Assembly: GCF_014279875.1 (NCBI RefSeq) | Contig: NZ_CP047952.1 | Coordinates: forward strand, 1,426,001 to 1,490,000 | Length of the DNA stretch: 64,000 bases | DNA from: Synechococcus sp. MEDNS5 | GTDB lineage: Bacteria; Cyanobacteriota; Cyanobacteriia; PCC-6307; Cyanobiaceae | Direction of reading: 5' to 3' | In this document: piece after piece, positions 1 through 64,000 of the stretch | Layout: each line of letters starts with the position of its first letter | How positions within the stretch are numbered: the first letter of the stretch is position 1 | Notes under the pieces: model-generated | Told to the model about the DNA's origin: nothing | What the model saw: only the letters and a program-made list of their open reading frames with translations | Databases searched by the model: none | Translations under genes and position numbers: made by a program

Positions 1-2
1 TG

Positions 3-1400
3 TCAGGCCAGAACCTTCACCATACCCGGCACCTGCTCAGGCCAGCGCCGGTGCTGCAGTTGCAGCCACTGCACCCTGAGGTGATCAATACGCTCTCCAG
101 GCACCAATAAGGGAATCCCAGGGGGGTAGGGACAAATCATCTCCGCTGCGATCCGATCAGCACACTGATGCAATGGAAGCTCAAGACTGGGCCGATGGGC
201 GACAGACGAAGGAGATAACTCCGCAACCTGTACCGAATCAAGGGGAGGCGCCGCAACGGCAGCGAGGGATGGCCTGCCCTGCTCCTTGATGAAGAGCGGC
301 CAGAGATGCCGAAGCCGCGCTGCAAGCCCGCGATGCCTGGCAAACCCCAGGCAAAGGGTCAGGCAAAGGGGCTCCGGCAGCTCAGCAATCACCCCACGGT
401 TCATGAACCAGGTGTCCGCCTCCAAGCCACTCACCCCAACGGCGGCTGTATTCAAAATCAGCCGTAGGGGGTCATCGCTTTCATGCAGCGGCACGCCATG
501 GCGATCAAGACATTCATGCAGCCTGCGGGCTTGCTCCAGCCTTCGCTGCAGAATCCTGATCCATTGGGTTGAAAGCATCCAATCCAGGGTTGCTTCACAG
601 GACGCCAGCAACAGGGCACTGGGACTGCTGCTCTGCAGACGCTGGAGGGACAGACGCACCGATGTTGAGGAGATGCGCGTCGACCGCTGCCAGAGCACTG
701 CGGTCTGAGCCAGCCCAGGCGCTGATTTATGCAATGAATGCACCACAAGATCAGCCCCGGTGGTCAGGGAAGACGGGGGCAATCCCATCCCCGGGGCAAA
801 GGCGAGATGGCTGCCATGGGCTTCATCCACCAACACGGGCAATCCACGCGCATGCAGCCGGTCCACCAGAGGAGCGATCTCTGCGGCGTACCCGTGATAC
901 GTGGGATGAACCAGCACGGCTGCAGCGAGGCGACAGCAAAGATCGGGCAGGGCCTCGAGGGAGCGGCTCAGACCATCGGCCGTCATGGCCCCGGGGTGGC
1001 CCCGGTCCTCATCGAACGGAACCGGCAGGAACACCGGCAGCATTCCTCCTAGTTCACATGCGCCGATCAGGCTGCGGTGCGCATTGCGAGGCAGCAGAAC
1101 AGCCTCGCCAGGAGCGGCCATCGCCAACAGTGCTGCCTGCAGAAGACCTGTGGCCCCGTTCACACCAAACCAACAGCAATCCACACCCATGCGGGCAGCA
1201 AAGAGAGCCTGGCTCTCTGCGACAGCCCCATCGACGTCCAGAGGTCCTCCGATTTCCGGCAGTTCAGGCAGATCCCAGCAACCAGGCTGCCGATGCAACA
1301 AGTCTTTGAGCCGCGGAGGCAAGGCTTCACCCCGGCCATGCACGGGAAGATGCAGAGCGAATCGCGGATTTGAATCGAACAGGATCCTCAGCAGTGACAT
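3..1400 (-). CDS. Orn/Lys/Arg decarboxylase family PLP enzyme
   Basis: Fold-type I PLP enzyme of the Orn/Lys/Arg decarboxylase family, expected to decarboxylate a basic amino acid in the cytoplasm; the substrate cannot be read from sequence. The substrate-side motif FGVNGATGLLQAAL and the PLP-lysine segment HSLHKSAPGLAQT are both present, with VDEAHGSH giving the cofactor-binding aspartate. At 465 residues it matches the short cyanobacterial form without the N-terminal wing domain. The frame opens at 1490, but the ATG at 1400 is preferred because the upstream residues do not look like family sequence and reach into the divergent MFS gene. The stop lies at the window edge, so the next gene is not visible. 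Confidence 0.85.
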   Translation of the reverse strand: MSLLRILFDSNPRFALHLPVHGRGEALPPRLKDLLHRQPGCWDLPELPEIGGPLDVDGAVAESQALFAARMGVDCCWFGVNGATGLLQAALLAMAAPGEAVLLPRNAHRSLIGACELGGMLPVFLPVPFDEDRGHPGAMTADGLSRSLEALPDLCCRLAAAVLVHPTYHGYAAEIAPLVDRLHARGLPVLVDEAHGSHLAFAPGMGLPPSSLTTGADLVVHSLHKSAPGLAQTAVLWQRSTRISSTSVRLSLQRLQSSSPSALLLASCEATLDWMLSTQWIRILQRRLEQARRLHECLDRHGVPLHESDDPLRLILNTAAVGVSGLEADTWFMNRGVIAELPEPLCLTLCLGFARHRGLAARLRHLWPLFIKEQGRPSLAAVAAPPLDSVQVAELSPSSVAHRPSLELPLHQCADRIAAEMICPYPPGIPLLVPGERIDHLRVQWLQLQHRRWPEQVPGMVKVLA

Positions 1401-1481
1401 CAGCACAAAATCGAGAAGACCGCAGACACCCGCTCGAACTGCGGCTAGAAGCTGAATCGTGACATCAACCCTGTCCGCCCC

Positions 1482-2675
1482 ATGGCGCAATACCGGTACG
1501 CAAAGGCCTTAGCCGGAAGCTGTGCCATCGGCATCGGCCTGGGGGTAGTGCGATTTGACTTCGCGATCGTTGGGCGTCTGATGATCGAAAGCGGACTCTT
1601 CAGCGCGTCATCGATCGGAGAGCTCTCCTCGCTGAATCTGGCCGGATACATCCTCGGCTGCCTGCATCATTCCCAGTTGCGCATCCTGCGGGACCGTCGC
1701 GTCACTCTCTGGATCGCCCTGCTCACCGTCCCGATCTCACTTTTTGCAGAGGGGCTGAGTAGCACCCTGGCGATGCATGCCTTCTGGAGAATTCTGGCCG
1801 GCTGGGCTTCAGGGCATCTCATGAGCGGGATCCCCCACTTAGCGACCCTTGGCTGTGCAGATGGTCAGCGACGACGGGCGAGTGCGCTGGTGATGGCAGG
1901 AGCAGGGATCGGTGCACTGCTTGGAGCACTGAGTGTGGGCAGCCTGCCGATGGAAACGGTAGAACTTGCTTGGGTGGTGCTGGGAACGGTGGCTGCGTTC
2001 CTGGCGATTCCGGTGGGCTGGTTGCTGCTGGTCGGGTTCCGAGACGAAGTAAGGCACGATCCCGAGGCACCGTTGGCCCGGGGGGAAGACCCCAAGATCC
2101 CTTCATCGTCACTGCTGCCCCTGGCAGCGTTGACGCTGGGCTACCTGCTGCTCGGGGCGGGACAGACGCCAGTCGCGCTCTACGAACCCCTGCTTGTGAG
2201 TGAGCGCTTAGGGGCTTCACCCATGATGAGCAGCACATCGCTGGCCGTGTTTGGTGCTGGCTGCACAACTGGATCCTTGCTAGCGAGCACATTTCCGCGG
2301 CGCTGGCCCACCGTGGTGTTACTGCCGGTGGTGGCCTGCCTAGGTCTCTTGGGCAACATTCTGTTCCTGACTGGGAGCAACGCCTCTGTTCTGGCTGCAG
2401 CCACGTTCTGCGTGGGTGCCTGGATCTGGCTCACGGCCAGCCTCACCTTCGACCGTCTCAGTCAGCTGGTTGATCCCAGCGAACTAAGACCGACCTGGTC
2501 GTTGATCACCATGATTCTCGGGATCGGTTTCGCTCTTTTTGCCTTCACCACATCACCTCTCGTCTCCCATCACATCGACTCACTGATTTTGATCGGCGTC
2601 GTTGTTGTGGTTGTCCAGGTGATGGCTGAATTGGTCCAGTGGTTCGGCGATCGCGGGCTTGGGCGCCCTGTTTAA
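1482..2675 (+). CDS. MFS transporter, YbfB/YjiJ-like
   Basis: Predicted inner-membrane transporter of the major facilitator superfamily, 397 residues with about 12 hydrophobic segments. The N-terminus (GIGLGVVRFDFAIVGRLM) and the following GELSSLNLAGYILG segment resemble the YbfB/YjiJ subgroup, whose substrates are largely unknown. It is transcribed divergently from the decarboxylase-like gene about 80 bp away, which fits export or import of an amine or amino acid, but that is inference only. ATG start. The next gene follows after about 40 bp on the same strand. Confidence 0.8.
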   Translation: MAQYRYAKALAGSCAIGIGLGVVRFDFAIVGRLMIESGLFSASSIGELSSLNLAGYILGCLHHSQLRILRDRRVTLWIALLTVPISLFAEGLSSTLAMHAFWRILAGWASGHLMSGIPHLATLGCADGQRRRASALVMAGAGIGALLGALSVGSLPMETVELAWVVLGTVAAFLAIPVGWLLLVGFRDEVRHDPEAPLARGEDPKIPSSSLLPLAALTLGYLLLGAGQTPVALYEPLLVSERLGASPMMSSTSLAVFGAGCTTGSLLASTFPRRWPTVVLLPVVACLGLLGNILFLTGSNASVLAAATFCVGAWIWLTASLTFDRLSQLVDPSELRPTWSLITMILGIGFALFAFTTSPLVSHHIDSLILIGVVVVVVQVMAELVQWFGDRGLGRPV

Positions 2676-2716
2676 GCGAACTCTCTAAGATTTCATGAAG
2701 GTGTTGAGATCTGAGC

Positions 2717-4372
2717 GTGGAGTCTGTGCGGTACAACCCTGGCCGAGATGCCCGTTGGCTGCTGCTGCGCCCATGGATCTCCGTACCCCGTGTTTTCGAA
2801 ATTGTCTGGGCGTTATCCGGGCTGGTGCTGAGCTTGCTGATCCGTGGCAACAGCAGTGATCCCAAGGTTCAGAAAAATCTGGCGCGCATGCTCCTGCGCA
2901 CACTCACGAATCTTGGCCCTTGCTTCATCAAGGTGGGGCAGGCCCTGTCCACCCGCCCCGATTTGATTCGACGGGACTGGCTCGATGAACTCACGAAACT
3001 TCAGGACGACCTGCCTGCGTTCAGCCATGCAATAGCCCTGAAAACAATCGAAGCCGAGCTGGGGTCACCGGCCGATCAACTCTTTGAAGAGTTTCCCGAC
3101 TGTCCTGTTGCTGCCGCCAGCCTGGGCCAGGTGTACAAAGCCAGGGCTCATGGTCAGCACTGGGTTGCCGTCAAGGTGCAGCGCCCCAATCTGGTGTTCA
3201 TCCTCCGGCGCGACATGGTGCTGATCCGGAGCCTGGGCGTGCTTGCAGCCCCGTTCCTACCGCTGAACCTTGGCTTCGGCCTTGGAGAGATCATCGATGA
3301 ATTCGGCCGCAGCCTGTTTGAAGAAATTGATTACTTCTGCGAAGCCGACAATGCCGAGCGTTTCGCAACCTTGTTTGACGACAACCCTGCTGTCACGATC
3401 CCGACAGTGGAACGTTCGTTATCGAGCAGGCGAGTCCTGACCACCAGCTGGATTCATGGAACCAAACTTCGCGATCGACAGGAACTCAAATCCCAACGAC
3501 TGGATCCGACCGCTCTGATCCGAACCGGCGTGATCAGTGGCTTGCAACAACTCCTTGAATTCGGATATTTCCACGCCGACCCCCACCCAGGCAATCTGTT
3601 CGCACTCAGCGGCCGCAGCGGTGACCTCGGGCATGTGGCCTACGTCGATTTCGGCATGATGGATTCCATCAGCGACAGCGACCGTCTCACCCTGACTGGC
3701 GCCGTTGTGCACCTCATCAACCGTGACTTCGAGGCTGTCGCACGCGATTTTCAGGAGCTTGGTTTTCTCTCGAGTAACGCCGACCTTGCTCCGATCATTC
3801 CGGCGCTTGAGGATGTTTTGGGAGGAAGCCTCGGTGATTCTGTGGGGTCATTCAATTTCAAAGCGATCACTGATCGCTTTTCAGAATTGATGTACGACTA
3901 TCCCTTCCGAGTCCCAGCCCGTTTTGCCCTGATCATCCGGGCGGTAGTGAGCCAGGAGGGCTTGGCCCTGCGCCTCGACCCACAGTTCAAGATCATTGCC
4001 GTGGCCTATCCCTACGTGGCCAAGCGATTGCTTGCTGGCGACACCCGTGAAATGAGGGAGAAACTGATGGAAGTGATTTTCGACGGCGATGGCAGCTTGA
4101 GGCTTGAACGACTTGAAAGCCTTCTGGACGTTGTGGGTAAAGAGCCGACGCAAGTCGGAACAGAGTTGATTCCAGTGGCAGGGGCAGGCCTGAAGTTGCT
4201 GCTGGGACGCGATGGAGGCGACCTGCGCCGAAGGCTTCTGCTCACCCTGATCAAGGACGATCGACTGGACACAACAGATTTGAAAAATCTCACCGATCTC
4301 ATGCGCAGAACCTTTGGACCGGCCCGCCTCGCCCAAGGCATGCTCCAGAGTCTCAATCCGCTCGCGGCCTGA
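2717..4372 (+). CDS. ABC1/UbiB-family atypical protein kinase
   Basis: ABC1 (AarF/UbiB/ADCK) atypical kinase-like protein, 551 residues. The family-defining KxGQ signature is present as IKVGQALSTRPDLI (K72-Q75), the nucleotide-binding lysine lies in VAVKVQRPN, and the catalytic-loop and metal segments appear as FHADPHPGN and VDFGMMD. Cyanobacterial and plastid members support prenyl-quinone and photosynthetic lipid metabolism; the exact role of this paralogue is not evident. GTG start at 2717, in a short gap after the MFS gene. Hydrophobic stretches near residues 30-42 and about 170-190 suggest membrane association. Confidence 0.88.
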   Translation: MESVRYNPGRDARWLLLRPWISVPRVFEIVWALSGLVLSLLIRGNSSDPKVQKNLARMLLRTLTNLGPCFIKVGQALSTRPDLIRRDWLDELTKLQDDLPAFSHAIALKTIEAELGSPADQLFEEFPDCPVAAASLGQVYKARAHGQHWVAVKVQRPNLVFILRRDMVLIRSLGVLAAPFLPLNLGFGLGEIIDEFGRSLFEEIDYFCEADNAERFATLFDDNPAVTIPTVERSLSSRRVLTTSWIHGTKLRDRQELKSQRLDPTALIRTGVISGLQQLLEFGYFHADPHPGNLFALSGRSGDLGHVAYVDFGMMDSISDSDRLTLTGAVVHLINRDFEAVARDFQELGFLSSNADLAPIIPALEDVLGGSLGDSVGSFNFKAITDRFSELMYDYPFRVPARFALIIRAVVSQEGLALRLDPQFKIIAVAYPYVAKRLLAGDTREMREKLMEVIFDGDGSLRLERLESLLDVVGKEPTQVGTELIPVAGAGLKLLLGRDGGDLRRRLLLTLIKDDRLDTTDLKNLTDLMRRTFGPARLAQGMLQSLNPLAA

Positions 4373-4444
4373 GCTTGCCTCAGACCCTCCGGGCCCAGGT
4401 TCCAGCGGTGATAATGCCAACTTGATTCAGACGTACGGCCTCTC

Positions 4445-4924
4445 ATGTCGATCGCACCAGACTTCGCACCGATCGATCTTGACCAAGCCGACCTTGATTT
4501 TCTTTCAGGAGCATTCGGTGATCTCAGCGCTGATGAGATTCTTCTGGAGTTCGCCCCGCTCCAGCAGCCTCCATACCTCGTTGCCGGCCTCGGGTTAGCC
4601 ATCGGTGTGCTCTGCGGGCTCACCTTCGCCAGGCTTGTTCAGAATCGTCTGGACGGCTGGAAAAATGACCGGTTGGCGATGCTCCCCTTGGGAAACGCTG
4701 AAACCAGTATCAGCTTTGCGGGAACACTGATCGGAATCAGCCTGTTCATCGGCGGATCACTGCAGGTGTTCGGCTTTGCATCCGGTGCGGCTTATCTGAT
4801 TGCCTTCTTGCTCTCGGTTCTTACCGGTGGTGCGCTCTGGGTGCAGCTGGAAAGCCTGATGACCCAGGTGGAAAGCGGGAATTTCAAAGCTGTCGACTTC
4901 GACAACTTCGACGAATTCTTCTGA
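4445..4924 (+). CDS. Conserved hypothetical membrane protein
   Basis: 159-residue protein not assigned to a named family. An acidic N-terminal region of about 38 residues is followed by three predicted membrane segments (about residues 41-61, 78-103 and 107-128) and a short acidic, phenylalanine-rich tail ending DFDNFDEFF. The layout suggests an integral thylakoid or plasma membrane protein with charged ends. It sits about 70 bp after the ABC1 kinase and converges with the sigma factor, 10 bp away. Good coding character and a plausible ATG; function unknown. Confidence 0.7.
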   Translation: MSIAPDFAPIDLDQADLDFLSGAFGDLSADEILLEFAPLQQPPYLVAGLGLAIGVLCGLTFARLVQNRLDGWKNDRLAMLPLGNAETSISFAGTLIGISLFIGGSLQVFGFASGAAYLIAFLLSVLTGGALWVQLESLMTQVESGNFKAVDFDNFDEFF

Positions 4925-4934
4925 TCGATAGTGT

Positions 4935-5903
4935 TCAGGCAGCCACGGTGTAGTCCTTGAGCTCAAGCGGATCCTGACGCAGCGATTCAAGGCCTTCACG
5001 CTCGAGTCGGCGGGTGCGATCGCGACTCATCTTGAGCGTTTTTGCAATACCAGTGAGGCTCATCGGCTCCTCGCCGTCCATCCCGTAACGCATCCGCAGC
5101 ACACGCTCCTGCAATTCCGGCAGCTGGCCCAGCAGATCACGCAGATCGCCCTTCAGGCACTCCCCTTCCACCTGCTCACTCGGCAGCTCGCCATCACCTG
5201 CCAGTAAATCCAGCAGCTCCGTGTCATCACCATCCCCAACCTTCATCTCCAGGCTCACCGGTTGACGGGCGCGGCACATCAGTTCCTTCACCTCATCCTC
5301 CGGCAGCTCCACAAATGCCGCCAGCTCCGTGACTGATGGCGTCCGGCCCAGGTCCTGGCTCAGTTCGCGCTGCCCCTTCTTCAGTTTGTTCAGCATCTCG
5401 GTGATGTGGATCGGCAGCCGGATCGTGCGGCTCTTCTCCGCAATCGCCCGTGTGATTCCCTGGCGAATCCACCAGTACGCATACGTACTGAACTTGTAGC
5501 CCCGCGTTGGGTCGAACTTCTCCACACCACGCACCAAACCGATCGTTCCCTCCTGGATCAGATCCAGCAGCTCCATGTTCCGCTTGGTGTATTTCTTGGC
5601 CACGCTCACCACCAAACGCAGATTCGCCGCCACCATCCGCTCTTTGGCGCGGCGGCCCGCCTGCAACTTGCGCTTCAGTTGCACAGCACTCAATCCAGCT
5701 GCCTTCGCCAGCTCGGCTGCAGGCACGGCTTCTCCACCACGCTTCTCCTGCAGCTCCGCTTCTGTCGCCTCCAGCTCCATCAGCTCCTGCACCTGACGGC
5801 CCAGGGTGATCTCCTGCTGATGGCTCAGCAACGGCACACGGCCGATGTCGCGCAGATAGGAACGCACCAGGTCTGCGTCTGGGAGCAGGGCCAAGGGCGC
5901 CAT
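4935..5903 (-). CDS. RNA polymerase sigma factor, sigma-70 group 2
   Basis: Sigma-70 family factor of 322 residues, too short for the primary sigma factor and without the non-conserved acidic insert, so a group 2 (alternative, non-essential type) sigma. Region 1.2 starts at [18 protein letters not shown], region 2 contains [19 protein letters not shown] and [19 protein letters not shown], region 3 includes [18 protein letters not shown], and region 4 ends with the helix-turn-helix [20 protein letters not shown]. It directs polymerase to promoters under particular stress or diel states. It is divergent from the response regulator, which shares its upstream region. Confidence 0.92.
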
Positions 5904-5925
5904 CAGTTACGAAACCAGAATGTTT

Positions 5926-5933
5926 CTTAACCT
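5926..5933 (+). promoter_or_regulatory. Possible Pho-box half-site (CTTAACCT)
   Basis: The intergenic space between the divergent sigma factor and the response regulator contains CTTAACCT, the half-site described for cyanobacterial Pho boxes (8-base direct repeats on an 11-base period). I see only one good copy; the neighbouring 8-mers on the expected spacing do not match. It may mark autoregulation of a PhoB-type regulator or be chance. Confidence 0.3.
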
Positions 5934-5983
5934 AACACCAAAGAACGTGGTTTCAAAGCCAAAAAGGCGGATCCGTGGCCAGA

Positions 5984-6736
5984 ATGGCTTCAACGAAATG
6001 TTTTCTCGTGGTTGCTTCCGCAACGAGCACAGTGGGCACTGCAAAACTGCTCGTTGTTGAAGACGATGATTCGATCAGAGAAACCGTGGAGGAAGCCCTT
6101 CGTGCTGAAGGCTTCGATGTGAAGTCATGCGGCAATGGGGCCGACGCCATGGCTCTCCTCAACGAACCAGACACCAAAGGTGTGGATCTGCTTGTGCTCG
6201 ACCTGATGCTTCCAGGCCTTGGCGGGCTCGATCTCTGCCGACAACTTCGCAAACTCAATAACCACACCCCCGTTTTGGTCATCAGTGCGCGGGACAGTGA
6301 AACCGACAGGGTGCTCGGCCTTGAAGTGGGCGCTGACGACTACCTTGTTAAGCCCTTCGGCCTGCGAGAACTGGTCGCACGCTGTCGGGCCTTGCTGCGG
6401 CGCTCCCAACAGATCGCATCCGTCCCGAATGAGGATCGCCAGGTTGTTCAGAGTGGCAATCTCTGTCTTTACGCCCAGGAGTGCCGCGTCACCCGCGACG
6501 GTGAGGACCTCACGCTTTCACCGAAGGAGTACAAAATCCTCGAACTGCTGATCCGCAATCCCAAGAGGGTCTGGAGCAGAGACCAGCTGCTGGAAAGAAT
6601 CTGGGGGATCGATTTTGTCGGAGACACCAAAACCGTTGATGTCCACATCCGCTGGTTGAGAGAAAAAATTGAGGAGGAGCCTTCCTCTCCTCAACACATC
6701 CGCACCGTTAGGGGATTCGGCTACCGCTTCGGCTAA
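5984..6736 (+). CDS. phoB: OmpR-family response regulator, PhoB/SphR-like
   Basis: Two-component response regulator with a receiver domain (KLLVVEDDDSIRE, phospho-acceptor Asp in LLVLDLMLPG, Lys in DDYLVKPFG) and a C-terminal winged-helix DNA-binding domain (LTLSPKEYKILELL and VDVHIRWLREKIEEEP). It is followed 5 bp downstream by a histidine kinase, so the two probably act together; the kinase layout and pairing match the phosphate-sensing PhoB-PhoR (SphR-SphS) system of cyanobacteria. The start is uncertain: the frame opens at GTG 5975, ATG 5984 is used here, and GTG 6032 would give an N-terminus closer to the usual few residues before the receiver. Homology to another OmpR regulator cannot be excluded. 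Confidence 0.75.
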   Translation: MASTKCFLVVASATSTVGTAKLLVVEDDDSIRETVEEALRAEGFDVKSCGNGADAMALLNEPDTKGVDLLVLDLMLPGLGGLDLCRQLRKLNNHTPVLVISARDSETDRVLGLEVGADDYLVKPFGLRELVARCRALLRRSQQIASVPNEDRQVVQSGNLCLYAQECRVTRDGEDLTLSPKEYKILELLIRNPKRVWSRDQLLERIWGIDFVGDTKTVDVHIRWLREKIEEEPSSPQHIRTVRGFGYRFG

Positions 6737-6741
6737 CCATC

Positions 6742-7893
6742 GTGAGCGCAGGAACTGGAGTTGTCCTCGGACTCATCATCGGAAGTGCTGGAGGTTGGCT
6801 TCTCGCCAGCAGACAACGAGGCTCAGCAGCGAGAGGCTCCAAAGCGCATCTGACGCCATCGGTGCTGTCAGGTCATGCGCTGACCACACCCCAATTGCTG
6901 GCCTGGATCGATGCGGCCACCCAGGGATGGTTGATCCTCACGCCTGATCTGACGATCGGATACATCAATTCCCGGGCTGAACGCTTACTGCAGTTCTCCA
7001 GCAATCTGCTGGTCCGCGGCCAGGCACTCGAGGAGGTGCTCTCAGTGCCTGAGCTGGAAGAGGCGATCATCAGTGTGCGCCATCAACAGCGACCGCAACG
7101 CTGCGAGTGGGAACAGCAGAGAATTCCGCTCGAAGCGATCGTGCTGCCGGGTTCGGATGAATGGCTGCTGGTCCTGCTTCAGAACAGGCAGTCCCTGGAA
7201 GCCCAGCAGCAGCAGCAGGAGCGATGGGTCAGCGACGTCGCCCACGAACTCAAAACCCCCCTGACGGCATTGATGCTGGTGAGTGACCGGCTCGAGGGAG
7301 CAGTCAGCGAAGACGATGGCGTTCTGGTGGAACGCCTGCAAAGAGAACTCCGCCGTTTGCAGTTAATGGTGGAAGATCTTCTGGAGCTTTCTCGCCTTGA
7401 GAACATCCTTCCTCGGGATCAAGTTGATTATTCGGCCCTGAATCTGGAGCATCTTGTTGAAGGAGCCTGGAACAGTATTCGTCCTCTGGCTGATCAAAGG
7501 GAAGTGTCTCTATCGATCAACACCGATGAGCCTGGGCTGCTTCTGGGCGATCAACGCCGACTGCATCGAGCCGTTCTCAATCTCCTCGACAACGCACTGC
7601 GTTACTCACCCGATCGCGGCTCCGTGGAAGTGGATATTGTTCCCAGCGGCGGATGGTGGTTGCTCTCTGTCAGAGATCACGGGCCAGGGCTGAGCGAAAG
7701 CGATCTCAGCAATATGTTTCAGCGTTTTTATCGGGGCGATCCCTCCAGGGCCCGATCCAACCGCAGTGGCAGTGGTCTCGGCCTGGCCATCGTTCAACAG
7801 ATCGCGGTGAACCATGGCGGCCGCGTCCAGGCCAGAAATCATCCTGACGGGGGGACATCCATGGAACTTCTGCTACCGAAAAGACAGGCATGA
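6742..7893 (+). CDS. phoR: Sensor histidine kinase, PhoR/SphS-like
   Basis: Membrane-anchored sensor kinase of 383 residues. One N-terminal hydrophobic segment (about 7-22) is followed by a PAS-like region (about 55-120), the dimerisation and phospho-acceptor H-box SDVAHELKTPLTAL with His168, and an ATP-binding domain with N-box (LLDNALRYS), G1 (VRDHGPGLSESD) and G2 (GSGLGLAIV). A single anchor plus PAS and no periplasmic loop is the PhoR/SphS arrangement. GTG start 5 bp after the regulator. Phosphate sensing is inferred from layout and partner. Confidence 0.77.
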   Translation: MSAGTGVVLGLIIGSAGGWLLASRQRGSAARGSKAHLTPSVLSGHALTTPQLLAWIDAATQGWLILTPDLTIGYINSRAERLLQFSSNLLVRGQALEEVLSVPELEEAIISVRHQQRPQRCEWEQQRIPLEAIVLPGSDEWLLVLLQNRQSLEAQQQQQERWVSDVAHELKTPLTALMLVSDRLEGAVSEDDGVLVERLQRELRRLQLMVEDLLELSRLENILPRDQVDYSALNLEHLVEGAWNSIRPLADQREVSLSINTDEPGLLLGDQRRLHRAVLNLLDNALRYSPDRGSVEVDIVPSGGWWLLSVRDHGPGLSESDLSNMFQRFYRGDPSRARSNRSGSGLGLAIVQQIAVNHGGRVQARNHPDGGTSMELLLPKRQA

Positions 7894-7906
7894 GCGGAGC
7901 GCAACG

Positions 7907-8638
7907 GTGACGCGCCAACGACTGCAGAAACTGATCGCTTCTGCAGGGGTCTGCTCCCGACGCAAGGCCGAGGATTTGTTGCGACAACATCGGGTCCGAG
8001 TGAATGGGCAGCTGGCAACCATCGGAGACCAGGCCGATCTGAACCTTGACACCATTGAGGTGGACGGCCGCCCGCTTCAGAAAGCCCCCCCAGCCCGGGT
8101 GCTTTTGTTGAACAAACCAGCGGGAGTGATCAGCAGCTGCCGGGACCCACAGGGACGTCGAACAGTCCTCGAGCTCGTGCCAGCGGATCTGAGAGAGGGC
8201 CTTCATCCCGTAGGCCGGCTGGATGCAGAAAGCCGAGGCGCCCTGCTTCTGAGCAACCAGGGGGAGCTCACGTTGAAACTGACCCATCCCCGGTACAACC
8301 ACCACAAGACCTACCGGGTCACGGTGGCTGGCTTGCCCGATGCCGAGCAGCTCAATCAATGGAGACGCGGAGTCGTTCTCGACGGGACGGTCACGCGCCC
8401 TGCCGAGGTGAAACTTTTGAAAGGGACTCCCCAAACCAGTGTGCTGAAGGTCATCCTGCGGGAAGGACGCAACCGCCAGATCCGCAGAATCGCGCTCGCT
8501 CTGGGCCATCGCGTCCTCGATCTCCAGCGCATCGCCATCGGTGATCTCACCCTCGGTTCGATGCGGGAAGGCTGCTGGAGAGAACTTTCCAGGCAAGAAT
8601 GGTCAGGTTTGATCAGCACCGAGGCCGATCGGTCATAA
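7907..8638 (+). CDS. RsuA/RluB-family rRNA pseudouridine synthase
   Basis: Pseudouridine synthase acting on ribosomal RNA. An N-terminal S4 RNA-binding domain (LQKLIASAGVCSRRKAEDLL) precedes the catalytic domain with the motif GRLDAESRGALLL, whose aspartate is the nucleophile, and the closing motif EGRNRQIRRI. The S4 domain and short length point to the RluB/RsuA group rather than RluA. The frame is open from 7814, inside the kinase gene, but the GTG at 7907, 13 bp after the kinase stop, starts just before the S4 domain and is preferred. Confidence 0.88.
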   Translation: MTRQRLQKLIASAGVCSRRKAEDLLRQHRVRVNGQLATIGDQADLNLDTIEVDGRPLQKAPPARVLLLNKPAGVISSCRDPQGRRTVLELVPADLREGLHPVGRLDAESRGALLLSNQGELTLKLTHPRYNHHKTYRVTVAGLPDAEQLNQWRRGVVLDGTVTRPAEVKLLKGTPQTSVLKVILREGRNRQIRRIALALGHRVLDLQRIAIGDLTLGSMREGCWRELSRQEWSGLISTEADRS

Positions 8639-8645
8639 CCCAGAT

Positions 8646-9509
8646 ATGGCTTTGATCAAACGCTTTCTCCCATGGCGACGCCGCCAATCCAGCAAGGACG
8701 CAATCGATCGTTCGAATGCGACCAGTCATGCAGACCCCGCTGAAGCCGCCGGGCAACTTTTGCGACAACAGCGCGAGCAACGTGGCCTGAGCTTGCGGGA
8801 CCTGTCCAGACAAGTGCGCATCACCACTCCTGTGCTGGAAGCGCTGGAGCGGAACTGGCCAGAGCGCCTGCCGGAGGCTGCCTATCTGGTGGCGATGTTG
8901 CATCGCTTGGAAGAGAGTCTCGAACTTGAGCCAGGCAGTCTCAGTGGAGCCCTGCCGGAACAGGCGCTTCAATTTCAGGGTTCTCCACAAACACGGCGCA
9001 CTCGCTTCACCGTTGGCAGCATCGACATCTTCACCACCTGGCAGGGGAGTGTTCTCTACGGGGTGGTGATCGTTGGATCGCTATTGGCCCTCAATCACCA
9101 ACAACGTCAGTTGGCCATCAACAACGCGATCACACTCACGCCCGTTCCCCTGGATCTCACGAGCGAGTCCGAGGCTTTACTGCAAGGGCTTCGCCCTCTC
9201 CAGGATCTGCGCAATGCGAGCCCTGCTGAGGCGATTCCCGATCTGTCGGCTCCCCAACCTCTACCGGGGGTCCTGGAAATCAAACTCAATCAGCCAAGCC
9301 GTGTTGATCTGAGCAGCAAAGGAGGGGATCGCACCAAGCTGCAAGGCGTGATCGGTACATTCACGCTCCAGCTCCTGCCGCCTGTGCAGATCACGATCCA
9401 GCCAGCTCCGCAAGCAGGATCCGTCCTCTGGGATGGTGCCGCTCAGAAGTCTGTGAAAGACAAACCTGGGCTCTACCGCCTGGACCAGACCTCGGCACGC
9501 AATCCATAG
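8646..9509 (+). CDS. RodZ-like helix-turn-helix membrane protein
   Basis: Predicted cell-shape or division protein of the RodZ type, 287 residues. A cytoplasmic Xre-like HTH domain (LLRQQREQRGLSLRDLSR, about residues 38-90) is followed by one membrane segment (about 134-152) and a C-terminal periplasmic region resembling DUF4115. This is the usual RodZ layout: HTH contacts MreB-type filaments, the tail faces the periplasm. It starts 7 bp after the pseudouridine synthase and overlaps the convergent malQ by 37 bp at its 3' end. Confidence 0.78.
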   Translation: MALIKRFLPWRRRQSSKDAIDRSNATSHADPAEAAGQLLRQQREQRGLSLRDLSRQVRITTPVLEALERNWPERLPEAAYLVAMLHRLEESLELEPGSLSGALPEQALQFQGSPQTRRTRFTVGSIDIFTTWQGSVLYGVVIVGSLLALNHQQRQLAINNAITLTPVPLDLTSESEALLQGLRPLQDLRNASPAEAIPDLSAPQPLPGVLEIKLNQPSRVDLSSKGGDRTKLQGVIGTFTLQLLPPVQITIQPAPQAGSVLWDGAAQKSVKDKPGLYRLDQTSARNP

Positions 9510-11005
9510 CCCTCCAGTGCACCTTCGAGAGCTGCATCAAAGGCTGGCAATCTCCACATCCAGTTTCCGCCCACCGTGCCCGGTGTGTTGAAACGGGCCG
9601 AATCATCCAAATGAAGAAGATCCTGCACAGGGGCCACCACCAACGCAGCAGATGTGGAGAGGCCCAGTTCAAGCAGTTGCCATCCGGGGGCCTCAACGGT
9701 GCGCCCAAGCGTGGCGGTGAACTGGTCCCTTGATGACTGATCCAGATGCTCCCACCAACCCAGGCTCGTGGGATTGTCGTGGGTTCCGGTGTAAACCACC
9801 CAGCCTTTGCCCTTGATGTTGCCTGGGAGGTAAGGATTGTCTGCATTCCCGTCAAAAGCGAACTGCAGAACCTTCATGCCGGGGAGATGGAAACGATCAC
9901 GAAGTCGCTCCACATCAGGAGTGATCACGCCCAGATCCTCGGCCACGATGGGCAGGTATCCACCGGCATCACGCCTCAGAGAGGCCAGAAGTGCGCCACC
10001 GGGGGAGCGTTTCCAGCGGCCGTTGATGGCCGTGTCATCGTCGCCGGGTACCGACCAGTAAGCGGCCAGGGCACGGAAATGGTCAAGACGCAGCCTGTCG
10101 GCGAGGTCCCATTGACGCCTTAAGCGATCACGCCACCAGCGGAATCCTGTCTGACGATGCCGGCCCCAGGTGTAAACGGGTGTTCCCCAGAGCTGGCCGG
10201 TGGCAGAGAAGTAATCCGGAGGAACACCACTCTGCTGATGGAGACGTCCATCAGCCGCGATCGAAAACAGCGAGCGGTTACTCCAGACATCGGCGCTGTC
10301 GCGGGCGACATAGAAAGGAAGATCACCGAGGATTTCCACGCCAAGGTCGCTCGCCAGGGCACGGAGCTGGCGCCACTGACGATCGAGATGCCACTGAAGA
10401 AGATCCTGCTCAAGCAGGTCTTTCTGATGAGTGCAACGCCATTGCTCCAATGCCGTATCGCGGTGGACCGCCAACTCGTGTGGCCAGGCCCACCACGGCA
10501 AACCTGCACGTTCACGACGCAGCACCATGAAGGCGGAGTGATCACGGAGCCAACGCGCCTGATCGACACACCACCGCTGAAAGGCCTGGTGGCGATCGGC
10601 AGACTGCTCTGACCAACGGAGACGCAGTGATCTGGCCAGCGCGTTGGCCCGTTGATCAGCTAAGGCGAAATCAAGGCGATCGCCACCCTCTCCGTCTGCC
10701 GCAGTCCCCTGGGGAAGGGCCAACACATCATCGGGGGCGATGAACCCCTCGTCGCTCAGATCCTGGGCATCGAGCAACCAGGGATTGATGGCGAAACTGG
10801 ATGGTGAGCTGTAGGGAGAACCCGTGCCGTCCGGTGGGGCCAGCGGCAGTACTTGCCACACCCTGATGCCCTGGCGAGCGAGCGCATGAAGCCAACCGCG
10901 AGCCGCAGCACCAAAACTGCCGCACACCGGTGATCCAGGAAGAGCGGTGGGGTGCAGGAGCACACCAACCCTGCGACTCGATGCGGTCCCTCTTGGATGG
11001 GGCAT
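9473..11005 (-). CDS. malQ: 4-alpha-glucanotransferase
   Basis: Glycoside hydrolase family 77 amylomaltase/disproportionating enzyme, 510 residues. It transfers alpha-1,4-glucan segments between maltodextrins during glycogen turnover. The N-terminus RRVGVLLHPTALPGSPVCG and the PLAPPDGTGSPYSSPSSFA segment are typical; the catalytic region includes LRLDHFRALAAYW (nucleophile Asp), IVAEDLGVITPDVERLRD (acid/base Glu) and YTGTHDNPTSLGWWE. ATG start at 11005, 12 bp downstream of the preceding minus-strand gene, so they probably form a two-gene operon. Confidence 0.95.
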   Translation of the reverse strand: MPHPRGTASSRRVGVLLHPTALPGSPVCGSFGAAARGWLHALARQGIRVWQVLPLAPPDGTGSPYSSPSSFAINPWLLDAQDLSDEGFIAPDDVLALPQGTAADGEGGDRLDFALADQRANALARSLRLRWSEQSADRHQAFQRWCVDQARWLRDHSAFMVLRRERAGLPWWAWPHELAVHRDTALEQWRCTHQKDLLEQDLLQWHLDRQWRQLRALASDLGVEILGDLPFYVARDSADVWSNRSLFSIAADGRLHQQSGVPPDYFSATGQLWGTPVYTWGRHRQTGFRWWRDRLRRQWDLADRLRLDHFRALAAYWSVPGDDDTAINGRWKRSPGGALLASLRRDAGGYLPIVAEDLGVITPDVERLRDRFHLPGMKVLQFAFDGNADNPYLPGNIKGKGWVVYTGTHDNPTSLGWWEHLDQSSRDQFTATLGRTVEAPGWQLLELGLSTSAALVVAPVQDLLHLDDSARFNTPGTVGGNWMWRLPAFDAALEGALEGYGLRAEVWSRR

Positions 11006-11017
11006 AGACGCGATGAA

Positions 11018-12226
11018 TCAGCGGGCGGGCAAGCGATAGCGCTCAACGATGCGTCGCGCAAAGGCGGGCAGATGGCGCTCCACCACCTCAGGATGATGCC
11101 GCCGGAGCCAGAGCGCATTTCTGGTGAAGTGGGAATCGATGGAGAAGCGGCCGTATTCCAGCCCTTTCGGCCCGACCCGCTGCACGATCCAGCCCACAAC
11201 CTCCGCAAGCCACATGGGCAGTCGCAGGGCCTTGTCATAGGCGTCGATGCCCTGCTGCACAGCCTGGCGGCGATCACCTCGGCTCGACACCGGCGCCTGA
11301 TCGAGTTCCGCTTCCACCAGCTTGAGCAATTCTTCCCCTCGTGAATTACGCACAACCAACCACTGGCGTCCGAATTCAGCCCCCATGTAGCCAACGACTA
11401 GGTCAGCACCGGCATTGACGTAGTCGAAGCAACTCAGACAGCTTGGTGCGAAGACGTCCTTGAGAGCGGGCGTGTCGAGACCGAAGAAGGGGACCGTCTC
11501 CACATGACCATCGCTGTGCCGGAAATGAATCCTGAAATCCTGCATGAATTCGTAGTGCACCACCGTGTGCGGTGAAGCACTGGCGCTCTCCAAAAAGGTC
11601 TGAAGCCCCTCGCGGGAGACATTGTCCACACAGGGAAGACCCAGCACGTACAGCGCCTCAAGCGGGAGGGTGTTCTGCACGGCACGCAGCGCCTGAACCT
11701 GGCAACCCACACCGATCGCAAGGAGGCGTTTGATCCCACTGCCTGGCAATTGCTCAAGAACCGAGAGGTTGTTGGACAGGGTGGGCTTATTGACCCTTGC
11801 CGCAAGAACCTCCTCCGGAGTGCGTGCCAGAACGGGCATCGGCGTGAAGCGATCGTCAGGGCTCTGCTGAACGCAGAGCACAGCATCAACGAGACCGGTC
11901 TCCAACGCGCGGACTCCCAGACGACTAACAATCCCGGTCCACTGGGCTCCATCGATCGGTGTCTGCAAACGCGCAGTGAGCATCCGCTGCTGCACACCGA
12001 AATACAATTCATTCTCTTGATCGAGATTGCGGACACGGCCGTGGGCCTTGCGTTCCATGCCATCGAAGTCCTGATGAAGGAAGGCACAGGCCTGGCGGAC
12101 ATAAGCAACCCAGCGCGAATCACAGAGTCCGCAATCACTGCAGAGGTCCTTGGCAGGACGGATCCGATCGCGGGGAATCGGCCGCGCCTGGTCGTGGGGA
12201 AGCGGTGAAGCGGGGGAAGACGTCAC
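11018..12226 (-). CDS. bciB: Ferredoxin-type divinyl chlorophyllide 8-vinyl reductase (FrhB family)
   Basis: FrhB/coenzyme F420 hydrogenase beta-subunit family protein of 402 residues, matching the cyanobacterial ferredoxin-dependent 8-vinyl reductase (Synechocystis slr1923 type), which converts divinyl to monovinyl chlorophyllide using Fe-S clusters and a flavin. The cysteine cluster CSDCGLC near residue 30 is visible, as are later cysteines (GVGCQVQALR, GLPCVDN, APSCLSCFDY). GTG start at 12226. Related FrhB proteins include 7-hydroxymethyl chlorophyll a reductase of plants, so the exact reaction is inferred from organism and family. Its presence argues for monovinyl chlorophyll. Confidence 0.82.
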   Translation of the reverse strand: MTSSPASPLPHDQARPIPRDRIRPAKDLCSDCGLCDSRWVAYVRQACAFLHQDFDGMERKAHGRVRNLDQENELYFGVQQRMLTARLQTPIDGAQWTGIVSRLGVRALETGLVDAVLCVQQSPDDRFTPMPVLARTPEEVLAARVNKPTLSNNLSVLEQLPGSGIKRLLAIGVGCQVQALRAVQNTLPLEALYVLGLPCVDNVSREGLQTFLESASASPHTVVHYEFMQDFRIHFRHSDGHVETVPFFGLDTPALKDVFAPSCLSCFDYVNAGADLVVGYMGAEFGRQWLVVRNSRGEELLKLVEAELDQAPVSSRGDRRQAVQQGIDAYDKALRLPMWLAEVVGWIVQRVGPKGLEYGRFSIDSHFTRNALWLRRHHPEVVERHLPAFARRIVERYRLPAR

Positions 12227-12310
12227 AGACAGCTCAAGCCTGGAGAGAGGTCAACGCTAATCAGTGAGAGTTGAGCAAGACTGGTATGCCAAAAGCAAGC
12301 ACAGCGCGTC

Positions 12311-13306
12311 ATGGAGGGTTCGGCACCGGCAGGAGACGCGGCACAGAAACGTGTGAAGCGATGGCTGGGGACGAAACCAAGCCGAACTGTGCTGAGAATT
12401 GCCGCTGCAGTGATTGGTGCAGGACTGATTGGAGGAGGGCTCGCCCTGATCTGGCCAAAACCTGATCCGATTGCCGCTGCTCCACCTTCCCCGGATGACC
12501 CTGCCAGCCTGGCCCCCCTCCCGGAGCGGTCGGTCATGGTGCTGCTGGTTGGCCTTGATTCGGAAGCCATCAACGATCCATCAAACCGTGCAGCCCCCAA
12601 AGGACCGGCCAACGCAGACAGCCTGATGCTGATCCTTGTCACAGCTGGAGAAGCGCTGCAAGTGCTTCAGGTGCCAACGGAGCTGGCCGTGCAACTGCCT
12701 GGCCGCGAAGAGGTGCAGCCCCTCGCCAGGGCCTATCGGAAGGGGGGGGTTGCACTCACCGCCGACGTCATCGCCGAAGTCGTGGGACTCCCTGCGGGCG
12801 AACCCGATCGTTACCTGGTGATGCCCCGTCAGGCCCTGCGAGCCCTTGTGGACCGCCTCGGTGAAGTGGAGGTGAGCCTCAACCAGTCGTACAACCGCCA
12901 GGACAAAGCGCAGAACTACACCGTCAATCTGCAGGCCGGTCGCCAGACGCTCAATGGCCGTCAAGCTGAACAACTGGCAAGACACCGCTCCAATCCCAAT
13001 GACGATGGCGCTCGCAGAGCCCGCCAACAGCGCCTGGTGCGCGGTATCCACGATCAGCTCAGGCAACCCAATGCCATCGCCCTGCTCCCGGATGTGATCG
13101 GCGAGGTTTCAGCGCAGGTCTCAACCGATCTCACCCCCTCCGAAATGCTCAGCCTTGCGGCAGCGGCCCTAAGCAGCACCGAGCCCCCTGTGATCAGCCA
13201 GCTGACACTGGCAGCACGGGCCGGCCAGCAGCAACTTCGCGAGCTCAAGCCCGATCAGGCCCTTCCTCTCTGGCCACCTGAGCCCAACGCGACCGCAGGC
13301 AACTGA
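12311..13306 (+). CDS. LytR-CpsA-Psr (LCP) family protein, divergent
   Basis: Membrane-anchored LCP-like protein of 331 residues. A membrane segment (about residues 28-48) precedes an LCP domain with VMVLLVGLD, NADSLMLILVT and the conserved ARHRSNPNDDGARRARQQR stretch. LCP enzymes transfer glycan polymers onto cell-wall carriers or peptidoglycan. In standard LCP proteins the second motif reads like SIPRDT; here it is LQVPTELAV, so the usual Arg-Asp pair is missing, and the DxD-like first motif is also altered. It may be a non-catalytic or altered-specificity member. ATG start; the 3' end overlaps the convergent gene by 62 bp. Confidence 0.8.
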   Translation: MEGSAPAGDAAQKRVKRWLGTKPSRTVLRIAAAVIGAGLIGGGLALIWPKPDPIAAAPPSPDDPASLAPLPERSVMVLLVGLDSEAINDPSNRAAPKGPANADSLMLILVTAGEALQVLQVPTELAVQLPGREEVQPLARAYRKGGVALTADVIAEVVGLPAGEPDRYLVMPRQALRALVDRLGEVEVSLNQSYNRQDKAQNYTVNLQAGRQTLNGRQAEQLARHRSNPNDDGARRARQQRLVRGIHDQLRQPNAIALLPDVIGEVSAQVSTDLTPSEMLSLAAAALSSTEPPVISQLTLAARAGQQQLRELKPDQALPLWPPEPNATAGN

Positions 13307-13778
13307 TCAGACCGCAGAGATCATCATCGGTTCCTTGAAGACATCCACACCAGGGAAGGCCATCGGCCCTGCGGGCGGAACGGCTCCAGGATCCGCCCAG
13401 TTGCACGAGACCAAGCAGCTCGACCTGAAGCGATCGGGCCAGGGCCACCGACGCCGGAACGATGCCGGCGAAACGTCCGTCCTTCCGTGGCTCCGCCAGC
13501 ATCAGAACAGGAACATGCCAGCAGGCGAGAGCCTCAAGCCAGCTGCCTTCCCCGCACTCATCCACGGCGACATCACCACTCACCCGCAGGAGCGTGGGCT
13601 CCAATGATCCGCCTGAAGATCGGCTGGTGATTTGTTGCAGACAGGGGTGGGGTGCGGCTCCCGAGGCCTGTTCGATCAGGGTGGCTCCAAACGCTTCCGC
13701 CAGACTGCGGGACGCGGAGGCCATAGACCCTTCACCAAGCCTTCCGGCTCCGATCACCACGAGAAGGTTGTTCGCCAT
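13245..13778 (-). CDS. Conserved hypothetical protein, possibly BioD-like
   Basis: 177 residues, no firm family. The N-terminus LLVVIGAGRLGEGSMA and the middle segment around PVLMLAEPRKDGRFAGIVPA and VELLGLVQLGG resemble the beta-strand and loop order of dethiobiotin-synthetase-type P-loop proteins, but the P-loop lysine is absent, so nucleotide binding is doubtful. ATG start at 13778. Its 3' end lies over the tail of the LCP gene, and it is divergent from prs about 100 bp away. Function unknown. Confidence 0.62.
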   Translation of the reverse strand: MANNLLVVIGAGRLGEGSMASASRSLAEAFGATLIEQASGAAPHPCLQQITSRSSGGSLEPTLLRVSGDVAVDECGEGSWLEALACWHVPVLMLAEPRKDGRFAGIVPASVALARSLQVELLGLVQLGGSWSRSARRADGLPWCGCLQGTDDDLCGLISCLRSRWAQVAREEGPDRA

Positions 13779-13877
13779 GGCGGCACCTTAGAAGCCGTGG
13801 ATGGGTGGAAGAGGTGTGGTTGGGGTGTCCCATGCACCACTACCATCGGAATACCAAGTTTCTCGTTCGCGGGCATC

Positions 13878-14873
13878 GTGACCGGATTCCTGACTGCAGC
13901 CCGCGCCGAACAGGAGAAGATCCAGCACGACACGCGGCGACTCCGCCTGTTCAGCGGCACGTCGAATCCCGCTTTGGCTCGGGAAATCGCAGCGTATTTG
14001 GGTGTCCCCGACGGTCCGAGGGTCTGCAAACGCTTTGCCGACGGTGAGCTCTACGTGCAGATCCAGGAATCCATCCGAGGCTGCGATGTCTTCCTGATCC
14101 AGCCCACCTGTGCTCCGGTGAATGATCACTTGATGGAGCTGTTGATCATGGTCGACGCCTGTCGTCGTGCTTCAGCGAGGCAGATCACTGCAGTCGTCCC
14201 TTATTACGGTTACGCACGGGCGGATCGGAAGACCGCAGGTCGGGAATCCATCACGGCCAAGCTCACAGCCAATCTCCTGGTCAAGTCAGGAGTGGACAGG
14301 GTGCTGGCCATGGATCTTCATTCCGCGCAGATCCAGGGTTACTTCGACATTCCCTGCGATCACATTTACGGCTCCCCAGTGCTCGTGGATTACCTCTCCG
14401 CCCAGGAGCTCGGCGAGGTGGTGGTTGTTTCACCGGATGTCGGTGGTGTGGCACGGGCGAGAGCCTTTGCCAAGCAAATGAACGATGCTCCGCTGGCCAT
14501 CATCGACAAACGACGCACGGGTCACAACATGGCCGAGAGCCTCACGGTGATCGGGGATGTAAACCAACGCACCGCAATCCTCATCGACGACATGATCGAC
14601 ACCGGTGGCACCATTTGCGCCGGTGCCAGGTTGTTGCGTCAACAGGGGGCCAGCCGAGTGATCGCCTGCGCGACCCATGCCGTGTTCTCGCCGCCAGCGT
14701 CCGAGCGCTTGGCAACGGATGGACTGTTTGAGCAGGTTGTGGTGACCAACAGCATTCCGATCCCATCGGATCGCATGTTCCCCCAACTCCAGGTGCTGTC
14801 GGTCGCCAACATGCTCGGAGAAGCGATCTGGCGCATTCATGAGGAGAGTTCCGTCAGCTCGATGTTCCGCTGA
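13878..14873 (+). CDS. prs: Ribose-phosphate pyrophosphokinase
   Basis: PRPP synthetase: transfers pyrophosphate from ATP to ribose 5-phosphate, feeding purine, pyrimidine, histidine and NAD synthesis. Family motifs are clear: RLRLFSGTSNPALAREIA at the N-terminus, FADGELYVQIQES, the flexible ATP loop KRRTGHN, and the PRPP-binding signature AILIDDMIDTGGT. The frame is open back to 13632, but the GTG at 13878 gives 331 residues, the usual cyanobacterial length, and starts shortly before the first conserved strand. Confidence 0.95.
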   Translation: MTGFLTAARAEQEKIQHDTRRLRLFSGTSNPALAREIAAYLGVPDGPRVCKRFADGELYVQIQESIRGCDVFLIQPTCAPVNDHLMELLIMVDACRRASARQITAVVPYYGYARADRKTAGRESITAKLTANLLVKSGVDRVLAMDLHSAQIQGYFDIPCDHIYGSPVLVDYLSAQELGEVVVVSPDVGGVARARAFAKQMNDAPLAIIDKRRTGHNMAESLTVIGDVNQRTAILIDDMIDTGGTICAGARLLRQQGASRVIACATHAVFSPPASERLATDGLFEQVVVTNSIPIPSDRMFPQLQVLSVANMLGEAIWRIHEESSVSSMFR

Positions 14874-14885
14874 ACTCGGGTTGTG

Positions 14886-16037
14886 ATGCTTTCACCACGA
14901 ACTTTTCGTCGAAGCAGCGCTGGTGCCATCGCTGCGATGGCCATGGTCATGACCACGACGGGCGCTCAGGCCGGACTCCCCTCCGTTCAGCCGAAACGCA
15001 CCCTGGGTGTCTGGCTCACCAACAGCCCAAGCCCTCTGTACTACGACCGAACAAGGCTGTTAAAGGCGATGGACGAACTGCAGCAGGCAGGATTCACAGC
15101 TTTGTATCCGAATGTGTGGAGCCGAGGCACCACCTTTCATCGCAGTCGGTTCGCACCGGTGGAACCAGCCCTCCGCAAGGCGGGACTCAATCTTGACCCG
15201 ATCTGCACCATCAGCAAGGAAGGCCGCAAACGCGGCATGAAGGTGATTCCGTGGTTTGAATATGGCCTGATGGAGCCTGCGAGTGCCGCGGTGGTGGCGC
15301 AGCATCCCGAGTGGGTGTTGACACGCCGGAACGGCAATCCCGTGATGACCATGCACGGGAAAGAGATGGTTTGGCTCAACCCAGCCCACCCTGAAGTGCG
15401 CGAGCGGTTCATCGGTCTTGTGGTGGAAGTGATGAAGCGCTGCAAGATGGATGGACTGCAGCTCGATGATCATTTCGCCTGGCCAGTGGAACTGGGCTAT
15501 GACTCCTACACATCGGCGCTTTACCAGCAAGACACCGGGGTTCGACCGCCGAAAGACCACACCAATCGCTATTGGATGGCCTGGCGACGGCGTCAGCTGA
15601 CTGGACTACTGCGCGAGCTACGCCAGCGCTTGGATGACGAATCGCTTCCACAGAGAATCAGCCTCTCACCAGGCCCCTTTCGATTTGCCTACAACCATTG
15701 GCTTCAGGACTGGGAGCTCTGGGCGGTTGGCGAGTTGATCGATGATCTCGTCGTTCAGAATTACGCTTACTCCCTCAAAGGTTTCGCCAAAGATCTCAAT
15801 CAGCCGGCGCTGCGCAAAGCCCGGCAATGGGGAATGCCGGTGCAGATTGGCATCCTCGCGGGGTTTGGAAAACGCACCACACCGATTCCTGTGCTGGCTG
15901 AGAAACAACGGCTCAGCAACCAACAAGGCTACGGAGTGATCTACTTCTACTGGGAAGGTCTCTGGGGAAAATACAGCGGAAAAGAAGGGCCGGCCTTCCG
16001 CTTTGATGCTTTTCAAAGCCTCGGTGCTCAGGATTGA
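14886..16037 (+). CDS. Exported glycoside-hydrolase-10-like (GHL10) protein
   Basis: Putative exported glycosidase with a GHL10/DUF187 TIM barrel. A signal peptide (about residues 1-29, ending TTGAQA) precedes LGVWLTNSPSPLYY, the ALYPNVWSRG strand, MKVIPWFEYG, MVWLNPAHPEVR and the catalytic-site-like DGLQLDDHFAWP. Cyanobacterial members are usually secreted or periplasmic and may act on peptidoglycan or surface glycans, but no substrate is proven. The frame opens at GTG 14883; the adjacent ATG 14886 is used. It starts 12 bp after prs. Confidence 0.85.
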   Translation: MLSPRTFRRSSAGAIAAMAMVMTTTGAQAGLPSVQPKRTLGVWLTNSPSPLYYDRTRLLKAMDELQQAGFTALYPNVWSRGTTFHRSRFAPVEPALRKAGLNLDPICTISKEGRKRGMKVIPWFEYGLMEPASAAVVAQHPEWVLTRRNGNPVMTMHGKEMVWLNPAHPEVRERFIGLVVEVMKRCKMDGLQLDDHFAWPVELGYDSYTSALYQQDTGVRPPKDHTNRYWMAWRRRQLTGLLRELRQRLDDESLPQRISLSPGPFRFAYNHWLQDWELWAVGELIDDLVVQNYAYSLKGFAKDLNQPALRKARQWGMPVQIGILAGFGKRTTPIPVLAEKQRLSNQQGYGVIYFYWEGLWGKYSGKEGPAFRFDAFQSLGAQD

Positions 16038-16057
16038 ACGCCGAGGCTTTGGCCTTC

Positions 16058-18721
16058 TCAGGCCTGCATCAGCGTGACCACTTCACGGGTATTGGTCGAG
16101 AGATCAGCCTCCGCCAGCACAGCCAAGGCTCGTTGAACAGCAGCTTTGCGCTCTTGTCCGTAGGTATGCCAACGGCTGAAGACCTTGGCCAGCCTTGAGG
16201 CTGTAATCGGATTCCTGCCGTCCACCGCGATGATCTGGTGAGCCATGAATAGGTAGCCGCTGCCATCCAGCGCGTGAAACACGCTGGGATTGCCAACAAG
16301 CCCACCCAGCACGGCCCGCACGGAGTTGGGAGCCATCGGATCGAATCGAGGGTGCTGCAGAAGAGCCTCAACGCGCGCAAGTGCATCCGATCGAGGAGTG
16401 GATGCTTCCAACGCAAACCAGGTATCGAAGATCACTGGGCGGTCCTGCCAGCGGTCATGAAACACCTGGAGCGCTTGCAGACGCTGGGCACAGTCGATCG
16501 GCTGAAGGGCTCGCAGGGCTGCACGGGCGAGGGTCATCGATGGGCCGCTCACAGCCGCCAGCGCAGCATCGCGCACCCCTTCGTCGCCAGACGCCGCCAG
16601 CCAGCTCCAGATCAGGGCTGTGAGCTGACGCTCACCCTGCCCCGCAGGCCATTGCGCTTGCAGAGATTCCGCACTGGACGCCAGTCGCTGCCGCAGCGCG
16701 TCGGCGAGTCGGGATCCGAACAGTTCGCGCAGCGCACAGGCGGCCTGAAACAGAGCCGGTGGATCGGCCTCATCCTGCAAGGCCTCCAACTCAGCCAATC
16801 CGGGGAAGGCCAACAGTGTGGCGAGAACGGCGGGATCCTTTTCCCCAGCAGGCGACAGCAGCTGGCTGAGTGCGTCCAGCATCCGCTCCTCCAGATGTGA
16901 ATCGTCACCACCTGATGCCCGAGCCAGCAGGAGACGCTTCCAGATCTGCTGCCCCGCATCCCAGCGGGCAAACGCATCGGTGTCCCCTGCAAACAAAGCA
17001 AACAGGTCATCGTCGGCCTGATCAGCCGTCCAGGTCACCGGAGCTGAAAACTGCCGAAACAGCGAGAGCACTGGGGGACGGGGCGTGCTGGCCAATCCCT
17101 CGAGAACGACGGTCTGTTGGTCTTGATCAAGAACAAGCAAGCGCTCATCACCAGCGACACCATCAGCGTTCAGAACAGTCCAGAGAACAGGAATGACGAC
17201 TGGCAGCTTGTCTGGTTGCCCGGGGGTAGGCGCCGTGGACTGGCGAAACTTGAGCGTCAACCGCCCTTCCGTTGGCTCCCAGTGCCGATCAACGGTCACA
17301 TGAGGAGTGCCGGCCTGGTGATACCAACGCTTGAACTGCTCAGGCTGAAAATTGAGAGGAGTTCCTTCCTCAGTCGCGCCCTCAACAATCGCTGCTAAAA
17401 AATCCTCTGTTGTGGCGGCGTCTCCGTCGTGGCGTTGGAAATACAGACGCATCCCCCGCATGAAGCGCTCATTCCCCAGAAGGGTGCGCAGCATGCGGAT
17501 CAATTCAGCGCCCTTTTCGTAGATCGTCGTTGTATAGAAGTTATCGATGGCCTGGTACGCATCAGGCTTCACTGGGTGCGCTGTGGGTCCAGCATCCTCG
17601 CGAAACTGGGTGTTGCGCAGCATCGCGGCATCCTCAATGCGTTTAAGCGCTGAGGAATGCAGATCAGCGGTGAAGCACTGGTCGCGGAACACGGTGAGAC
17701 CTTCCTTCAGCGACAGTTGAAACCAGTCGCGACAAGTGATCCGATTCCCCGACCAATTGTGGAAATATTCGTGAGCGACAACGCTCTCGATGCGTTCCAG
17801 TTCTCCATCAGTGGCCGTTTCTGCGTCAGCGAGAACCAGCTTCGAATTGAAAATATTCAGACTCTTGTTCTCCATGGCGCCCATGTTGAAGTGGCGCACC
17901 GCAACCGTATTGAACTCATCCAGGTCGTACTCGAGACCGTAAACCCGTTCATCCCAAGCCATGGATCGCTTGAGCGACTGCATGGCATGGGCGGTGTAGG
18001 GCTCATCCCCCGCTTCCACATGCAGCCGCAAAGTCACGCGACGGCCTGATGAAGTGGTGAAGTGATCTCTGATTTCCTTCAAGTCTCCAGCCACTAGGGC
18101 AAAGAGATAGGACGGCTTCGGGAACGGGTCTTCCCACACCACCGCATGACGCGATGGGAACGTGGGCATTGGCCCGGCTTCGACAGCATTGCCGTTGGAG
18201 AGAAGAACTGGAAAACGCTCACGATCCGCCTCAATGCGCACTCGGAAGCGACTGAGAACATCCGGACGATCGGGATGAAAGGCGATGCGCCGGAATCCCT
18301 CGGCTTCGCATTGTGTGGTGAGCATGCCCCCACTGGCATAAAGCCCTTCAAGCGAACCGTTAGCTGCCGGATCGAGCTTGCACACCGTCGTCACGGTGAA
18401 GGGTTGATTCGGCGTTGCCTGAATCTGGAGTGTGTCACCGCTCAAGCTGTAGGCGTCAGCATCGAGGGCATGGCCATCAAGAGCCACCGAGAGTAAATCA
18501 AGATCAACGCCCTGGAGACGCAGGGGTTCGGGGGATTGCAGGACCGGCTCAAGATGGAGGTCAGCCGTGACCAGAACGTCGTGCTCCTGAATCACGACGT
18601 TGAGCTCAGTTTTCGGAATCCTGAAGGGAAACGGCCGGTAATCCTCAAGACGAACGGTGGACTGAGGGGAGGGACTGCTGACCATGAACGTCTCACGCTG
18701 AACAGATCCTGACTCCCCCAT
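16058..18721 (-). CDS. pepN: Aminopeptidase N (M1 metallopeptidase)
   Basis: M1-family zinc aminopeptidase of about 887 residues, full length for bacterial PepN. It removes N-terminal residues from peptides in the cytoplasm. The exopeptidase motif GAMENKSLNIFN and zinc site VAHEYFHNWSGNRIT (HExxH near residue 315, third ligand Glu in LKEGLTVFRDQCF) are intact, and the C-terminal DUF3458 region follows. The frame starts GTG-ATG; the ATG at 18721 is used, though another ATG lies 12 residues in. It converges with the GHL10 gene, 20 bp apart. Confidence 0.95.
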   Translation of the reverse strand: MGESGSVQRETFMVSSPSPQSTVRLEDYRPFPFRIPKTELNVVIQEHDVLVTADLHLEPVLQSPEPLRLQGVDLDLLSVALDGHALDADAYSLSGDTLQIQATPNQPFTVTTVCKLDPAANGSLEGLYASGGMLTTQCEAEGFRRIAFHPDRPDVLSRFRVRIEADRERFPVLLSNGNAVEAGPMPTFPSRHAVVWEDPFPKPSYLFALVAGDLKEIRDHFTTSSGRRVTLRLHVEAGDEPYTAHAMQSLKRSMAWDERVYGLEYDLDEFNTVAVRHFNMGAMENKSLNIFNSKLVLADAETATDGELERIESVVAHEYFHNWSGNRITCRDWFQLSLKEGLTVFRDQCFTADLHSSALKRIEDAAMLRNTQFREDAGPTAHPVKPDAYQAIDNFYTTTIYEKGAELIRMLRTLLGNERFMRGMRLYFQRHDGDAATTEDFLAAIVEGATEEGTPLNFQPEQFKRWYHQAGTPHVTVDRHWEPTEGRLTLKFRQSTAPTPGQPDKLPVVIPVLWTVLNADGVAGDERLLVLDQDQQTVVLEGLASTPRPPVLSLFRQFSAPVTWTADQADDDLFALFAGDTDAFARWDAGQQIWKRLLLARASGGDDSHLEERMLDALSQLLSPAGEKDPAVLATLLAFPGLAELEALQDEADPPALFQAACALRELFGSRLADALRQRLASSAESLQAQWPAGQGERQLTALIWSWLAASGDEGVRDAALAAVSGPSMTLARAALRALQPIDCAQRLQALQVFHDRWQDRPVIFDTWFALEASTPRSDALARVEALLQHPRFDPMAPNSVRAVLGGLVGNPSVFHALDGSGYLFMAHQIIAVDGRNPITASRLAKVFSRWHTYGQERKAAVQRALAVLAEADLSTNTREVVTLMQA

Positions 18722-18765
18722 CACGGTGCTGACGAGGGTGAAAACCTCACCCCCGAATCCGTTGA

Positions 18766-19164
18766 TTACTGACCGCCCGCCTGTTGCTTCTTCAGCGCTT
18801 CCTCCACTTTGGTCTTGACATCGGCAGGCACTTTGTCTGGGCAGAACTGAAGTGCCCCAGTGATGATTTGAAACTCCGCGCCCGCAAACAGCTGTTCATT
18901 GCTGAGCTTCTTGTTGCCGGTGGATGCCACAAGACCACCATGGCGGCCGTTCAGCAGCTGCACATAGGTCGCTGCAGCGATACCAACAGCCTTCGGGAAC
19001 TCAACGCCAGCGGTTCTGGCGTTGCAGACGTAGGAGGAGCCCATACCGCGGTAGAGAAAAATGTCGCTATCGGAGGCAGGCTTCGACTGGGGCTTGGCTG
19101 CACCCTGGGCCAAAACAGCAGGACCCACCAAAGCAAGAGACAATATGGCCAGAGGAGCGGCCAT
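18766..19164 (-). CDS. Hypothetical exported protein
   Basis: Small exported protein with no recognised family. A hydrophobic segment (LAILSLALVGPAVLAQG) looks like a signal peptide cleaved after AQG or VLA, followed by about 100 soluble residues with one cysteine near the start (SSYVCNAR) and one near the end (LQFCPDK), which could form a disulfide. The open frame extends to 19284, but the upstream part is not convincing; ATG 19164 gives a short n-region, and a GTG at 19167 or TTG further up are alternatives. It lies upstream of pepN on the same strand. Confidence 0.6.
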   Translation of the reverse strand: MAAPLAILSLALVGPAVLAQGAAKPQSKPASDSDIFLYRGMGSSYVCNARTAGVEFPKAVGIAAATYVQLLNGRHGGLVASTGNKKLSNEQLFAGAEFQIITGALQFCPDKVPADVKTKVEEALKKQQAGGQ

Positions 19165-19283
19165 CACGGAACGGAATTGAAGGAGTGAAGCCAAGAATCC
19201 TGACCAATTAACGCAGCCATGCTGCACCATTCCTAAGGATTCGCACCACTGGGTGAGGCACTGAAGCTGAACCGTCCCTTTCA

Positions 19284-19856
19284 TTAGCCGGGAATCGGTG
19301 CGGACGCATCTTCCACACGCGTTTCATGGTGATGTTCCACGATTTCCAAATCTCCCTTCTGCCAGCTGTAGATCGCTCTTGAGCGGAAACGATCCTGATC
19401 AATCAAGCGCGTGTACTCCTGCACGTCCCAGTCGAGATAATGGGACTCGAAGACAACCTCATGTTCGTCAACCTGACGGATACGCGTTTTGGATTCCACC
19501 TCTTCGAGATAGGCACGGCTTCGCTGCAGCTGATGGCCCAGCAGGGTGGCCTCCATGACCCCCTCCTGCTGATAACGAGGTTTTTTTTCGAAGAAGTCGG
19601 TGTCGTGTTCAGGCCACCAACTCATGCGGTAACGCGGTTTGCCGACGCGGGATTCCGCAAAGATCTCCACTCGAATCATCATGTCGAGGAACAACACTTC
19701 CTCGTTCTTGAAAACGTACTGACGCCGGGAGCGCCAAAGTCCCAAATTGCGCGCAAACCAACGACGCAGGTTGCCGTCGAGGGGAACACGCGGAGAGGCG
19801 GGGGAATCCCCTTCTGGCGGCTGTGCGCCGCGACGTTCGACAGGCAGAAGGGGCAT
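19284..19856 (-). CDS. Hypothetical protein
   Basis: Protein of about 190 residues that I do not recognise. It is rich in aromatic and charged residues with an alternating pattern suggesting a beta-barrel or sandwich: RRWFARNLGLWRSRRQYVF, PRYRMSWWPEHD, VVFESHYLDWDVQEY and FRSRAIYSWQKGDLEIVEHH. The pattern is loosely like lipocalin-type phycobiliprotein lyases, but no lyase motif is visible, so I do not assign that. The open frame reaches 19919; ATG 19856 is preferred. Divergent from sasA. Confidence 0.65.
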   Translation of the reverse strand: MPLLPVERRGAQPPEGDSPASPRVPLDGNLRRWFARNLGLWRSRRQYVFKNEEVLFLDMMIRVEIFAESRVGKPRYRMSWWPEHDTDFFEKKPRYQQEGVMEATLLGHQLQRSRAYLEEVESKTRIRQVDEHEVVFESHYLDWDVQEYTRLIDQDRFRSRAIYSWQKGDLEIVEHHHETRVEDASAPIPG

Positions 19857-19968
19857 GCTGTGTCCTGGGTGACAACAGTCTGTACAAAAAAGTCTTAGCG
19901 GTTCTGCCGCTCTTTGCAAAAACCCATAAGGTGAAGCTCAACTTTGGGAGCCTCACCTGGTGGTCGGG

Positions 19969-21111
19969 ATGGATCCCACACCACGACAGCAACTGGGCCT
20001 TCTTCTTGTTGCTGGTCGTCACCACCTTTCGAGCGGTGATCTGCGCTCCCTGATCCAGTTTCTGGAGAATGAGGACTGCGGTTTCGACGTCACGCTTCAG
20101 GTTGCTGATCCTCTGCAGCAGCCTGAATTGCTGGAGCTTCACCGATTGGTTGTGACACCAGCGCTGGTGAAACTTCAGCCGGTTCCGAAGCAAGTGTTTG
20201 CCGGCAGCAGCATTTTTCAGCAGCTGAGGGGATGGCTACCGCGCTGGCAGCAGGACGAAGTCGTCAGTGGGCTCGGGCTTAGCCTCAAGCCAACGGAGCT
20301 GGATGGCAGTCGCACACAGCGAGAGCTCCAATTGGAAGATCAACTTCTTGTTCTACGTCAGGAAAATGAAACGCTGATCGACCGCCTGCAATCCCAGGAA
20401 CGCTTGCTTCGCATGGTGGCCCATGAACTGCGAACGCCACTCACCGCGGCCACCCTCGCGCTGCAGAGTCAACAACGGGGGCAAATCGATCTCAATCGCT
20501 TCAGGGATGTTCTGAAACGGCGCCTCGAGGAGATCGCTTTGCTGTCGAAAGATCTGCTGGAGGTCGGAAGCACCCGCTGGGAAGCCTTGTTCAACCCTCA
20601 GAGGCTTGACCTTGCCAGCGTGGCAGCTGAGGCGATTCTGGAGCTGGAGAAGCTTTGGTTCGGCAGGAATGTGACCATTCACACCGACATCCCAGCAGAC
20701 CTTCCCCTGGCCTACGCCGACCAGCGGCGCATGCGCCAAGTGCTTCTGAATCTCCTGGAAAACGCCCTGAAATACACCCAGGACGGCGGAACGATTGCTG
20801 TCAGCATGATGCACCGCACCAGTCAGTGGATCCAGGTCAGCGTCAGCGACAGTGGTCCAGGCATTCCAGAACAGGAGCAGCAACGCATTTTTCTCGACAG
20901 GGTCCGCCTTCCGCAGACCTCCGGGGGAACATCGGGGTTCGGGGTCGGGCTATCGGTGTGCAGGCGCATCGTGGAGGTGCATGGCGGACGCATCTGGGTG
21001 ATCTCCGAACCGGGTAAGGGTGCATGCTTCACCTTCACTGTTCCTGTCTGGCAAGGACAGGGTCAGGAGAAGATGTCCACAGTCTTGACGGAGGGTCAGT
21101 TGGCCCCGTAA
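19969..21111 (+). CDS. sasA: Circadian clock-output sensor kinase SasA
   Basis: SasA histidine kinase: the KaiC-responsive kinase that phosphorylates RpaA to drive circadian gene expression. The N-terminal thioredoxin-like KaiB-type domain is seen as [18 protein letters not shown] and [20 protein letters not shown], followed by a coiled linker, the H-box [16 protein letters not shown] with His152, and an ATPase domain with [22 protein letters not shown] and GFGVGLSVC. About 380 residues, standard length. The frame opens at GTG 19960; ATG 19969 is used. No kai genes are in the window, as usual for sasA. Confidence 0.95.
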
Positions 21112-21114
21112 TTT
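21085..21114 (+). promoter_or_regulatory. Candidate promoter for tRNA-Glu
   Basis: TTGACG at 21085-21090 and TAATTT at 21109-21114 are separated by 18 bases, a good match to a sigma-70 promoter, placing initiation near 21121 about 33 bases before the tRNA. The -35 lies inside the end of sasA and the -10 overlaps its stop codon. Confidence 0.5.
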
Positions 21115-21153
21115 CATTTGGTGATCGGGAGCACACCCAAAGATCACGGCCTC

Positions 21154-21226
21154 GCCCCCATCGTCTAGAGGCCTAGGACACCTCCCTTTCACGGAGGCGA
21201 CAGGGGTTCGAATCCCCTTGGGGGTA
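21154..21226 (+). tRNA. tRNA-Glu (UUC)
   Basis: 73-nt cloverleaf. The acceptor GCCCCCA pairs with TGGGGGT (one G-U at position 1) with discriminator A; the anticodon arm is CCTCC-CTTTCAC-GGAGG with anticodon TTC; the T arm carries GGTTCGAATCC. No CCA is encoded. In cyanobacteria this tRNA also supplies glutamate for 5-aminolevulinate, and so chlorophyll and bilin, synthesis through glutamyl-tRNA reductase. Confidence 0.97.
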
Positions 21227-21245
21227 TCAATGAATGAGTTTGTTA

Positions 21246-21285
21246 TTTAACTCAATTAAGGGATTGATTGAAACTTTGAGTTAAA
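21246..21285. terminator. Inverted repeat between tRNA-Glu and the SRPBCC gene
   Basis: A perfect 10-base inverted repeat, TTTAACTCAA at 21246-21255 and TTGAGTTAAA at 21276-21285, with a 20-base loop, covers the stop codon of the minus-strand gene. It is AT-rich and has no clean T-run on either side, so termination or 3'-end protection is a guess. Confidence 0.3.
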
Positions 21286-21820
21286 GAGAACGTCGTCGGA
21301 TCGCTTCTTTTTCTACGGCAAGTAAATTTTCAGTGAGGTCAGTTCGCAGGCGCTGTTCGATCAGCGCCACAGGCATGCCAAGGCATCCTTGCACCGTTAG
21401 GTCGTAGAGGAGAAGTGTGGCATCGGGAACAGCCTGAAGTCGCCAACATCCTTCGAAACGGCGAAAATCGCCTTTCAGCATGCGGAACTGAAGCAGCCCT
21501 TCCGGCCGATGTTCAGTCAACTCAAGTTGAACAGAAGCGGAAAACTTCAGCCCCAGAAGCTGCTGACTGCCGATCTGGGAGAGCGTCACCAAACTGCCTT
21601 TCCGCGCCAGAAGAGTGCTGCGCGAAAGGTTGGGGATGAACTCGCTCAGCGCTTCATAGTCGGTCAACACCGACCAAAGATCCTTCACTGGCAGCGAAGT
21701 CCGCAGCTGCACGGCCAAACGACGCATGCCCTGGGGAAGGCGCTCCATGGTCTGCTCGATCGGCTGGTGCTGGCCCAGAGAAGGGCGCTGGAGAGTCTTC
21801 AAGGAGACTTCGATGGTCAA
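21281..21820 (-). CDS. SRPBCC (cyclase/dehydrase-type) family protein
   Basis: START-like helix-grip protein of the SRPBCC/polyketide cyclase-dehydrase family. The domain runs from RRLAVQLRTSLPVKDLWSVL through TDYEALSEFIPNLSRSTLL to a C-terminal helix (IEQRLRTDLTENLLAVEKEA). Such proteins bind hydrophobic ligands; cyanobacterial ligands are mostly unknown. The longest frame starts with TTG at 21820; an internal ATG at 21748, just ahead of the domain, is a credible alternative. It is convergent with tRNA-Glu and divergent from petH. Confidence 0.75.
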   Translation of the reverse strand: MTIEVSLKTLQRPSLGQHQPIEQTMERLPQGMRRLAVQLRTSLPVKDLWSVLTDYEALSEFIPNLSRSTLLARKGSLVTLSQIGSQQLLGLKFSASVQLELTEHRPEGLLQFRMLKGDFRRFEGCWRLQAVPDATLLLYDLTVQGCLGMPVALIEQRLRTDLTENLLAVEKEAIRRRSL

Positions 21821-21919
21821 CCTGAGAAAGATAGCAATGGAATCTTAATGAAAGTCAGCCGTCCGACCAGCGCATTGAGCTGGACCACGACAGACCGCAT
21901 GAGAATCCAAGGTCATGCC

Positions 21920-23133
<1,214 letters not shown>

Positions 23134-23163
23134 GGTCTGCCTCGCCGTCTGAAAATGATGGAA

Positions 23164-23187
23164 GCCCGCCTGATGGCGGGCTTTTTT
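23164..23187 (+). terminator. Rho-independent terminator of petH
   Basis: GCCCGCC-TGAT-GGCGGGC forms a perfect 7-bp GC hairpin followed directly by six T, about 30 bases after the petH stop. A strong intrinsic terminator separating petH from zwf. Confidence 0.9.
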
Positions 23188-23294
23188 GATGCACAGGCGC
23201 TGGGAAAAGCCAGCAACAAAAACATGGCGGGTTGTTCTAGAGCACTGTCAGGACGGAAATTCCTGGTTAAACCTGCGTCAGAACGATCTGTGCC

Positions 23295-24818
23295 ATGAGC
23301 GCAACGATGACGAACCCGCTGAGGGTCGGACTGCGTCAGGAGCGAGTGATCGCACCCCAGTGCCTTGTGATCTTCGGTGCGAGCGGAGACCTCACCCATC
23401 GGAAGCTCGTCCCAGCGTTATTCGAGCTCTTCCTGCAGCGACGCTTGCCGAGCGAATTCGCCCTTCTTGGCTGCGCCCGTCGGCCCTGGAGCGATGAAGA
23501 GTTCCGTCAGAAAATGGCCCAGGCCATGGAGAAGACGGTGAACGAGAACCGCGTGGCATGGGACCAGTTTGCAGCTGGCATGTTCTACGAGCCGGTGGAT
23601 CTCCAGCAGCCCGAGGATCTGGTGAAACTCGGTCACCGGCTCGACAGCATCGACCGTCTTAGGGCTACACGCAGCAACCGCACCTTCTATCTGTCGGTCT
23701 CACCGAAGTTCTACGGCAGTGGCTGTCGGGCACTGGCCGATGCCGGTCTGCTGAAGGATCCCCAACGCAGCCGTGTGGTGATTGAAAAGCCCTTCGGAAG
23801 GGACTACGGCAGCGCCCAGGCTCTGAATCGCATCGTTCAAAGCTGTGGCCAGGAGAATCAGATCTTCCGCATCGACCACTATCTGGGCAAGGAAACGGTG
23901 CAGAACATCATGGTTCTGCGCTTCGCCAACACCATTTTCGAACCGATCTGGAACCGGAATTACATCTCCAGCGTTCAGATCACAGCGGCTGAAACCGTCG
24001 GCGTAGAAGAGCGTGCCGGTTACTACGAAACCTCCGGTGCACTGCGCGACATGGTGCAGAACCACCTGACGCAGATGTTGGCGATCACGGCCATGGAGAC
24101 ACCGGGCCGTTTCGACCCCGAGGCCATTCGCAGCGAGAAAGCCAAGGTGCTGCAGGCAGCCCGCCTGGCGGATGAAAACGAGCCCTGGAATTGCTGTATT
24201 CGCGGGCAGTACGGCCCGGGTGGCACCCAGGAGAACCCCCTTGCCGGATATCGACAGGAGCCGGGGGTGGATTCCAACAGCACCACAGAGACCTACGTGG
24301 CCATGAAGCTGTTCATCGATAACTGGCGGTGGCAAGGGGTGCCGTTCTATGTGCGCACCGGCAAGCGGCTGCCGAAACGTCTCAGCGAAGTGGTCCTCAC
24401 CTTCCGGGAAGCGCCGGTTCACTTGTTTGATGCCGCAGGCGGCGGTCCCACCGCGAACCAGCTGATCCTGCGCATCCAACCCGACGAGGGTGCTGAATTC
24501 CGTTTCGAGGTGAAGTCCCCCGGATCAGGAATGCGCAGCCGCCCTGTGGAAATGGAATTCTCTTACGACGAATCCTTCGGGGAACCCTCCGACGAGGGGT
24601 ATGTGCGTCTTCTTGCCGATGCGATGCTCGGCGACCCCACCCTGTTCACCCGCAGTGATGAAGTGGAGGCCGCCTGGCGTCTCTACACACCCCTGCTTGA
24701 GCTCATTGAAGACAGCCCCTGGCAGCTGCCGATTCATCCCTATGAGTCACGAACCTGGGGGCCCGCAGCCTCTGACGCTCTGATGGCCCGCGATGGCCTG
24801 CTCTGGCGCCGTCCCTGA
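23295..24818 (+). CDS. zwf: Glucose-6-phosphate 1-dehydrogenase
   Basis: First enzyme of the oxidative pentose phosphate pathway, oxidising glucose 6-phosphate with NADP+; it supplies NADPH at night. 507 residues, full length. NADP-binding CLVIFGASGDLTHRKLVPAL, the substrate-site signature RIDHYLGKETVQN and VIEKPFGRD are present. In cyanobacteria the enzyme is redox-regulated and activated by OpcA, whose gene follows 42 bp downstream, so the two are probably cotranscribed. ATG at 23295; a second ATG at 23307 is possible. Confidence 0.97.
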   Translation: MSATMTNPLRVGLRQERVIAPQCLVIFGASGDLTHRKLVPALFELFLQRRLPSEFALLGCARRPWSDEEFRQKMAQAMEKTVNENRVAWDQFAAGMFYEPVDLQQPEDLVKLGHRLDSIDRLRATRSNRTFYLSVSPKFYGSGCRALADAGLLKDPQRSRVVIEKPFGRDYGSAQALNRIVQSCGQENQIFRIDHYLGKETVQNIMVLRFANTIFEPIWNRNYISSVQITAAETVGVEERAGYYETSGALRDMVQNHLTQMLAITAMETPGRFDPEAIRSEKAKVLQAARLADENEPWNCCIRGQYGPGGTQENPLAGYRQEPGVDSNSTTETYVAMKLFIDNWRWQGVPFYVRTGKRLPKRLSEVVLTFREAPVHLFDAAGGGPTANQLILRIQPDEGAEFRFEVKSPGSGMRSRPVEMEFSYDESFGEPSDEGYVRLLADAMLGDPTLFTRSDEVEAAWRLYTPLLELIEDSPWQLPIHPYESRTWGPAASDALMARDGLLWRRP

Positions 24819-24860
24819 TTGTTCTCGACAGACACCCATCCCTTCCCCACCAGCTGAACC

Positions 24861-26144
24861 ATGTCACCCCAGCTCACGCTTCAGACCCCCCTGGAACTCC
24901 CCCCCGCGGAGGTCCCCAGCTACCTGGAACAGCTCTGGTCACGCGACCAACAGGGGGGCGTTGGATCCCATACGTTCTGTCTGCTGATCTGGCAACCGTC
25001 CTGGGTGGAACAGCAGCTGGTCCGTACCGGTCGGCTCGAAGGACCAATCACCGGGGTACAGCGTGCCGAACTGATTCAGGCCGGTCGCCAGGCCGTGGTG
25101 GATGGGGATCTGCCCTTGAGTACCTCACCGCTCACCGCTCCGGTGGCAGCGTGCCTGAGCAGCATGGATGGATCCCAGCAAGCTGATGACCTCAGGGGCC
25201 AGCACATCGATGCAGCCCTCAGCGCCCTCAGGCCACGTCGGCTGATCACCCTGGCCCCAAGCCTGGATGACCAGCAGGGCTTGGAAACCCTTGTTGCCGC
25301 TTACTGCCCACTGCCTGAGGAGGGGGGTGGAACCGTTGCCTGCGGTGATGTTGTGGTTCTGCGCGGGGGCCAACCGTTACTAGAAGACGGCCTCTCCATC
25401 CTGCAACCGCTGCTTCCTGAGGATCTGCCCTCCTGGGTGTGGTGGAACGGTGCCCTCGATGAGGCACCCGAACTCCTGATGCAGCTCGCAGGCACTCCCC
25501 GACGCCTGATTATTGATTCAGCACTGGGAGACCCCGGGTTCTGCCTGAATCTGCTGGCAACGAGGATCGAAAGCGGCCAGGCCGTCAACGACCTCAATTG
25601 GCTGAGGCTCGGGAGCTGGCATCAAACCCTGGCGATGGTGTTCGATCCGCCGAATCGTCGCAATGCCCTCAGCCACGTGGTGCAGCTGGACATCGACGTG
25701 GAAGGAGACCATCCGGTTCAGGGCCTCCTGTTGGCCAGCTGGATCGCTGATCGTTTGGGATGGCAGCTGCAACGCACCCAGCATCACGACGACCACAGCA
25801 TCAGTGCTGAATTTGTGAGAGCGGATGGCGTAGCGGTGCAAGGGCGCGTCTCGCCAGTGCCCATGGGGCAGCCCAGTATTCACCCTGGCCAGATCGTGGG
25901 GCTGCGCCTGATCTGTAAACCCGAGGACAAACCTGCGATCTGCGTGATCCTCTGTGCGGAATCGGGGGGCTGCATGCGCCTTGAAGCCGGTGGGATGGCG
26001 AGCATGGAGCTGATCGAAGAAGTGGTTGCGGTTCAGCCCATGCCTGTCGAGGCCGATGTGGCCAAGCTGCTCGAGGGTGGGCATGACTCCACCAATCCGC
26101 TGCTGGAAGCCGCTGCCCCTCTGGCTGCCAAGCTGATCATCTGA
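24861..26144 (+). CDS. opcA: Glucose-6-phosphate dehydrogenase assembly protein OpcA
   Basis: OpcA, the allosteric activator and assembly factor for glucose-6-phosphate dehydrogenase, 427 residues. Family features include the SHTFCLLIWQPSWVEQQLV N-terminal region and the C-terminal domain (RPRRLITLAP, VACGDVVVLRG, WNGALDEAP). Its place just after zwf is the conserved cyanobacterial arrangement and supports the call. A GC hairpin follows the stop. Confidence 0.93.
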   Translation: MSPQLTLQTPLELPPAEVPSYLEQLWSRDQQGGVGSHTFCLLIWQPSWVEQQLVRTGRLEGPITGVQRAELIQAGRQAVVDGDLPLSTSPLTAPVAACLSSMDGSQQADDLRGQHIDAALSALRPRRLITLAPSLDDQQGLETLVAAYCPLPEEGGGTVACGDVVVLRGGQPLLEDGLSILQPLLPEDLPSWVWWNGALDEAPELLMQLAGTPRRLIIDSALGDPGFCLNLLATRIESGQAVNDLNWLRLGSWHQTLAMVFDPPNRRNALSHVVQLDIDVEGDHPVQGLLLASWIADRLGWQLQRTQHHDDHSISAEFVRADGVAVQGRVSPVPMGQPSIHPGQIVGLRLICKPEDKPAICVILCAESGGCMRLEAGGMASMELIEEVVAVQPMPVEADVAKLLEGGHDSTNPLLEAAAPLAAKLII

Positions 26145-26145
26145 T

Positions 26146-26162
26146 GTCCCGCTGAGCGGGAC
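26146..26162 (+). terminator. GC hairpin after opcA
   Basis: GTCCCGC-TGA-GCGGGAC makes a perfect 7-bp stem with a 3-base loop 2 bases after the opcA stop and 26 bases before cobB. There is no T-run, so it may act as a weak terminator or an mRNA 3' stabiliser between the two genes. Confidence 0.4.
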
Positions 26163-26188
26163 CCACGTTCCGCTGTTCCGCTCAGTTC

Positions 26189-27586
26189 ATGGCCTGTGTG
26201 ATCGCTGCTCCGGCCAGCGGCAGTGGCAAAACCCTGCTCACTCTCTGCCTGATCGCCTGGGCGCGTCGTCTGAGGAAGAGCATCCAGCCCTTCAAGGTGG
26301 GGCCGGACTATCTCGATCCCCAGCTCCTCAGCCTCAGTGCAGGCAGAGTTTGCAGGAATCTCGACCTCACCCTCTGCGGAAAGGAGTGGGTGGATCTCAG
26401 TTTCCGAGGGTTTGGCGGACGGTGCGACATGGCCGTCGTCGAAGGCGTGATGGGTCTGTTCGACGGCATCGGAGCCAGCTCCGACGGGAGCACAGCTGCT
26501 GTGGCAAGGCATCTGAACCTGCCTGTGGTGCTGGTGGTGGATGCCGGCAGGCAGGCCCGATCCCTGGCGGCAGTGGTGCGCGGGTTTCAGAGCCTGGAAC
26601 CGCGCGTGAACTTTGCGGGGGTCGTGCTCAACCGGGTGTCCAGCCAGCGCCATCGAGAGCTTCTGGAGAGCGTGCTCGACGAGATCAATGTTCCCTGTCT
26701 GGGAATCCTGCCAAAGGACGCGAGTCTGAGTCTTCCCAGCCGACACCTCGGCCTGGCTCCAGCCCATGAGCTCGGACCGATGCAGGAGCGGATCGGTCGC
26801 TGGGCAGCGCTGGCGTCCTCCCATCTGGATCTGCAGAGATTTGAACCGTTACTGAGGGCACCTGCCGCCGGCTCGGATCCCATCCAAACCGTTCTGGCCC
26901 CGGTCCTGGAACAGCAGCCCAAACGCGCTCCCATGCCTGTGGCGGTCGCCCAGGACGAGGCCTTTCACTTTCGTTACCCGGAAATGCAGGAATGCCTGGA
27001 AGCCATGGCCATGCCTGTGATTCCTTGGAGCCCATTGGCGGATGAGCCGCCACCGCCCCAAGCCTTGGGACTGGTGCTGCCGGGTGGATTTCCAGAACTG
27101 CATGCAGAGTCGCTCAGCCAATGCCAGCGCAGCCTCTCGGCCCTGCAGCAGTGGATCGCCCAGAAGCCCCTCTATGCCGAATGCGGCGGCATGCTGATGC
27201 TGGGTGAGTCACTGAGTGACGCGGAGGGGACTCACCATCCGATGGCTGGCGTGTTGCCCTTCAGGGCAGAACGAGGAGCGTTGCAGGTGGGCTATCGAAC
27301 GCTGTCCGCAGCGCAGGATGGCTTGATTCTGCGCGCAGGGGAACGTTTGAAAGGGCATGAGTTCCACCGGTGGCAATTGAGCAAAGAATCCGGAGATTTC
27401 TTGGGAAAGGCGAAACCCTTATGGCAGGTTGATGGGTGGAAAATCTCGCGGAGAGACGAGGGATGGAGCCTTCCGACCCTGCACGCAAGCTGGGTACACC
27501 TCCACTGGGCCGGCTCCTCGACGACCTCATGCCGATGGCGCGCCGCTCTCGAAACCGCGGCGACGCGGAAGGCGGCCGTTTCCTGA
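26189..27586 (+). CDS. cobB: Cobyrinate a,c-diamide synthase
   Basis: CobB/CbiA amidates the a and c carboxylates of cobyrinate using glutamine and ATP in (pseudo)cobalamin synthesis. An N-terminal ATPase domain has the P-loop variant APASGSGKTLL and the FKVGPDYLDP and EGVMGLFDG motifs; the C-terminal class I glutamine amidotransferase-like domain shows LVLPGGFPELHAE and the nucleophile region YAECGGMLMLG. 465 residues, usual length. ATG start. The acylphosphatase frame begins near its 3' end. Confidence 0.95.
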   Translation: MACVIAAPASGSGKTLLTLCLIAWARRLRKSIQPFKVGPDYLDPQLLSLSAGRVCRNLDLTLCGKEWVDLSFRGFGGRCDMAVVEGVMGLFDGIGASSDGSTAAVARHLNLPVVLVVDAGRQARSLAAVVRGFQSLEPRVNFAGVVLNRVSSQRHRELLESVLDEINVPCLGILPKDASLSLPSRHLGLAPAHELGPMQERIGRWAALASSHLDLQRFEPLLRAPAAGSDPIQTVLAPVLEQQPKRAPMPVAVAQDEAFHFRYPEMQECLEAMAMPVIPWSPLADEPPPPQALGLVLPGGFPELHAESLSQCQRSLSALQQWIAQKPLYAECGGMLMLGESLSDAEGTHHPMAGVLPFRAERGALQVGYRTLSAAQDGLILRAGERLKGHEFHRWQLSKESGDFLGKAKPLWQVDGWKISRRDEGWSLPTLHASWVHLHWAGSSTTSCRWRAALETAATRKAAVS

Positions 27587-27612
27587 ATCGAGGCAAACAC
27601 AAGCCCACAATC

Positions 27613-27885
27613 TTGAAGGAACGCTGGCGCTTCCTCGTAGAGGGGAAGGTTCAAGGTGTTGGATTCAGGCAAGGGTGTTGCCGTCGCGCCATGGATCTTG
27701 GCCTGAGCGGCTGGGTTCGCAACCTTCCCGATGGCCGGGTGGAGGTGCAAGCAGAAGGAACTCCCATGGCGCTCAGTGACTTGCGGCTTTGGTGTGAACG
27801 CGGTCCCACCGACGCGCAGGTGAGCCTGGTGAGGCCCTCACAGATGCCCATCACAGGGGCGGACTGGTTCGAAATCCGCAACTGA
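27613..27885 (+). CDS. acyP: Acylphosphatase
   Basis: Small acylphosphatase of about 90 residues that hydrolyses carboxyl-phosphate bonds such as acetyl phosphate. The catalytic Arg sits in GKVQGVGFRQG and the catalytic Asn in GWVRNLPDGRVEV. The frame is open back to 27436, inside cobB, but the domain starts right after the TTG at 27613; ATGs at 27529 or 27535 would overlap cobB and add unrelated residues. The start codon is therefore uncertain. Confidence 0.85.
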   Translation: MKERWRFLVEGKVQGVGFRQGCCRRAMDLGLSGWVRNLPDGRVEVQAEGTPMALSDLRLWCERGPTDAQVSLVRPSQMPITGADWFEIRN

Positions 27886-27965
27886 CCTGCACTGGGATGA
27901 CACCGGCAACACCTCCATTGGTGGCGCTGCTGGTCACAATCCCGTTAAGTCGTCACCAGTGACCT

Positions 27966-28559
27966 ATGGCCGAACATCGTCAGCTCTGGCTCTTGCGCCA
28001 TGGCGCCACGGAATGGGCCAAGAACGGACGCCACACCGGCAACACCGACCTTCCCCTGCTTCCTGAGGGAGAGGAGGAAGCACGTCGGCTGGCACCGGTG
28101 CTGAAGGCGCAGCCCTTCGCGGCAGTCTTCACATCGCCGTTGCAACGCGCCCGTCGCACTTGTGAACTGGGCGGCCTTGGGGATCAAGTCCAGGTGATGG
28201 AGGAACTGCTGGAATGGAATTACGGCGACTACGAGGGGGTCACCACGCCGGAGATCCGCAAGACGGTGCCGGGTTGGACCGTCTGGAGCCATGGTTGCCC
28301 CAACGGGGAGGATGCTGAGGCCGTGCAGAAGCGCTGCGAAATCGCCATCCAACGCGCCCTGGAAGTCTCCGAACCAGGGGATGTTGCTCTGTTCGCCCAT
28401 GGACATCTGCTGCGGTCGCTGGCTGGGACCTGGCTTGGTCTGGGTGCTGTGGGTGGCAGCCTGTTGAAGCTCAGTACAGGAAGCATCTGCGTGCTGGGAT
28501 TCGAGCGCGAAAACCGTGCGATCGTTCGTTGGAATGCTCCGGTCGACGGCCGGTTCTGA
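27966..28559 (+). CDS. Histidine phosphatase (phosphoglycerate mutase-like)
   Basis: Histidine phosphatase superfamily protein, 197 residues. The catalytic LWLLRHGATEWAKNGRHTG motif with the RHG triad, the second Arg in SPLQRARRT, Glu in LLEWNYGDYEG and the late His in LFAHGHLLRSL are all present. The substrate is uncertain: cobalamin alpha-ribazole phosphatase (CobC) is possible given cobB two genes upstream, but sugar-phosphate phosphatases share these motifs. It is translationally coupled to the next gene by an ATGA overlap. Confidence 0.85.
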   Translation: MAEHRQLWLLRHGATEWAKNGRHTGNTDLPLLPEGEEEARRLAPVLKAQPFAAVFTSPLQRARRTCELGGLGDQVQVMEELLEWNYGDYEGVTTPEIRKTVPGWTVWSHGCPNGEDAEAVQKRCEIAIQRALEVSEPGDVALFAHGHLLRSLAGTWLGLGAVGGSLLKLSTGSICVLGFERENRAIVRWNAPVDGRF

Positions 28560-29245
28560 TGAGCGACACCACTCTCTGGGCAGAACTGCTGGCCTACGGC
28601 ACAGGCATCGGCCTTTCACCAATCCACATTGCCGTTCTGCTGCTCCTGTTGCTGGGCCCCCAACCCCTGCGCCGCGGCGGCTGGTTTGTTGCGGGATGGG
28701 TGGTCACCACACTGCTCACCGCAACCCTGCTGGTGACGGTGGGCCACACCCTTGTTCTCGATATGAGCCACGGCTCTCATCACCGCACGGGCCTTGACCT
28801 GCTGGCGGGAGGAGCCTTGGTCGCCATCGGTGGCAGGGAGCTGCTGCGTTCCTTTGCCGATGGAGCCGAACCACCAGCCTGGACCACCAGCATCGACCGC
28901 TTTGTGGCCATGCCATTGCCGCTTCTCCTGCTCCTTGGCGCAGCGGGGGAGGTGATCAGTCCCGACGACCTCGTGCTCTTTGCCAAGTCGGCAGGCGTTG
29001 TTCTCGCAGCCCAGTTGCCCACCTGGCAGGAGATCGTGGGATTGGCGGCCTTCACGCTTGGGGCCAGCCTTTTTCTGTTGGCCCCACTGATCGCCGTGAT
29101 CATCGGACGGGACAAGGTGATTCCAATCCTGGAGAAAGGCAAGCAAGTGCTGTTTGCCCGAGGCGGACTGGTGGTGGGAGGCGTCAGCCTGGGCCTGGGG
29201 GGCTATCTGGGATGGCAGGGAATCAGCGGTCTCAGCCTGCTCTGA
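28559..29245 (+). CDS. GAP-family (Sap/LysE-like) membrane protein
   Basis: Polytopic membrane protein, 228 residues with about six hydrophobic segments and the family-like start GTGIGLSPIHIAVLLLL. It resembles the GAP family linked in mycobacteria to glycolipid export; the substrate here is unknown. The ATG overlaps the stop of the phosphatase (ATGA), so the frame upstream to 28529 is not needed. The 3' end overlaps the convergent helicase by 14 bp. Confidence 0.75.
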   Translation: MSDTTLWAELLAYGTGIGLSPIHIAVLLLLLLGPQPLRRGGWFVAGWVVTTLLTATLLVTVGHTLVLDMSHGSHHRTGLDLLAGGALVAIGGRELLRSFADGAEPPAWTTSIDRFVAMPLPLLLLLGAAGEVISPDDLVLFAKSAGVVLAAQLPTWQEIVGLAAFTLGASLFLLAPLIAVIIGRDKVIPILEKGKQVLFARGGLVVGGVSLGLGGYLGWQGISGLSLL

Positions 29246-30704
29246 GGGCTTTGGCCCAACGTTGCGTGGCCCCTTCAGAACCAGTGCGACCTGCCATCCA
29301 AACGCCCTGACGGGCCCTGCTGACTGCCACGTAAACAAGCTGCCTGCGCAGATCAAGGTCTTGAGGCCAGAACACATCATCTGCGACGTAAACCTCGCCA
29401 AAACTGCTGCCTTGGCTGCGATGCACGGTCAGTACAGCCGCAGGTCCCAGCGAAGCGAACGCATCACGCACCAAGAAATACCGGCGCCAGAGCGGACGTC
29501 CCCCTTGCTTACCAGCGTCACGGGCCTGGGTTCGCAACTGCTGGAGCAGGGCATCCAGCTGCTGCCTGGCTGGGGTGCCGGCAGGCGGCTGCAGGCGCAG
29601 ATTGAGTTCGAGCTCCCCGCTACGCACCCGTGCATTAAGGGTTTCAATCACAGGTGCACCAAGACCAGCCAACGAGAGCTGGGCATCGCCGGCGACGCCG
29701 AACTCCGCCAGGTCAAAGCGTTCAGGGGCGACATCCTCCACCACGAGTTCACGATTGGAACCCAGCACCAGATCGGGCTCCTCTCCGGTCTCGCCACCAT
29801 CCCGTGAGGCGGGGGCCATCACCGCGGTGCGGGTGATCAGCACCTCGCCAGGCAATACCGCCATCTGATCGGCCATCTCGCCATGAATCGCCCGGCGCGC
29901 GTGGGGGACCAGCACCTCAAGCCTGCGATTGGTATAGCAAAGAATCCTGGCTGCATCGGGGTTATCGCAGGCTGCCGCCTGTCGCAGAGCCTCCTGAGCA
30001 CGACTGAGCCAATCGGAGCGGTTCATCACCCCGACCTGTCCCAGATCCGTGAGCACCGGAGCCAGAAGCGGTGGCACCTCACAGGGCAACCGGCCATCAC
30101 GCAGGCAACTGGCCAACTGCAGCACGGGGCCTTGATGACGCACCACTTGCCGCAGGCAGGCATTCACGGCCCGCGTCATGGCAAAGACAGGGCTGTCGCT
30201 TTCTCCCACCGGCGGCAGCTGAGCCGGATCCCCAACGAACACCAACCGGGTGCTGAAGGTGTGCGCGCACTGCAGCGCGATCGACAACAACGAACTATCC
30301 ACCATGGAGGCTTCATCAATCAGCACCAGACCGAGGTGCTCAAGGGCTGCTGCCGTCTGCTCGGTGGATTCACACAACTCACGATCACCCTGTCGTTTGA
30401 GCTTGAGGCGCAGCAGGCGGTGGATGGTGGATGGATACCAGGTTGGGCGCAGACCCTCAAGCGCCAGGGCTTGCCTGAGCACACCCACGGCCTTGTGGGT
30501 CGGGGCGACGACAGTCCAGCAAAGACCACTGGCCTCCACCTGCTGCAGAAGACGCATCGAAAGGAAGGTCTTACCGCTGCCGGCGAAGCCACTCAACACG
30601 AACGGGACGGTTGCATCGGCTTGATGAAGCCAGTCAGCGAAGGCATCGGCGGCCTGTTGCTGGTCACTGGTAAGAGCCAGCGCGGAATGGGCGGGCGAGC
30701 TCAC
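29232..30704 (-). CDS. RecD/Dda-like ATP-dependent DNA helicase
   Basis: Superfamily 1B helicase of 490 residues, similar in layout to phage T4 Dda and the helicase part of RecD2. Walker A is VLSGFAGSGKTFL (about residues 36-48), Walker B LVLIDEASMVDSS, motif III LVFVGDPAQLPPVGE, and a UvrD-type C-terminal domain ends with LTVHRSQGSSFGEVYV and VYVAVSRARQGVW. Probably acts in repair or fork restart. It begins with GTG overlapping the stop of nothing upstream; its start lies next to the PAP2-related gene stop, with a 4-base overlap suggesting coupling. Confidence 0.85.
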   Translation of the reverse strand: MSSPAHSALALTSDQQQAADAFADWLHQADATVPFVLSGFAGSGKTFLSMRLLQQVEASGLCWTVVAPTHKAVGVLRQALALEGLRPTWYPSTIHRLLRLKLKRQGDRELCESTEQTAAALEHLGLVLIDEASMVDSSLLSIALQCAHTFSTRLVFVGDPAQLPPVGESDSPVFAMTRAVNACLRQVVRHQGPVLQLASCLRDGRLPCEVPPLLAPVLTDLGQVGVMNRSDWLSRAQEALRQAAACDNPDAARILCYTNRRLEVLVPHARRAIHGEMADQMAVLPGEVLITRTAVMAPASRDGGETGEEPDLVLGSNRELVVEDVAPERFDLAEFGVAGDAQLSLAGLGAPVIETLNARVRSGELELNLRLQPPAGTPARQQLDALLQQLRTQARDAGKQGGRPLWRRYFLVRDAFASLGPAAVLTVHRSQGSSFGEVYVADDVFWPQDLDLRRQLVYVAVSRARQGVWMAGRTGSEGATQRWAKALRAG

Positions 30705-31207
30705 CCGAACGCCTGGGACAGGACGTGGGCCAGATGCAGGGGCGAGCCGACATACACCAAGCCTGGAAGAGCGATGGCTGGGCCGAGCAAGCTTCCAACC
30801 AACACCTCGAGCCTGGAGTGGCCTAAGCGTTCTTTCAGGGGTTTGTCAGGGGATGGATCCCAGAGATTGCTGGGCAGAGCATTCACTCTCTCCGCGGTGA
30901 ACCCCGCCGCCCGCCGCACGCCACTGGCGTCGTACATCACAACAAAGGCCACCGTGGAAGCCAAAGCGAAAGCGGGGGAGTCAAATCCATCGAGCCAACC
31001 CACGGCAGCGGCTGTACCGGTCACCAGTGCCGAATGGCTTGATGGCATTCCACCGGTTTCGATCAACACCTGCGGGCGCCAGCGGCGCTGGGTGACCAAC
31101 TCGATGAACAGCTTGGACAGCTGAGCCAGCCCGCAGGCAGCGAGCCCCCAGGCCAGGGAGGCGTTGTCCAGAAGCTGAAGCGGCGCGCTCAACGAGGCAA
31201 TCAGCAT
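30701..31207 (-). CDS. Divergent PAP2 (DUF212) family membrane protein
   Basis: Integral membrane protein related to PAP2 phosphatases (DUF212), about 168 residues. ETGGMPSSHSALVTG carries the conserved SSHS histidine, and LGHSRLEVLVGSLLG the second conserved histidine. Plant and cyanobacterial homologues are widespread, with function not settled. ATG 31207 lies just after the crtE stop; a TTG at 31213 overlaps it. With crtE upstream and the helicase downstream it forms a tight minus-strand run. Confidence 0.83.
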   Translation of the reverse strand: MLIASLSAPLQLLDNASLAWGLAACGLAQLSKLFIELVTQRRWRPQVLIETGGMPSSHSALVTGTAAAVGWLDGFDSPAFALASTVAFVVMYDASGVRRAAGFTAERVNALPSNLWDPSPDKPLKERLGHSRLEVLVGSLLGPAIALPGLVYVGSPLHLAHVLSQAFG

Positions 31208-31209
31208 GG

Positions 31210-32148
31210 TCAACGGTCCCGGCTCGCGACGTAGTCAGCGAGAGCCAGAAGCGGCTGAGCCTTGGATTTCCAAGGTTCGAGGGCAGACTTGGCCTGGGCC
31301 ACTAACTCAAGTGCGCGAGACCGCGACGGTTCGAGACCAAGAAGTTTCGGATAGGTGGTTTTATCGGCGATGAGATCCTTACCCGCTGTTTTACCGAGCA
31401 CTTCACTGCTGGCCGTGACATCCAGAATGTCGTCCACGATCTGGAAGGCCAGGCCGATTCCATTGGCATACGTCCGCATGGCATCGACCTGATTGGCATC
31501 GGCACCGCCGATCAAGGCACCGGTCACGACACAGGCCCTGAGCAGAGCTGCGGTCTTGTGGAGATGGATGTATTCCAGTGTTTCCAGGTCAACCTCGCGA
31601 CCCTCACTTTCCAAATCCACCACCTGGCCACCCACCAGCCCCGGTGCTCCAGACACCAGGGAAAGCTCAGCCACCACCTTCAGCAACCGTTCAGCCGGAA
31701 GCCCTGCACTGCGCACGGCCACCATTTCGAAGGCCCGGCTGAGCAGAGCGTCGCCAGCGAGAATGGCCATGGCATCGCCGTAGACCTTGTGGTTGGTGGG
31801 GCGACCACGGCGCAAATCATCGTTATCCATCGCCGGCAGATCGTCATGGATCAGCGACATGGTGTGGATCATCTCCAGGGCCACTGCCGTCGGCATCGCC
31901 AGAGAGGCATCACCGCCGACCAGCTCACAGGCTGCAAGGCAGAGAATCGGTCTGAGCCGCTTGCCTCCAGCCAGGAGCGAATAGCGCATCGACTCGCGAA
32001 GAGACTCCGGTCGCTCAGGACCTAAAGCCGCATCCAGGGACTGCTCGACAATGTCGCGGGTCTTGGCCAGATAGGCACCGAAGTCAAAACCTGCCTGATC
32101 CTCACCCGACGGCGTGACACCTTCAGGGCTTCTCGCCGTGGCGGTCAT
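31210..32148 (-). CDS. crtE: Geranylgeranyl diphosphate synthase
   Basis: Polyprenyl synthetase that builds geranylgeranyl diphosphate from IPP and shorter allylic diphosphates, feeding carotenoid, chlorophyll phytol and quinone synthesis. The first Asp-rich motif is in [20 protein letters not shown] and the second in [26 protein letters not shown] is the substrate-binding segment. About 312 residues. ATG 32148 is used; ATG 32157 three codons upstream is equally possible. folD lies 54 bp upstream on the same strand. Confidence 0.94.
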
Positions 32149-32201
32149 GAAGAACATGATGCTGGCCGGATTCTGTCAGGCCGCAGGTCCCATGAGCGCG
32201 A

Positions 32202-33083
32202 TCACGGCACTAGGTCGTCAAGATCATGATCGAGCTGATGGCGTCGGCTCCAGGCCAGCACTGTGTTCACCAGAAGCATGGTGACGGTCATCGGACCGAC
32301 GCCGCCCGGCACGGGGGAAAGAGCTGCAACCAAGGGTTCCAGCTCGGCAGCGTTGACATCTCCGCACAATCCACCCTCTGGTCTGCGATGAATGCCCACA
32401 TCCACAACAACGGCACCGGGGGCCACATGCTCAGCCCCGATCATTTCCGGACGTCCCGCTGCGACCACAAGAATGTCGGCCTGACGGGTTAGAGCAGGGA
32501 GATCGCGGGTGCGGGAGTGCGCCACGGTGACTGTGGCGTTGGCTGCCTGAAGCATCAGGGCCATCGGCTGGCCCACAAGGATGCTGCGTCCCACCACAAC
32601 AGCCCGTTTGCCTGAGGGATCAATGCCCTGACTGCGCAACATGGCCATCACGCCTGCGGGCGTACAACTGCGGGGCCCTGGCTCACCTTTCAACAGCCGG
32701 CCAAGGTTGAGTGTGTGCAGACCATCAGCATCCTTATCAGGATCGATCGCTGCCAGTAGAGGGGTTTCATCAAGGCCTTCCGGCAGGGGCAGCTGCAGCA
32801 AAATTCCATCCACCCGCGCATCGGCGTTGAGCGCCTGGATAGCCTTCAGAAGGGTCTGCGGTTGCGACGAAGCAGGCAGGTGGGCCCCGAAGCTTTCCAC
32901 TCCCACCCTGGCGCAGGCTTTCTCCTTGTTGGCCACGTACACCGCACTGGCGGGATCATCACCCACCCGCAGAACCGCAAGACCCGGCGGGCGGCCGGCC
33001 TGAGCACAACCATTGCGGACCTGCTGTGCCAGACGTTGTTCCAGCTCCTTGGCCAGAGCTTTTCCATCCAATCTGAGGGCCAT
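32202..33083 (-). CDS. folD: Bifunctional methylenetetrahydrofolate dehydrogenase/cyclohydrolase
   Basis: FolD interconverts methylene-, methenyl- and formyl-tetrahydrofolate with NADP+. Visible motifs: [18 protein letters not shown] with the catalytic Lys, [27 protein letters not shown] and the NADP loop [17 protein letters not shown]. 293 residues from the ATG at 33083; the frame extends five codons further. Upstream of crtE; divergent from the HD phosphohydrolase gene. Confidence 0.96.
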
Positions 33084-33157
33084 CGCCGACTGATGCACGT
33101 GAAACCAGCATGCCGCTCCGGCAGAGCTAGCGTTTCATTCGAAAGTATCCACCAATC

Positions 33158-35260
33158 TTGCGTTCGCATCCCCTAGCAAGGTTCTGGAGGTCCTGGCTCA
33201 GGAGTGAATCTCCTCGCCGCCCTGTGCTGCGCTGGAATCGCCTGCAACGCAGTGTTCTCCTGGCGCTTTGCCTGCTGGTGGCCCTGATCTCGAGTTGGCC
33301 ATGGCTGGTGGAGCCAGACATTCGACCAGGTCTGGCAGCGCCGTTTGACGCGGTGGCACCGAAAGATGCACGGGTGGTCGACAGCGAAGCGCTGAAGCAA
33401 CGACGATCGAGCCTGGTGCCGAGCACGCTGGTTCAGGTGATCGACAACCAGCAGGATCAGCAGCTGCGCATGCGTCTCGAGCGCTATCTGGGGGAGCTGG
33501 AACGGGTCGCCAGCAGCGATGATGCCGAACGGATCGGTCCAGTGAACCTCAGCACCGAAGAACAGGGCTGGCTTGAGGAACGTGTACCTGAAGAACGCCT
33601 GAACTGGGATATGGGTCTGCGCCGGGCGCTGGAACGCATGCTCAGCCAGGGATTGGTCAACAACCTGGCCGAAGAACAGCTGCGTCAGGCCACATCCCTG
33701 CAGCTGGAGGAACTCGGAGCTGCCGACGCGCCAGCGCGAACCCTTGGCTCCAAGCTGCTCACCACCACCTTGCAGGGGGCCAGCAATCTCAAAACCGATC
33801 CGCAACGCAGCCAAAGGCTGATCGAGAAGCTGATCACCCAGCAAGGCATCCCAGTGATCGAGGTCAGCCAAGGTGACCTGATCACACAGAAGGGCGAACC
33901 GATCAGTTCCCAGGCTTACGACGTTCTCGATTTCTTTGGCCTGGTGAACCGCAGACCCAAACTGGGAATCTGGCTGGTCCGGTTTACAGAATCCCTCGCC
34001 GCCTGCGGGATTCTCCTGCTCGTGATGCGCCGCGAACGCCCCTGCCTCGAAGCGCCCCATGGACTGCTGGCCCTGGGGTTGCTGCTGATCTCCCAGGCCT
34101 GCAAGGTTTGGTTCGGCGCGGCCGTGAGCCCACTGGCGGTGATCGTGCCGCCAACGTTGCTGCTGGCCCAGGGCCTTGGAACCAGCAGCGCCCTGGCGTG
34201 GATGGCCGTTGCCAGCCTGCTCTGGCCCACACCGGTGCCGGGCCTTGGAGAGGGGCGCCTGCTGATCGCTGCGGCAACAGCCACCGTGGCCGCCCTTCAG
34301 GCGGGCAGGCTCAGAAGTCGTGCCCAGCTTTTGCAACTGGCGGTGCTCCTGCCTCTGGGAGCGCTGGTCCTGGAGCTGCTTCTCCTCAACAGGACTGCAG
34401 GATCCCTTGTGGAACAGGACTGGACCCGACTGCTTCCCAACTCGGGAGATCTGGCATCCGAAGCCTTGTTGCTGGGGCTGCTGATGATGCTGGCAATCCT
34501 GGTCATTCCCCTGCTCGAAAGTTCTTTTGGTCTGCTGACCCGGGCAAGGCTGATGGAGCTGGCCGACCAGGAACGCCCCCTTCTGCGCCGGCTCTCCTCA
34601 GAAGCTCCAGGCACGTTCGAGCACACCCTGATGATCTGCAGCTTGGCCGAGGAGGGCGCGCGCGCGATCGGTGCCGATGTTGATCTGATCCGCACCGGAT
34701 CGCTGTATCACGACGTTGGCAAGCTGCATGCGCCGAATTGGTTCATCGAGAACCAGACCACAGACCACAACCCCCACACTGAACTCAATGATCCGGTCGC
34801 CAGCGCGGGCGTTTTGCAAGCCCATGTTGATGAAGGCCTGAAATTGGCCAGACGCCACCGACTGCCCAGACCGATCGCTGACTTCATTCCCGAGCATCAG
34901 GGAACCTTGCGGATGGGGTATTTCCTGCACCAGGCACGGCTGAAGGATCCCAAGATTTCAGAGAAGCGGTTTCGTTATCACGGCCCAACTCCCCGCTCCA
35001 AGGAGACGGGAATCATGATGGTGGCTGATGGTTGCGAGGCCGCCCTGCGCTCCTTGCCACCCGACACGAGCGATGCGGAAGCCCGAGCCACGGTGAAACG
35101 CATCGTGGAAGCACGGCTCAGCGATGGTCAGCTGCGTCAAAGCGGCCTCAGTCGCGCAGAGCTCGAGCTTGTGATGCGGGCGTTCGTGAAGGTTTGGCGC
35201 CGCATGCGCCATCGCCGCATTCCCTACCCGATCCCAGCCAAGCGTCGATTCACGGCTTAA
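33158..35260 (+). CDS. 7TM HD-domain phosphohydrolase, PgpH-like
   Basis: Membrane phosphodiesterase of the PgpH type, 700 residues. An N-terminal anchor (about 28-47) is followed by an extracytoplasmic 7TMR-HDED-like region (about 50-270), seven hydrophobic segments (about 270-455) and a cytoplasmic HD domain with FEHTLMICSLAEEGARA (His489) and LYHDVGKLHAPNWF (His518-Asp519). PgpH enzymes hydrolyse cyclic di-AMP, so a role in ion or osmotic signalling at night is likely by family. TTG start at 33158. The end touches the convergent RluA-type gene. Confidence 0.9.
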   Translation: MRSHPLARFWRSWLRSESPRRPVLRWNRLQRSVLLALCLLVALISSWPWLVEPDIRPGLAAPFDAVAPKDARVVDSEALKQRRSSLVPSTLVQVIDNQQDQQLRMRLERYLGELERVASSDDAERIGPVNLSTEEQGWLEERVPEERLNWDMGLRRALERMLSQGLVNNLAEEQLRQATSLQLEELGAADAPARTLGSKLLTTTLQGASNLKTDPQRSQRLIEKLITQQGIPVIEVSQGDLITQKGEPISSQAYDVLDFFGLVNRRPKLGIWLVRFTESLAACGILLLVMRRERPCLEAPHGLLALGLLLISQACKVWFGAAVSPLAVIVPPTLLLAQGLGTSSALAWMAVASLLWPTPVPGLGEGRLLIAAATATVAALQAGRLRSRAQLLQLAVLLPLGALVLELLLLNRTAGSLVEQDWTRLLPNSGDLASEALLLGLLMMLAILVIPLLESSFGLLTRARLMELADQERPLLRRLSSEAPGTFEHTLMICSLAEEGARAIGADVDLIRTGSLYHDVGKLHAPNWFIENQTTDHNPHTELNDPVASAGVLQAHVDEGLKLARRHRLPRPIADFIPEHQGTLRMGYFLHQARLKDPKISEKRFRYHGPTPRSKETGIMMVADGCEAALRSLPPDTSDAEARATVKRIVEARLSDGQLRQSGLSRAELELVMRAFVKVWRRMRHRRIPYPIPAKRRFTA

Positions 35261-35958
35261 CGGTGGGTCCAGGCTGGCCACGGAGCACGGACGCGCACCG
35301 TATGGCCGGGATGATCAGGATCGGGAAAACCCAAGGCCATCGCCCTGAGCCGCAGCCCCTCAGCTGCACATCCAGGGTTGTAGATCGGGTCACCGATGAT
35401 CGGATGGTGCAGGGCCGCCAGATGGGCGCGCAGTTGATGGGATCGGCCGGTTCTTGGGCAGAGCCAGAGACGCGTGCTGTTCTCCACCAATTGCAAACGA
35501 CGCCACAGCGTTATGCATGCCTTCCCATCGGGATGAACGCCATAGGTGGGCGGTTGACGCTTCAGACGAGCCAGAGGGAGATCAATCAGTCCGCTGACAG
35601 TCCCCATCTGTCCCTGAACATCAGCGATGTACAGCTTTCTGACCCTTCGCGCTGCGAACAAAGACCCCAACAATCGGTGTGTGTCTGGATCCTTCGCCAG
35701 AAGCACGAGTCCCGAGGTGTCGCGATCGAGGCGATGCACCAGGCGTAGGTCTGGGCACGACAGCTGAAGGCGGCTGATCAGCGAATCCTGCTTGTGAGCA
35801 CCCAGACCGGGTTGGCAGAGGAGTCCTGACGGTTTGTCCACCACCATCCAACGTGGATGATCGAGAACGAGGGGCAGCCCAGCCAGCAGGCGGTCTGCCA
35901 AGAGCCCTGGCCTACAAACGGCCACCGCGCCGATGGGCTGGACGGCACCAGTAGACAA
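35257..35958 (-). CDS. RluA-family pseudouridine synthase
   Basis: Pseudouridine synthase without an S4 domain. The catalytic motif RLVHRLDRDTSGLVLLAK contains the nucleophile Asp; WMVVDKPSGLLCQPG and RTGRSHQLRAHLAAL are typical of RluA/RluC-type enzymes. The RNA target cannot be told. The frame starts at 35958, overlapping the end of the upstream membrane-protein gene by 47 bp; a start closer to LDHPRWMVVDKPSG is possible. Confidence 0.87.
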   Translation of the reverse strand: MSTGAVQPIGAVAVCRPGLLADRLLAGLPLVLDHPRWMVVDKPSGLLCQPGLGAHKQDSLISRLQLSCPDLRLVHRLDRDTSGLVLLAKDPDTHRLLGSLFAARRVRKLYIADVQGQMGTVSGLIDLPLARLKRQPPTYGVHPDGKACITLWRRLQLVENSTRLWLCPRTGRSHQLRAHLAALHHPIIGDPIYNPGCAAEGLRLRAMALGFPDPDHPGHTVRVRAPWPAWTHR

Positions 35959-36313
35959 GAGCCAGCACGTTCAAGAGCCCAAGCGACACTGAAGCAAACC
36001 CGAGGGTGCGGGCCTCGGGGCCGAGCACCAGGCGCACGATCCCGTAAGGCAAGGCACCTCCAAGGGCCATGGACAGGGCCACGATGGTGAGAATCACTCC
36101 CCAGCGCCGCTGCGCCAGCAGTCCGGCCGCCGCCACGATGCCCACGATTGCCGCAGGCCAGGCCAGCGAAAAGGCCAGGGTGATGTTGGTGATTTTGAGG
36201 CCTGTGGATTGATCAGCCTGAAAGGCCCCCCAAGCGATCACGGGTAAGGCCAGGAGATTGGCCAGCAACCCAATCCAGGTCATCAACCAATACCCGCGCA
36301 GCCTGGGCCCCAT
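35912..36313 (-). CDS. Hypothetical four-helix membrane protein
   Basis: About 133 residues with four predicted membrane segments (around YWLMTWIGLLANLLALPVIA, ITLAFSLAWPAAIVGIVAAA, WGVILTIVALSMALGGALPY and TLGFASVSLGLLNVLALVYW) and an Arg-rich tail. No family recognised. Start taken at ATG 36313; another ATG lies five codons upstream. Ends inside the RluA-type gene frame, suggesting coupling. Confidence 0.65.
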   Translation of the reverse strand: MGPRLRGYWLMTWIGLLANLLALPVIAWGAFQADQSTGLKITNITLAFSLAWPAAIVGIVAAAGLLAQRRWGVILTIVALSMALGGALPYGIVRLVLGPEARTLGFASVSLGLLNVLALVYWCRPAHRRGGRL

Positions 36314-36334
36314 GGAGTCAGCGTGCAAACTTGC

Positions 36335-36658
36335 TCACCGTAAGGGGCCGTGGCCGCCGCTCTCTTCATCGTCGGCGTGCAACACGGATTCCAGGGTGCT
36401 AAGCAGCATCGCAACGGCTTCATCACGCTCCATGGCGCCCTCGGCAACCCGACTGATCCAGTCGTGGCAGAGCGCTTCGATCTGATCGAACAAGGGGCCT
36501 GTGGCCTGCAAAACATCACTCACGCGCTGGGACGCGTCTTGATCAATCTCAAGACGGTCCAGCACCCGATAAAAGCGACCGTCGTTACCGAGATAGGTGA
36601 GATGACCCGCGTCATCCAGTTTTGGTGCGGTGATGGGAGTGACTGATGGCTCGTCCAT
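36335..36658 (-). CDS. Conserved hypothetical protein
   Basis: 107-residue acidic, soluble protein with no recognised domain. It contains LTYLGNDGRFYRVLDRLEID and a helical C-terminal half ending in an acidic tail. The open frame continues to 36916 but runs through the upstream gene; ATG 36658 lies 7 bases after that gene's stop and is preferred. It probably forms an operon with the exported HExxH protein upstream. Confidence 0.65.
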   Translation of the reverse strand: MDEPSVTPITAPKLDDAGHLTYLGNDGRFYRVLDRLEIDQDASQRVSDVLQATGPLFDQIEALCHDWISRVAEGAMERDEAVAMLLSTLESVLHADDEESGGHGPLR

Positions 36659-36665
36659 GGTTGCT

Positions 36666-37214
36666 TCAGCCTCTGGGAGTTTCAGGGGAGATCGCTGGGG
36701 GAGCCGATACGGAGCCCCGAGGCAGACGATCGGCGCAGAAACTGCGAAACAGTGCTTCAACCTCCCTGGGAGGCAGACCCTGCACCAAACGGGCTTCAAT
36801 CTCTTCTCGCTGCTGCGACTGGTGATAAAGACGGAGTTCCTGAAGCGTTGCTCTGGATCGGGCTTCAATGGCCTCCAGGGCATCGCCGATCTGATGGTCG
36901 GCGAGAAGGGCACCACCTTGGCAGTGCTGCATCACGTGCGCGGATTCATGGGCGAGCACCACCCAGATCTGCTTGGGATCGTTCTCAAGATTGTTGGCAC
37001 AAAGAAGGAGAGCGTTGCGCTGCGAGTGAAACGCGCCCAGAAGCGAGGGTGGGCAATCTTTGGCGACCATCGTGTCGGTGCCGGCACGCCGGATCAGAGA
37101 GGCATAGCGGCCGATGCGATCCCAGCTCTCCGCGCGCACTGGCCCGGAGGCCAGAGATGCAAGAGAGGTCATCGCCAGCGCGACCGCAACGGAACGACCA
37201 AACGCAAATCCCAT
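36666..37214 (-). CDS. Exported protein with HExxH zinc-protease-like motif
   Basis: 182-residue exported protein. A signal peptide (about residues 1-28, ending GPVRA) precedes a soluble domain with IWVVLAHESAHVMQHC, a canonical HExxH (His89-Glu90, His93) zinc site. Four cysteines (KDCPPS, LLLCANN, QHCQGG, SFCADR) suggest two disulfides in the periplasm. The family is not known to me; it could be a small metallopeptidase. ATG at 37214; the next gene downstream starts 7 bases after its stop. Confidence 0.75.
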   Translation of the reverse strand: MGFAFGRSVAVALAMTSLASLASGPVRAESWDRIGRYASLIRRAGTDTMVAKDCPPSLLGAFHSQRNALLLCANNLENDPKQIWVVLAHESAHVMQHCQGGALLADHQIGDALEAIEARSRATLQELRLYHQSQQREEIEARLVQGLPPREVEALFRSFCADRLPRGSVSAPPAISPETPRG

Positions 37215-37281
37215 CCATCAGTCCCACTCCTGTTCTCATTAGAGACAGCAGAGACACATGCAGGCCGAAGGTTCGGTTCTT

Positions 37282-37581
37282 CTACCGATTCAGCCGCTGA
37301 ACACTGGACACCTTGTCCCGGAAGGACTGCTCGCGATCAATGCGCGTATTGACGCGCAACGTGGCATGGATCCTGGGAACCCCGTTCTGGTGCAAGCGCT
37401 CATGGCAAGCCTTAACGCAAGCAAACACGGCATCCCATTCACCCTCAATCGCCGTCCCATCAGGTCCCAGCTGATGCTCGAGCCCCGAAGCCTCAATCAC
37501 CTCCTGGCAGACCGCCACGTAGGGCGCAAGGGATACCCCCACACCGAGCGGCACGAGGCAGAGATCAACGCTCACGCGCAT
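37282..37581 (-). CDS. MTH1187/DUF77-family thiamine-binding protein
   Basis: 99-residue protein of the MTH1187/YqgV (DUF77) family, which forms compact ferredoxin-like tetramers; some members bind thiamine. Features: SVDLCLVPLGVGVSLAPYVA, the HQLGPDGTAIEGEWDAVF motif and a C-terminal RVNTRIDREQSFRDKV strand-helix. Physiological role unclear. ATG at 37581, minus strand. The candidate sRNA described below lies divergently just upstream. Confidence 0.85.
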   Translation of the reverse strand: MRVSVDLCLVPLGVGVSLAPYVAVCQEVIEASGLEHQLGPDGTAIEGEWDAVFACVKACHERLHQNGVPRIHATLRVNTRIDREQSFRDKVSSVQRLNR

Positions 37582-37619
37582 CGGTGGCTCCAGTCATGCC
37601 CTGTCATGGTTAATCAGGA

Positions 37620-37730
37620 TCCCAGACAGATGCAAGCCCATGCAACAGGCCAGACTTGGCCCAGCGGGGGCGGCACGGCCGGCGAGAACCCCAGCGCTGC
37701 GGAGCTCCTCAGGGAGCTCCGGTTTTTTTT
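37620..37730 (+). ncRNA. Candidate plus-strand small RNA
   Basis: Plus-strand stretch ending in a strong intrinsic terminator with no plus-strand gene upstream. It holds a GGCCA-GACT-TGGCC hairpin (37648-37661), a G-rich/C-rich pairing (GGGG near 37665 with CCCC near 37690) and the terminator hairpin at 37700-37721. The 5' end is not defined; no clear promoter is seen. Its last 20 or so bases are antisense to the 3' end of the next minus-strand gene. Confidence 0.35.
37700..37730 (+). terminator. Strong plus-strand intrinsic terminator
   Basis: CGGAGCTCC-TCAG-GGAGCTCCG gives a 9-bp stem with a 4-base loop, followed by G and eight consecutive T on the plus strand. Flanking genes are on the minus strand, and the minus-strand side has no T-run, so the signal serves plus-strand transcription. 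Confidence 0.8.
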
Positions 37731-37975
37731 GAGCGATCACCATGCCCGAGAAGACAGGCACTGGGGTAGCCAAGAGTGCGCCACTCGCCGCAGCTTGTCT
37801 GAACTTCAAGCCCGATCCCCTGCTCAGAAGCTGAAGGGGAGCGTCCCTGCCTTTCACACCAACGACTGGCAGCCGCCTCCGCAGCAGCGATCGATTCATA
37901 CGGCGCATCCAGCACTGGATGGGGGCTGCCGTCCAGTGATACCAATCGATACAGGGGGCGTCTGGAGTCGGGCAC
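37709..37975 (-). CDS. Hypothetical protein
   Basis: About 88 residues; family not recognised. The body begins LYRLVSLDGSPHPVLDAPYE, followed by a helix and three cysteines (RWCERQG, QTSCGEW, SACLLG). GTG at 37975 starts just ahead of the apparent domain; ATGs at 38029 and 38083 would lengthen it. The stop codon lies in the loop of a plus-strand terminator, so the last codons are antisense to it. Confidence 0.5.
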   Translation of the reverse strand: MPDSRRPLYRLVSLDGSPHPVLDAPYESIAAAEAAASRWCERQGRSPSASEQGIGLEVQTSCGEWRTLGYPSACLLGHGDRSKKTGAP

Positions 37976-38060
37976 TATTCCACTTTCGCAACTGTCACCA
38001 GTGTTCCATGCTTCCGAAGGGTGCGCCATCCCGGAAGCCGACTCCATCCACCCCAACGCC

Positions 38061-38522
38061 ATGACGAGCCACGTTCTCACCAACGCCTACGAGGCCCTGC
38101 TGAGCTGCGCCCCAGCCCCCCTCTTCCAGAAGGCCAGAGACCTTTATCTCAAGAAATACGCCCTGGATGGCCGCAAGAGCGAAAGCCCCTTACGCCTGTT
38201 TGTGGCCAGCGAAAGTCTCAACGAAACCATCAACCCCGACCCAGAGGCACCACCCCATGGACGCATTGCCCGCCTCGAAGCCAGAACCGAGGAGCTGGCC
38301 TTGGTCCACTGGCAGAACCCTGAACCTGCCGATCACAACGCTGTGGAGCGCTACCTGCGCGAAACCTGGGATCTCACCGACATTTCACTCCACTCCTGCG
38401 AGGACCCATGGTTTCGAGATGGTGGCCACCAGCAGCGCCTGACACTCCCCGCCCCCCTGAACTGGATGCGGGAAGCCCGTTACCAGGACGTCCAAAAAAC
38501 TCTGCAGGATGAAAACCCATGA
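38061..38522 (+). CDS. Conserved hypothetical protein
   Basis: 153-residue soluble protein, no family recognised. It begins SHVLTNAYEALLSCAPAPLF, has LYLKKYALDGRKSESPLRLF and a Trp-rich middle (LALVHWQNPEP, LRETWDLTDISLHSC), and ends in charged residues. ATG 38061 is used; the frame is open from 38001, but that part is not convincing. Divergent from the 88-residue hypothetical gene. Confidence 0.65.
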   Translation: MTSHVLTNAYEALLSCAPAPLFQKARDLYLKKYALDGRKSESPLRLFVASESLNETINPDPEAPPHGRIARLEARTEELALVHWQNPEPADHNAVERYLRETWDLTDISLHSCEDPWFRDGGHQQRLTLPAPLNWMREARYQDVQKTLQDENP

Positions 38523-38590
38523 AAAGCTGAAAGCCAACGCACGGACGCGCGAGCCTGGCTAAGCCGGAATTAAGTCTCAGTGGATCAAAG

Positions 38591-38797
38591 ATGAGAACTT
38601 CCCTCCCGGAGCGCTACGTCCTGCGCCACAGGGGCAGCGGACAGTATCTGCGCGTTAATGACCAAAGCCAGCAGATCGAGGCGATCGAAAGCCCCGAGTC
38701 CGCTTGGAATTTCCACAGCCATGAAGGGGCCATCACCCATGCCCTCTGGATCGGCGAAGTGCATGGTCAGACCCCTGATGTGGTGAAGATGCGCTGA
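38591..38797 (+). CDS. Small hypothetical protein
   Basis: 68-residue protein beginning MRTSLPERYVLRHRGSG. It is rich in His, Arg and Glu and contains ESAWNFHSHEGAITHALWIG. No known family. ATG start, 69 bp after the previous plus-strand gene; it converges with the ferredoxin 13 bp away. Accepted as coding because the product is ordinary in composition and fits the gap; moderate doubt. Confidence 0.5.
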   Translation: MRTSLPERYVLRHRGSGQYLRVNDQSQQIEAIESPESAWNFHSHEGAITHALWIGEVHGQTPDVVKMR

Positions 38798-38810
38798 GCA
38801 ATCAGCGCGA

Positions 38811-39092
38811 TCAGAGCTCGTCTTCGACCTCAGGCTTGATGGTGCAATCAGCCATGGGATAGCTGACGCAGAGCAGGGCGTAACCATTCCCCATCTGCTC
38901 ATCATCCAGGAAGCTTTGATCAGACTGATCAACGCTTCCGCTCAACACCTTGCCGGCGCAGGTGCTGCAGGCACCGGCTCGGCAGGAATAAGGAAGGTCG
39001 ACACCCTGCTCTTCTGCGGCATCAAGGATGTATTGATCGTCTGCGCAGGAAAAACTCTTTCCGCCTTCAAGAGTGATGGTGAAAGATGCCAT
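38811..39092 (-). CDS. petF: [2Fe-2S] plant-type ferredoxin
   Basis: 93-residue ferredoxin, an electron carrier on the acceptor side of photosystem I. The cluster ligands are Cys37, Cys42 and Cys45 in [13 protein letters not shown] and Cys75 in [10 protein letters not shown]. Acidic overall with a typical C-terminal EVEDEL. An extra cysteine (Cys16) is unusual but not a ligand. It may be the main PetF or one of several paralogues; petH, its partner, lies elsewhere in the window. ATG start. Confidence 0.93.
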
Positions 39093-39427
39093 GGGATTTC
39101 AAGCAATCAATTCTTTGGTAGTGATCTATGGCGCAGATATCAGCCCTGCGTGCGTGATCCCTGACTGATGCAGGTTCAACGCTGGCCGACCAGGTCTTCC
39201 CACGTCAAGAACTGACGACTGTCCACCTGATCTGTGGATGAAGTTCGTTGATCGCGGGCGGGGACCAGGGCCTCGTCGCAACACTCAACTGCTGTCTCTG
39301 CCCGGTGACCTCTCGACCATTCGTTCCAGAACGACATCTCAAGCTTTATTCCTGAGACCAGCATTGAGTTTCTGCTTCGAAATATCCGTGTCCAGGGCTA
39401 CCTGAGAAGGTGCACAGGGGCACAAAA
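39093..39427. other. Intergenic stretch without a supported gene
   Basis: 335 bases between the ferredoxin start and the Nif11 gene stop. It must hold the ferredoxin promoter (minus strand), but I see no clear -35/-10 pair. A 62-codon minus-strand frame (39176-39364) has atypical composition and no family resemblance, and I do not count it as a gene. No strong hairpin or repeat seen. Confidence 0.6.
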
Positions 39428-39673
39428 TCAACCCTGAATGAAATGGCGCAATCGCCTTGAGTCTTCAGCCATCCTGCGCTGCAACTCAGCCGACGGGGCG
39501 TCAGCTTCTTCCCTGGCCTGGGCTGAGAAAACATCCTCATCAGTGATATGGAATCCATGCCCACGAGCGAGCTCGATCAGAGCCTCAACCGACAGGGGCT
39601 CGGCCAAGCTGGCCGCCAGAGCCGCGTCGGTTTCACGCAGGCGTAGGAAGGCATCAAGATCTTGGAGCGACAT
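39428..39673 (-). CDS. Nif11-family (leader-like) small protein
   Basis: 81-residue protein with a Nif11 domain: SLQDLDAFLRLRETDAALAA, then EALIELARGHGFHITDEDVF. In marine picocyanobacteria Nif11-type leaders precede lanthipeptide (prochlorosin) cores. Here there is no Gly-Gly cleavage site and no cysteine, so no core peptide, and no LanM-type synthetase is in the window. It is more likely a stand-alone Nif11 protein of unknown role. ATG start. Confidence 0.82.
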   Translation of the reverse strand: MSLQDLDAFLRLRETDAALAASLAEPLSVEALIELARGHGFHITDEDVFSAQAREEADAPSAELQRRMAEDSRRLRHFIQG

Positions 39674-39745
39674 TCGCTGCTGATGTTGAGGCCCACCATT
39701 CCATCACCGCACGGTGTTAAGACTGCTTCAACCCAGTTCAGATCC

Positions 39746-39880
39746 ATGGCGATCCAACGCCTGACCTCGGTGCTGCTCGGAGCTGCCGGCACGTTTCTGC
39801 CGCCCGTTGAAGGCGACGGAATCAGCGATTCGAACTCCACAGGGTTCGGGTACGGAATTTCCGTTCAAAGCTGCAACTAG
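39746..39880 (+). CDS. Possible small exported peptide
   Basis: A 44-codon frame starting ATG at 39746, with a short hydrophobic segment (LTSVLLGAAGTFLPP) and a Ser/Gly-rich tail ending QSCN. The frame is open further up to 39662. No homologue recalled; it fits the gap between the divergent Nif11 gene and the next gene. Low confidence. Confidence 0.25.
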   Translation: MAIQRLTSVLLGAAGTFLPPVEGDGISDSNSTGFGYGISVQSCN

Positions 39881-39895
39881 AGGCTGCTCAACAAC

Positions 39896-40285
39896 ATGCG
39901 TGAGCGACTCCTGCTCCTGATTCCAGTCACAGGCTTCAGCTGTTTGCTGGTGTTATTCGTTGTGCTCTGGCAAGCCAGCCAACACCAAAACATCCGATTG
40001 CAGGGCCTCACGAATCGCGTGAAAGACCTGGAACAACGCGAAGAAGTGAACAGCCGGCAGCTCTTGGAGCAGCAGCTGGGCGTGTTGAAGACCCGTCAAC
40101 AGAAGCTGCAAACAGACATCCAGAGCCTGCAGAGCTTTCAGAATGAATACGCCAAACGGGAGGCACGCCTGCTGGAGACCCTCAGGCAAGACGCCACCCT
40201 TCCATCCACGCCGGAGGGGATATCGGCCGACGAGTCAGCGATCCCCAATCCCGTCATAACGAATCCATCAGCCCCTAGCCCTTGA
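39896..40285 (+). CDS. Hypothetical membrane-anchored coiled-coil protein
   Basis: 129 residues: an N-terminal membrane segment (LLLLIPVTGFSCLLVLFVVL, about 5-24), then a Gln/Glu/Leu-rich coiled coil (about 33-100) and a Ser/Pro-rich tail. No named family. Such single-pass coiled coils are often envelope scaffolds, but nothing specific is shown. ATG start; the 3' end overlaps the convergent permease by 11 bp. Confidence 0.6.
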   Translation: MRERLLLLIPVTGFSCLLVLFVVLWQASQHQNIRLQGLTNRVKDLEQREEVNSRQLLEQQLGVLKTRQQKLQTDIQSLQSFQNEYAKREARLLETLRQDATLPSTPEGISADESAIPNPVITNPSAPSP

Positions 40286-41135
40286 CCGCATCACCACTGG
40301 CGCTGGGAAGGATAAAGCGCTGAAGCAGCACGAACAGGATCAGAACAGGAAGGATTGACACCACTGACCCTGCCGCGACGATGCGCCAGTCGAGCGAGAA
40401 GCTGCTGGCGAGCTGCTGGAGCCCGAGGGGCAGGGTGAACAACTGGGGATCATCAAGGATCACCAAAGGCCAGAGGAAATCGCTCCAGGTTCCGATGAAC
40501 ACAAACATCGCCAACGTGATCAGGTCGGCCCGGGCCGCTGGAATCATCACGTTCCACCATTCCCCCAGCTTGCTGCAGCCATCGATGCGAGCGGCCTCTT
40601 CCAGTTCCACCGGCACGCCCAGAAAGCTTTGACGCAGAAGGTAGAGACCAAAGGCCGTTGCAGCCTGGGGAATCACAAGAGCCAGAAGGGTGTTTCTCAG
40701 ACCCAGCTGCACCATCAGCAGATACAGCGGAATCATCACCACCTGGAAAGGGATGAGGATGGTGGCGACCACTAGGCCCAGAACCAGTCCCCGTCCTGCA
40801 AATTGCATGCGCGCCAGGGGATAGGCCGCCAGCGAGCAGAACAGAAGATTGGCCACCACAGCCACCAGGCTCACGATGGTGCTGTTCAGAAGGTATTGAC
40901 CGAGAGGGTTGTTCTGGAACAGCCGCACGTAGGCGTCGAGGCTTGGTTGAGCCGGAAGCAACGCCGGGGGGCTGGTGAAGATGTCCTCGGCGGGGCCCTT
41001 CAGCGACGTGCTCACGAGCCACAGCAGCGGCACCAGCACCACCAAAGCCAGCAGGATCAGCAACAGAAGCTGAAGCACCGAGCGCAGCGTGATGCGGTCC
41101 TTCGCCGGGACAGCGCGGGTCTGGTGACGGGCCAT
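40275..41135 (-). CDS. Carbohydrate ABC transporter permease (MalG-type)
   Basis: Inner-membrane permease of a CUT1 sugar ABC transporter, about 286 residues with six membrane segments. The EAA loop that contacts the ATPase reads VELEEAARIDGCSKLGEWW. The best-known cyanobacterial relatives are the glucosylglycerol/sucrose GgtD proteins; the solute here is not known. No binding protein, second permease or ATPase is in the window. ATG 41135, just after the leuA stop (frame opens at 41174 inside leuA), so probably cotranscribed with leuA. Confidence 0.88.
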   Translation of the reverse strand: MARHQTRAVPAKDRITLRSVLQLLLLILLALVVLVPLLWLVSTSLKGPAEDIFTSPPALLPAQPSLDAYVRLFQNNPLGQYLLNSTIVSLVAVVANLLFCSLAAYPLARMQFAGRGLVLGLVVATILIPFQVVMIPLYLLMVQLGLRNTLLALVIPQAATAFGLYLLRQSFLGVPVELEEAARIDGCSKLGEWWNVMIPAARADLITLAMFVFIGTWSDFLWPLVILDDPQLFTLPLGLQQLASSFSLDWRIVAAGSVVSILPVLILFVLLQRFILPSASGDAVKG

Positions 41136-41139
41136 CGGA

Positions 41140-42762
41140 TCAGAGGGTCGGGCTGGCATCCAAAGGAGTTGCATCCCGCTGGGGATGCAGGGCCGGGTTC
41201 AAGGCCCCGGCCACCAGGCGATTCAGGGCATTCACAAAGGCCTGAGCGGCGGCCACCACCACATCGGTGTCGGCAGCATGGCCGGAAAAGAGCTGACCGT
41301 CACGTCGCAACCGGATCGTGACCTCACCCATGGCATCGATGCCCTCGGTGACGGACTTCACCGAAAACTCAACCAGTTCGTTGGGTTCCCCGGCCAATGC
41401 ATTGAGGGCACGGCACACGGCATCCACAGGGCCAGTACCAATCGCCGCCTCACTCTGTTCTTGGCCCTCTTCATCCAGCAGGGTGACGGTGGCCGTGGGC
41501 TGCAGGTTGCTGCCGCAGCTCACCTGCACAGACTTGAGCTGATAGCGGGCATCGGGTTGCTGAACCTGCTCGCTCACGATCGCTTCGAGATCGCGATCGG
41601 TGATGTCGCGCTTGCGATCCGCCAACTCCTTGAACCGGGCGAACGCGTCGTCTAGGTCTTCACGGCTGAGGTTGTAGCCAAGCTCCTCGAGACGGGCACG
41701 CACCGCACTGCGGCCACTCAGCTTCCCGAGGGAGATCCGGTTGTCCGTGAGACCAACGGTGCGAGCATCAACGATCTCGTAGGTGAGGCGGTTTTTGAGA
41801 ACGCCATCCTGGTGAATGCCCGATTCATGGGCAAAGGCATTCGCTCCCACGATTGCCTTATTGGGCTGCACCACCATGCCGGTGAGATTGGAGACCAAGC
41901 GCGACGTCTTCGTGATCTCCTCGGTGCGCACACCCGTCAGGGGGGTGGGTGAGTCGTCCTCTCGGCCAAAGAAGGGATTGAAGTAGCGGCGGCGCACATG
42001 CAAGGCCATCACCAGCTCTTCAAGGGCCGCGTTACCGGCCCTTTCGCCGATGCCGTTGACCGTGCACTCCAGCTGGCGGGCCCCGTTTTTCACGGCCTCC
42101 AGGAAGTTGGCCACAGCCAAACCGAGATCGTTGTGGCCATGCACCGACAGCACTGCATCGCCGATGTTGGGCACGTGCTGGTCGATACCGGCAATCAAGG
42201 CGCCGAACTCGGCCGGTGTGGTGTAGCCCACTGTGTCGGGAATATTGATTGTGCTGGCGCCGGCAGCAATCGCCGCTTCGATCACCTCGTAGAGGAATTC
42301 GGGGTCACTGCGGCCGGCGTCTTCACAGGAGAACTCCACATCGTCAACGAGAGAGCGGGCGTAAGACACCATCTCGGGCACGATCGCCAACACTTCCTGA
42401 CGACTCTTGCGCAGTTTGTGTTCAAGGTGAATGTCGCTTGTGGCGATGAAGGTGTGAATGCGGCGGCGAGGGGCGGGGGCCACCGCATCAGCGCAGGCCT
42501 TGATGTCCCCACGGGAGGCGCGGGCCAGACCGCAAATGATCGGTCCTTGCTCTCCACCCACCTGCTGGGCAATGCGCTGAACGGCAGCGAAATCGCCAGG
42601 GCTGGCGAAGGGGAAGCCCGCTTCGATCACATCAACGCCAAGCCGCGCCAGCTGCTGGGCAATGGCCAGCTTTTCCTCAAGGTTGAGGCTGGCTCCTGGG
42701 GACTGTTCACCATCCCGAAGGGTGGTGTCGAAGATCAGAACGCGGCCTGGATCGTGGGCCAT
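41140..42762 (-). CDS. leuA: 2-isopropylmalate synthase
   Basis: First committed enzyme of leucine synthesis, condensing acetyl-CoA with 2-oxoisovalerate. 540 residues. The catalytic barrel shows [19 protein letters not shown] (metal-binding Asp, catalytic Arg) and [20 protein letters not shown] (HxH metal ligands), with AGNAALEEL after it; the C-terminal LeuA dimer regulatory domain, site of leucine feedback, follows from about residue 400. ATG start at 42762; divergent from the GH57 gene. Confidence 0.96.
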
Positions 42763-42886
42763 GGCAACAGCCTCGACGCGATTTAGTCGGAATGACTATG
42801 AGTTAGCCCACTTTAGGGGAGCGGACCTTGGAAAAACCAGGGAAATGGCCCTGATGCCGGGTACATTCGTCCCACTGCACAGGGGG

Positions 42887-44458
42887 ATGGTGGCCAACGG
42901 AGCTCTCGCGCTCGTTCTCCACGCCCACCTTCCTTACGTGCGCGGAGCTGCACCACAGTCCCTGGAAGAGGATTGGTTCTTTCAGGCACTGATCGAGTGC
43001 TACCTGCCGCTTCTGGACACCCTGGAGGCAGCGGCGGCCGATCCTTTGCAAGAGGCTCGGCTCACCATGGGCCTGTCGCCCACCCTGCTCTCGCTCCTGG
43101 CCGACCGCACCTTGCAATCCCGGTTTCCCGCCTGGGTTGAGGCCAGGCTGACGCTGCTGAAGGAAGCACCCGAGGATCGACAGGAAGCTGCTGAAGACCT
43201 CGGCCTGTTGTTTCAGAAACACCTGAGGGCATGGAAAGCCTGCGAAGGCGACCTCATCGGCCGCTTCGCGGCTCTGCAGAGCAAGGGCGTTCTCGACCTG
43301 CTCACCTGCGGAGCCACCCATGGCTATCTGCCCCTGCTGCGGGAACACCCAGAAACCGTGCGCGCCCAGCTGCGCACGGCCGTACGGGAACACCACCGCC
43401 TGATCGGCGAGCGACCGCTGGGGATCTGGCTGCCGGAATGCGCTTATTACGAGGGCCTGGACCGCTGGATGCGGGATGCCGGCTTGCGCTACGCGGTGCT
43501 TGATGGCCATGGCCTGCTCCACGCACAGCCACGTCCGCGCTACGGGGTCTATGCCCCGATCGTGAGCCGGCAAGGCGTGGCCTTCTTCGGGCGCGACAGC
43601 GATGCCACCCTGCCGGTGTGGTCAGCAAGGGACGGCTACCCCGGGGATCCCCTGTACCGGGAATTCCACCGTGATCTGGGTTGGGATCTGCCCGCAGAAC
43701 AGATCGAGGCCCATGGCCTACCCACGGGACGCCCTCTGGGGCTCAAGCTGCATCGAGTGAGCGATCCGAGCGGGGGGCTTGATGGCAAATGCCCTTATCA
43801 ACCGGAGAAAGCACGCCAACGAACGCAGGAGCATGCCAAGCACTTTTTGCAGGGTCGGCGGGAACAACTTGAGCGGTTGCAGGCGGGCATGGCCACCGAG
43901 CCACTGCTGGTGGCACCGTTTGATGCCGAACTATTTGGCCACTGGTGGTTTGAGGGTCCGCACTTTCTGCGGGAGCTCTTCCGTCAAGGGCCTGCAGAAG
44001 GCGTGCGCTTCACTAGCCTGCGCGGAGTCTTGGCCAGCACCCCAAACCTGCAGCTGTGTGCACCGTGCCCATCCAGCTGGGGAAGGGGAGGATTTCACGA
44101 TTACTGGCTCAATGAAACCAATGCCTGGATCATCCCTGAATGGAGCCGAGCCGGACGGGCCATGGTGGAGCGCTGCAGCCGCGGCGTGGGCAGCGAAACC
44201 GATCTGAGGCTGCTCCATCAGGCGGGCCGAGAGCTCCTATTGGCCCAGTCATCCGATTGGAGCTTCATTCTGCGGGCCGGCACCACCACCGAACTCGCCA
44301 AAGACAGGATCGAGCGCCACCTCGAACGCTTCTGGCGGCTAATGTCAGCTATCGACAGGCATGAAGACCTGCCTGAGCATTGGCTGGAGGACGTAGAAGC
44401 CGAGGATGCTGTTTTCCCCTTAATTCAGCCAGCCGACTGGGTCAGCGTGGCCAGCTGA
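42887..44458 (+). CDS. GH57 1,4-alpha-glucan branching enzyme
   Basis: Glycoside hydrolase family 57 protein, about 523 residues, matching the branching-enzyme subgroup, which adds alpha-1,6 branches to glycogen. It starts ALALVLHAHLPYVRG; the putative nucleophile Glu is in LGIWLPECAYYEGLDRW and the acid/base Asp in LLVAPFDAELFGHWWFEG. The C-terminal DUF1957 region is present. The start is uncertain: ATG 42887 puts the family N-terminus first; ATG 42845 and 42854 are also open. It converges on the autotransporter with 11 bp between stops. Confidence 0.87.
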   Translation: MVANGALALVLHAHLPYVRGAAPQSLEEDWFFQALIECYLPLLDTLEAAAADPLQEARLTMGLSPTLLSLLADRTLQSRFPAWVEARLTLLKEAPEDRQEAAEDLGLLFQKHLRAWKACEGDLIGRFAALQSKGVLDLLTCGATHGYLPLLREHPETVRAQLRTAVREHHRLIGERPLGIWLPECAYYEGLDRWMRDAGLRYAVLDGHGLLHAQPRPRYGVYAPIVSRQGVAFFGRDSDATLPVWSARDGYPGDPLYREFHRDLGWDLPAEQIEAHGLPTGRPLGLKLHRVSDPSGGLDGKCPYQPEKARQRTQEHAKHFLQGRREQLERLQAGMATEPLLVAPFDAELFGHWWFEGPHFLRELFRQGPAEGVRFTSLRGVLASTPNLQLCAPCPSSWGRGGFHDYWLNETNAWIIPEWSRAGRAMVERCSRGVGSETDLRLLHQAGRELLLAQSSDWSFILRAGTTTELAKDRIERHLERFWRLMSAIDRHEDLPEHWLEDVEAEDAVFPLIQPADWVSVAS

Positions 44459-44469
44459 AAAGCAACCAA

Positions 44470-47400
44470 TCAGAACTGCCACTCAAAGCCACCAGAGGCT
44501 CGGTAGTCAGTCCCTCTCGCACCTCCCCAGGCTTCGATGCCACCACGGAGATACACCTTGTAGGAGCTGCTGTTGACGTTGGCGATGGTGTAGTCCAGAC
44601 CGCCTTCAACCAACACTCCATTGGTGTCCTTATTGGCAGACTTGATAGTCGCCTCCTTGTTGGTGAAGCGATACCCCAAGGTTTGATCACTGAGGTTGCC
44701 GCTCCAGTCACCCAGCCAACCCACACGCAGTGAAGGCACGAGTTGAGAGGTCTCACCTGTGTTGATCGGATAGGAGAACTTCATCGCCAGGTCGGTTTGC
44801 ACGTACGTGGTCGAGCGCTCCTTGTAGGTGAGGTTCAGCTGACCAGCACCGCTCTCAGTGAACTGGTGCTCGTTGTTGAAGCTCCAGGTGGTAGTGAACT
44901 GGGGTTCGAGAACGAACTTGCCTGCCTCAAAGGGAGCACCGATCCGGAAGGCCAAGCCATAGCTAGTGGCACTCTTGTCACCTGAAGCAGTGTCATCACC
45001 CAACTGATCTGTGATTTCAATGATCTCCCGCTTCTGGTTGCCACTGAATCCAGTGGCACTGAACAGACCCTGGATATAGAAATTGTCGGACCAGTAGTCA
45101 GCCTTCACGCCTCCACCCCAACCATCGGAGTTCCAAGAACCACCACCGGCCAGCGCGTTCTGCTGAATCAGGTTGATGTTGCCGTAGTTGGCAAAGGCAC
45201 CAATCTGGAAGTTGTCAGTGACTGAGACGTCAACGCCCAGCACACCGCCACCAGCGTTGACGTAATAGGGGTTGTAGAAGTTGTCGTTGTAGCTGTCATT
45301 GTCATCACCACCAAAGCCACGGAACCAAGCCCTCACCCCGTCACGGCGTGCATATTGAGCAGTCAGTGAGGTGTCTTCGATGAAACCAGAGGCTTCCAAT
45401 GACTCAATCGTGGTTTCGCCAGTGACCTCTGCCTGGGCAATGGCTTGATCCAGAGCCTGTTGCGCCTGCTGATCAGACAGCTCACCACTCTTGCTCCAAA
45501 GACCACGCACTGGAGGTGCTGATTCTTCCATCACCTCCTCCTGCTCCACCACGGTCTCTTGAACAACCACTGGGTCAAACTGACGGAGGGGGAGGCGTTC
45601 AAACACAACATCCGTCAGCAGGTTGTTGTAGGTCGCAATCCCACGACCAGCGCCGTCAATATTGCGTGGAGCTAAACCTGAAACAATTAACTTGGCAAGG
45701 GTGCCATAGCTGATGATAGGAAGATCAATGTTTTCTAGTACATCGTCTAAGATTTCATCCACAGTTTCCGAACCAGCGCCTCCATCTTGAATAATTTCAA
45801 CCAAGTCCTGCTCGGCTTGATCCAGGCCAAGGTCAGGTTCACTTGGGTCTAGATCATCCAAACCGTCAATAATTTCAGAAGCTGGCTTGACATCAACTTG
45901 AACATTCAGACTGCCTTCGATCAAGTAGACCTCAAAATTGGCAGTTCCTTGAATTCCATTTGCATCACCAAGGCCCGAAAATTCACCAACCTCTCCGTCA
46001 TAATTCAAAGTTGCATTAGCAGCCAACTCGTTCATTTCCGATTGACTGGTCTCGGGCACATCAAGAATGAGATAGGTGCCTTCCGGATCTGTTGTCGAGC
46101 CTGCCTGGATGACCAACTGACCAGGATCCTTACCTTCAGTTGGGGTATAGACAAAAGAGCGAGCCTTCAAAGGCGCACTATCTTTATCTGAAATATCGGC
46201 AAAGATGACACCACCAGTCATCACAACATCTTGAAAAATACTTGTGCCGGAATCCGTCAGCCGCATGATTCCGCCTTCGATTGTCATCGTTCCGATACCT
46301 GCAGCAGCATAATCACCGTCATAATCCCAAGAGCCAGACCTTTGACTAGCCCGCTCAAAATTACGAATTTTATTCACCTTGAATTCATTAATCACATCAC
46401 CTGTAGAGCCAAACACAACCTCATCAACATCGCCCGATCTGCTGCCACCATCAATGTAGCCAGCACCAGAAATATTGGAATTTGTAATCACCACATCATT
46501 ACCATCACCCATCAATATACTTCCGCTTTGAAGCAGCTTGGAGCCCACATTTGAGCCCGAAGGCAACGCAATCGCACCATAGTTCACAAGGCGATCATCA
46601 CCACTACCAAAGTCGAGATCTCCATAAGCACTCAAGGATCCCGTCGACTCAACACTCAAGCTGTCGTTACCAGGCCCAAACTCAACTTTTCCCCAAATCT
46701 CAGCAGGCTTGGCTGAACGCCCATTACCACGAACGACAATTTGATCATCACCCTGACTGCCAGTGATCGCGATATAAGAAAAGCCAGCTCCAGCTGCACT
46801 ATTTTCCCAACGGCAACCGTATCCACCAGGATTCTTTGTCGTACCACATGATGCACTACCAAAACCTAATGAATTACGATAGGCCACCACAGCAGGGCCA
46901 ACAAGAGTCACCTTATTTAAATCACTTACATCACCAGAATCAGATTCCCTCTTCGAACCAAGAGCAATCCAATCATCGACAACACCCGAACCAATCCATT
47001 CACCATCAGCTTGCAGCGTCAATTCATCACTGCCTTTCCCCAAAGTAATCGGACCACGCAGACCGCCACTAGAAACAATAGTGTCATCACCGCCTGCCAT
47101 ATTGACCGAGCCACGAACATATCCTCGGTTAACCAAAAGATCATTCCCACCCTCAAATTTAAGATTTACAGTGTAGTTTCGGGAAAGATCAGAATCTTCG
47201 GGCAACACATCATTCACTTCACTAGAAGCATCAGCACAAGTATTTTGACCCTTAAATCCATTATAACCACCTGCATCAGCTCCACTGGTCAAACAACCCA
47301 AATAGCCTTCGTTTAAAACAGTATCATCGCCATTCCCCAACTTAATGTCTAATGCGTTTCCCGTAGAAGCATCACCCGGACCGACGACAACGCCCTTGTT

Positions 47401-48816
47401 TATGATGGAATCATTCCCCTTACCAAACTCGATCTGAGGAATTGATCGATAGCAAGAGACTTCTGGCTGGCCTTCCTTGCAACGCTGAGAATATCCATCT
47501 TTGCCACTGAATTCCGAGGGCAACATACCCACATAACTGGCCACCAACAAACCACCTTGATCAATCTGCAAGATATTCTTTCCATCTCCAAATGCAATCA
47601 CTGATGCACGATGGTTACCCTTTCCAAAGCTATCAAGATCATTAATCGGAACCGCATTACCATCCCCTGGCTTACGCGGCCCATAACCAATCACCAAATC
47701 ATCACCGGTAACACGCATAACTGAATTCTTTGCAACCGTTAGTGTGTTATCTCCATCCTCGAAAATCAAAGGGGTCGCCGAAATGACATTTGAGGCATCT
47801 ACATTCAATACTCCCTCCTTAAGGAGCAGATTTCCCCTTAAAGAAACCTGGTCTTTTAAGGTTGTAGTACCTGATCCTGTAAAGGCTAGGTTGCCATAGG
47901 AACCAGCACCCAAAGACGAGAACGACCCATTAAATGCTAAAGCTTTTCCATTATTATTAATTATACCACCGGCATTAGCAAACTTGTTACTTGTTCCATA
48001 AGTAACATAAAAATCCTGACCTAAAACATTATCAGCACTTTCACCTGCTACCAATTCTCCACCCGTAAATATAGGGGCAACGAAATCTTCCCCGTAACAG
48101 TCCTGATCACCAGCACCTAAATCGGAAGTTGAAATTCTTGTGCCCATGCTAATCGTTTGCCCTGCACCAACCTTGCATCCATAAAATGCCTGTATGCGAT
48201 AGGGTGGATCCGAGGCGATGGTTCGATAAACCTCTCCATTCCAGTAATAATTGATAAGCTTTGAATTAGGAGTGTCTGTAGGTCTTTTCGCAGCATCCCC
48301 TCCAGAACCATAGGCAAAACCACCTCCGTTCCAATAGCCATAGAGATAGAGATTCTCGACACCGTCTACACAGGTGTTATTAGAACCCGATTGATCTTGG
48401 ATACTGCAACTTTTAACTAAGAGATCATCCTTAAGAAGTTGGTACTTCGAGGAAAGCTCTTTAGCCAAATCCTCATTCCCCTTCCAAGGAACATATGGAT
48501 TGTCTTTATTAATCCACTGAGAGTCCGAAACACCCGGCAATTGATTGCTGGGATTTGACCAAGCACTGTAATAAATCCCGTAAAGATCTCCGCTGTCTGT
48601 TTGAATAATCGCCTTGGCATCATCTGGCAGCTGCCATAAGGTCACAGTGCCACTGGTGATTGGACCAGGCTTGGGCTGTGTTTGACCGTCAGGAAACCCT
48701 GGCGGCTTTGCCTGAGCTTGCGCACCAACAAATCCAAAACAACTTTCCCCAAGAAGAAGAAGAAACGCAAGCAGAATGGGATGCTTGATTGCATTCAGAA
48801 GTTGAGTAAGGCGCAC
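44470..48816 (-). CDS. Autotransporter (type Va) outer-membrane/surface protein
   Basis: 1448-residue protein with a signal peptide (about 1-36, ending AQAQA), a large passenger (about 40-1080), a Glu/Pro linker (VVEQEEVMEESAPP) and a C-terminal beta-barrel of about 300 residues with the autotransporter signature and terminal Phe (ends GGFEWQF). The barrel should insert in the outer membrane and carry the passenger to the surface. The passenger holds at least eight GxGxD-like repeats (about residues 460-780) such as FGKGNDSIINKG and LGNGDDTVLNEG, resembling RTX or beta-helix turns, and five closely spaced cysteine pairs. GTG start with no clear ribosome site. DNA from about 45.7 to 48.8 kb looks AT-richer than the neighbours. 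Adhesion or recognition is likely but unproved. Confidence 0.88.
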   Translation of the reverse strand: MRLTQLLNAIKHPILLAFLLLLGESCFGFVGAQAQAKPPGFPDGQTQPKPGPITSGTVTLWQLPDDAKAIIQTDSGDLYGIYYSAWSNPSNQLPGVSDSQWINKDNPYVPWKGNEDLAKELSSKYQLLKDDLLVKSCSIQDQSGSNNTCVDGVENLYLYGYWNGGGFAYGSGGDAAKRPTDTPNSKLINYYWNGEVYRTIASDPPYRIQAFYGCKVGAGQTISMGTRISTSDLGAGDQDCYGEDFVAPIFTGGELVAGESADNVLGQDFYVTYGTSNKFANAGGIINNNGKALAFNGSFSSLGAGSYGNLAFTGSGTTTLKDQVSLRGNLLLKEGVLNVDASNVISATPLIFEDGDNTLTVAKNSVMRVTGDDLVIGYGPRKPGDGNAVPINDLDSFGKGNHRASVIAFGDGKNILQIDQGGLLVASYVGMLPSEFSGKDGYSQRCKEGQPEVSCYRSIPQIEFGKGNDSIINKGVVVGPGDASTGNALDIKLGNGDDTVLNEGYLGCLTSGADAGGYNGFKGQNTCADASSEVNDVLPEDSDLSRNYTVNLKFEGGNDLLVNRGYVRGSVNMAGGDDTIVSSGGLRGPITLGKGSDELTLQADGEWIGSGVVDDWIALGSKRESDSGDVSDLNKVTLVGPAVVAYRNSLGFGSASCGTTKNPGGYGCRWENSAAGAGFSYIAITGSQGDDQIVVRGNGRSAKPAEIWGKVEFGPGNDSLSVESTGSLSAYGDLDFGSGDDRLVNYGAIALPSGSNVGSKLLQSGSILMGDGNDVVITNSNISGAGYIDGGSRSGDVDEVVFGSTGDVINEFKVNKIRNFERASQRSGSWDYDGDYAAAGIGTMTIEGGIMRLTDSGTSIFQDVVMTGGVIFADISDKDSAPLKARSFVYTPTEGKDPGQLVIQAGSTTDPEGTYLILDVPETSQSEMNELAANATLNYDGEVGEFSGLGDANGIQGTANFEVYLIEGSLNVQVDVKPASEIIDGLDDLDPSEPDLGLDQAEQDLVEIIQDGGAGSETVDEILDDVLENIDLPIISYGTLAKLIVSGLAPRNIDGAGRGIATYNNLLTDVVFERLPLRQFDPVVVQETVVEQEEVMEESAPPVRGLWSKSGELSDQQAQQALDQAIAQAEVTGETTIESLEASGFIEDTSLTAQYARRDGVRAWFRGFGGDDNDSYNDNFYNPYYVNAGGGVLGVDVSVTDNFQIGAFANYGNINLIQQNALAGGGSWNSDGWGGGVKADYWSDNFYIQGLFSATGFSGNQKREIIEITDQLGDDTASGDKSATSYGLAFRIGAPFEAGKFVLEPQFTTTWSFNNEHQFTESGAGQLNLTYKERSTTYVQTDLAMKFSYPINTGETSQLVPSLRVGWLGDWSGNLSDQTLGYRFTNKEATIKSANKDTNGVLVEGGLDYTIANVNSSSYKVYLRGGIEAWGGARGTDYRASGGFEWQF

Positions 48817-49050
48817 GTTTGTTCATCTGTTTCATCTGTTATGGTAAAGGGTTCTTTTTGTTTTACTGATCCCAGTAGTGCAAAACTCAGCTTCTTGATT
48901 GAGTCTCAGTATTAGACGCTGAAACGTCTTTGGAGGCCTGCATACGTTGAGCGAACAGTTAACGATGCACCCATGAAACGGGAACGGATCAAAGCCTTAA
49001 ACCACAACAAGCGAACTGCCTAAGCGCAATCCAATGCGCCACCGCTTCAA
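48817..49050. promoter_or_regulatory. Upstream region of the autotransporter gene
   Basis: 234 bases between the crtL stop and the autotransporter GTG. It contains a tandem TTCATCTGT repeat near 48828-48846 just upstream of the start and a short AGACG-CTGAAA-CGTCT hairpin near 48913-48928. No convincing -35/-10 pair is seen. Any promoter for the minus-strand autotransporter should lie here. Confidence 0.35.
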
Positions 49051-50289
49051 TCACCAACGGGGCTTCTTGCGAGGGCTTGCCCCCAACACCAACCCCCGCC
49101 TCAACTCCCAGGGCGAAAGGGCAAACAAGCGCAGCATCACGCCCATCAAGCGCGGCAAGGGCAACGTATTGGTGAGGAAGCCAAACCACTCCTCCCGCGG
49201 CAGCGAAAAGAAGGTGGCGAAGTGGGTGCGCAACAAGGCTTCGTTGAAGCCCATCAAGCGGCTCAGGCCAAACTGATAGAGCTGATGACGCAACACCAAC
49301 TCGATTGGCCAGAGCGCCTGCCAGCCCCGACGCGCTAAAGCCTCTGAGCCCAACGCTGGATTAGCCAGCACTTCCGCCAAGGCCTGAGCCAGATCAGGCC
49401 CCCGGCGCAGCAGCGCTCCCACCATGTAGCCCGAGGCCGGGTGCACCATGCTCGCCGCACCACCGAAGGCCAGCAGCGGCTGGCTCCGGTCTGGCAGCGG
49501 CAGGTTCATCGGAAAGAGGCAGAACTCCTCATGGATCACCTCGGTGATCTCCACAGCACGCTGATCCAAGCGCTGCTGCAGGCGTTGCTTGAGCACGTCG
49601 TAGGGAACACCGGGCGCCAAAGCGAGCGAGGTTTCTTCCACGAAGAACACCCCTTCGCCCAGATCCATGGCGTACAAGAACGTTGGTGGTTCGCTGCGCT
49701 GTTCCTCACTGAGGTGATCACAGCGGTAGTCCATCAACACAAACCGGCCGGCCTCAATCGGCGGCTTGGAGAAGCGCCCCACCACGCCGTAGGCCGCCTG
49801 GCCCGCCACCGGCCCCTGATCCGGCCGCCGGATGTGGGGTGTGCGTGAACCGGAGGCATCAATCACCAAACGCGCCTGCAACGTGACGCCCGACGCGCTT
49901 GTCACCGTGGTGGTCGCAGCCCCAGCCTCCACCCGTTCCGCCGTGTCTTGATGCCACACCACCCCTTCAGCCCGCTCCAGCCAATAGCGCTGGAGGGCAG
50001 ACCGGTCGAACAGGCCGTAGTCGATGCCATGGCCATGACTCTGATCCTGAGCCTTTATGCCGCCTTCGCCGAAATAACTGACTGTGTCACTCCAGCGGTG
50101 CTCCAGTAGCTGCTCGAGTCCCACCATTTTCAGTTCATCGGCCCAAATCCCGTAGGTGTTCGGCCAAGGGGCATCCACCGGATTCGGTGCAATGCCCTCA
50201 ACCACCACGCCGCGCTGATGCAATTCAGAAGCGATGCAAAGGGCGGCCGGACCGCCCCCGATCACCAACACATCGGCGGTATCAGCCAA
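49051..50289 (-). CDS. crtL: Lycopene beta-cyclase (CrtL type)
   Basis: Flavoprotein that cyclises lycopene ends to beta-ionone rings, giving beta-carotene. 412 residues. N-terminal dinucleotide-binding VLVIGGGPAALCIASEL, the IDYGLFDRSALQRYW motif and the catalytic Glu region VFFVEETSLAL (FLEET-like) are typical; LLAFGGAASMVHPASGYMV follows. It starts with TTG two bases after the gyrA stop, so the two are cotranscribed. A b- rather than e-cyclase is the usual single form, not proven here. Confidence 0.92.
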   Translation of the reverse strand: MADTADVLVIGGGPAALCIASELHQRGVVVEGIAPNPVDAPWPNTYGIWADELKMVGLEQLLEHRWSDTVSYFGEGGIKAQDQSHGHGIDYGLFDRSALQRYWLERAEGVVWHQDTAERVEAGAATTTVTSASGVTLQARLVIDASGSRTPHIRRPDQGPVAGQAAYGVVGRFSKPPIEAGRFVLMDYRCDHLSEEQRSEPPTFLYAMDLGEGVFFVEETSLALAPGVPYDVLKQRLQQRLDQRAVEITEVIHEEFCLFPMNLPLPDRSQPLLAFGGAASMVHPASGYMVGALLRRGPDLAQALAEVLANPALGSEALARRGWQALWPIELVLRHQLYQFGLSRLMGFNEALLRTHFATFFSLPREEWFGFLTNTLPLPRLMGVMLRLFALSPWELRRGLVLGASPRKKPRW

Positions 50290-50291
50290 GT

Positions 50292-52922
50292 TCAGCTCTC
50301 AGCTGATGGTTCAGACGACTCCTCTGCACTGGCTTCGCTGTCGTCATCCGTTTCCGCCTCGGGCGGCACCAGCACCACATCCGCCAAGCGATCGCCCTTA
50401 TCGAGCCGCTGCAAGCGAACGCCGGTGGCTGCGCGGGATTGCTGAGGAATGGCATCAGCGCTGGTGCGCACAATCACACCCTTTTCACTCACCAACAACA
50501 GCTCTTCTCCAGCCCCCAACACCCGCAAGCCCACAAGCTCATCGGCATCGGTGCGGAACCTCATCGCCCGCAAGCCCATGCCAGCGCGCTTTTGCAAACG
50601 GAACTGCGTAACCGGCACCCGTTTGCCAAGTCCAGAGGCCGACGCCACCAACACCCATGGGCCTTCCGCGGCCACAGCCGTTTCAGCAACGTCTCCGGCG
50701 TCGTCGCCATCCCCGGCATCATCAGCACTGGCGGCAATCTGATCGGCCAACTCCGCTGGCAGCACATCCATGCTCACCAAGCTGTCGCCCTTGCGCAGGT
50801 TCATCGAACGCACGCCACGGGCGGTGCGACCCAGGGGGCGCAACTCACCATCGGCCAAGCGGAAGTGGATCGTCATCCCCGCCTTCGAGCCAATCAGCAC
50901 ACTGTCGCCAGGAACCGACAACCGCACCCAGGTGAGCGCGTCGCCATCTTCCAGACCAATGGCAATCAAGCCGTTGGAACGGATATTGCTGAACGCCGAA
51001 AGCCGCGTGCGCTTGATGAAGCCACCCTGGGTGAGCATCAACAAATCGGTTTCGTCGTTGAATTCCGAAACGGCTAACAACGAGGTGATCGCCTCCTCCC
51101 GAGGAATGGGCAGCAGCTGCACCACCGGCGTGCCTTTGGCGGTACGGCTGCACTGCGGCACCCGATAAGCCGGCAGCGCATAGGCCACGCCCCGATCGCT
51201 GAACAAGAGCAAGGTGTCGTGGTCGTTGCAGCCGATGAACAGCTTCACCGCTTCTTCACCCTGACTGCGGGTACCGGCCTTGCCGCGGGTTCCACGGCTT
51301 GTGGCTTCGAATTCACTCACCGGCATCCGCTTCAGATAGCCGGTTTCCGTGAGCAACACCACCGAGCGCTCATTGGCGATCAGGTCGATGTCATCCAGAC
51401 CGCCGCCGAGATCGAGAATTTCAGTGCGCCGGGGGATGGCATGGCGGTCGCGCAGCTGACCCAGTTCGTCCTGAATGATTCCGAACACCCGCTCGCGCCG
51501 GCCAAGGATGTCTTTGTAGTCGGCGATCTTGGTGACCAGATCCTCGTGCTCCAACCGGATCTTGTCCGCCTCGAGGGCCGTGAGCCGCCGCAGCTGCATC
51601 TGCAGGATCGCGTCCGCCTGCACCTCAGACAAACCATGACGCTCCTGCAGCTGCGTGCGCGCTGTGGCCGTATCGGGAGCAGCCCGGATCAAGGCAATGA
51701 TCGGGTCGAGCTGATCGAGGGCCAGCAGCAAGCCCAGCAGGATGTGGTCCCGCTCTTCCGCCTTGCGCAGGAAATAACGGGTGCGGCGTTCGATGGTCTC
51801 GACCCGGAAGTCGAGGAACACATCGAGCATCTTGCGCAAGGTGAGCAGGATCGGCTCACCATTCACCAGCGCCAACATGTGCGCGCTGAAATTGCTCTGC
51901 AGTGGGGTGAGTTTGTAGAGGTTGTTCAGCACCACCTGGGGGTAGGCATCTCTGCGCAGCTCCACAACGATGCGCATGCCATCGCGGTCGCTCTCATCGC
52001 GGATGTCCGAAATCCCCTCGAGCTTTTTGTCGTTCACCATCTCAGCGATGCGTTCGATCATCGCCGCCTTGTTGGTCTGGTACGGCAGCGCTGTGATGAT
52101 CACGGCGTCACGGTCCGGGCGGCCAGGCACCTCAAGGGTCTCGATCGCCGCCACTCCGCGCATCGTCACGGACCCTCGCCCGCTCAGATAAGCCTCCTTG
52201 ATGCCTGTGCGTCCAAGAATCTGCCCCCCTGTCGGAAAGTCCGGCCCAGGGATCAGAGCCATCAACTCCTGATCACTGAGTTCGGGGTTCTCGATCAGTG
52301 CCAGCAGGCCGGCAATCAACTCTCCGAGGTTGTGGGGAGGGATGTTGGTGGCCATCCCCACGGCGATGCCGGCAGACCCATTCAGCAGCAGCTGAGGAAT
52401 CCTCGATGGCAACACCGTGGGCTCTTGCTGAGATCCATCGAAGTTGTCGGCGTAGTCGACCGTTTCAGCTTCGATGTCTTCCAGCAGGCTGTCGGTGGTG
52501 AGCGCCTTCAGCCGCGATTCTGTGTAACGCATGGCCGCCGGCGGATCGTTGTCCACCGACCCGAAGTTGCCGTGGCCGTCGATCAGGGGCATCGACATGG
52601 AAAAGTCCTGGGCCATGCGCACCAGGGCGTCGTAGACCGCCGTGTCGCCGTGGGGGTGGTACTTACCGAGCACCTCACCCACCACACGGGCACACTTTCT
52701 GTAGGGCCGATCACTGGTGAGTCCGAGCTCGTACATCGCGTAAAGAATGCGCCGATGCACGGGTTTGAGACCATCGCGAGCATCGGGCAAAGCCCGGCCC
52801 ACGATCACGCTCATCGCGTACTCGAGATACGAGCGCGACATCTCGTTGCGCAGATCCGTCTGGATGATCCGATCGTCGGAATCTCCGGGACCGCCACTGC
52901 CTGGCCCCACTGGATCCGCCAT
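50292..52922 (-). CDS. gyrA: DNA gyrase subunit A
   Basis: Gyrase A subunit, breaking and rejoining DNA to introduce negative supercoils with GyrB. 876 residues from ATG 52922 (the frame extends 17 codons further). The quinolone-region helix [20 protein letters not shown] and active-site Tyr133 in [10 protein letters not shown] are present; six C-terminal GyrA blades follow (for example [13 protein letters not shown], the GyrA-box-like segment) with an acidic tail. Position 94 is Thr where E. coli has Ser83. crtL follows directly. Confidence 0.97.
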
Positions 52923-53059
52923 ACAAGACCTAAACGCCGTAGACCAGTTTATCGCGCCCCTGGCAAGCCACAACCAAGCCGGTTTTCGTTTGCTCGCGCT
53001 GGCGGATCAAGAGGCAATACGCCCTTACCATTTGCCGAATCTCGCAGGTTTCGCAGTCG

Positions 53060-53584
53060 ATGGCGTCCGACACACCCTCCGAATCAAAGCCACCCCAAGC
53101 CGACATCACGGTGCTGGGTCAAGAGGATGTTCAAAACGCAGCCCCGGCTCCAGTTCCAGCTCCGGCTGCAGATCCAGCCCCAGCCCCCGAGCTGACCTCG
53201 CCCTCGATCGCCGAGAGGGTGAGCGTTCCTGAAACGCCCTCCAGCAGCGACGCCTCTGAAGAAGGCGGCGAATGGGATCTGCTCAGCACCAAGGTTCGTC
53301 AGTGGCTGGCTGAGAATGACCTGGCCGATCAATGGCAGCGGCTGCGCAAGCCGCTTCTTCTAATTGCAGGGCTGATCGCCTTCATTCTCGTGCTCAGGAT
53401 CTATGGAGGGATCCTGGATGCCATTGCCACCATTCCCCTCGCCCCACGGCTTTTTGAGCTGGTGGGTGTGATTTACGCCACCTGGTTTGCCACCACACGC
53501 TTGGTTCGCAGCGAGGAGCGCCACAAAATCAGCGCCGCGGTCAGCGACCTCTGGAGCAGCATGCGCGGCAAGCAATCCACCTGA
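53060..53584 (+). CDS. CAAD-domain membrane protein
   Basis: 174 residues. An Ala/Pro-rich, acidic N-terminal half is followed by a CAAD domain with WDLLSTKVRQWLAENDLADQ, two membrane helices (about 96-112 and 122-148) and a basic C-terminal helix ending GKQST. CAAD (cyanobacterial aminoacyl-tRNA synthetase appended domain) anchors proteins in thylakoid membranes; free-standing versions like this (CURT1-related) occur in cyanobacteria. ATG start; divergent from gyrA. Confidence 0.82.
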   Translation: MASDTPSESKPPQADITVLGQEDVQNAAPAPVPAPAADPAPAPELTSPSIAERVSVPETPSSSDASEEGGEWDLLSTKVRQWLAENDLADQWQRLRKPLLLIAGLIAFILVLRIYGGILDAIATIPLAPRLFELVGVIYATWFATTRLVRSEERHKISAAVSDLWSSMRGKQST

Positions 53585-53630
53585 TGGTTGCGATCTACTG
53601 CGCGACCGATTGGTAGCTTGATCACACTCT

Positions 53631-54806
53631 GTGACGACTGCGGTGGACATTCAGCTCGGACGCTCCAAGGTTGTACGCCGGGCCTATGGCATCGATGAGA
53701 TTGCCCTGGTTCCAGGCGGTCGAACCGTGGATCCCGAGGTCACAGACACCCGGTGGACGCTCGGTGGCATTGAACGGGAGATCCCGATCATCGCCAGCGC
53801 CATGGATGGTGTGGTGGATGTTGAGATGGCCGTGCAGCTGTCCAAGCTGGGTGCTCTCGGTGTGCTCAATCTCGAAGGAGTCCAAACCCGTTACGACGAT
53901 CCCACCGATGCCCTCGATCGCATCGCATCTGTCGGGAAAGACGCGTTCGTACCGCTGATGCAGGAGCTCTACAGCGAGCCCGTGCAGGAGCGCCTGATCC
54001 GCAAACGCATCCAGGCCATCAAGGCCAATGGCGGCATCGCCGCCGTCAGCGGCACCCCAGTTGCCGCCATGCGCTTCGGCAAGGCCATTGCCGAAGCGGG
54101 TGCCGATCTGTTCTTCGTTCAGGCCACGGTGGTCTCAACGGAGCACATCGGCCCGGAAGGTCGCGAAAGCCTGAACCTGGAAGCGCTCTGCCGGGATATG
54201 GGTGTGCCGGTTGTGATTGGAAACTGCGTCACCTACGACGTGGCACTTCAACTAATGCGCGCTGGAGCTGCAGGCGTGATGGTGGGGATCGGCCCAGGCG
54301 CGGCCTGCACATCGCGGGGCGTTCTGGGTGTAGGCATCCCCCAGGCCACCGCTGTTGCCGACTGCGCCGCTGCCCGCGCCGACTACGAACGGGAAAGCGG
54401 TCGTTACGTGCCGATCGTTGCTGACGGGGGCATCGTCACTGGGGGAGACATCTGCAAATGCATCGCCTGCGGCGCTGATGCCGTGATGATCGGCTCGCCC
54501 ATCGCCCGGGCAGAGGAGGCCCCAGGACGTGGGTTCCACTGGGGCATGGCCACACCCAGCCCAGTGCTGCCTCGAGGAACTCGGATCAACGTTGGGAGCA
54601 CTGGAAGCCTGGAGAGAATCCTGCGGGGGCCAGCGAAGCTGGATGACGGAACACACAACCTGCTCGGCGCCCTCAAAACCTCCATGGGGACCCTCGGAGC
54701 CCGCACCATCAAGGAGATGCAATCCGTTGAGGTGGTGGTGGCCCCTTCCCTGCTAACCGAAGGCAAGGTGTACCAGAAAGCCCAGCAACTGGGCATGGGC
54801 AAATAG
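53631..54806 (+). CDS. guaB3: GuaB3-type IMP dehydrogenase
   Basis: IMP dehydrogenase-like enzyme for the GMP branch of purine synthesis, of the GuaB3 subgroup: 391 residues, no CBS domains. It starts [18 protein letters not shown], with phosphate-binding [17 protein letters not shown], catalytic cysteine loop [17 protein letters not shown], and [19 protein letters not shown]. Canonical IMPDHs are about 500 residues with a CBS pair. GuaB3 is the form reported in cyanobacteria. GTG start at 53631. The 3' end is followed by an inverted repeat and the Yfr1 sRNA. Confidence 0.92.
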
Positions 54807-54812
54807 TCACAA

Positions 54813-54827
54813 GTCTCGCAACGAGAC
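54813..54827. repeat. Inverted repeat GTCTCG-CAA-CGAGAC
   Basis: A perfect 6-bp inverted repeat with a 3-base loop 6 bases after the guaB3 stop. No T-run follows, so it is not a clear terminator; a GCGAGAC copy recurs about 20 bases later next to the Yfr1 promoter, which could mark an operator or a 3'-end hairpin. Confidence 0.4.
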
Positions 54828-54853
54828 ACATGACGCCAAAGCGAGACGCGCGG

Positions 54854-54859
54854 TACTCT
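54854..54859 (+). promoter_or_regulatory. Likely -10 element of Yfr1
   Basis: TACTCT sits 6-7 bases before the first hairpin of Yfr1, in the position expected for a -10 box. Upstream, TGACGC near 54831 is only a weak -35. Confidence 0.5.
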
Positions 54860-54863
54860 CAGA

Positions 54864-54926
54864 GTGTGCGGGCGTATGCCCACACACTCCTCACACCCCC
54901 CGGCCCGACGCGTTCGGGCTTTCTGT
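54864..54926 (+). ncRNA. yfr1: Yfr1 small RNA
   Basis: Matches the cyanobacterial sRNA Yfr1: a 5' hairpin (GTGTG..GGGC-GTAT-GCCC..CACAC), the ultraconserved single-stranded motif ACTCCTCACAC at 54886-54896 and a 3' terminator hairpin (GCCCGA-CGCGT-TCGGGC) followed by a T-rich tract. Its position between guaB and trxA is the conserved marine-picocyanobacterial one. Yfr1 base-pairs with porin-type mRNAs and represses their translation in Prochlorococcus. Exact ends are approximate. Confidence 0.92.
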
Positions 54927-55025
54927 CTTGTTCAGTCATCCATCACAGTTCAAGCGCTGAGTGATGACAATGAAGGGCAACCATGAAAACGGTTGCTAAA
55001 TTTCGCCCATCTCGACTGCCACGGA

Positions 55026-55349
55026 ATGTCCAGCGCTGCCGCTGTTACCGACGCTTCATTCGAACAGGACGTCCTCCAAAGTGACGTCCCCGTGCTGGTT
55101 GATTTCTGGGCTCCCTGGTGCGGCCCTTGCCGGATGGTGGCCCCCATCGTGGACGAGATCTCCAAGGAATTTGAAGGCAAGATCAAGGTGTTCAAACTGA
55201 ACACCGACGAAAATCCCAACGTGGCCAGTCAGTTCGGGATCCGCAGCATCCCGACCCTGATGGTGTTCAAGGGTGGCCAGAAAGTTGACACGGTTGTGGG
55301 CGCCGTACCCAAGGCAACCCTGTCTGGCACGATTGCTAAATATCTCTGA
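55026..55349 (+). CDS. trxA: Thioredoxin
   Basis: 107-residue m-type thioredoxin that reduces disulfides of target enzymes. The redox motif WCGPC is at Cys32/Cys35 within [16 protein letters not shown], and the cis-Pro segment is [16 protein letters not shown] 55026 gives the standard length; the frame extends 11 codons upstream. It follows Yfr1 and precedes hisH with no room between. Confidence 0.96.
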
Positions 55350-56002
55350 GTCCACCACTGGCTTCACCAACAGTCGGCCTGATCGATTACGGAATGGGAA
55401 ACCTCCATTCCGTGAGCATGTGTTTCGGGCGGCTCGGCCAAACACTCACGCCCGTTCGTGCCCCAGACGACCTCGAGCACTGTGATGCGCTCATCCTTCC
55501 CGGTGTCGGAGCCTTCGATCCGGCCATGGAGCAACTGCGCAACACAGGCTTGATTCCTCACCTCAGGGAATGGGGTCAGCATGATCGACCGCTTCTGGGC
55601 ATCTGCCTGGGCTTGCAACTTCTTTTCGAACGCAGCGAGGAAGGTGATTCCCAGGGTTTAGGCCTGTTCAAAGGCAGCGTGAGCCGCTTGCCAAGCGGTC
55701 AGGGTGAACGCATCCCCCACATGGGCTGGGGAAAATTAGAGCAACGCCATCTCAGCCCTCTCCTGCCCGCCGGAGAGGACACCCCCTGGGTGTACTTCGT
55801 GCATTCCTTCGCAGCCCATCCCGATCTGGAGCGGGATCGTGCTGCCGATGTCAGTTTCGGCAGCGGCGTCGCCACGGCCATGGTCTGGCACGGACGGGTC
55901 GGCGCCTGTCAGTTCCACCCTGAAAAATCAGGGCCCGCCGGCGCTGTGTTGCTGCAACGTTGGCTGATGTGGCTTCAGGCGGGGGCACCCTTGGCCGCGT
56001 GA
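55346..56002 (+). CDS. hisH: Imidazole glycerol phosphate synthase subunit HisH
   Basis: Glutaminase subunit of IGP synthase: makes ammonia from glutamine for HisF in histidine and purine-linked synthesis. The class I amidotransferase nucleophile motif is [14 protein letters not shown], the oxyanion region [11 protein letters not shown], and the His/Glu of the triad are in [13 protein letters not shown]. The first conserved strand, [13 protein letters not shown], begins before the first ATG (55394), yet no ATG, GTG or TTG is in frame between the upstream stop at 55337 and it. CTG at 55346, overlapping the trxA stop, is used here as a guess; the annotated-looking ATG would cut off the strand. 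Confidence 0.88.
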
Positions 56003-56619
56003 GCAGCGCCCAGTTGCGGATGATCGGTGGTCGGCGCCTGCGCAGTCCCCAGGGTCAGGGAACAAGGCCCACCACGGCGAGGGTGCGCGAAGCCCTGATG
56101 AATGTGCTCGCCGATGGCTTGGAGGATGCGCACTGGCTTGATCTCTTCAGCGGCAGCGGGGTGATGGGCTGCGAGGCGATTCAACGGGGTGCCGCAAGGG
56201 TGTGGGCCGTTGAAAACAATGCACGCATCGCAGCTGTCTGCCGCCAGAACCTGGAACTGGTGTCGGCATCCAGGGGTGAGCTTGTCGAGATCCGCGTGAT
56301 CAGGAGGGATCTGATGCCTTGGCTCGATGCTGGTCGTCCCGTGGGCGTGAAACCCTTCACCCATGTGTATGTCGATCCACCCTATGCAGCGGACCACTAT
56401 GAATCCACCCTTGAACGCTTACAGACAAAGGAGTGGATCACCAGCGATGGGATCGTGATCTGCGAGTACGCCAGTGAAAACAAACTTGATCCACCAGCCA
56501 GCTGGACTGAAGTGGATCGTCGACGTTACGGAACGAGCTCGCTTCTGTTTCTCAGCCCCCGAGAGCACTGCCGCGGCGGTACTGGTTCCAAGCAGCCACA
56601 AACAAACCCAGAAGGGTGA
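55999..56619 (+). CDS. rsmD: 16S rRNA (guanine966-N2)-methyltransferase RsmD
   Basis: SAM-dependent methyltransferase for m2G966 of 16S rRNA, 206 residues. It has the RsmD N-terminal pattern [20 protein letters not shown] and [10 protein letters not shown], the SAM-binding motif [19 protein letters not shown] and the catalytic motif [18 protein letters not shown] start overlaps the hisH stop (GTGA), so the pair is translationally coupled. The last 68 bases overlap petG on the other strand. Confidence 0.92.
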
Positions 56620-56665
56620 CCGGGATCAGCCCCAAAACAATGCCGCATAGAAGGGGTTCGATCAT
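56552..56665 (-). CDS. petG: Cytochrome b6f complex subunit V, PetG
   Basis: 37-codon gene for the small single-helix PetG subunit, which stabilises the cytochrome b6f complex in thylakoids. The peptide begins [20 protein letters not shown], one membrane helix, and ends [11 protein letters not shown]. It matches PetG over its whole length apart from a short C-terminal extension. ATG at 56665. The 3' end runs 68 bases into the antisense of rsmD. Too short for standard gene finders. Divergent from cytM. Confidence 0.93.
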
Positions 56666-56712
56666 CTGGTCGCGCCCGGTTGATTGATTAAGCACAATTG
56701 TTCCATGCATTC

Positions 56713-57108
56713 ATGGTCTCTGTGACGGCTCCGTCATCAACTGCTGCACCCGCTGACCGCAAACGCGGGCTGGTTTCAGCACTCGTAGCCGTTGCAGGGG
56801 CCACCGCTTTGGTGATGCTGGTGTGGATGTTCGGGGTGAACCGTCTCGACCCCTACAGCAAGGCGACCCTGTCGCTGGGTGGTGATGTGGTTCACGGTGG
56901 CCAACTGTTCCGCATCAACTGCGCTGGCTGTCATGGCATCGCAGGCCAGGGCCTTGTGGGACCCAGCCTTCAAGGGGTCGCTGCAAAGCGATCCAATCGA
57001 TCGATCATTCATCAGATCGTTAGCGGAGAGACGCCACCGATGCCTCGCTTCGAGATCGAACCCCAGGGGATGGCCGATCTGCTCAGCTACCTCAAGACCG
57101 TTACCTAA
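56713..57108 (+). CDS. cytM: Cytochrome c-M
   Basis: 131-residue membrane-anchored c-type cytochrome. One N-terminal hydrophobic segment (about 24-40), heme motif CAGCH (Cys70, Cys73, His74) and a distal Met in GETPPMPRFE. The short cytochrome domain and next-to-petG location fit CytM, a thylakoid or plasma membrane cytochrome implicated in regulating dark and photoheterotrophic electron flow. ATG 56713; a TTG at 56698 would add five residues. Divergent from petG. Confidence 0.88.
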   Translation: MVSVTAPSSTAAPADRKRGLVSALVAVAGATALVMLVWMFGVNRLDPYSKATLSLGGDVVHGGQLFRINCAGCHGIAGQGLVGPSLQGVAAKRSNRSIIHQIVSGETPPMPRFEIEPQGMADLLSYLKTVT

Positions 57109-57113
57109 AGCTC

Positions 57114-57848
57114 TTGGGTCTTGCTGTTGTCTTGGTTGAGCCAGCCGGCCCTCTCAACGTGGGCAGCGTGGCCAGATTGTGCGCCAATTTCGGAATCGAT
57201 GACCTAAGGCTTGTCGCCCCGCGCTGCAACCCCGCCGATGCGCAAGCCCTGCGCATGGCCGTGCATGGCCAAACGGTGCTGCAACGGGCCAGCAGCTTCA
57301 CGACGCTCCTTGAGGCCCTCAGCGACTGCCAGCGCGTGGTGGCCAGCTGCGGGCGCATCGACCATGGAGACATCCCTCTGCAGACATCCGATCAGGCGAT
57401 GCCCTGGGTTGAGGAAGGCCTGAGGAGCGGCGCTCAGGTGGCCCTGGTCTTCGGTCGCGAAGATCGAGGCCTCAGCAATCAGGAGTTGCTGCTCAGCCAT
57501 CGCGCGGTGCGGCTTCACACAGGCGATCACTACCCGTCGCTCAATCTTTCCCATGCCGTGGCAATCCTGCTGCATGACCTCCAGCGCAACAGGCATCTCC
57601 ATGCAGCGGACAATCCGCACCCGTCCCAGACGTCAGAAGCAGCGGCACCACCCCAGCTGGATGCCTGCCTGCAGGACGCTGAAGCGCTGCTGTTGGAGGC
57701 GGGATTTCTGCTGCCCCATACCGCCAGAGCGCGCATGGCGAAGATCAAGGGCCTGCTGCGGCGAGCCAGCGTTCAGGCGCAGGAGCTCGCCATGCTGCGC
57801 GGCATGGTGCGTCAACTGCGCTGGGCGATCCGTTGCCACCGCCCGTAA
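57114..57848 (+). CDS. SPOUT RNA methyltransferase, TrmJ-like
   Basis: SpoU/TrmH-family 2'-O-methyltransferase, 244 residues, resembling TrmJ (tRNA position 32). The SPOUT motifs are AVVLVEPAGPLNVGSVARLC, LVFGREDRGLSNQELLL and LNLSHAVAILLHDL. A helical C-terminal tail (about 190-244) matches TrmJ architecture. TTG start at 57114, 5 bases after cytM. The RNA target is inferred. Confidence 0.86.
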   Translation: MGLAVVLVEPAGPLNVGSVARLCANFGIDDLRLVAPRCNPADAQALRMAVHGQTVLQRASSFTTLLEALSDCQRVVASCGRIDHGDIPLQTSDQAMPWVEEGLRSGAQVALVFGREDRGLSNQELLLSHRAVRLHTGDHYPSLNLSHAVAILLHDLQRNRHLHAADNPHPSQTSEAAAPPQLDACLQDAEALLLEAGFLLPHTARARMAKIKGLLRRASVQAQELAMLRGMVRQLRWAIRCHRP

Positions 57849-57872
57849 TCTCTGGTTTTCCAGCGCTGCCCC

Positions 57873-59021
57873 TTGTCCTCCAGTCGATCCAGTCGCCAGT
57901 CCTCGGGTTGGGCACGCCCGCTGCGGTTGCTGCTCAGACTCATCCTGATGGGCGTCGGGCTCGGCGTGATCACTGGCTCTCTGCTCAAACTGGCAGGTCC
58001 AGCGGTTCAAAGAGGAGAACTCACCCTGCCGCCATGGCTCACCCAGCCCGGTTCCCCTCCCACGGCAGAAACGGGAGCCGCATCGCAAGCCCAACCGCCT
58101 CAGCGGGCCAAGCGCAGCGCATCGCTCGGACTGTTTCAGACGAAGAACGAGCTCAAGGCATTAAGTGAGCGTTGGAAGCAACTGGCGGCAGGCGAGCCTG
58201 ATCTCACGGTGAGCGCCTTCATGCTGGTGCTCGATGACGGCCGCTATGCGCAGCTGTCACCCGATACCGCCCTCCCCGCTGCGAGCGCCATCAAGACACC
58301 GATCTTGCTGGTGACCCTTGAGGAACTGGATGCGGGGAAGCTCAGCTGGAATGAACCGCTCACACTCACCAAACCCGTGGTGGGCGGCGGTGCGGGATGG
58401 ATGGCCTCCAAGCCCCTCGGCACCCGCTTCCCGACCCATGAGGTCGCCACGGAAATGATCCGGGTGAGCGACAACACGGCCACCAACCTCTTGATTGAAC
58501 GGCTCGGGGGCAAGGACGCCCTCAATGCTCGCTTCAACACCCTTGGCTTGAGCGCCACGGCGGTGAACAACTGGTTGCCGGACCTCAAGGGAACGAACAC
58601 GACCAGCGCAAGGGATTTGGCCCGCTCCATCGCCCTCGTCGACACTGGCGAAGCCCTATCGATCCGCAGCCGCGATCTCTTCCGCGAAGTGATGGGCACT
58701 TCGGTGACCAACACGCTGCTGCCAAAAGGGCTGCTGCGAGGACTTGGCGGTCAACAGGGTGCACCTGACGACAGCCTGATGATTAAGGGGTACAGGGTGC
58801 TCAACAAGACCGGCGATATCGGAATCGCCTACGCCGACGCTGGGCTGATTGAACTTCCTGATGGCAGCAGAGCCGTTGCCGCTTTTCTGGTCAAGGGCCC
58901 CTTCAATGATCCCCGTTCCACAGAACTGATCCGCAAACTGGCTGCCGCCATGGCGCCGGTTCTCAAACCCAAACCCGCCGTGGCCCGCAACACCGCCGCC
59001 GCCGCCAGCATCAATCCATGA
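57873..59021 (+). CDS. Class A beta-lactamase-fold serine hydrolase
   Basis: 382-residue serine hydrolase with an N-terminal membrane anchor (about 20-38). Penicillin-recognition motifs are complete: SxxK (Ser138-Ala-Ile-Lys141 in ASAIKTPIL), SDN (199-201 in VSDNTATN) and KTG (312-314 in NKTGDIG). The omega-loop Glu166 of true class A beta-lactamases is replaced: the segment reads NNWLPDLKGTN. So deacylation of beta-lactams is doubtful and a DD-peptidase or other peptidoglycan role is more likely. TTG start. The ATGA overlap couples it to the next gene. Confidence 0.85.
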   Translation: MSSSRSSRQSSGWARPLRLLLRLILMGVGLGVITGSLLKLAGPAVQRGELTLPPWLTQPGSPPTAETGAASQAQPPQRAKRSASLGLFQTKNELKALSERWKQLAAGEPDLTVSAFMLVLDDGRYAQLSPDTALPAASAIKTPILLVTLEELDAGKLSWNEPLTLTKPVVGGGAGWMASKPLGTRFPTHEVATEMIRVSDNTATNLLIERLGGKDALNARFNTLGLSATAVNNWLPDLKGTNTTSARDLARSIALVDTGEALSIRSRDLFREVMGTSVTNTLLPKGLLRGLGGQQGAPDDSLMIKGYRVLNKTGDIGIAYADAGLIELPDGSRAVAAFLVKGPFNDPRSTELIRKLAAAMAPVLKPKPAVARNTAAAASINP

Positions 59022-60409
59022 CCTGTTTCCACTCCCGGCGCGCATTAACAGCCCTCACCCTGCTGGTGTTGCCCTGGATCGGCACACCCTCCATGGCCAA
59101 CGCTCCCAAGGCTGTGATTCGCAGCCAGCAGGTGCGGGCCCTTCCTGGCCAGCTGGATGAAGTGCTGGTGGTGAACGACAACAACCCTGAACTGATCACC
59201 GGTGAAGGCATCCTGGTGTCCACGTTCCGCCAACCACCTGGCCTTGATCTGGCATTGAACGGTCGCTTCGACCTTTTCAGCCATCACGTGTTTGCAGGCA
59301 AAGAAGACGCCTTGAAGTCCACGCTCTGGCTTGCGGTGCTGGCGCAACCAGCCGGCGATGCAGCCGTCACCCTGGAGCTGCTAGGAGGCAGCACCTCCCT
59401 GTCGCAGGCCACCCAAAAGGGCCAAACAGCGGCTCCCTTCCTGCCCCTGCCTGCACTGATGAGCGAGACCGGCACCCCCATCGCTGCCGGTCCTGGAAGC
59501 CGTGTTGCGGGAGACATCCTGCGGGGTGAGAGCGCACCGGAACTGCCGGAGACCTGGCGCATCGCCCCTGGATCGGCCAGTGCCCTCGTGGTGCTGCCGA
59601 TTCCCGTGGAAGGTCTCGACCCCCTCCTGAACGGCCGCAATCTGCAGATGCGCCTTCAGAGTTCCGGGCCCGTGCATCTGGCCACGGTGGCCGCCTACGG
59701 AGAAGGCGATCGGGCACCGTCGCTCAGCCGTTTGCAGAGCCTGCTGGCCTCAGGCCAGCAAAGCCCGAAGGAGCACACCCCCACGCCGCGCGGCAGCACG
59801 GGAAAGATCATTTATTCCAGGGTGAGCGGCGTCCAGATCGGCTCCACCTGGACAGCCACCCTCACCGATCCAGGGTCCAGTGATCTGGCCTTGAGCGGAG
59901 AGCCCGTGTCCTGGCCGATCAGCAGCCTGGAACGCGGAGACCTGCAGACGGGCCAGGTGCAGACGGCCGAACTCAAGGTGTTTGATGAGGGCACCGCCTG
60001 GGCCGCCCATGGCAACTACGGCGTGGACTACAACCTCACCCTTCCCCTGAAGAACCCAGGCTCCACGCCGCGCACGGTGGCATTGGCCCTGGAATCACCC
60101 GATAAAAACGGAAGCAACGCCAAGCAGCTTCGCTTTGGTGGCGGGAACAGCAGCCCAGTGATGTTCCGCGGACCGATTGAAATCCGCGGCCTGGATGACG
60201 CGCAGGGCCAAGCGCAAGGCCGAAGGCGATTCCACCTGGTGTTGCGCCGCGGACAGCAGGGCCCGGAACTCGGTCGGGTGACCCTGGCACCGGGCGAGCG
60301 TCGCCAGGTGCGAATCAGGCTGATCTACCCGGCGGATGCAACCCCACCACAGGTTTTATCCCTCCTGCCTGTGAAACAATCCTCAACAGTTTCAAACCGT
60401 CGTCCGTGA
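59018..60409 (+). CDS. DUF3370-family exported protein
   Basis: 463-residue exported protein of the cyanobacterial DUF3370 family. A signal peptide (about 1-27, ending PSMANA) is followed by a beta-rich domain including AVIRSQQVRALPGQLDEVLV and TAWAAHGNYGVDYNLTLPL. Function unknown; cell-envelope location likely. It overlaps the serine hydrolase gene by 4 bases (ATGA) and the chlI start by 4 bases, so translation of the three is probably coupled. Confidence 0.85.
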   Translation: MTCFHSRRALTALTLLVLPWIGTPSMANAPKAVIRSQQVRALPGQLDEVLVVNDNNPELITGEGILVSTFRQPPGLDLALNGRFDLFSHHVFAGKEDALKSTLWLAVLAQPAGDAAVTLELLGGSTSLSQATQKGQTAAPFLPLPALMSETGTPIAAGPGSRVAGDILRGESAPELPETWRIAPGSASALVVLPIPVEGLDPLLNGRNLQMRLQSSGPVHLATVAAYGEGDRAPSLSRLQSLLASGQQSPKEHTPTPRGSTGKIIYSRVSGVQIGSTWTATLTDPGSSDLALSGEPVSWPISSLERGDLQTGQVQTAELKVFDEGTAWAAHGNYGVDYNLTLPLKNPGSTPRTVALALESPDKNGSNAKQLRFGGGNSSPVMFRGPIEIRGLDDAQGQAQGRRRFHLVLRRGQQGPELGRVTLAPGERRQVRIRLIYPADATPPQVLSLLPVKQSSTVSNRRP

Positions 60410-61494
60410 GTGCACCGCGCAAGCGCAGAGTCTTCCCTTTCACCGCCGTGATCGGTCAGGAGGAAATGAAGCTTGCGCTGCTCCTCAACGTGATCGATCC
60501 CCGCATCGGCGGCGTGATGATCATGGGTGACCGTGGCACTGGGAAATCCACCACGATCCGTGCACTGGCTGATCTTCTGCCGGGAATCGAAGTGGTCGCC
60601 GGCGATCCCTACAACAGCTCTCCAAGCGATCCCGATCTTCAGAGCAGTGATGTGCGCCAGCGCCTGGACCATGGCGAGACTCTCACCACTGAGGAGCGTC
60701 AGGTGCCCATGGTGGATCTCCCTCTGGGTGCCACCGAAGACCGACTCTGCGGCACGATCGACATCGAGAAAGCCCTCAGTGAAGGGGTTCGCGCTTTTGA
60801 GCCTGGCCTGCTGGCCAAAGCCAACCGAGGGCTTCTGTATGTGGATGAGGTGAATCTCCTCGATGATCACCTGGTGGACGTGCTGCTGGATTCAGCAGCC
60901 TCGGGCTGGAACACCGTGGAACGGGAAGGGGTGTCAGTGCGTCACCCAGCGCGCTTCGTTCTGATCGGATCCGGCAACCCTGAAGAAGGCGAACTGCGTC
61001 CGCAGCTGCTCGACCGATTCGGCATGAGCGTGGAGGTACGCACCGTTCGCGACCCCGAGCTGCGTGTTCAGGTGGTGGACCAACGGACAGCCTTCGACAC
61101 GGATCCAGACGGGTTTTCCAACGCCGTGGAAGAAGGGCAGAAAGCTCTGCAGCAGCGTGTTGTTGAGGCGCAGCAGCGCCTGGATCAGGTCGAGATCGAC
61201 GATGACCTGCGTCTGCGCATCTCCGCCGTGTGTGGTGAGCTGGATGTGGACGGACTGCGCGGAGACATCGTGACCAACCGAGCGGCCCGGGCTCTCGCAG
61301 CCTTTGAGGGTCGTACGGAAGTCAGCGAAGACGACGTGGCCCGCGTGGCGTCCTGCTGTTTGCGTCACCGTCTGCGCAAGGATCCTCTCGAGCAGATCGA
61401 TTCCGGCGATCGGGTGGTGAAGGTGTTCTGCAAGGTGTTTGAACGCAGCGAAAGCGGCGATCGCACCGAGTTCGAACTGGCTCTGGCGGCCTGA
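60406..61494 (+). CDS. chlI: Magnesium chelatase subunit ChlI
   Basis: AAA+ ATPase subunit of magnesium chelatase, which inserts Mg2+ into protoporphyrin IX in chlorophyll synthesis with ChlD and ChlH. 362 residues. Walker A is [10 protein letters not shown] (41-50), Walker [18 protein letters not shown], sensor [20 protein letters not shown]. Cyanobacterial-length C-terminal lid. GTG start overlapping the DUF3370 stop. Confidence 0.97.
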
Positions 61495-61512
61495 GCACCG
61501 CCCCCTTTCCCA

Positions 61513-61977
61513 GTGCGCATTCTCGGCATCGACCCCGGCCTCGCTCGGGTGGGCTACGGCGTGATCGAGACCGCAGGTGGGGAGCAGACCATGCTCGACT
61601 GCGGAATCATCCGAACCGATTCAGGGCGTCCGGAGGGCGAACGCATGGTGGAGATCGCCCGGGATCTGCGCCAGCTCATCCGAGCCTGGAAACCGGAGCT
61701 CGCGGCCGTCGAGAAATTCTTCTTCTACCGCTCAAGCAACACGATCGCTGTTGTTCAGGCCCGCGGTGTGGTGATCATGACCCTGACCCGATTCGGACTG
61801 CCGATCGTGGAATTTCCGCCGATGCAGATCAAACAAGCCCTCACAGGCCATGGGCATGCGGACAAGGATGAAGTGCTCGAGGCGGTGATGCGCGAGCTGT
61901 CGCTGGAGACCCCACCAAGACCCGATGATGCCGCTGACGCCCTTGCTGTCGCCCTGACGGGTTGGTTTCAACGCTGA
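61513..61977 (+). CDS. ruvC: Holliday junction resolvase RuvC
   Basis: Crossover junction endodeoxyribonuclease, 154 residues. The first catalytic Asp is in RILGIDPGLARVGYG, with AAVEKFFFY, the KQALTGHGHADKDEV segment and the closing RPDDAADALAVAL. Works with RuvAB in recombination repair. GTG start at 61513, 18 bp after chlI. The folate gene follows 15 bp downstream. Confidence 0.96.
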   Translation: MRILGIDPGLARVGYGVIETAGGEQTMLDCGIIRTDSGRPEGERMVEIARDLRQLIRAWKPELAAVEKFFFYRSSNTIAVVQARGVVIMTLTRFGLPIVEFPPMQIKQALTGHGHADKDEVLEAVMRELSLETPPRPDDAADALAVALTGWFQR

Positions 61978-61991
61978 GAGGCTTGATTCCG

Positions 61992-62600
61992 ATGAACACC
62001 AGCAAACGGGAGCTGCGCCGCACGTACCGACAGCGACGGTCGCAGGCTCTGAGCAATCACCACAATCTGCAGACCGTGATCGCCCAACAGGTTCTCAACG
62101 AGATCCGCGAGCGGCATGCTCAGCGCCCATTCCGAGGACATCTCGGTCTGTACTGGCCCCTCCCCGGGGAAGTGGACCTCACGGTGCTGCAGCCCCGCCT
62201 TGAAGACGAGCTGACGTTGAAGCTGGCCCTGCCGGCCGCCGATGGCCAGGGTCATCTCAGCTATCACCTCTGGGGCCCTGAACCCTTAGTCGCTGACGGA
62301 TGCGGCATTCCTGCCCCTCTCAACCACCCCCCCCTCACGCCTGATCAGCTCGATCTGCTGCTGGTTCCAGCCCTAGCCGTTGACCGAGACGGCATTCGCC
62401 TCGGCTACGGCGGGGGCTACTACGACCGCCTCAGGGCCCAGCCACTCTGGTGCGAGGTGCCGGCCTTGGTGGTGCTTCCAGGAGCCTGCATCAGCCAAGA
62501 GGCTTTGCCCCGCGATCCCTGGGATCGCCCCTTCGATGGATGGGCGAGTGAACGGGGCGTTTGTAGGGTCGAAGGGAGAGATCCCAAGGCAAGCCGGTGA
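61992..62600 (+). CDS. 5-formyltetrahydrofolate cyclo-ligase
   Basis: Converts 5-formyl-THF to 5,10-methenyl-THF with ATP, 202 residues. Signature segments are RELRRTYRQRRSQAL, LLVPALAVDRDGIRLGYGGGYYDR (the GYGGGYYD motif). ATG 61992 is used; the frame extends ten codons upstream over ruvC's end. Its stop overlaps the start of the next small gene (GTGA). Confidence 0.93.
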   Translation: MNTSKRELRRTYRQRRSQALSNHHNLQTVIAQQVLNEIRERHAQRPFRGHLGLYWPLPGEVDLTVLQPRLEDELTLKLALPAADGQGHLSYHLWGPEPLVADGCGIPAPLNHPPLTPDQLDLLLVPALAVDRDGIRLGYGGGYYDRLRAQPLWCEVPALVVLPGACISQEALPRDPWDRPFDGWASERGVCRVEGRDPKASR

Positions 62601-62785
62601 ATCCAAACACTCCCATCAGCCCGGCGCGGCGCCTGCAGGATTCATCTGACCCGCAAGACCTGACCCTTGCCCAGAGGGTGATTGCCCGTGAACTCAGCGA
62701 GCGAGGACCGGATCAGCCCCAGGCCGTTGGGTTGATGCTGGACGCCATGGGGCGCATGTTCCGCGCTGTTGCCAACGAAACCTGA
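62597..62785 (+). CDS. Small conserved-looking protein
   Basis: 62-residue soluble protein: NPNTPISPARRLQDSSDPQD, then a helical stretch LTLAQRVIARELSERG and LMLDAMGRMFRAVANET. No family recognised. GTG start overlaps the stop of the folate ligase gene by 4 bases, which suggests coupled translation and argues for a real gene. Confidence 0.6.
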   Translation: MNPNTPISPARRLQDSSDPQDLTLAQRVIARELSERGPDQPQAVGLMLDAMGRMFRAVANET

Positions 62786-62846
62786 CGCCCCCTCTGGCCT
62801 CAGGCCCACATCAGCCGCAGAATGGGGACCCGAGCCCCGGAAGCCC

Positions 62847-63314
62847 ATGCCCCTGTGGCCCCGTCTTTGCGCACTCTCCGCCGTCGCCCTGATCTCCGGT
62901 GTGATCCACCAGCCATCGGCTGATGCCCATGGCGTGGAAAGCAGCCTGCGTTATCTCGAGGGACAACTTGAGTTGACCAGCAGTTTCTCAACGGGAGAGC
63001 CCGTGGAGGGGGCTGTTGTGAGGCTGCTTCAGGCTGACGGCAGCGCTGGCGAAGAACTTGGCACGATCGACGCCGACGGGCGACTCCAGCTTCAGCTCTC
63101 GGCAGTGGAGGATGGATTGGTGGACCTTCAGGTGGACGGGGGACCCGGTCATCGCGATTACCTCACCCTTCCGCTTCAGCAGGGCGTTGTGAATCTCGAC
63201 GAAGTGGTTGAAACCCCAAAGCCTCTTCCCTGGATTGCCTGGCTGTCCGCACCGGCTTTGCTTGGCTTGGTGCGCACAATGGCTAAGGTTCGAGGCCACG
63301 ATCGCGATCACTGA
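62847..63314 (+). CDS. Hypothetical exported/membrane protein
   Basis: 155 residues: a signal peptide (about 1-27, ending SADAHG), a beta-rich domain LRYLEGQLELTSSFSTGEPV with a carboxypeptidase-regulatory-like feel, and a C-terminal hydrophobic segment (PWIAWLSAPALLGLV). A single anchored periplasmic domain is likely. The HG after the signal and the layout recall periplasmic domains near nickel/cobalt uptake systems, but no such genes are here. ATG 62847 is used. Confidence 0.65.
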   Translation: MPLWPRLCALSAVALISGVIHQPSADAHGVESSLRYLEGQLELTSSFSTGEPVEGAVVRLLQADGSAGEELGTIDADGRLQLQLSAVEDGLVDLQVDGGPGHRDYLTLPLQQGVVNLDEVVETPKPLPWIAWLSAPALLGLVRTMAKVRGHDRDH

Positions 63315-63321
63315 CTCGGCC

Positions 63322-63783
63322 ATGGCAGACCAAGGCAACGCGTCGACCCGCTATGGCAGCGCAGCCCTGGATCAGCTCACCGAGCGCCTAAGTGGCACGC
63401 CAGACTCACGCAAGCGTTACGAATACGTGCTTTGGTTGGCCAAAAAACTACCGGCGATGCCCGCCGAACTTCAGACCGAGGAGCGCAAAGTGAAGGGATG
63501 TGTGTCCCAGGTGTTCATCGCCTCCGACCTGGTCGATGGACGCCTGCGCTGGCAGGGTGATTCGGATGCCCTGATCACCAAGGGACTTCTTGCGCTTCTG
63601 ATCAAGGGCTTGACGGATCTCACCCCAGCGGAGGTGATGGCCGTGGACCCGGGCGTGATCGCCGCCACCGGACTGCAGGCCAGCCTGACGCCATCACGCG
63701 CCAACGGTTTTCTGAACATCCTGCGCACCATGCAAGCTCAGGCCGAAGCCCTGACGAGCGAATCAGGGTCGACCGCTGCCTAA
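63322..63783 (+). CDS. sufE: Cysteine desulfuration protein SufE
   Basis: SufE takes sulfur from SufS and delivers it for Fe-S cluster assembly. 153 residues; the acceptor Cys60 is in VKGCVSQVFI and the family pattern RYEYVLWLAKKLP and LTPSRANGFLNIL is present. ATG 63322; the frame extends further upstream over the previous gene. Followed 35 bp later by hom. SufS is not in the window. Confidence 0.94.
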   Translation: MADQGNASTRYGSAALDQLTERLSGTPDSRKRYEYVLWLAKKLPAMPAELQTEERKVKGCVSQVFIASDLVDGRLRWQGDSDALITKGLLALLIKGLTDLTPAEVMAVDPGVIAATGLQASLTPSRANGFLNILRTMQAQAEALTSESGSTAA

Positions 63784-63818
63784 AGTCGGGAGTTCATCGC
63801 AGTTAGCGGACCCGCCCC

Positions 63819-64000
63819 ATGGCGACAAGGATCGGCATTGGCCTGCTCGGCCTCGGAACCGTCGGAGCCGGTGTAGCCAGCATTCTCACGAGTCCTGAAG
63901 GCCGCCACCCACTCATCGCCGAGCTGGACCTGGTTCGGGTCGCCGTGCGCGATCTCAATCGTTCCCGTCCGGTCGCCATCCCTCAAGAGAGGCTGACCAC
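63819..64000 (+). CDS. hom: Homoserine dehydrogenase (5' part, cut by window)
   Basis: The first 60 residues of homoserine dehydrogenase, which reduces aspartate semialdehyde to homoserine for threonine and methionine. The N-terminal Rossmann motif IGIGLLGLGTVGAGVASIL is clear; the reading frame is open to the window edge, so the rest lies beyond 64000. ATG at 63819. Confidence 0.88.
   Translation, partial: MATRIGIGLLGLGTVGAGVASILTSPEGRHPLIAELDLVRVAVRDLNRSRPVAIPQERLT

Follow-up and report, generated by a model that had tools for sequence, protein, structure and literature searches.

What transcript could a strong plus-strand terminator end when both genes beside it are read from the minus strand? 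Positions 37700-37730 of the window, as we call the whole 64 kb stretch of DNA that was analysed, raise this question. The plus-strand stem reads CGGAGCTCC / GGAGCTCCG and forms nine base pairs, seven of them G-C, around a loop of 4 nt; a single G follows the stem, and then a run of eight T residues. A preliminary description of the locus had reported this stem and T run and counted them among the strongest intrinsic terminators of the window, and it was accurate on both points. It had also placed all neighbouring genes on the minus strand. This is right for the two nearest genes, the DUF77 gene and a hypothetical gene of 88 residues, but only for these, since the next gene, present at 28 of 30 loci, lies on the plus strand. 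The features discussed below are collected in Table 1.

Table 1. Features of the locus in window coordinates
Feature	Position	Strand	Remarks
-10-like box CAGACT	37651..37656	+	Sequence conservation; putative function
Candidate sRNA, about 68 nt	37663..37730	+	Fold, conservation, distribution; predicted ends
Hairpin H1	37663..37698	+	Core 37668-37693 nearly invariant; outer AGCG/CGCT stem variable
Hairpin H2, terminator stem	37700..37721	+	9 bp, loop 37709-37712
T8 tract	37723..37730	+	7-8 T in five genomes, none in G022; Lys-Lys codons in the reverse complement
Probable DUF77 promoter, TTGCAT (37635-37630), 18 nt, AACCAT (37611-37606)	37606..37635	-	Putative role
DUF77 / Thiamine_BP protein (PF01910, E 2.2e-31)	37282..37581	-	Divergent from the element
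88-residue hypothetical gene	37709..37975	-	Homologue in 28 of 30 DUF77 loci
Conserved gene, no Pfam match	38061..38522	+	Homologue in 28 of 30 loci

The terminator and its neighbours

A loose scan of both strands between 30000 and 45000 returned 15 terminator-like sites, where chance alone would be expected to give 11.2, and the site at 37700-37730 ranked at the top of them. Under a strict rule (a stem of at least 7 pairs, at least 5 of them G-C, and at least 6 T in 8), two plus-strand sites and one minus-strand site qualify in the whole 64 kb; 40 first-order Markov simulations gave 0.3 per strand on average and never more than 2. Our site is the stronger of the only two on the plus strand. 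The other, at 23163-23182, begins 30 bases past the end of a reading frame at 23133. It lies between this frame of 392 aa, which we take to resemble ferredoxin-NADP reductase, and a frame of 507 aa, which presumably resembles glucose-6-phosphate dehydrogenase. Upstream of the terminator at 37700-37730, no recognisable gene end was found on the same strand.

As a sequence feature, the terminator is real. The window has what defines an intrinsic terminator, a G-C-rich hairpin with a U tract immediately behind it, and a run of seven or eight T stands behind H2 in five of the six genomes that carry the element, albeit with a weakened H2 stem in one of them (G029). According to one report, cyanobacteria have no known Rho, and canonical intrinsic terminators were found in only 22% of the transcription units of S. 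elongatus PCC 7942 (PMC13289151). The occurrence of a canonical terminator at this locus can therefore be taken as a mild sign of purpose.

The T run also belongs to a protein. The 88-residue gene ends in ...SKKTGAP-stop, and this coding tail is the T run and the right arm of H2, read from the opposite strand. Its stop codon (37709-37711) is located inside the H2 loop in all six carriers, and the H2 left arm (37700-37708) lies outside the coding sequence. An RNA ending at 37730 would overlap the tail by 22 nt including the stop codon, and in this sense the antisense arrangement proposed in the preliminary description is borne out. By sequence, the T run can be explained as lysine codons. The body of the 88-residue protein is conserved, and its C-terminal tail varies by group (GHG..KKTG, ESGSGVGAP, ES and others); among the 28 genomes read, the GHG..KKTG form is found only in the five that have the T run. 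All five use AAA AAA for the two lysines. Eight genes of the window use AAG 40 times and AAA 12 times, and the retention of the rarer codon favours selection on the T run, albeit only weakly because the five genomes share ancestry. Just one other T run of seven or more exists in the window, a T8 at 19581-19588. It covers lysine codons (FFEKKPRY) of a minus-strand reading frame, and the strict scan found no hairpin there. Such a T run, placed over lysine codons without a hairpin, is a fair warning against the reading of T runs as terminators.

The DUF77 gene was present in all 31 genomes of the genus, and in the locus analysis, which covered 30 of these genomes, it was kept together with the 88-residue gene at 28 of 30 loci. 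In the six carriers, 125-127 nt separate the stop codon of the 88-residue gene from the start of DUF77; the others of the 28 have 123 nt (G016 and G024), 68-89 nt (seven genomes) or 4-27 nt (thirteen genomes). The gap in G016 and G024 is of like length but without the hairpin sequence. On the plus strand, the motifs ATGGTT and GCAAG are invariant in 11 aligned genomes regardless of whether the element is present or absent, and the DUF77 gene, which indeed diverges from the terminator as had been described, appears to have its own promoter.

On the other side, the 88-residue gene has a divergent neighbour, the plus-strand gene at 38061-38522, which gave no Pfam match. We considered an attenuator of this gene and deemed it unlikely, judging from position alone, because the entire 88-residue gene intervenes in antisense orientation. 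Positions 39428-39673 encode a small protein with a Nif11 domain (PF07862, E 1.3e-11); small proteins of the Nif11 type are leaders of peptide natural products.

Conservation, fold and distribution of the element

Along the plus strand, the -10-like box, H1, H2 and the T tract follow each other in the order of an sRNA gene, and their spacing is nearly constant: in the alignment, the box and the H1 core are 11 nt apart in five genomes and 9 nt apart in G029. The box reads NARACT over the six genomes, with the A at position 2 and the T at position 6 invariant. It lacks the first T of TANNNT, there is no -35 consensus, and a sigma-70 scan of 30000-45000 found no promoter-like site. H1 in the window reads AGCG-GGGG-CGGC-ACG-GCCG-gcgagaa-CCCC-ag-CGCT. 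Its bulge of 7 nt is conserved, being GCGAGAA in the window and GCGAGRA over six genomes, and its apical loop is variable. The preliminary description had noticed further hairpins ahead of the terminator; H1 with its conserved core is one of these, but another, a GGCC...GGCC hairpin at 37648-37661, is intact in just two of the six aligned genomes, the window's own and that of WH7803.

Six of the 31 genomes of the genus carry the element at this locus: the source genome of the window (G000; 2.44 Mb, one contig), the laboratory strain Synechococcus WH7803 (G009, at about 1454230-1454318 of its contig), G025, G008, the MAG G029, and G022. Its presence was found concordantly by DNA search, by pattern search and with a covariance model. 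The covariance model, applied to the 31 genus genomes and, with stricter filters, to 197 relatives, again singled out these six, each with a single strong match (74-108 bits). The next-best matches scored 26-27 bits, none of the other 197 relatives exceeded 28 bits, and weak matches occurred in 19 more genus genomes (E up to 1) and 26 more relatives (E up to 0.1). When second copies were sought in the element's own genome, a single match was obtained at E 0.001 or better. The exact H1 core pattern was matched four times in a set of 300 family genomes, which left out G022 and G029, and all four matches were at this locus. Allowing up to two mismatches gave 18 places in 16 of the 300 genomes (4 exact and 14 with two mismatches), the latter being close to chance level, as a reversed control pattern gives 10. 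The preliminary description had made its reading depend on the conservation of the hairpins in related genomes, and such conservation was found in these six.

In a tree of flanking sequences from 15 genomes, rooted only at the midpoint, a single clade unites all five carriers of the T run (100/100), and the sister group of G022 consists of seven element-free genomes (100/100). The presence of the element amounts to two changes on this tree and three on a tree of 30 based on DUF77 only, which implies either a transfer or a single gain together with at least one loss.

G022 was compared with the other five carriers. The four-fold sites of both flanking genes are saturated, with 120 of 397 identical, and G022 has diverged so far that any sequence still common to it and the five is informative. 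The H1 core retained 116 of 130 identities, the H2 left arm 42 of 45, the H2 loop 18 of 20, and the A.ACT of the box (37652-37656) 23 of 25. The H2 right arm had 31 of 45, the spacer 37641-37667 around the box 42 of 133, the linker between H1 and H2 9 of 30, and the T run 6 of 45. Over all six genomes, the identity of the H1 core is 0.926 versus 0.499-0.514 at four-fold sites. The H1 core and the H2 left arm lie outside both annotated coding frames, and the varying columns of 37664-37708 are spread evenly over the three codon positions, showing no codon rhythm. This conservation across saturated divergence, outside coding frames and without codon bias, indicates that the non-coding parts are under purifying selection across saturated neutral divergence and that the non-coding part of the element is very probably functional. 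What one would look for in an sRNA gene is found in 37664-37708, namely conserved non-coding sequence together with structure, in a stretch that is not protein-coding.

A small protein encoded on the plus strand was also considered and rejected. A frame of 268 aa (37258-38064, plus strand) spans the element in antisense to both genes. As read from the alignment, it is disrupted by a deletion of 2 nt before H1 in G029 and by a stop after H1 in G022, and the absence of codon rhythm in the varying columns also opposes such a protein.

While the sequence conservation of the element is strong, its structural support is moderate. The given structure is paired in 86.2% of cells over six genomes, a value that 5 of 500 shuffles reached; for H2 the figure is 90.7%, with mismatches interrupting the stem in G029. 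The H1 inner stem and three G-C pairs are invariant in the six genomes, one further H1 pair, G-C in four genomes, is reversed to C-G in G022, and the outer pairs form in one to four of the six. Five of the 22 pairs are doubly changed in at least one genome, a number reached by 26 of 500 shuffles, and the number of pair types was reached by 220 of 500. Six slid controls were all below the true structure on each measure, albeit with the caveat that a structure derived from one of the sequences tends to outscore its slid versions. Covariation support for the structure is thin. Single-sequence folding is unremarkable: G029 has a z of +0.76, the values of the other five genomes lie between -0.95 and -2.30, and the drawn fold of two hairpins is not optimal in G029, nor in G022 for the 68-nt stretch.

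The strand of the element and competing explanations

An independent plus-strand sRNA, as proposed in the preliminary description, is the best-supported reading of these data, given the box, the two hairpins and the terminator in order, and the selection in 6 of 31 genomes. What found no support is a structure specific to that strand, and the T run exists in only five of the six carriers. For the whole element, the plus-strand fold was better in G008 (-32.5 vs -26.1 for minus), the minus-strand fold was better in G029 (-25.6 vs -19.2 for plus) and G022 (-33.3 vs -27.0 for plus), and the two were equal in the remaining three genomes. With one genome in favour of plus, two in favour of minus and three undecided, folding cannot assign the strand. 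H2 alone folds better on plus in G008 and slightly so in G022 and the window, and better on minus in G029 and slightly so in G025. The 68 nt of the window have a z of -1.46 on plus and -1.96 on minus.

H2 and H1 might also be read as an RNA element of the minus strand, either as the 3' end of the 88-residue mRNA, acting as a stabiliser or non-canonical terminator, or as an intercistronic element before DUF77. The stop codon of the 88-residue gene within the H2 loop in six of six genomes would suit this reading, as would the folding of both hairpins on the minus strand, better there for the whole element in G029 and G022, and the missing plus-strand T run of G022. It would also agree with a report that cyanobacteria lack Rho and that most 3' ends of S. 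elongatus are not canonical terminators (PMC13289151). However, no minus-strand T run is found past H2 or H1, and the NARACT box, the T7-T8 of five genomes and the better plus-strand fold of G008 would be left unexplained. We consider a minus-strand element unlikely. Control at the level of DNA appears improbable. Here, a protein would bind the H1 core, approximately 32 bp upstream of the -35 in the DUF77 promoter, leaving H2 and the T run to be explained by coding sequence and chance. The inner stem of H1, CGGC-ANN-GCCG, is a short inverted repeat, the distance from H1 to the promoter is constant within 2 nt, and a DNA site could dispense with the T run, as seen in G022, but neither the conservation of the non-coding H2 left arm (42 of 45) nor the terminator and the asymmetric bulge would be accounted for.

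We regard as equally improbable that the terminator serves only to halt stray plus-strand transcription, begun in the DUF77 promoter region, before this can run through the 88-residue gene in antisense, the resulting short RNA having no function of its own. Rho suppresses antisense transcription in other bacteria, a point for this account, and the terminator is located at the 3' end of the antisense gene. The lack of a known Rho in cyanobacteria (PMC13289151) points in the same direction. Yet a mere stop has no need of a conserved H1 core and bulge, and G022 retains H1 and H2 with the T run gone. Finally, the locus could hold no functional element at all, only a Lys-Lys codon pair behind an accidental palindrome. 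In its favour, both T runs of seven or more in the window cover lysine codons of minus-strand frames. The non-coding H1 core and H2 left arm have, however, stayed conserved in spite of saturated divergence, which largely refutes this explanation; we find it hardly credible.

A candidate small RNA and its place among known ones

On balance, we think that 37663-37730 is probably a plus-strand sRNA gene of about 68 nt that ends in an intrinsic terminator and is divergent from DUF77, even though G022, retaining H1 and H2 but no T run, speaks against this. RNA polymerase would start near 37663, an assumed position, from the -10 box at 37651-37656. The RNA of about 68 nt would fold into the bulged hairpin H1 and the terminator hairpin H2, and transcription would stop in the T tract by intrinsic termination. 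As the working part we envisage H1, in which the unpaired GCGAGAA is conserved and the apical loop varies; it would most likely pair with targets elsewhere or bind a protein, and H2 would end and protect the RNA. Transcription, both ends, the strand and the mode of action are what we infer for this candidate. Its 5' end was set at the start of H1, 6 nt past the box, and its 3' end was taken from the T run. The 6-nt gap follows Yfr1 (RF01116), which is matched elsewhere in the window at 54866-54922 with 71.6 bits: a -10-like TACTCT at 54854-54859 precedes the start of that match by 6 nt, and the same gap was assumed for the candidate.

The pairing of H1 to the leaders of three local genes showed no excess over shuffles, the best result being 23 of 200 in 18 comparisons; this test scored sequence pairing regardless of accessibility, and the G022 leader positions were approximate owing to indels. 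The absence of an excess leaves room for a role in trans. Tentatively, and with more doubt than confidence, we suggest that the two-hairpin core of a clade-restricted sRNA is older than its terminator. The T tract would be confined to the WH7803 group, where it would double as the coding tail of the 88-residue gene, making one stretch both the end of a protein and the end of an RNA; G022 would have kept only the core, which its sister group would have lost. An RNA of this sort might in addition link the 88-residue gene in cis with DUF77, the thiamine-binding gene.

At the gathering score, only Yfr1 (54866) and a tRNA were reached by Rfam in the whole window, and up to E 10 the surroundings of the element returned only four unrelated, non-cyanobacterial families (E 0.31-3.3). 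The candidate is similar to Yfr1 in being a short free-standing picocyanobacterial RNA. Unlike Yfr1, which is reported in all cyanobacterial lineages (PMC2190773), it has no Rfam match and occurs in 6 of 31 genomes of one genus. Another comparison is offered by Yfr103, described in PMC5069720 as a non-coding RNA that is abundant in marine Synechococcus and has homologues in many strains, WH7803 among them. Its paralogues in CC9605 are given there as 290-328 nt, whereas the candidate, with its predicted ends, would have about 68 nt; the two are set apart by this length and not by sequence alignment. In a literature search, we recognised no description of the element, but the WH7803 sRNA catalogue was outside the scope of that search, so we make no claim that the element is unpublished. 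Gierga and others reportedly identified sRNAs of Synechococcus WH7803 by comparative genomics and arrays (in ISME J, 2012), in the same organism group and by the same approach as here, and the element may already be in that catalogue.

The element belongs to a kind already known and does not amount to a new type of system. If it is transcribed, WH7803 would gain one more sRNA gene, and the genus would provide a clear-cut example of the gain and loss of an RNA next to two genes that otherwise stay constant. If the reading is true, it would mean that an intrinsic terminator can arise inside the coding tail of an opposing gene.
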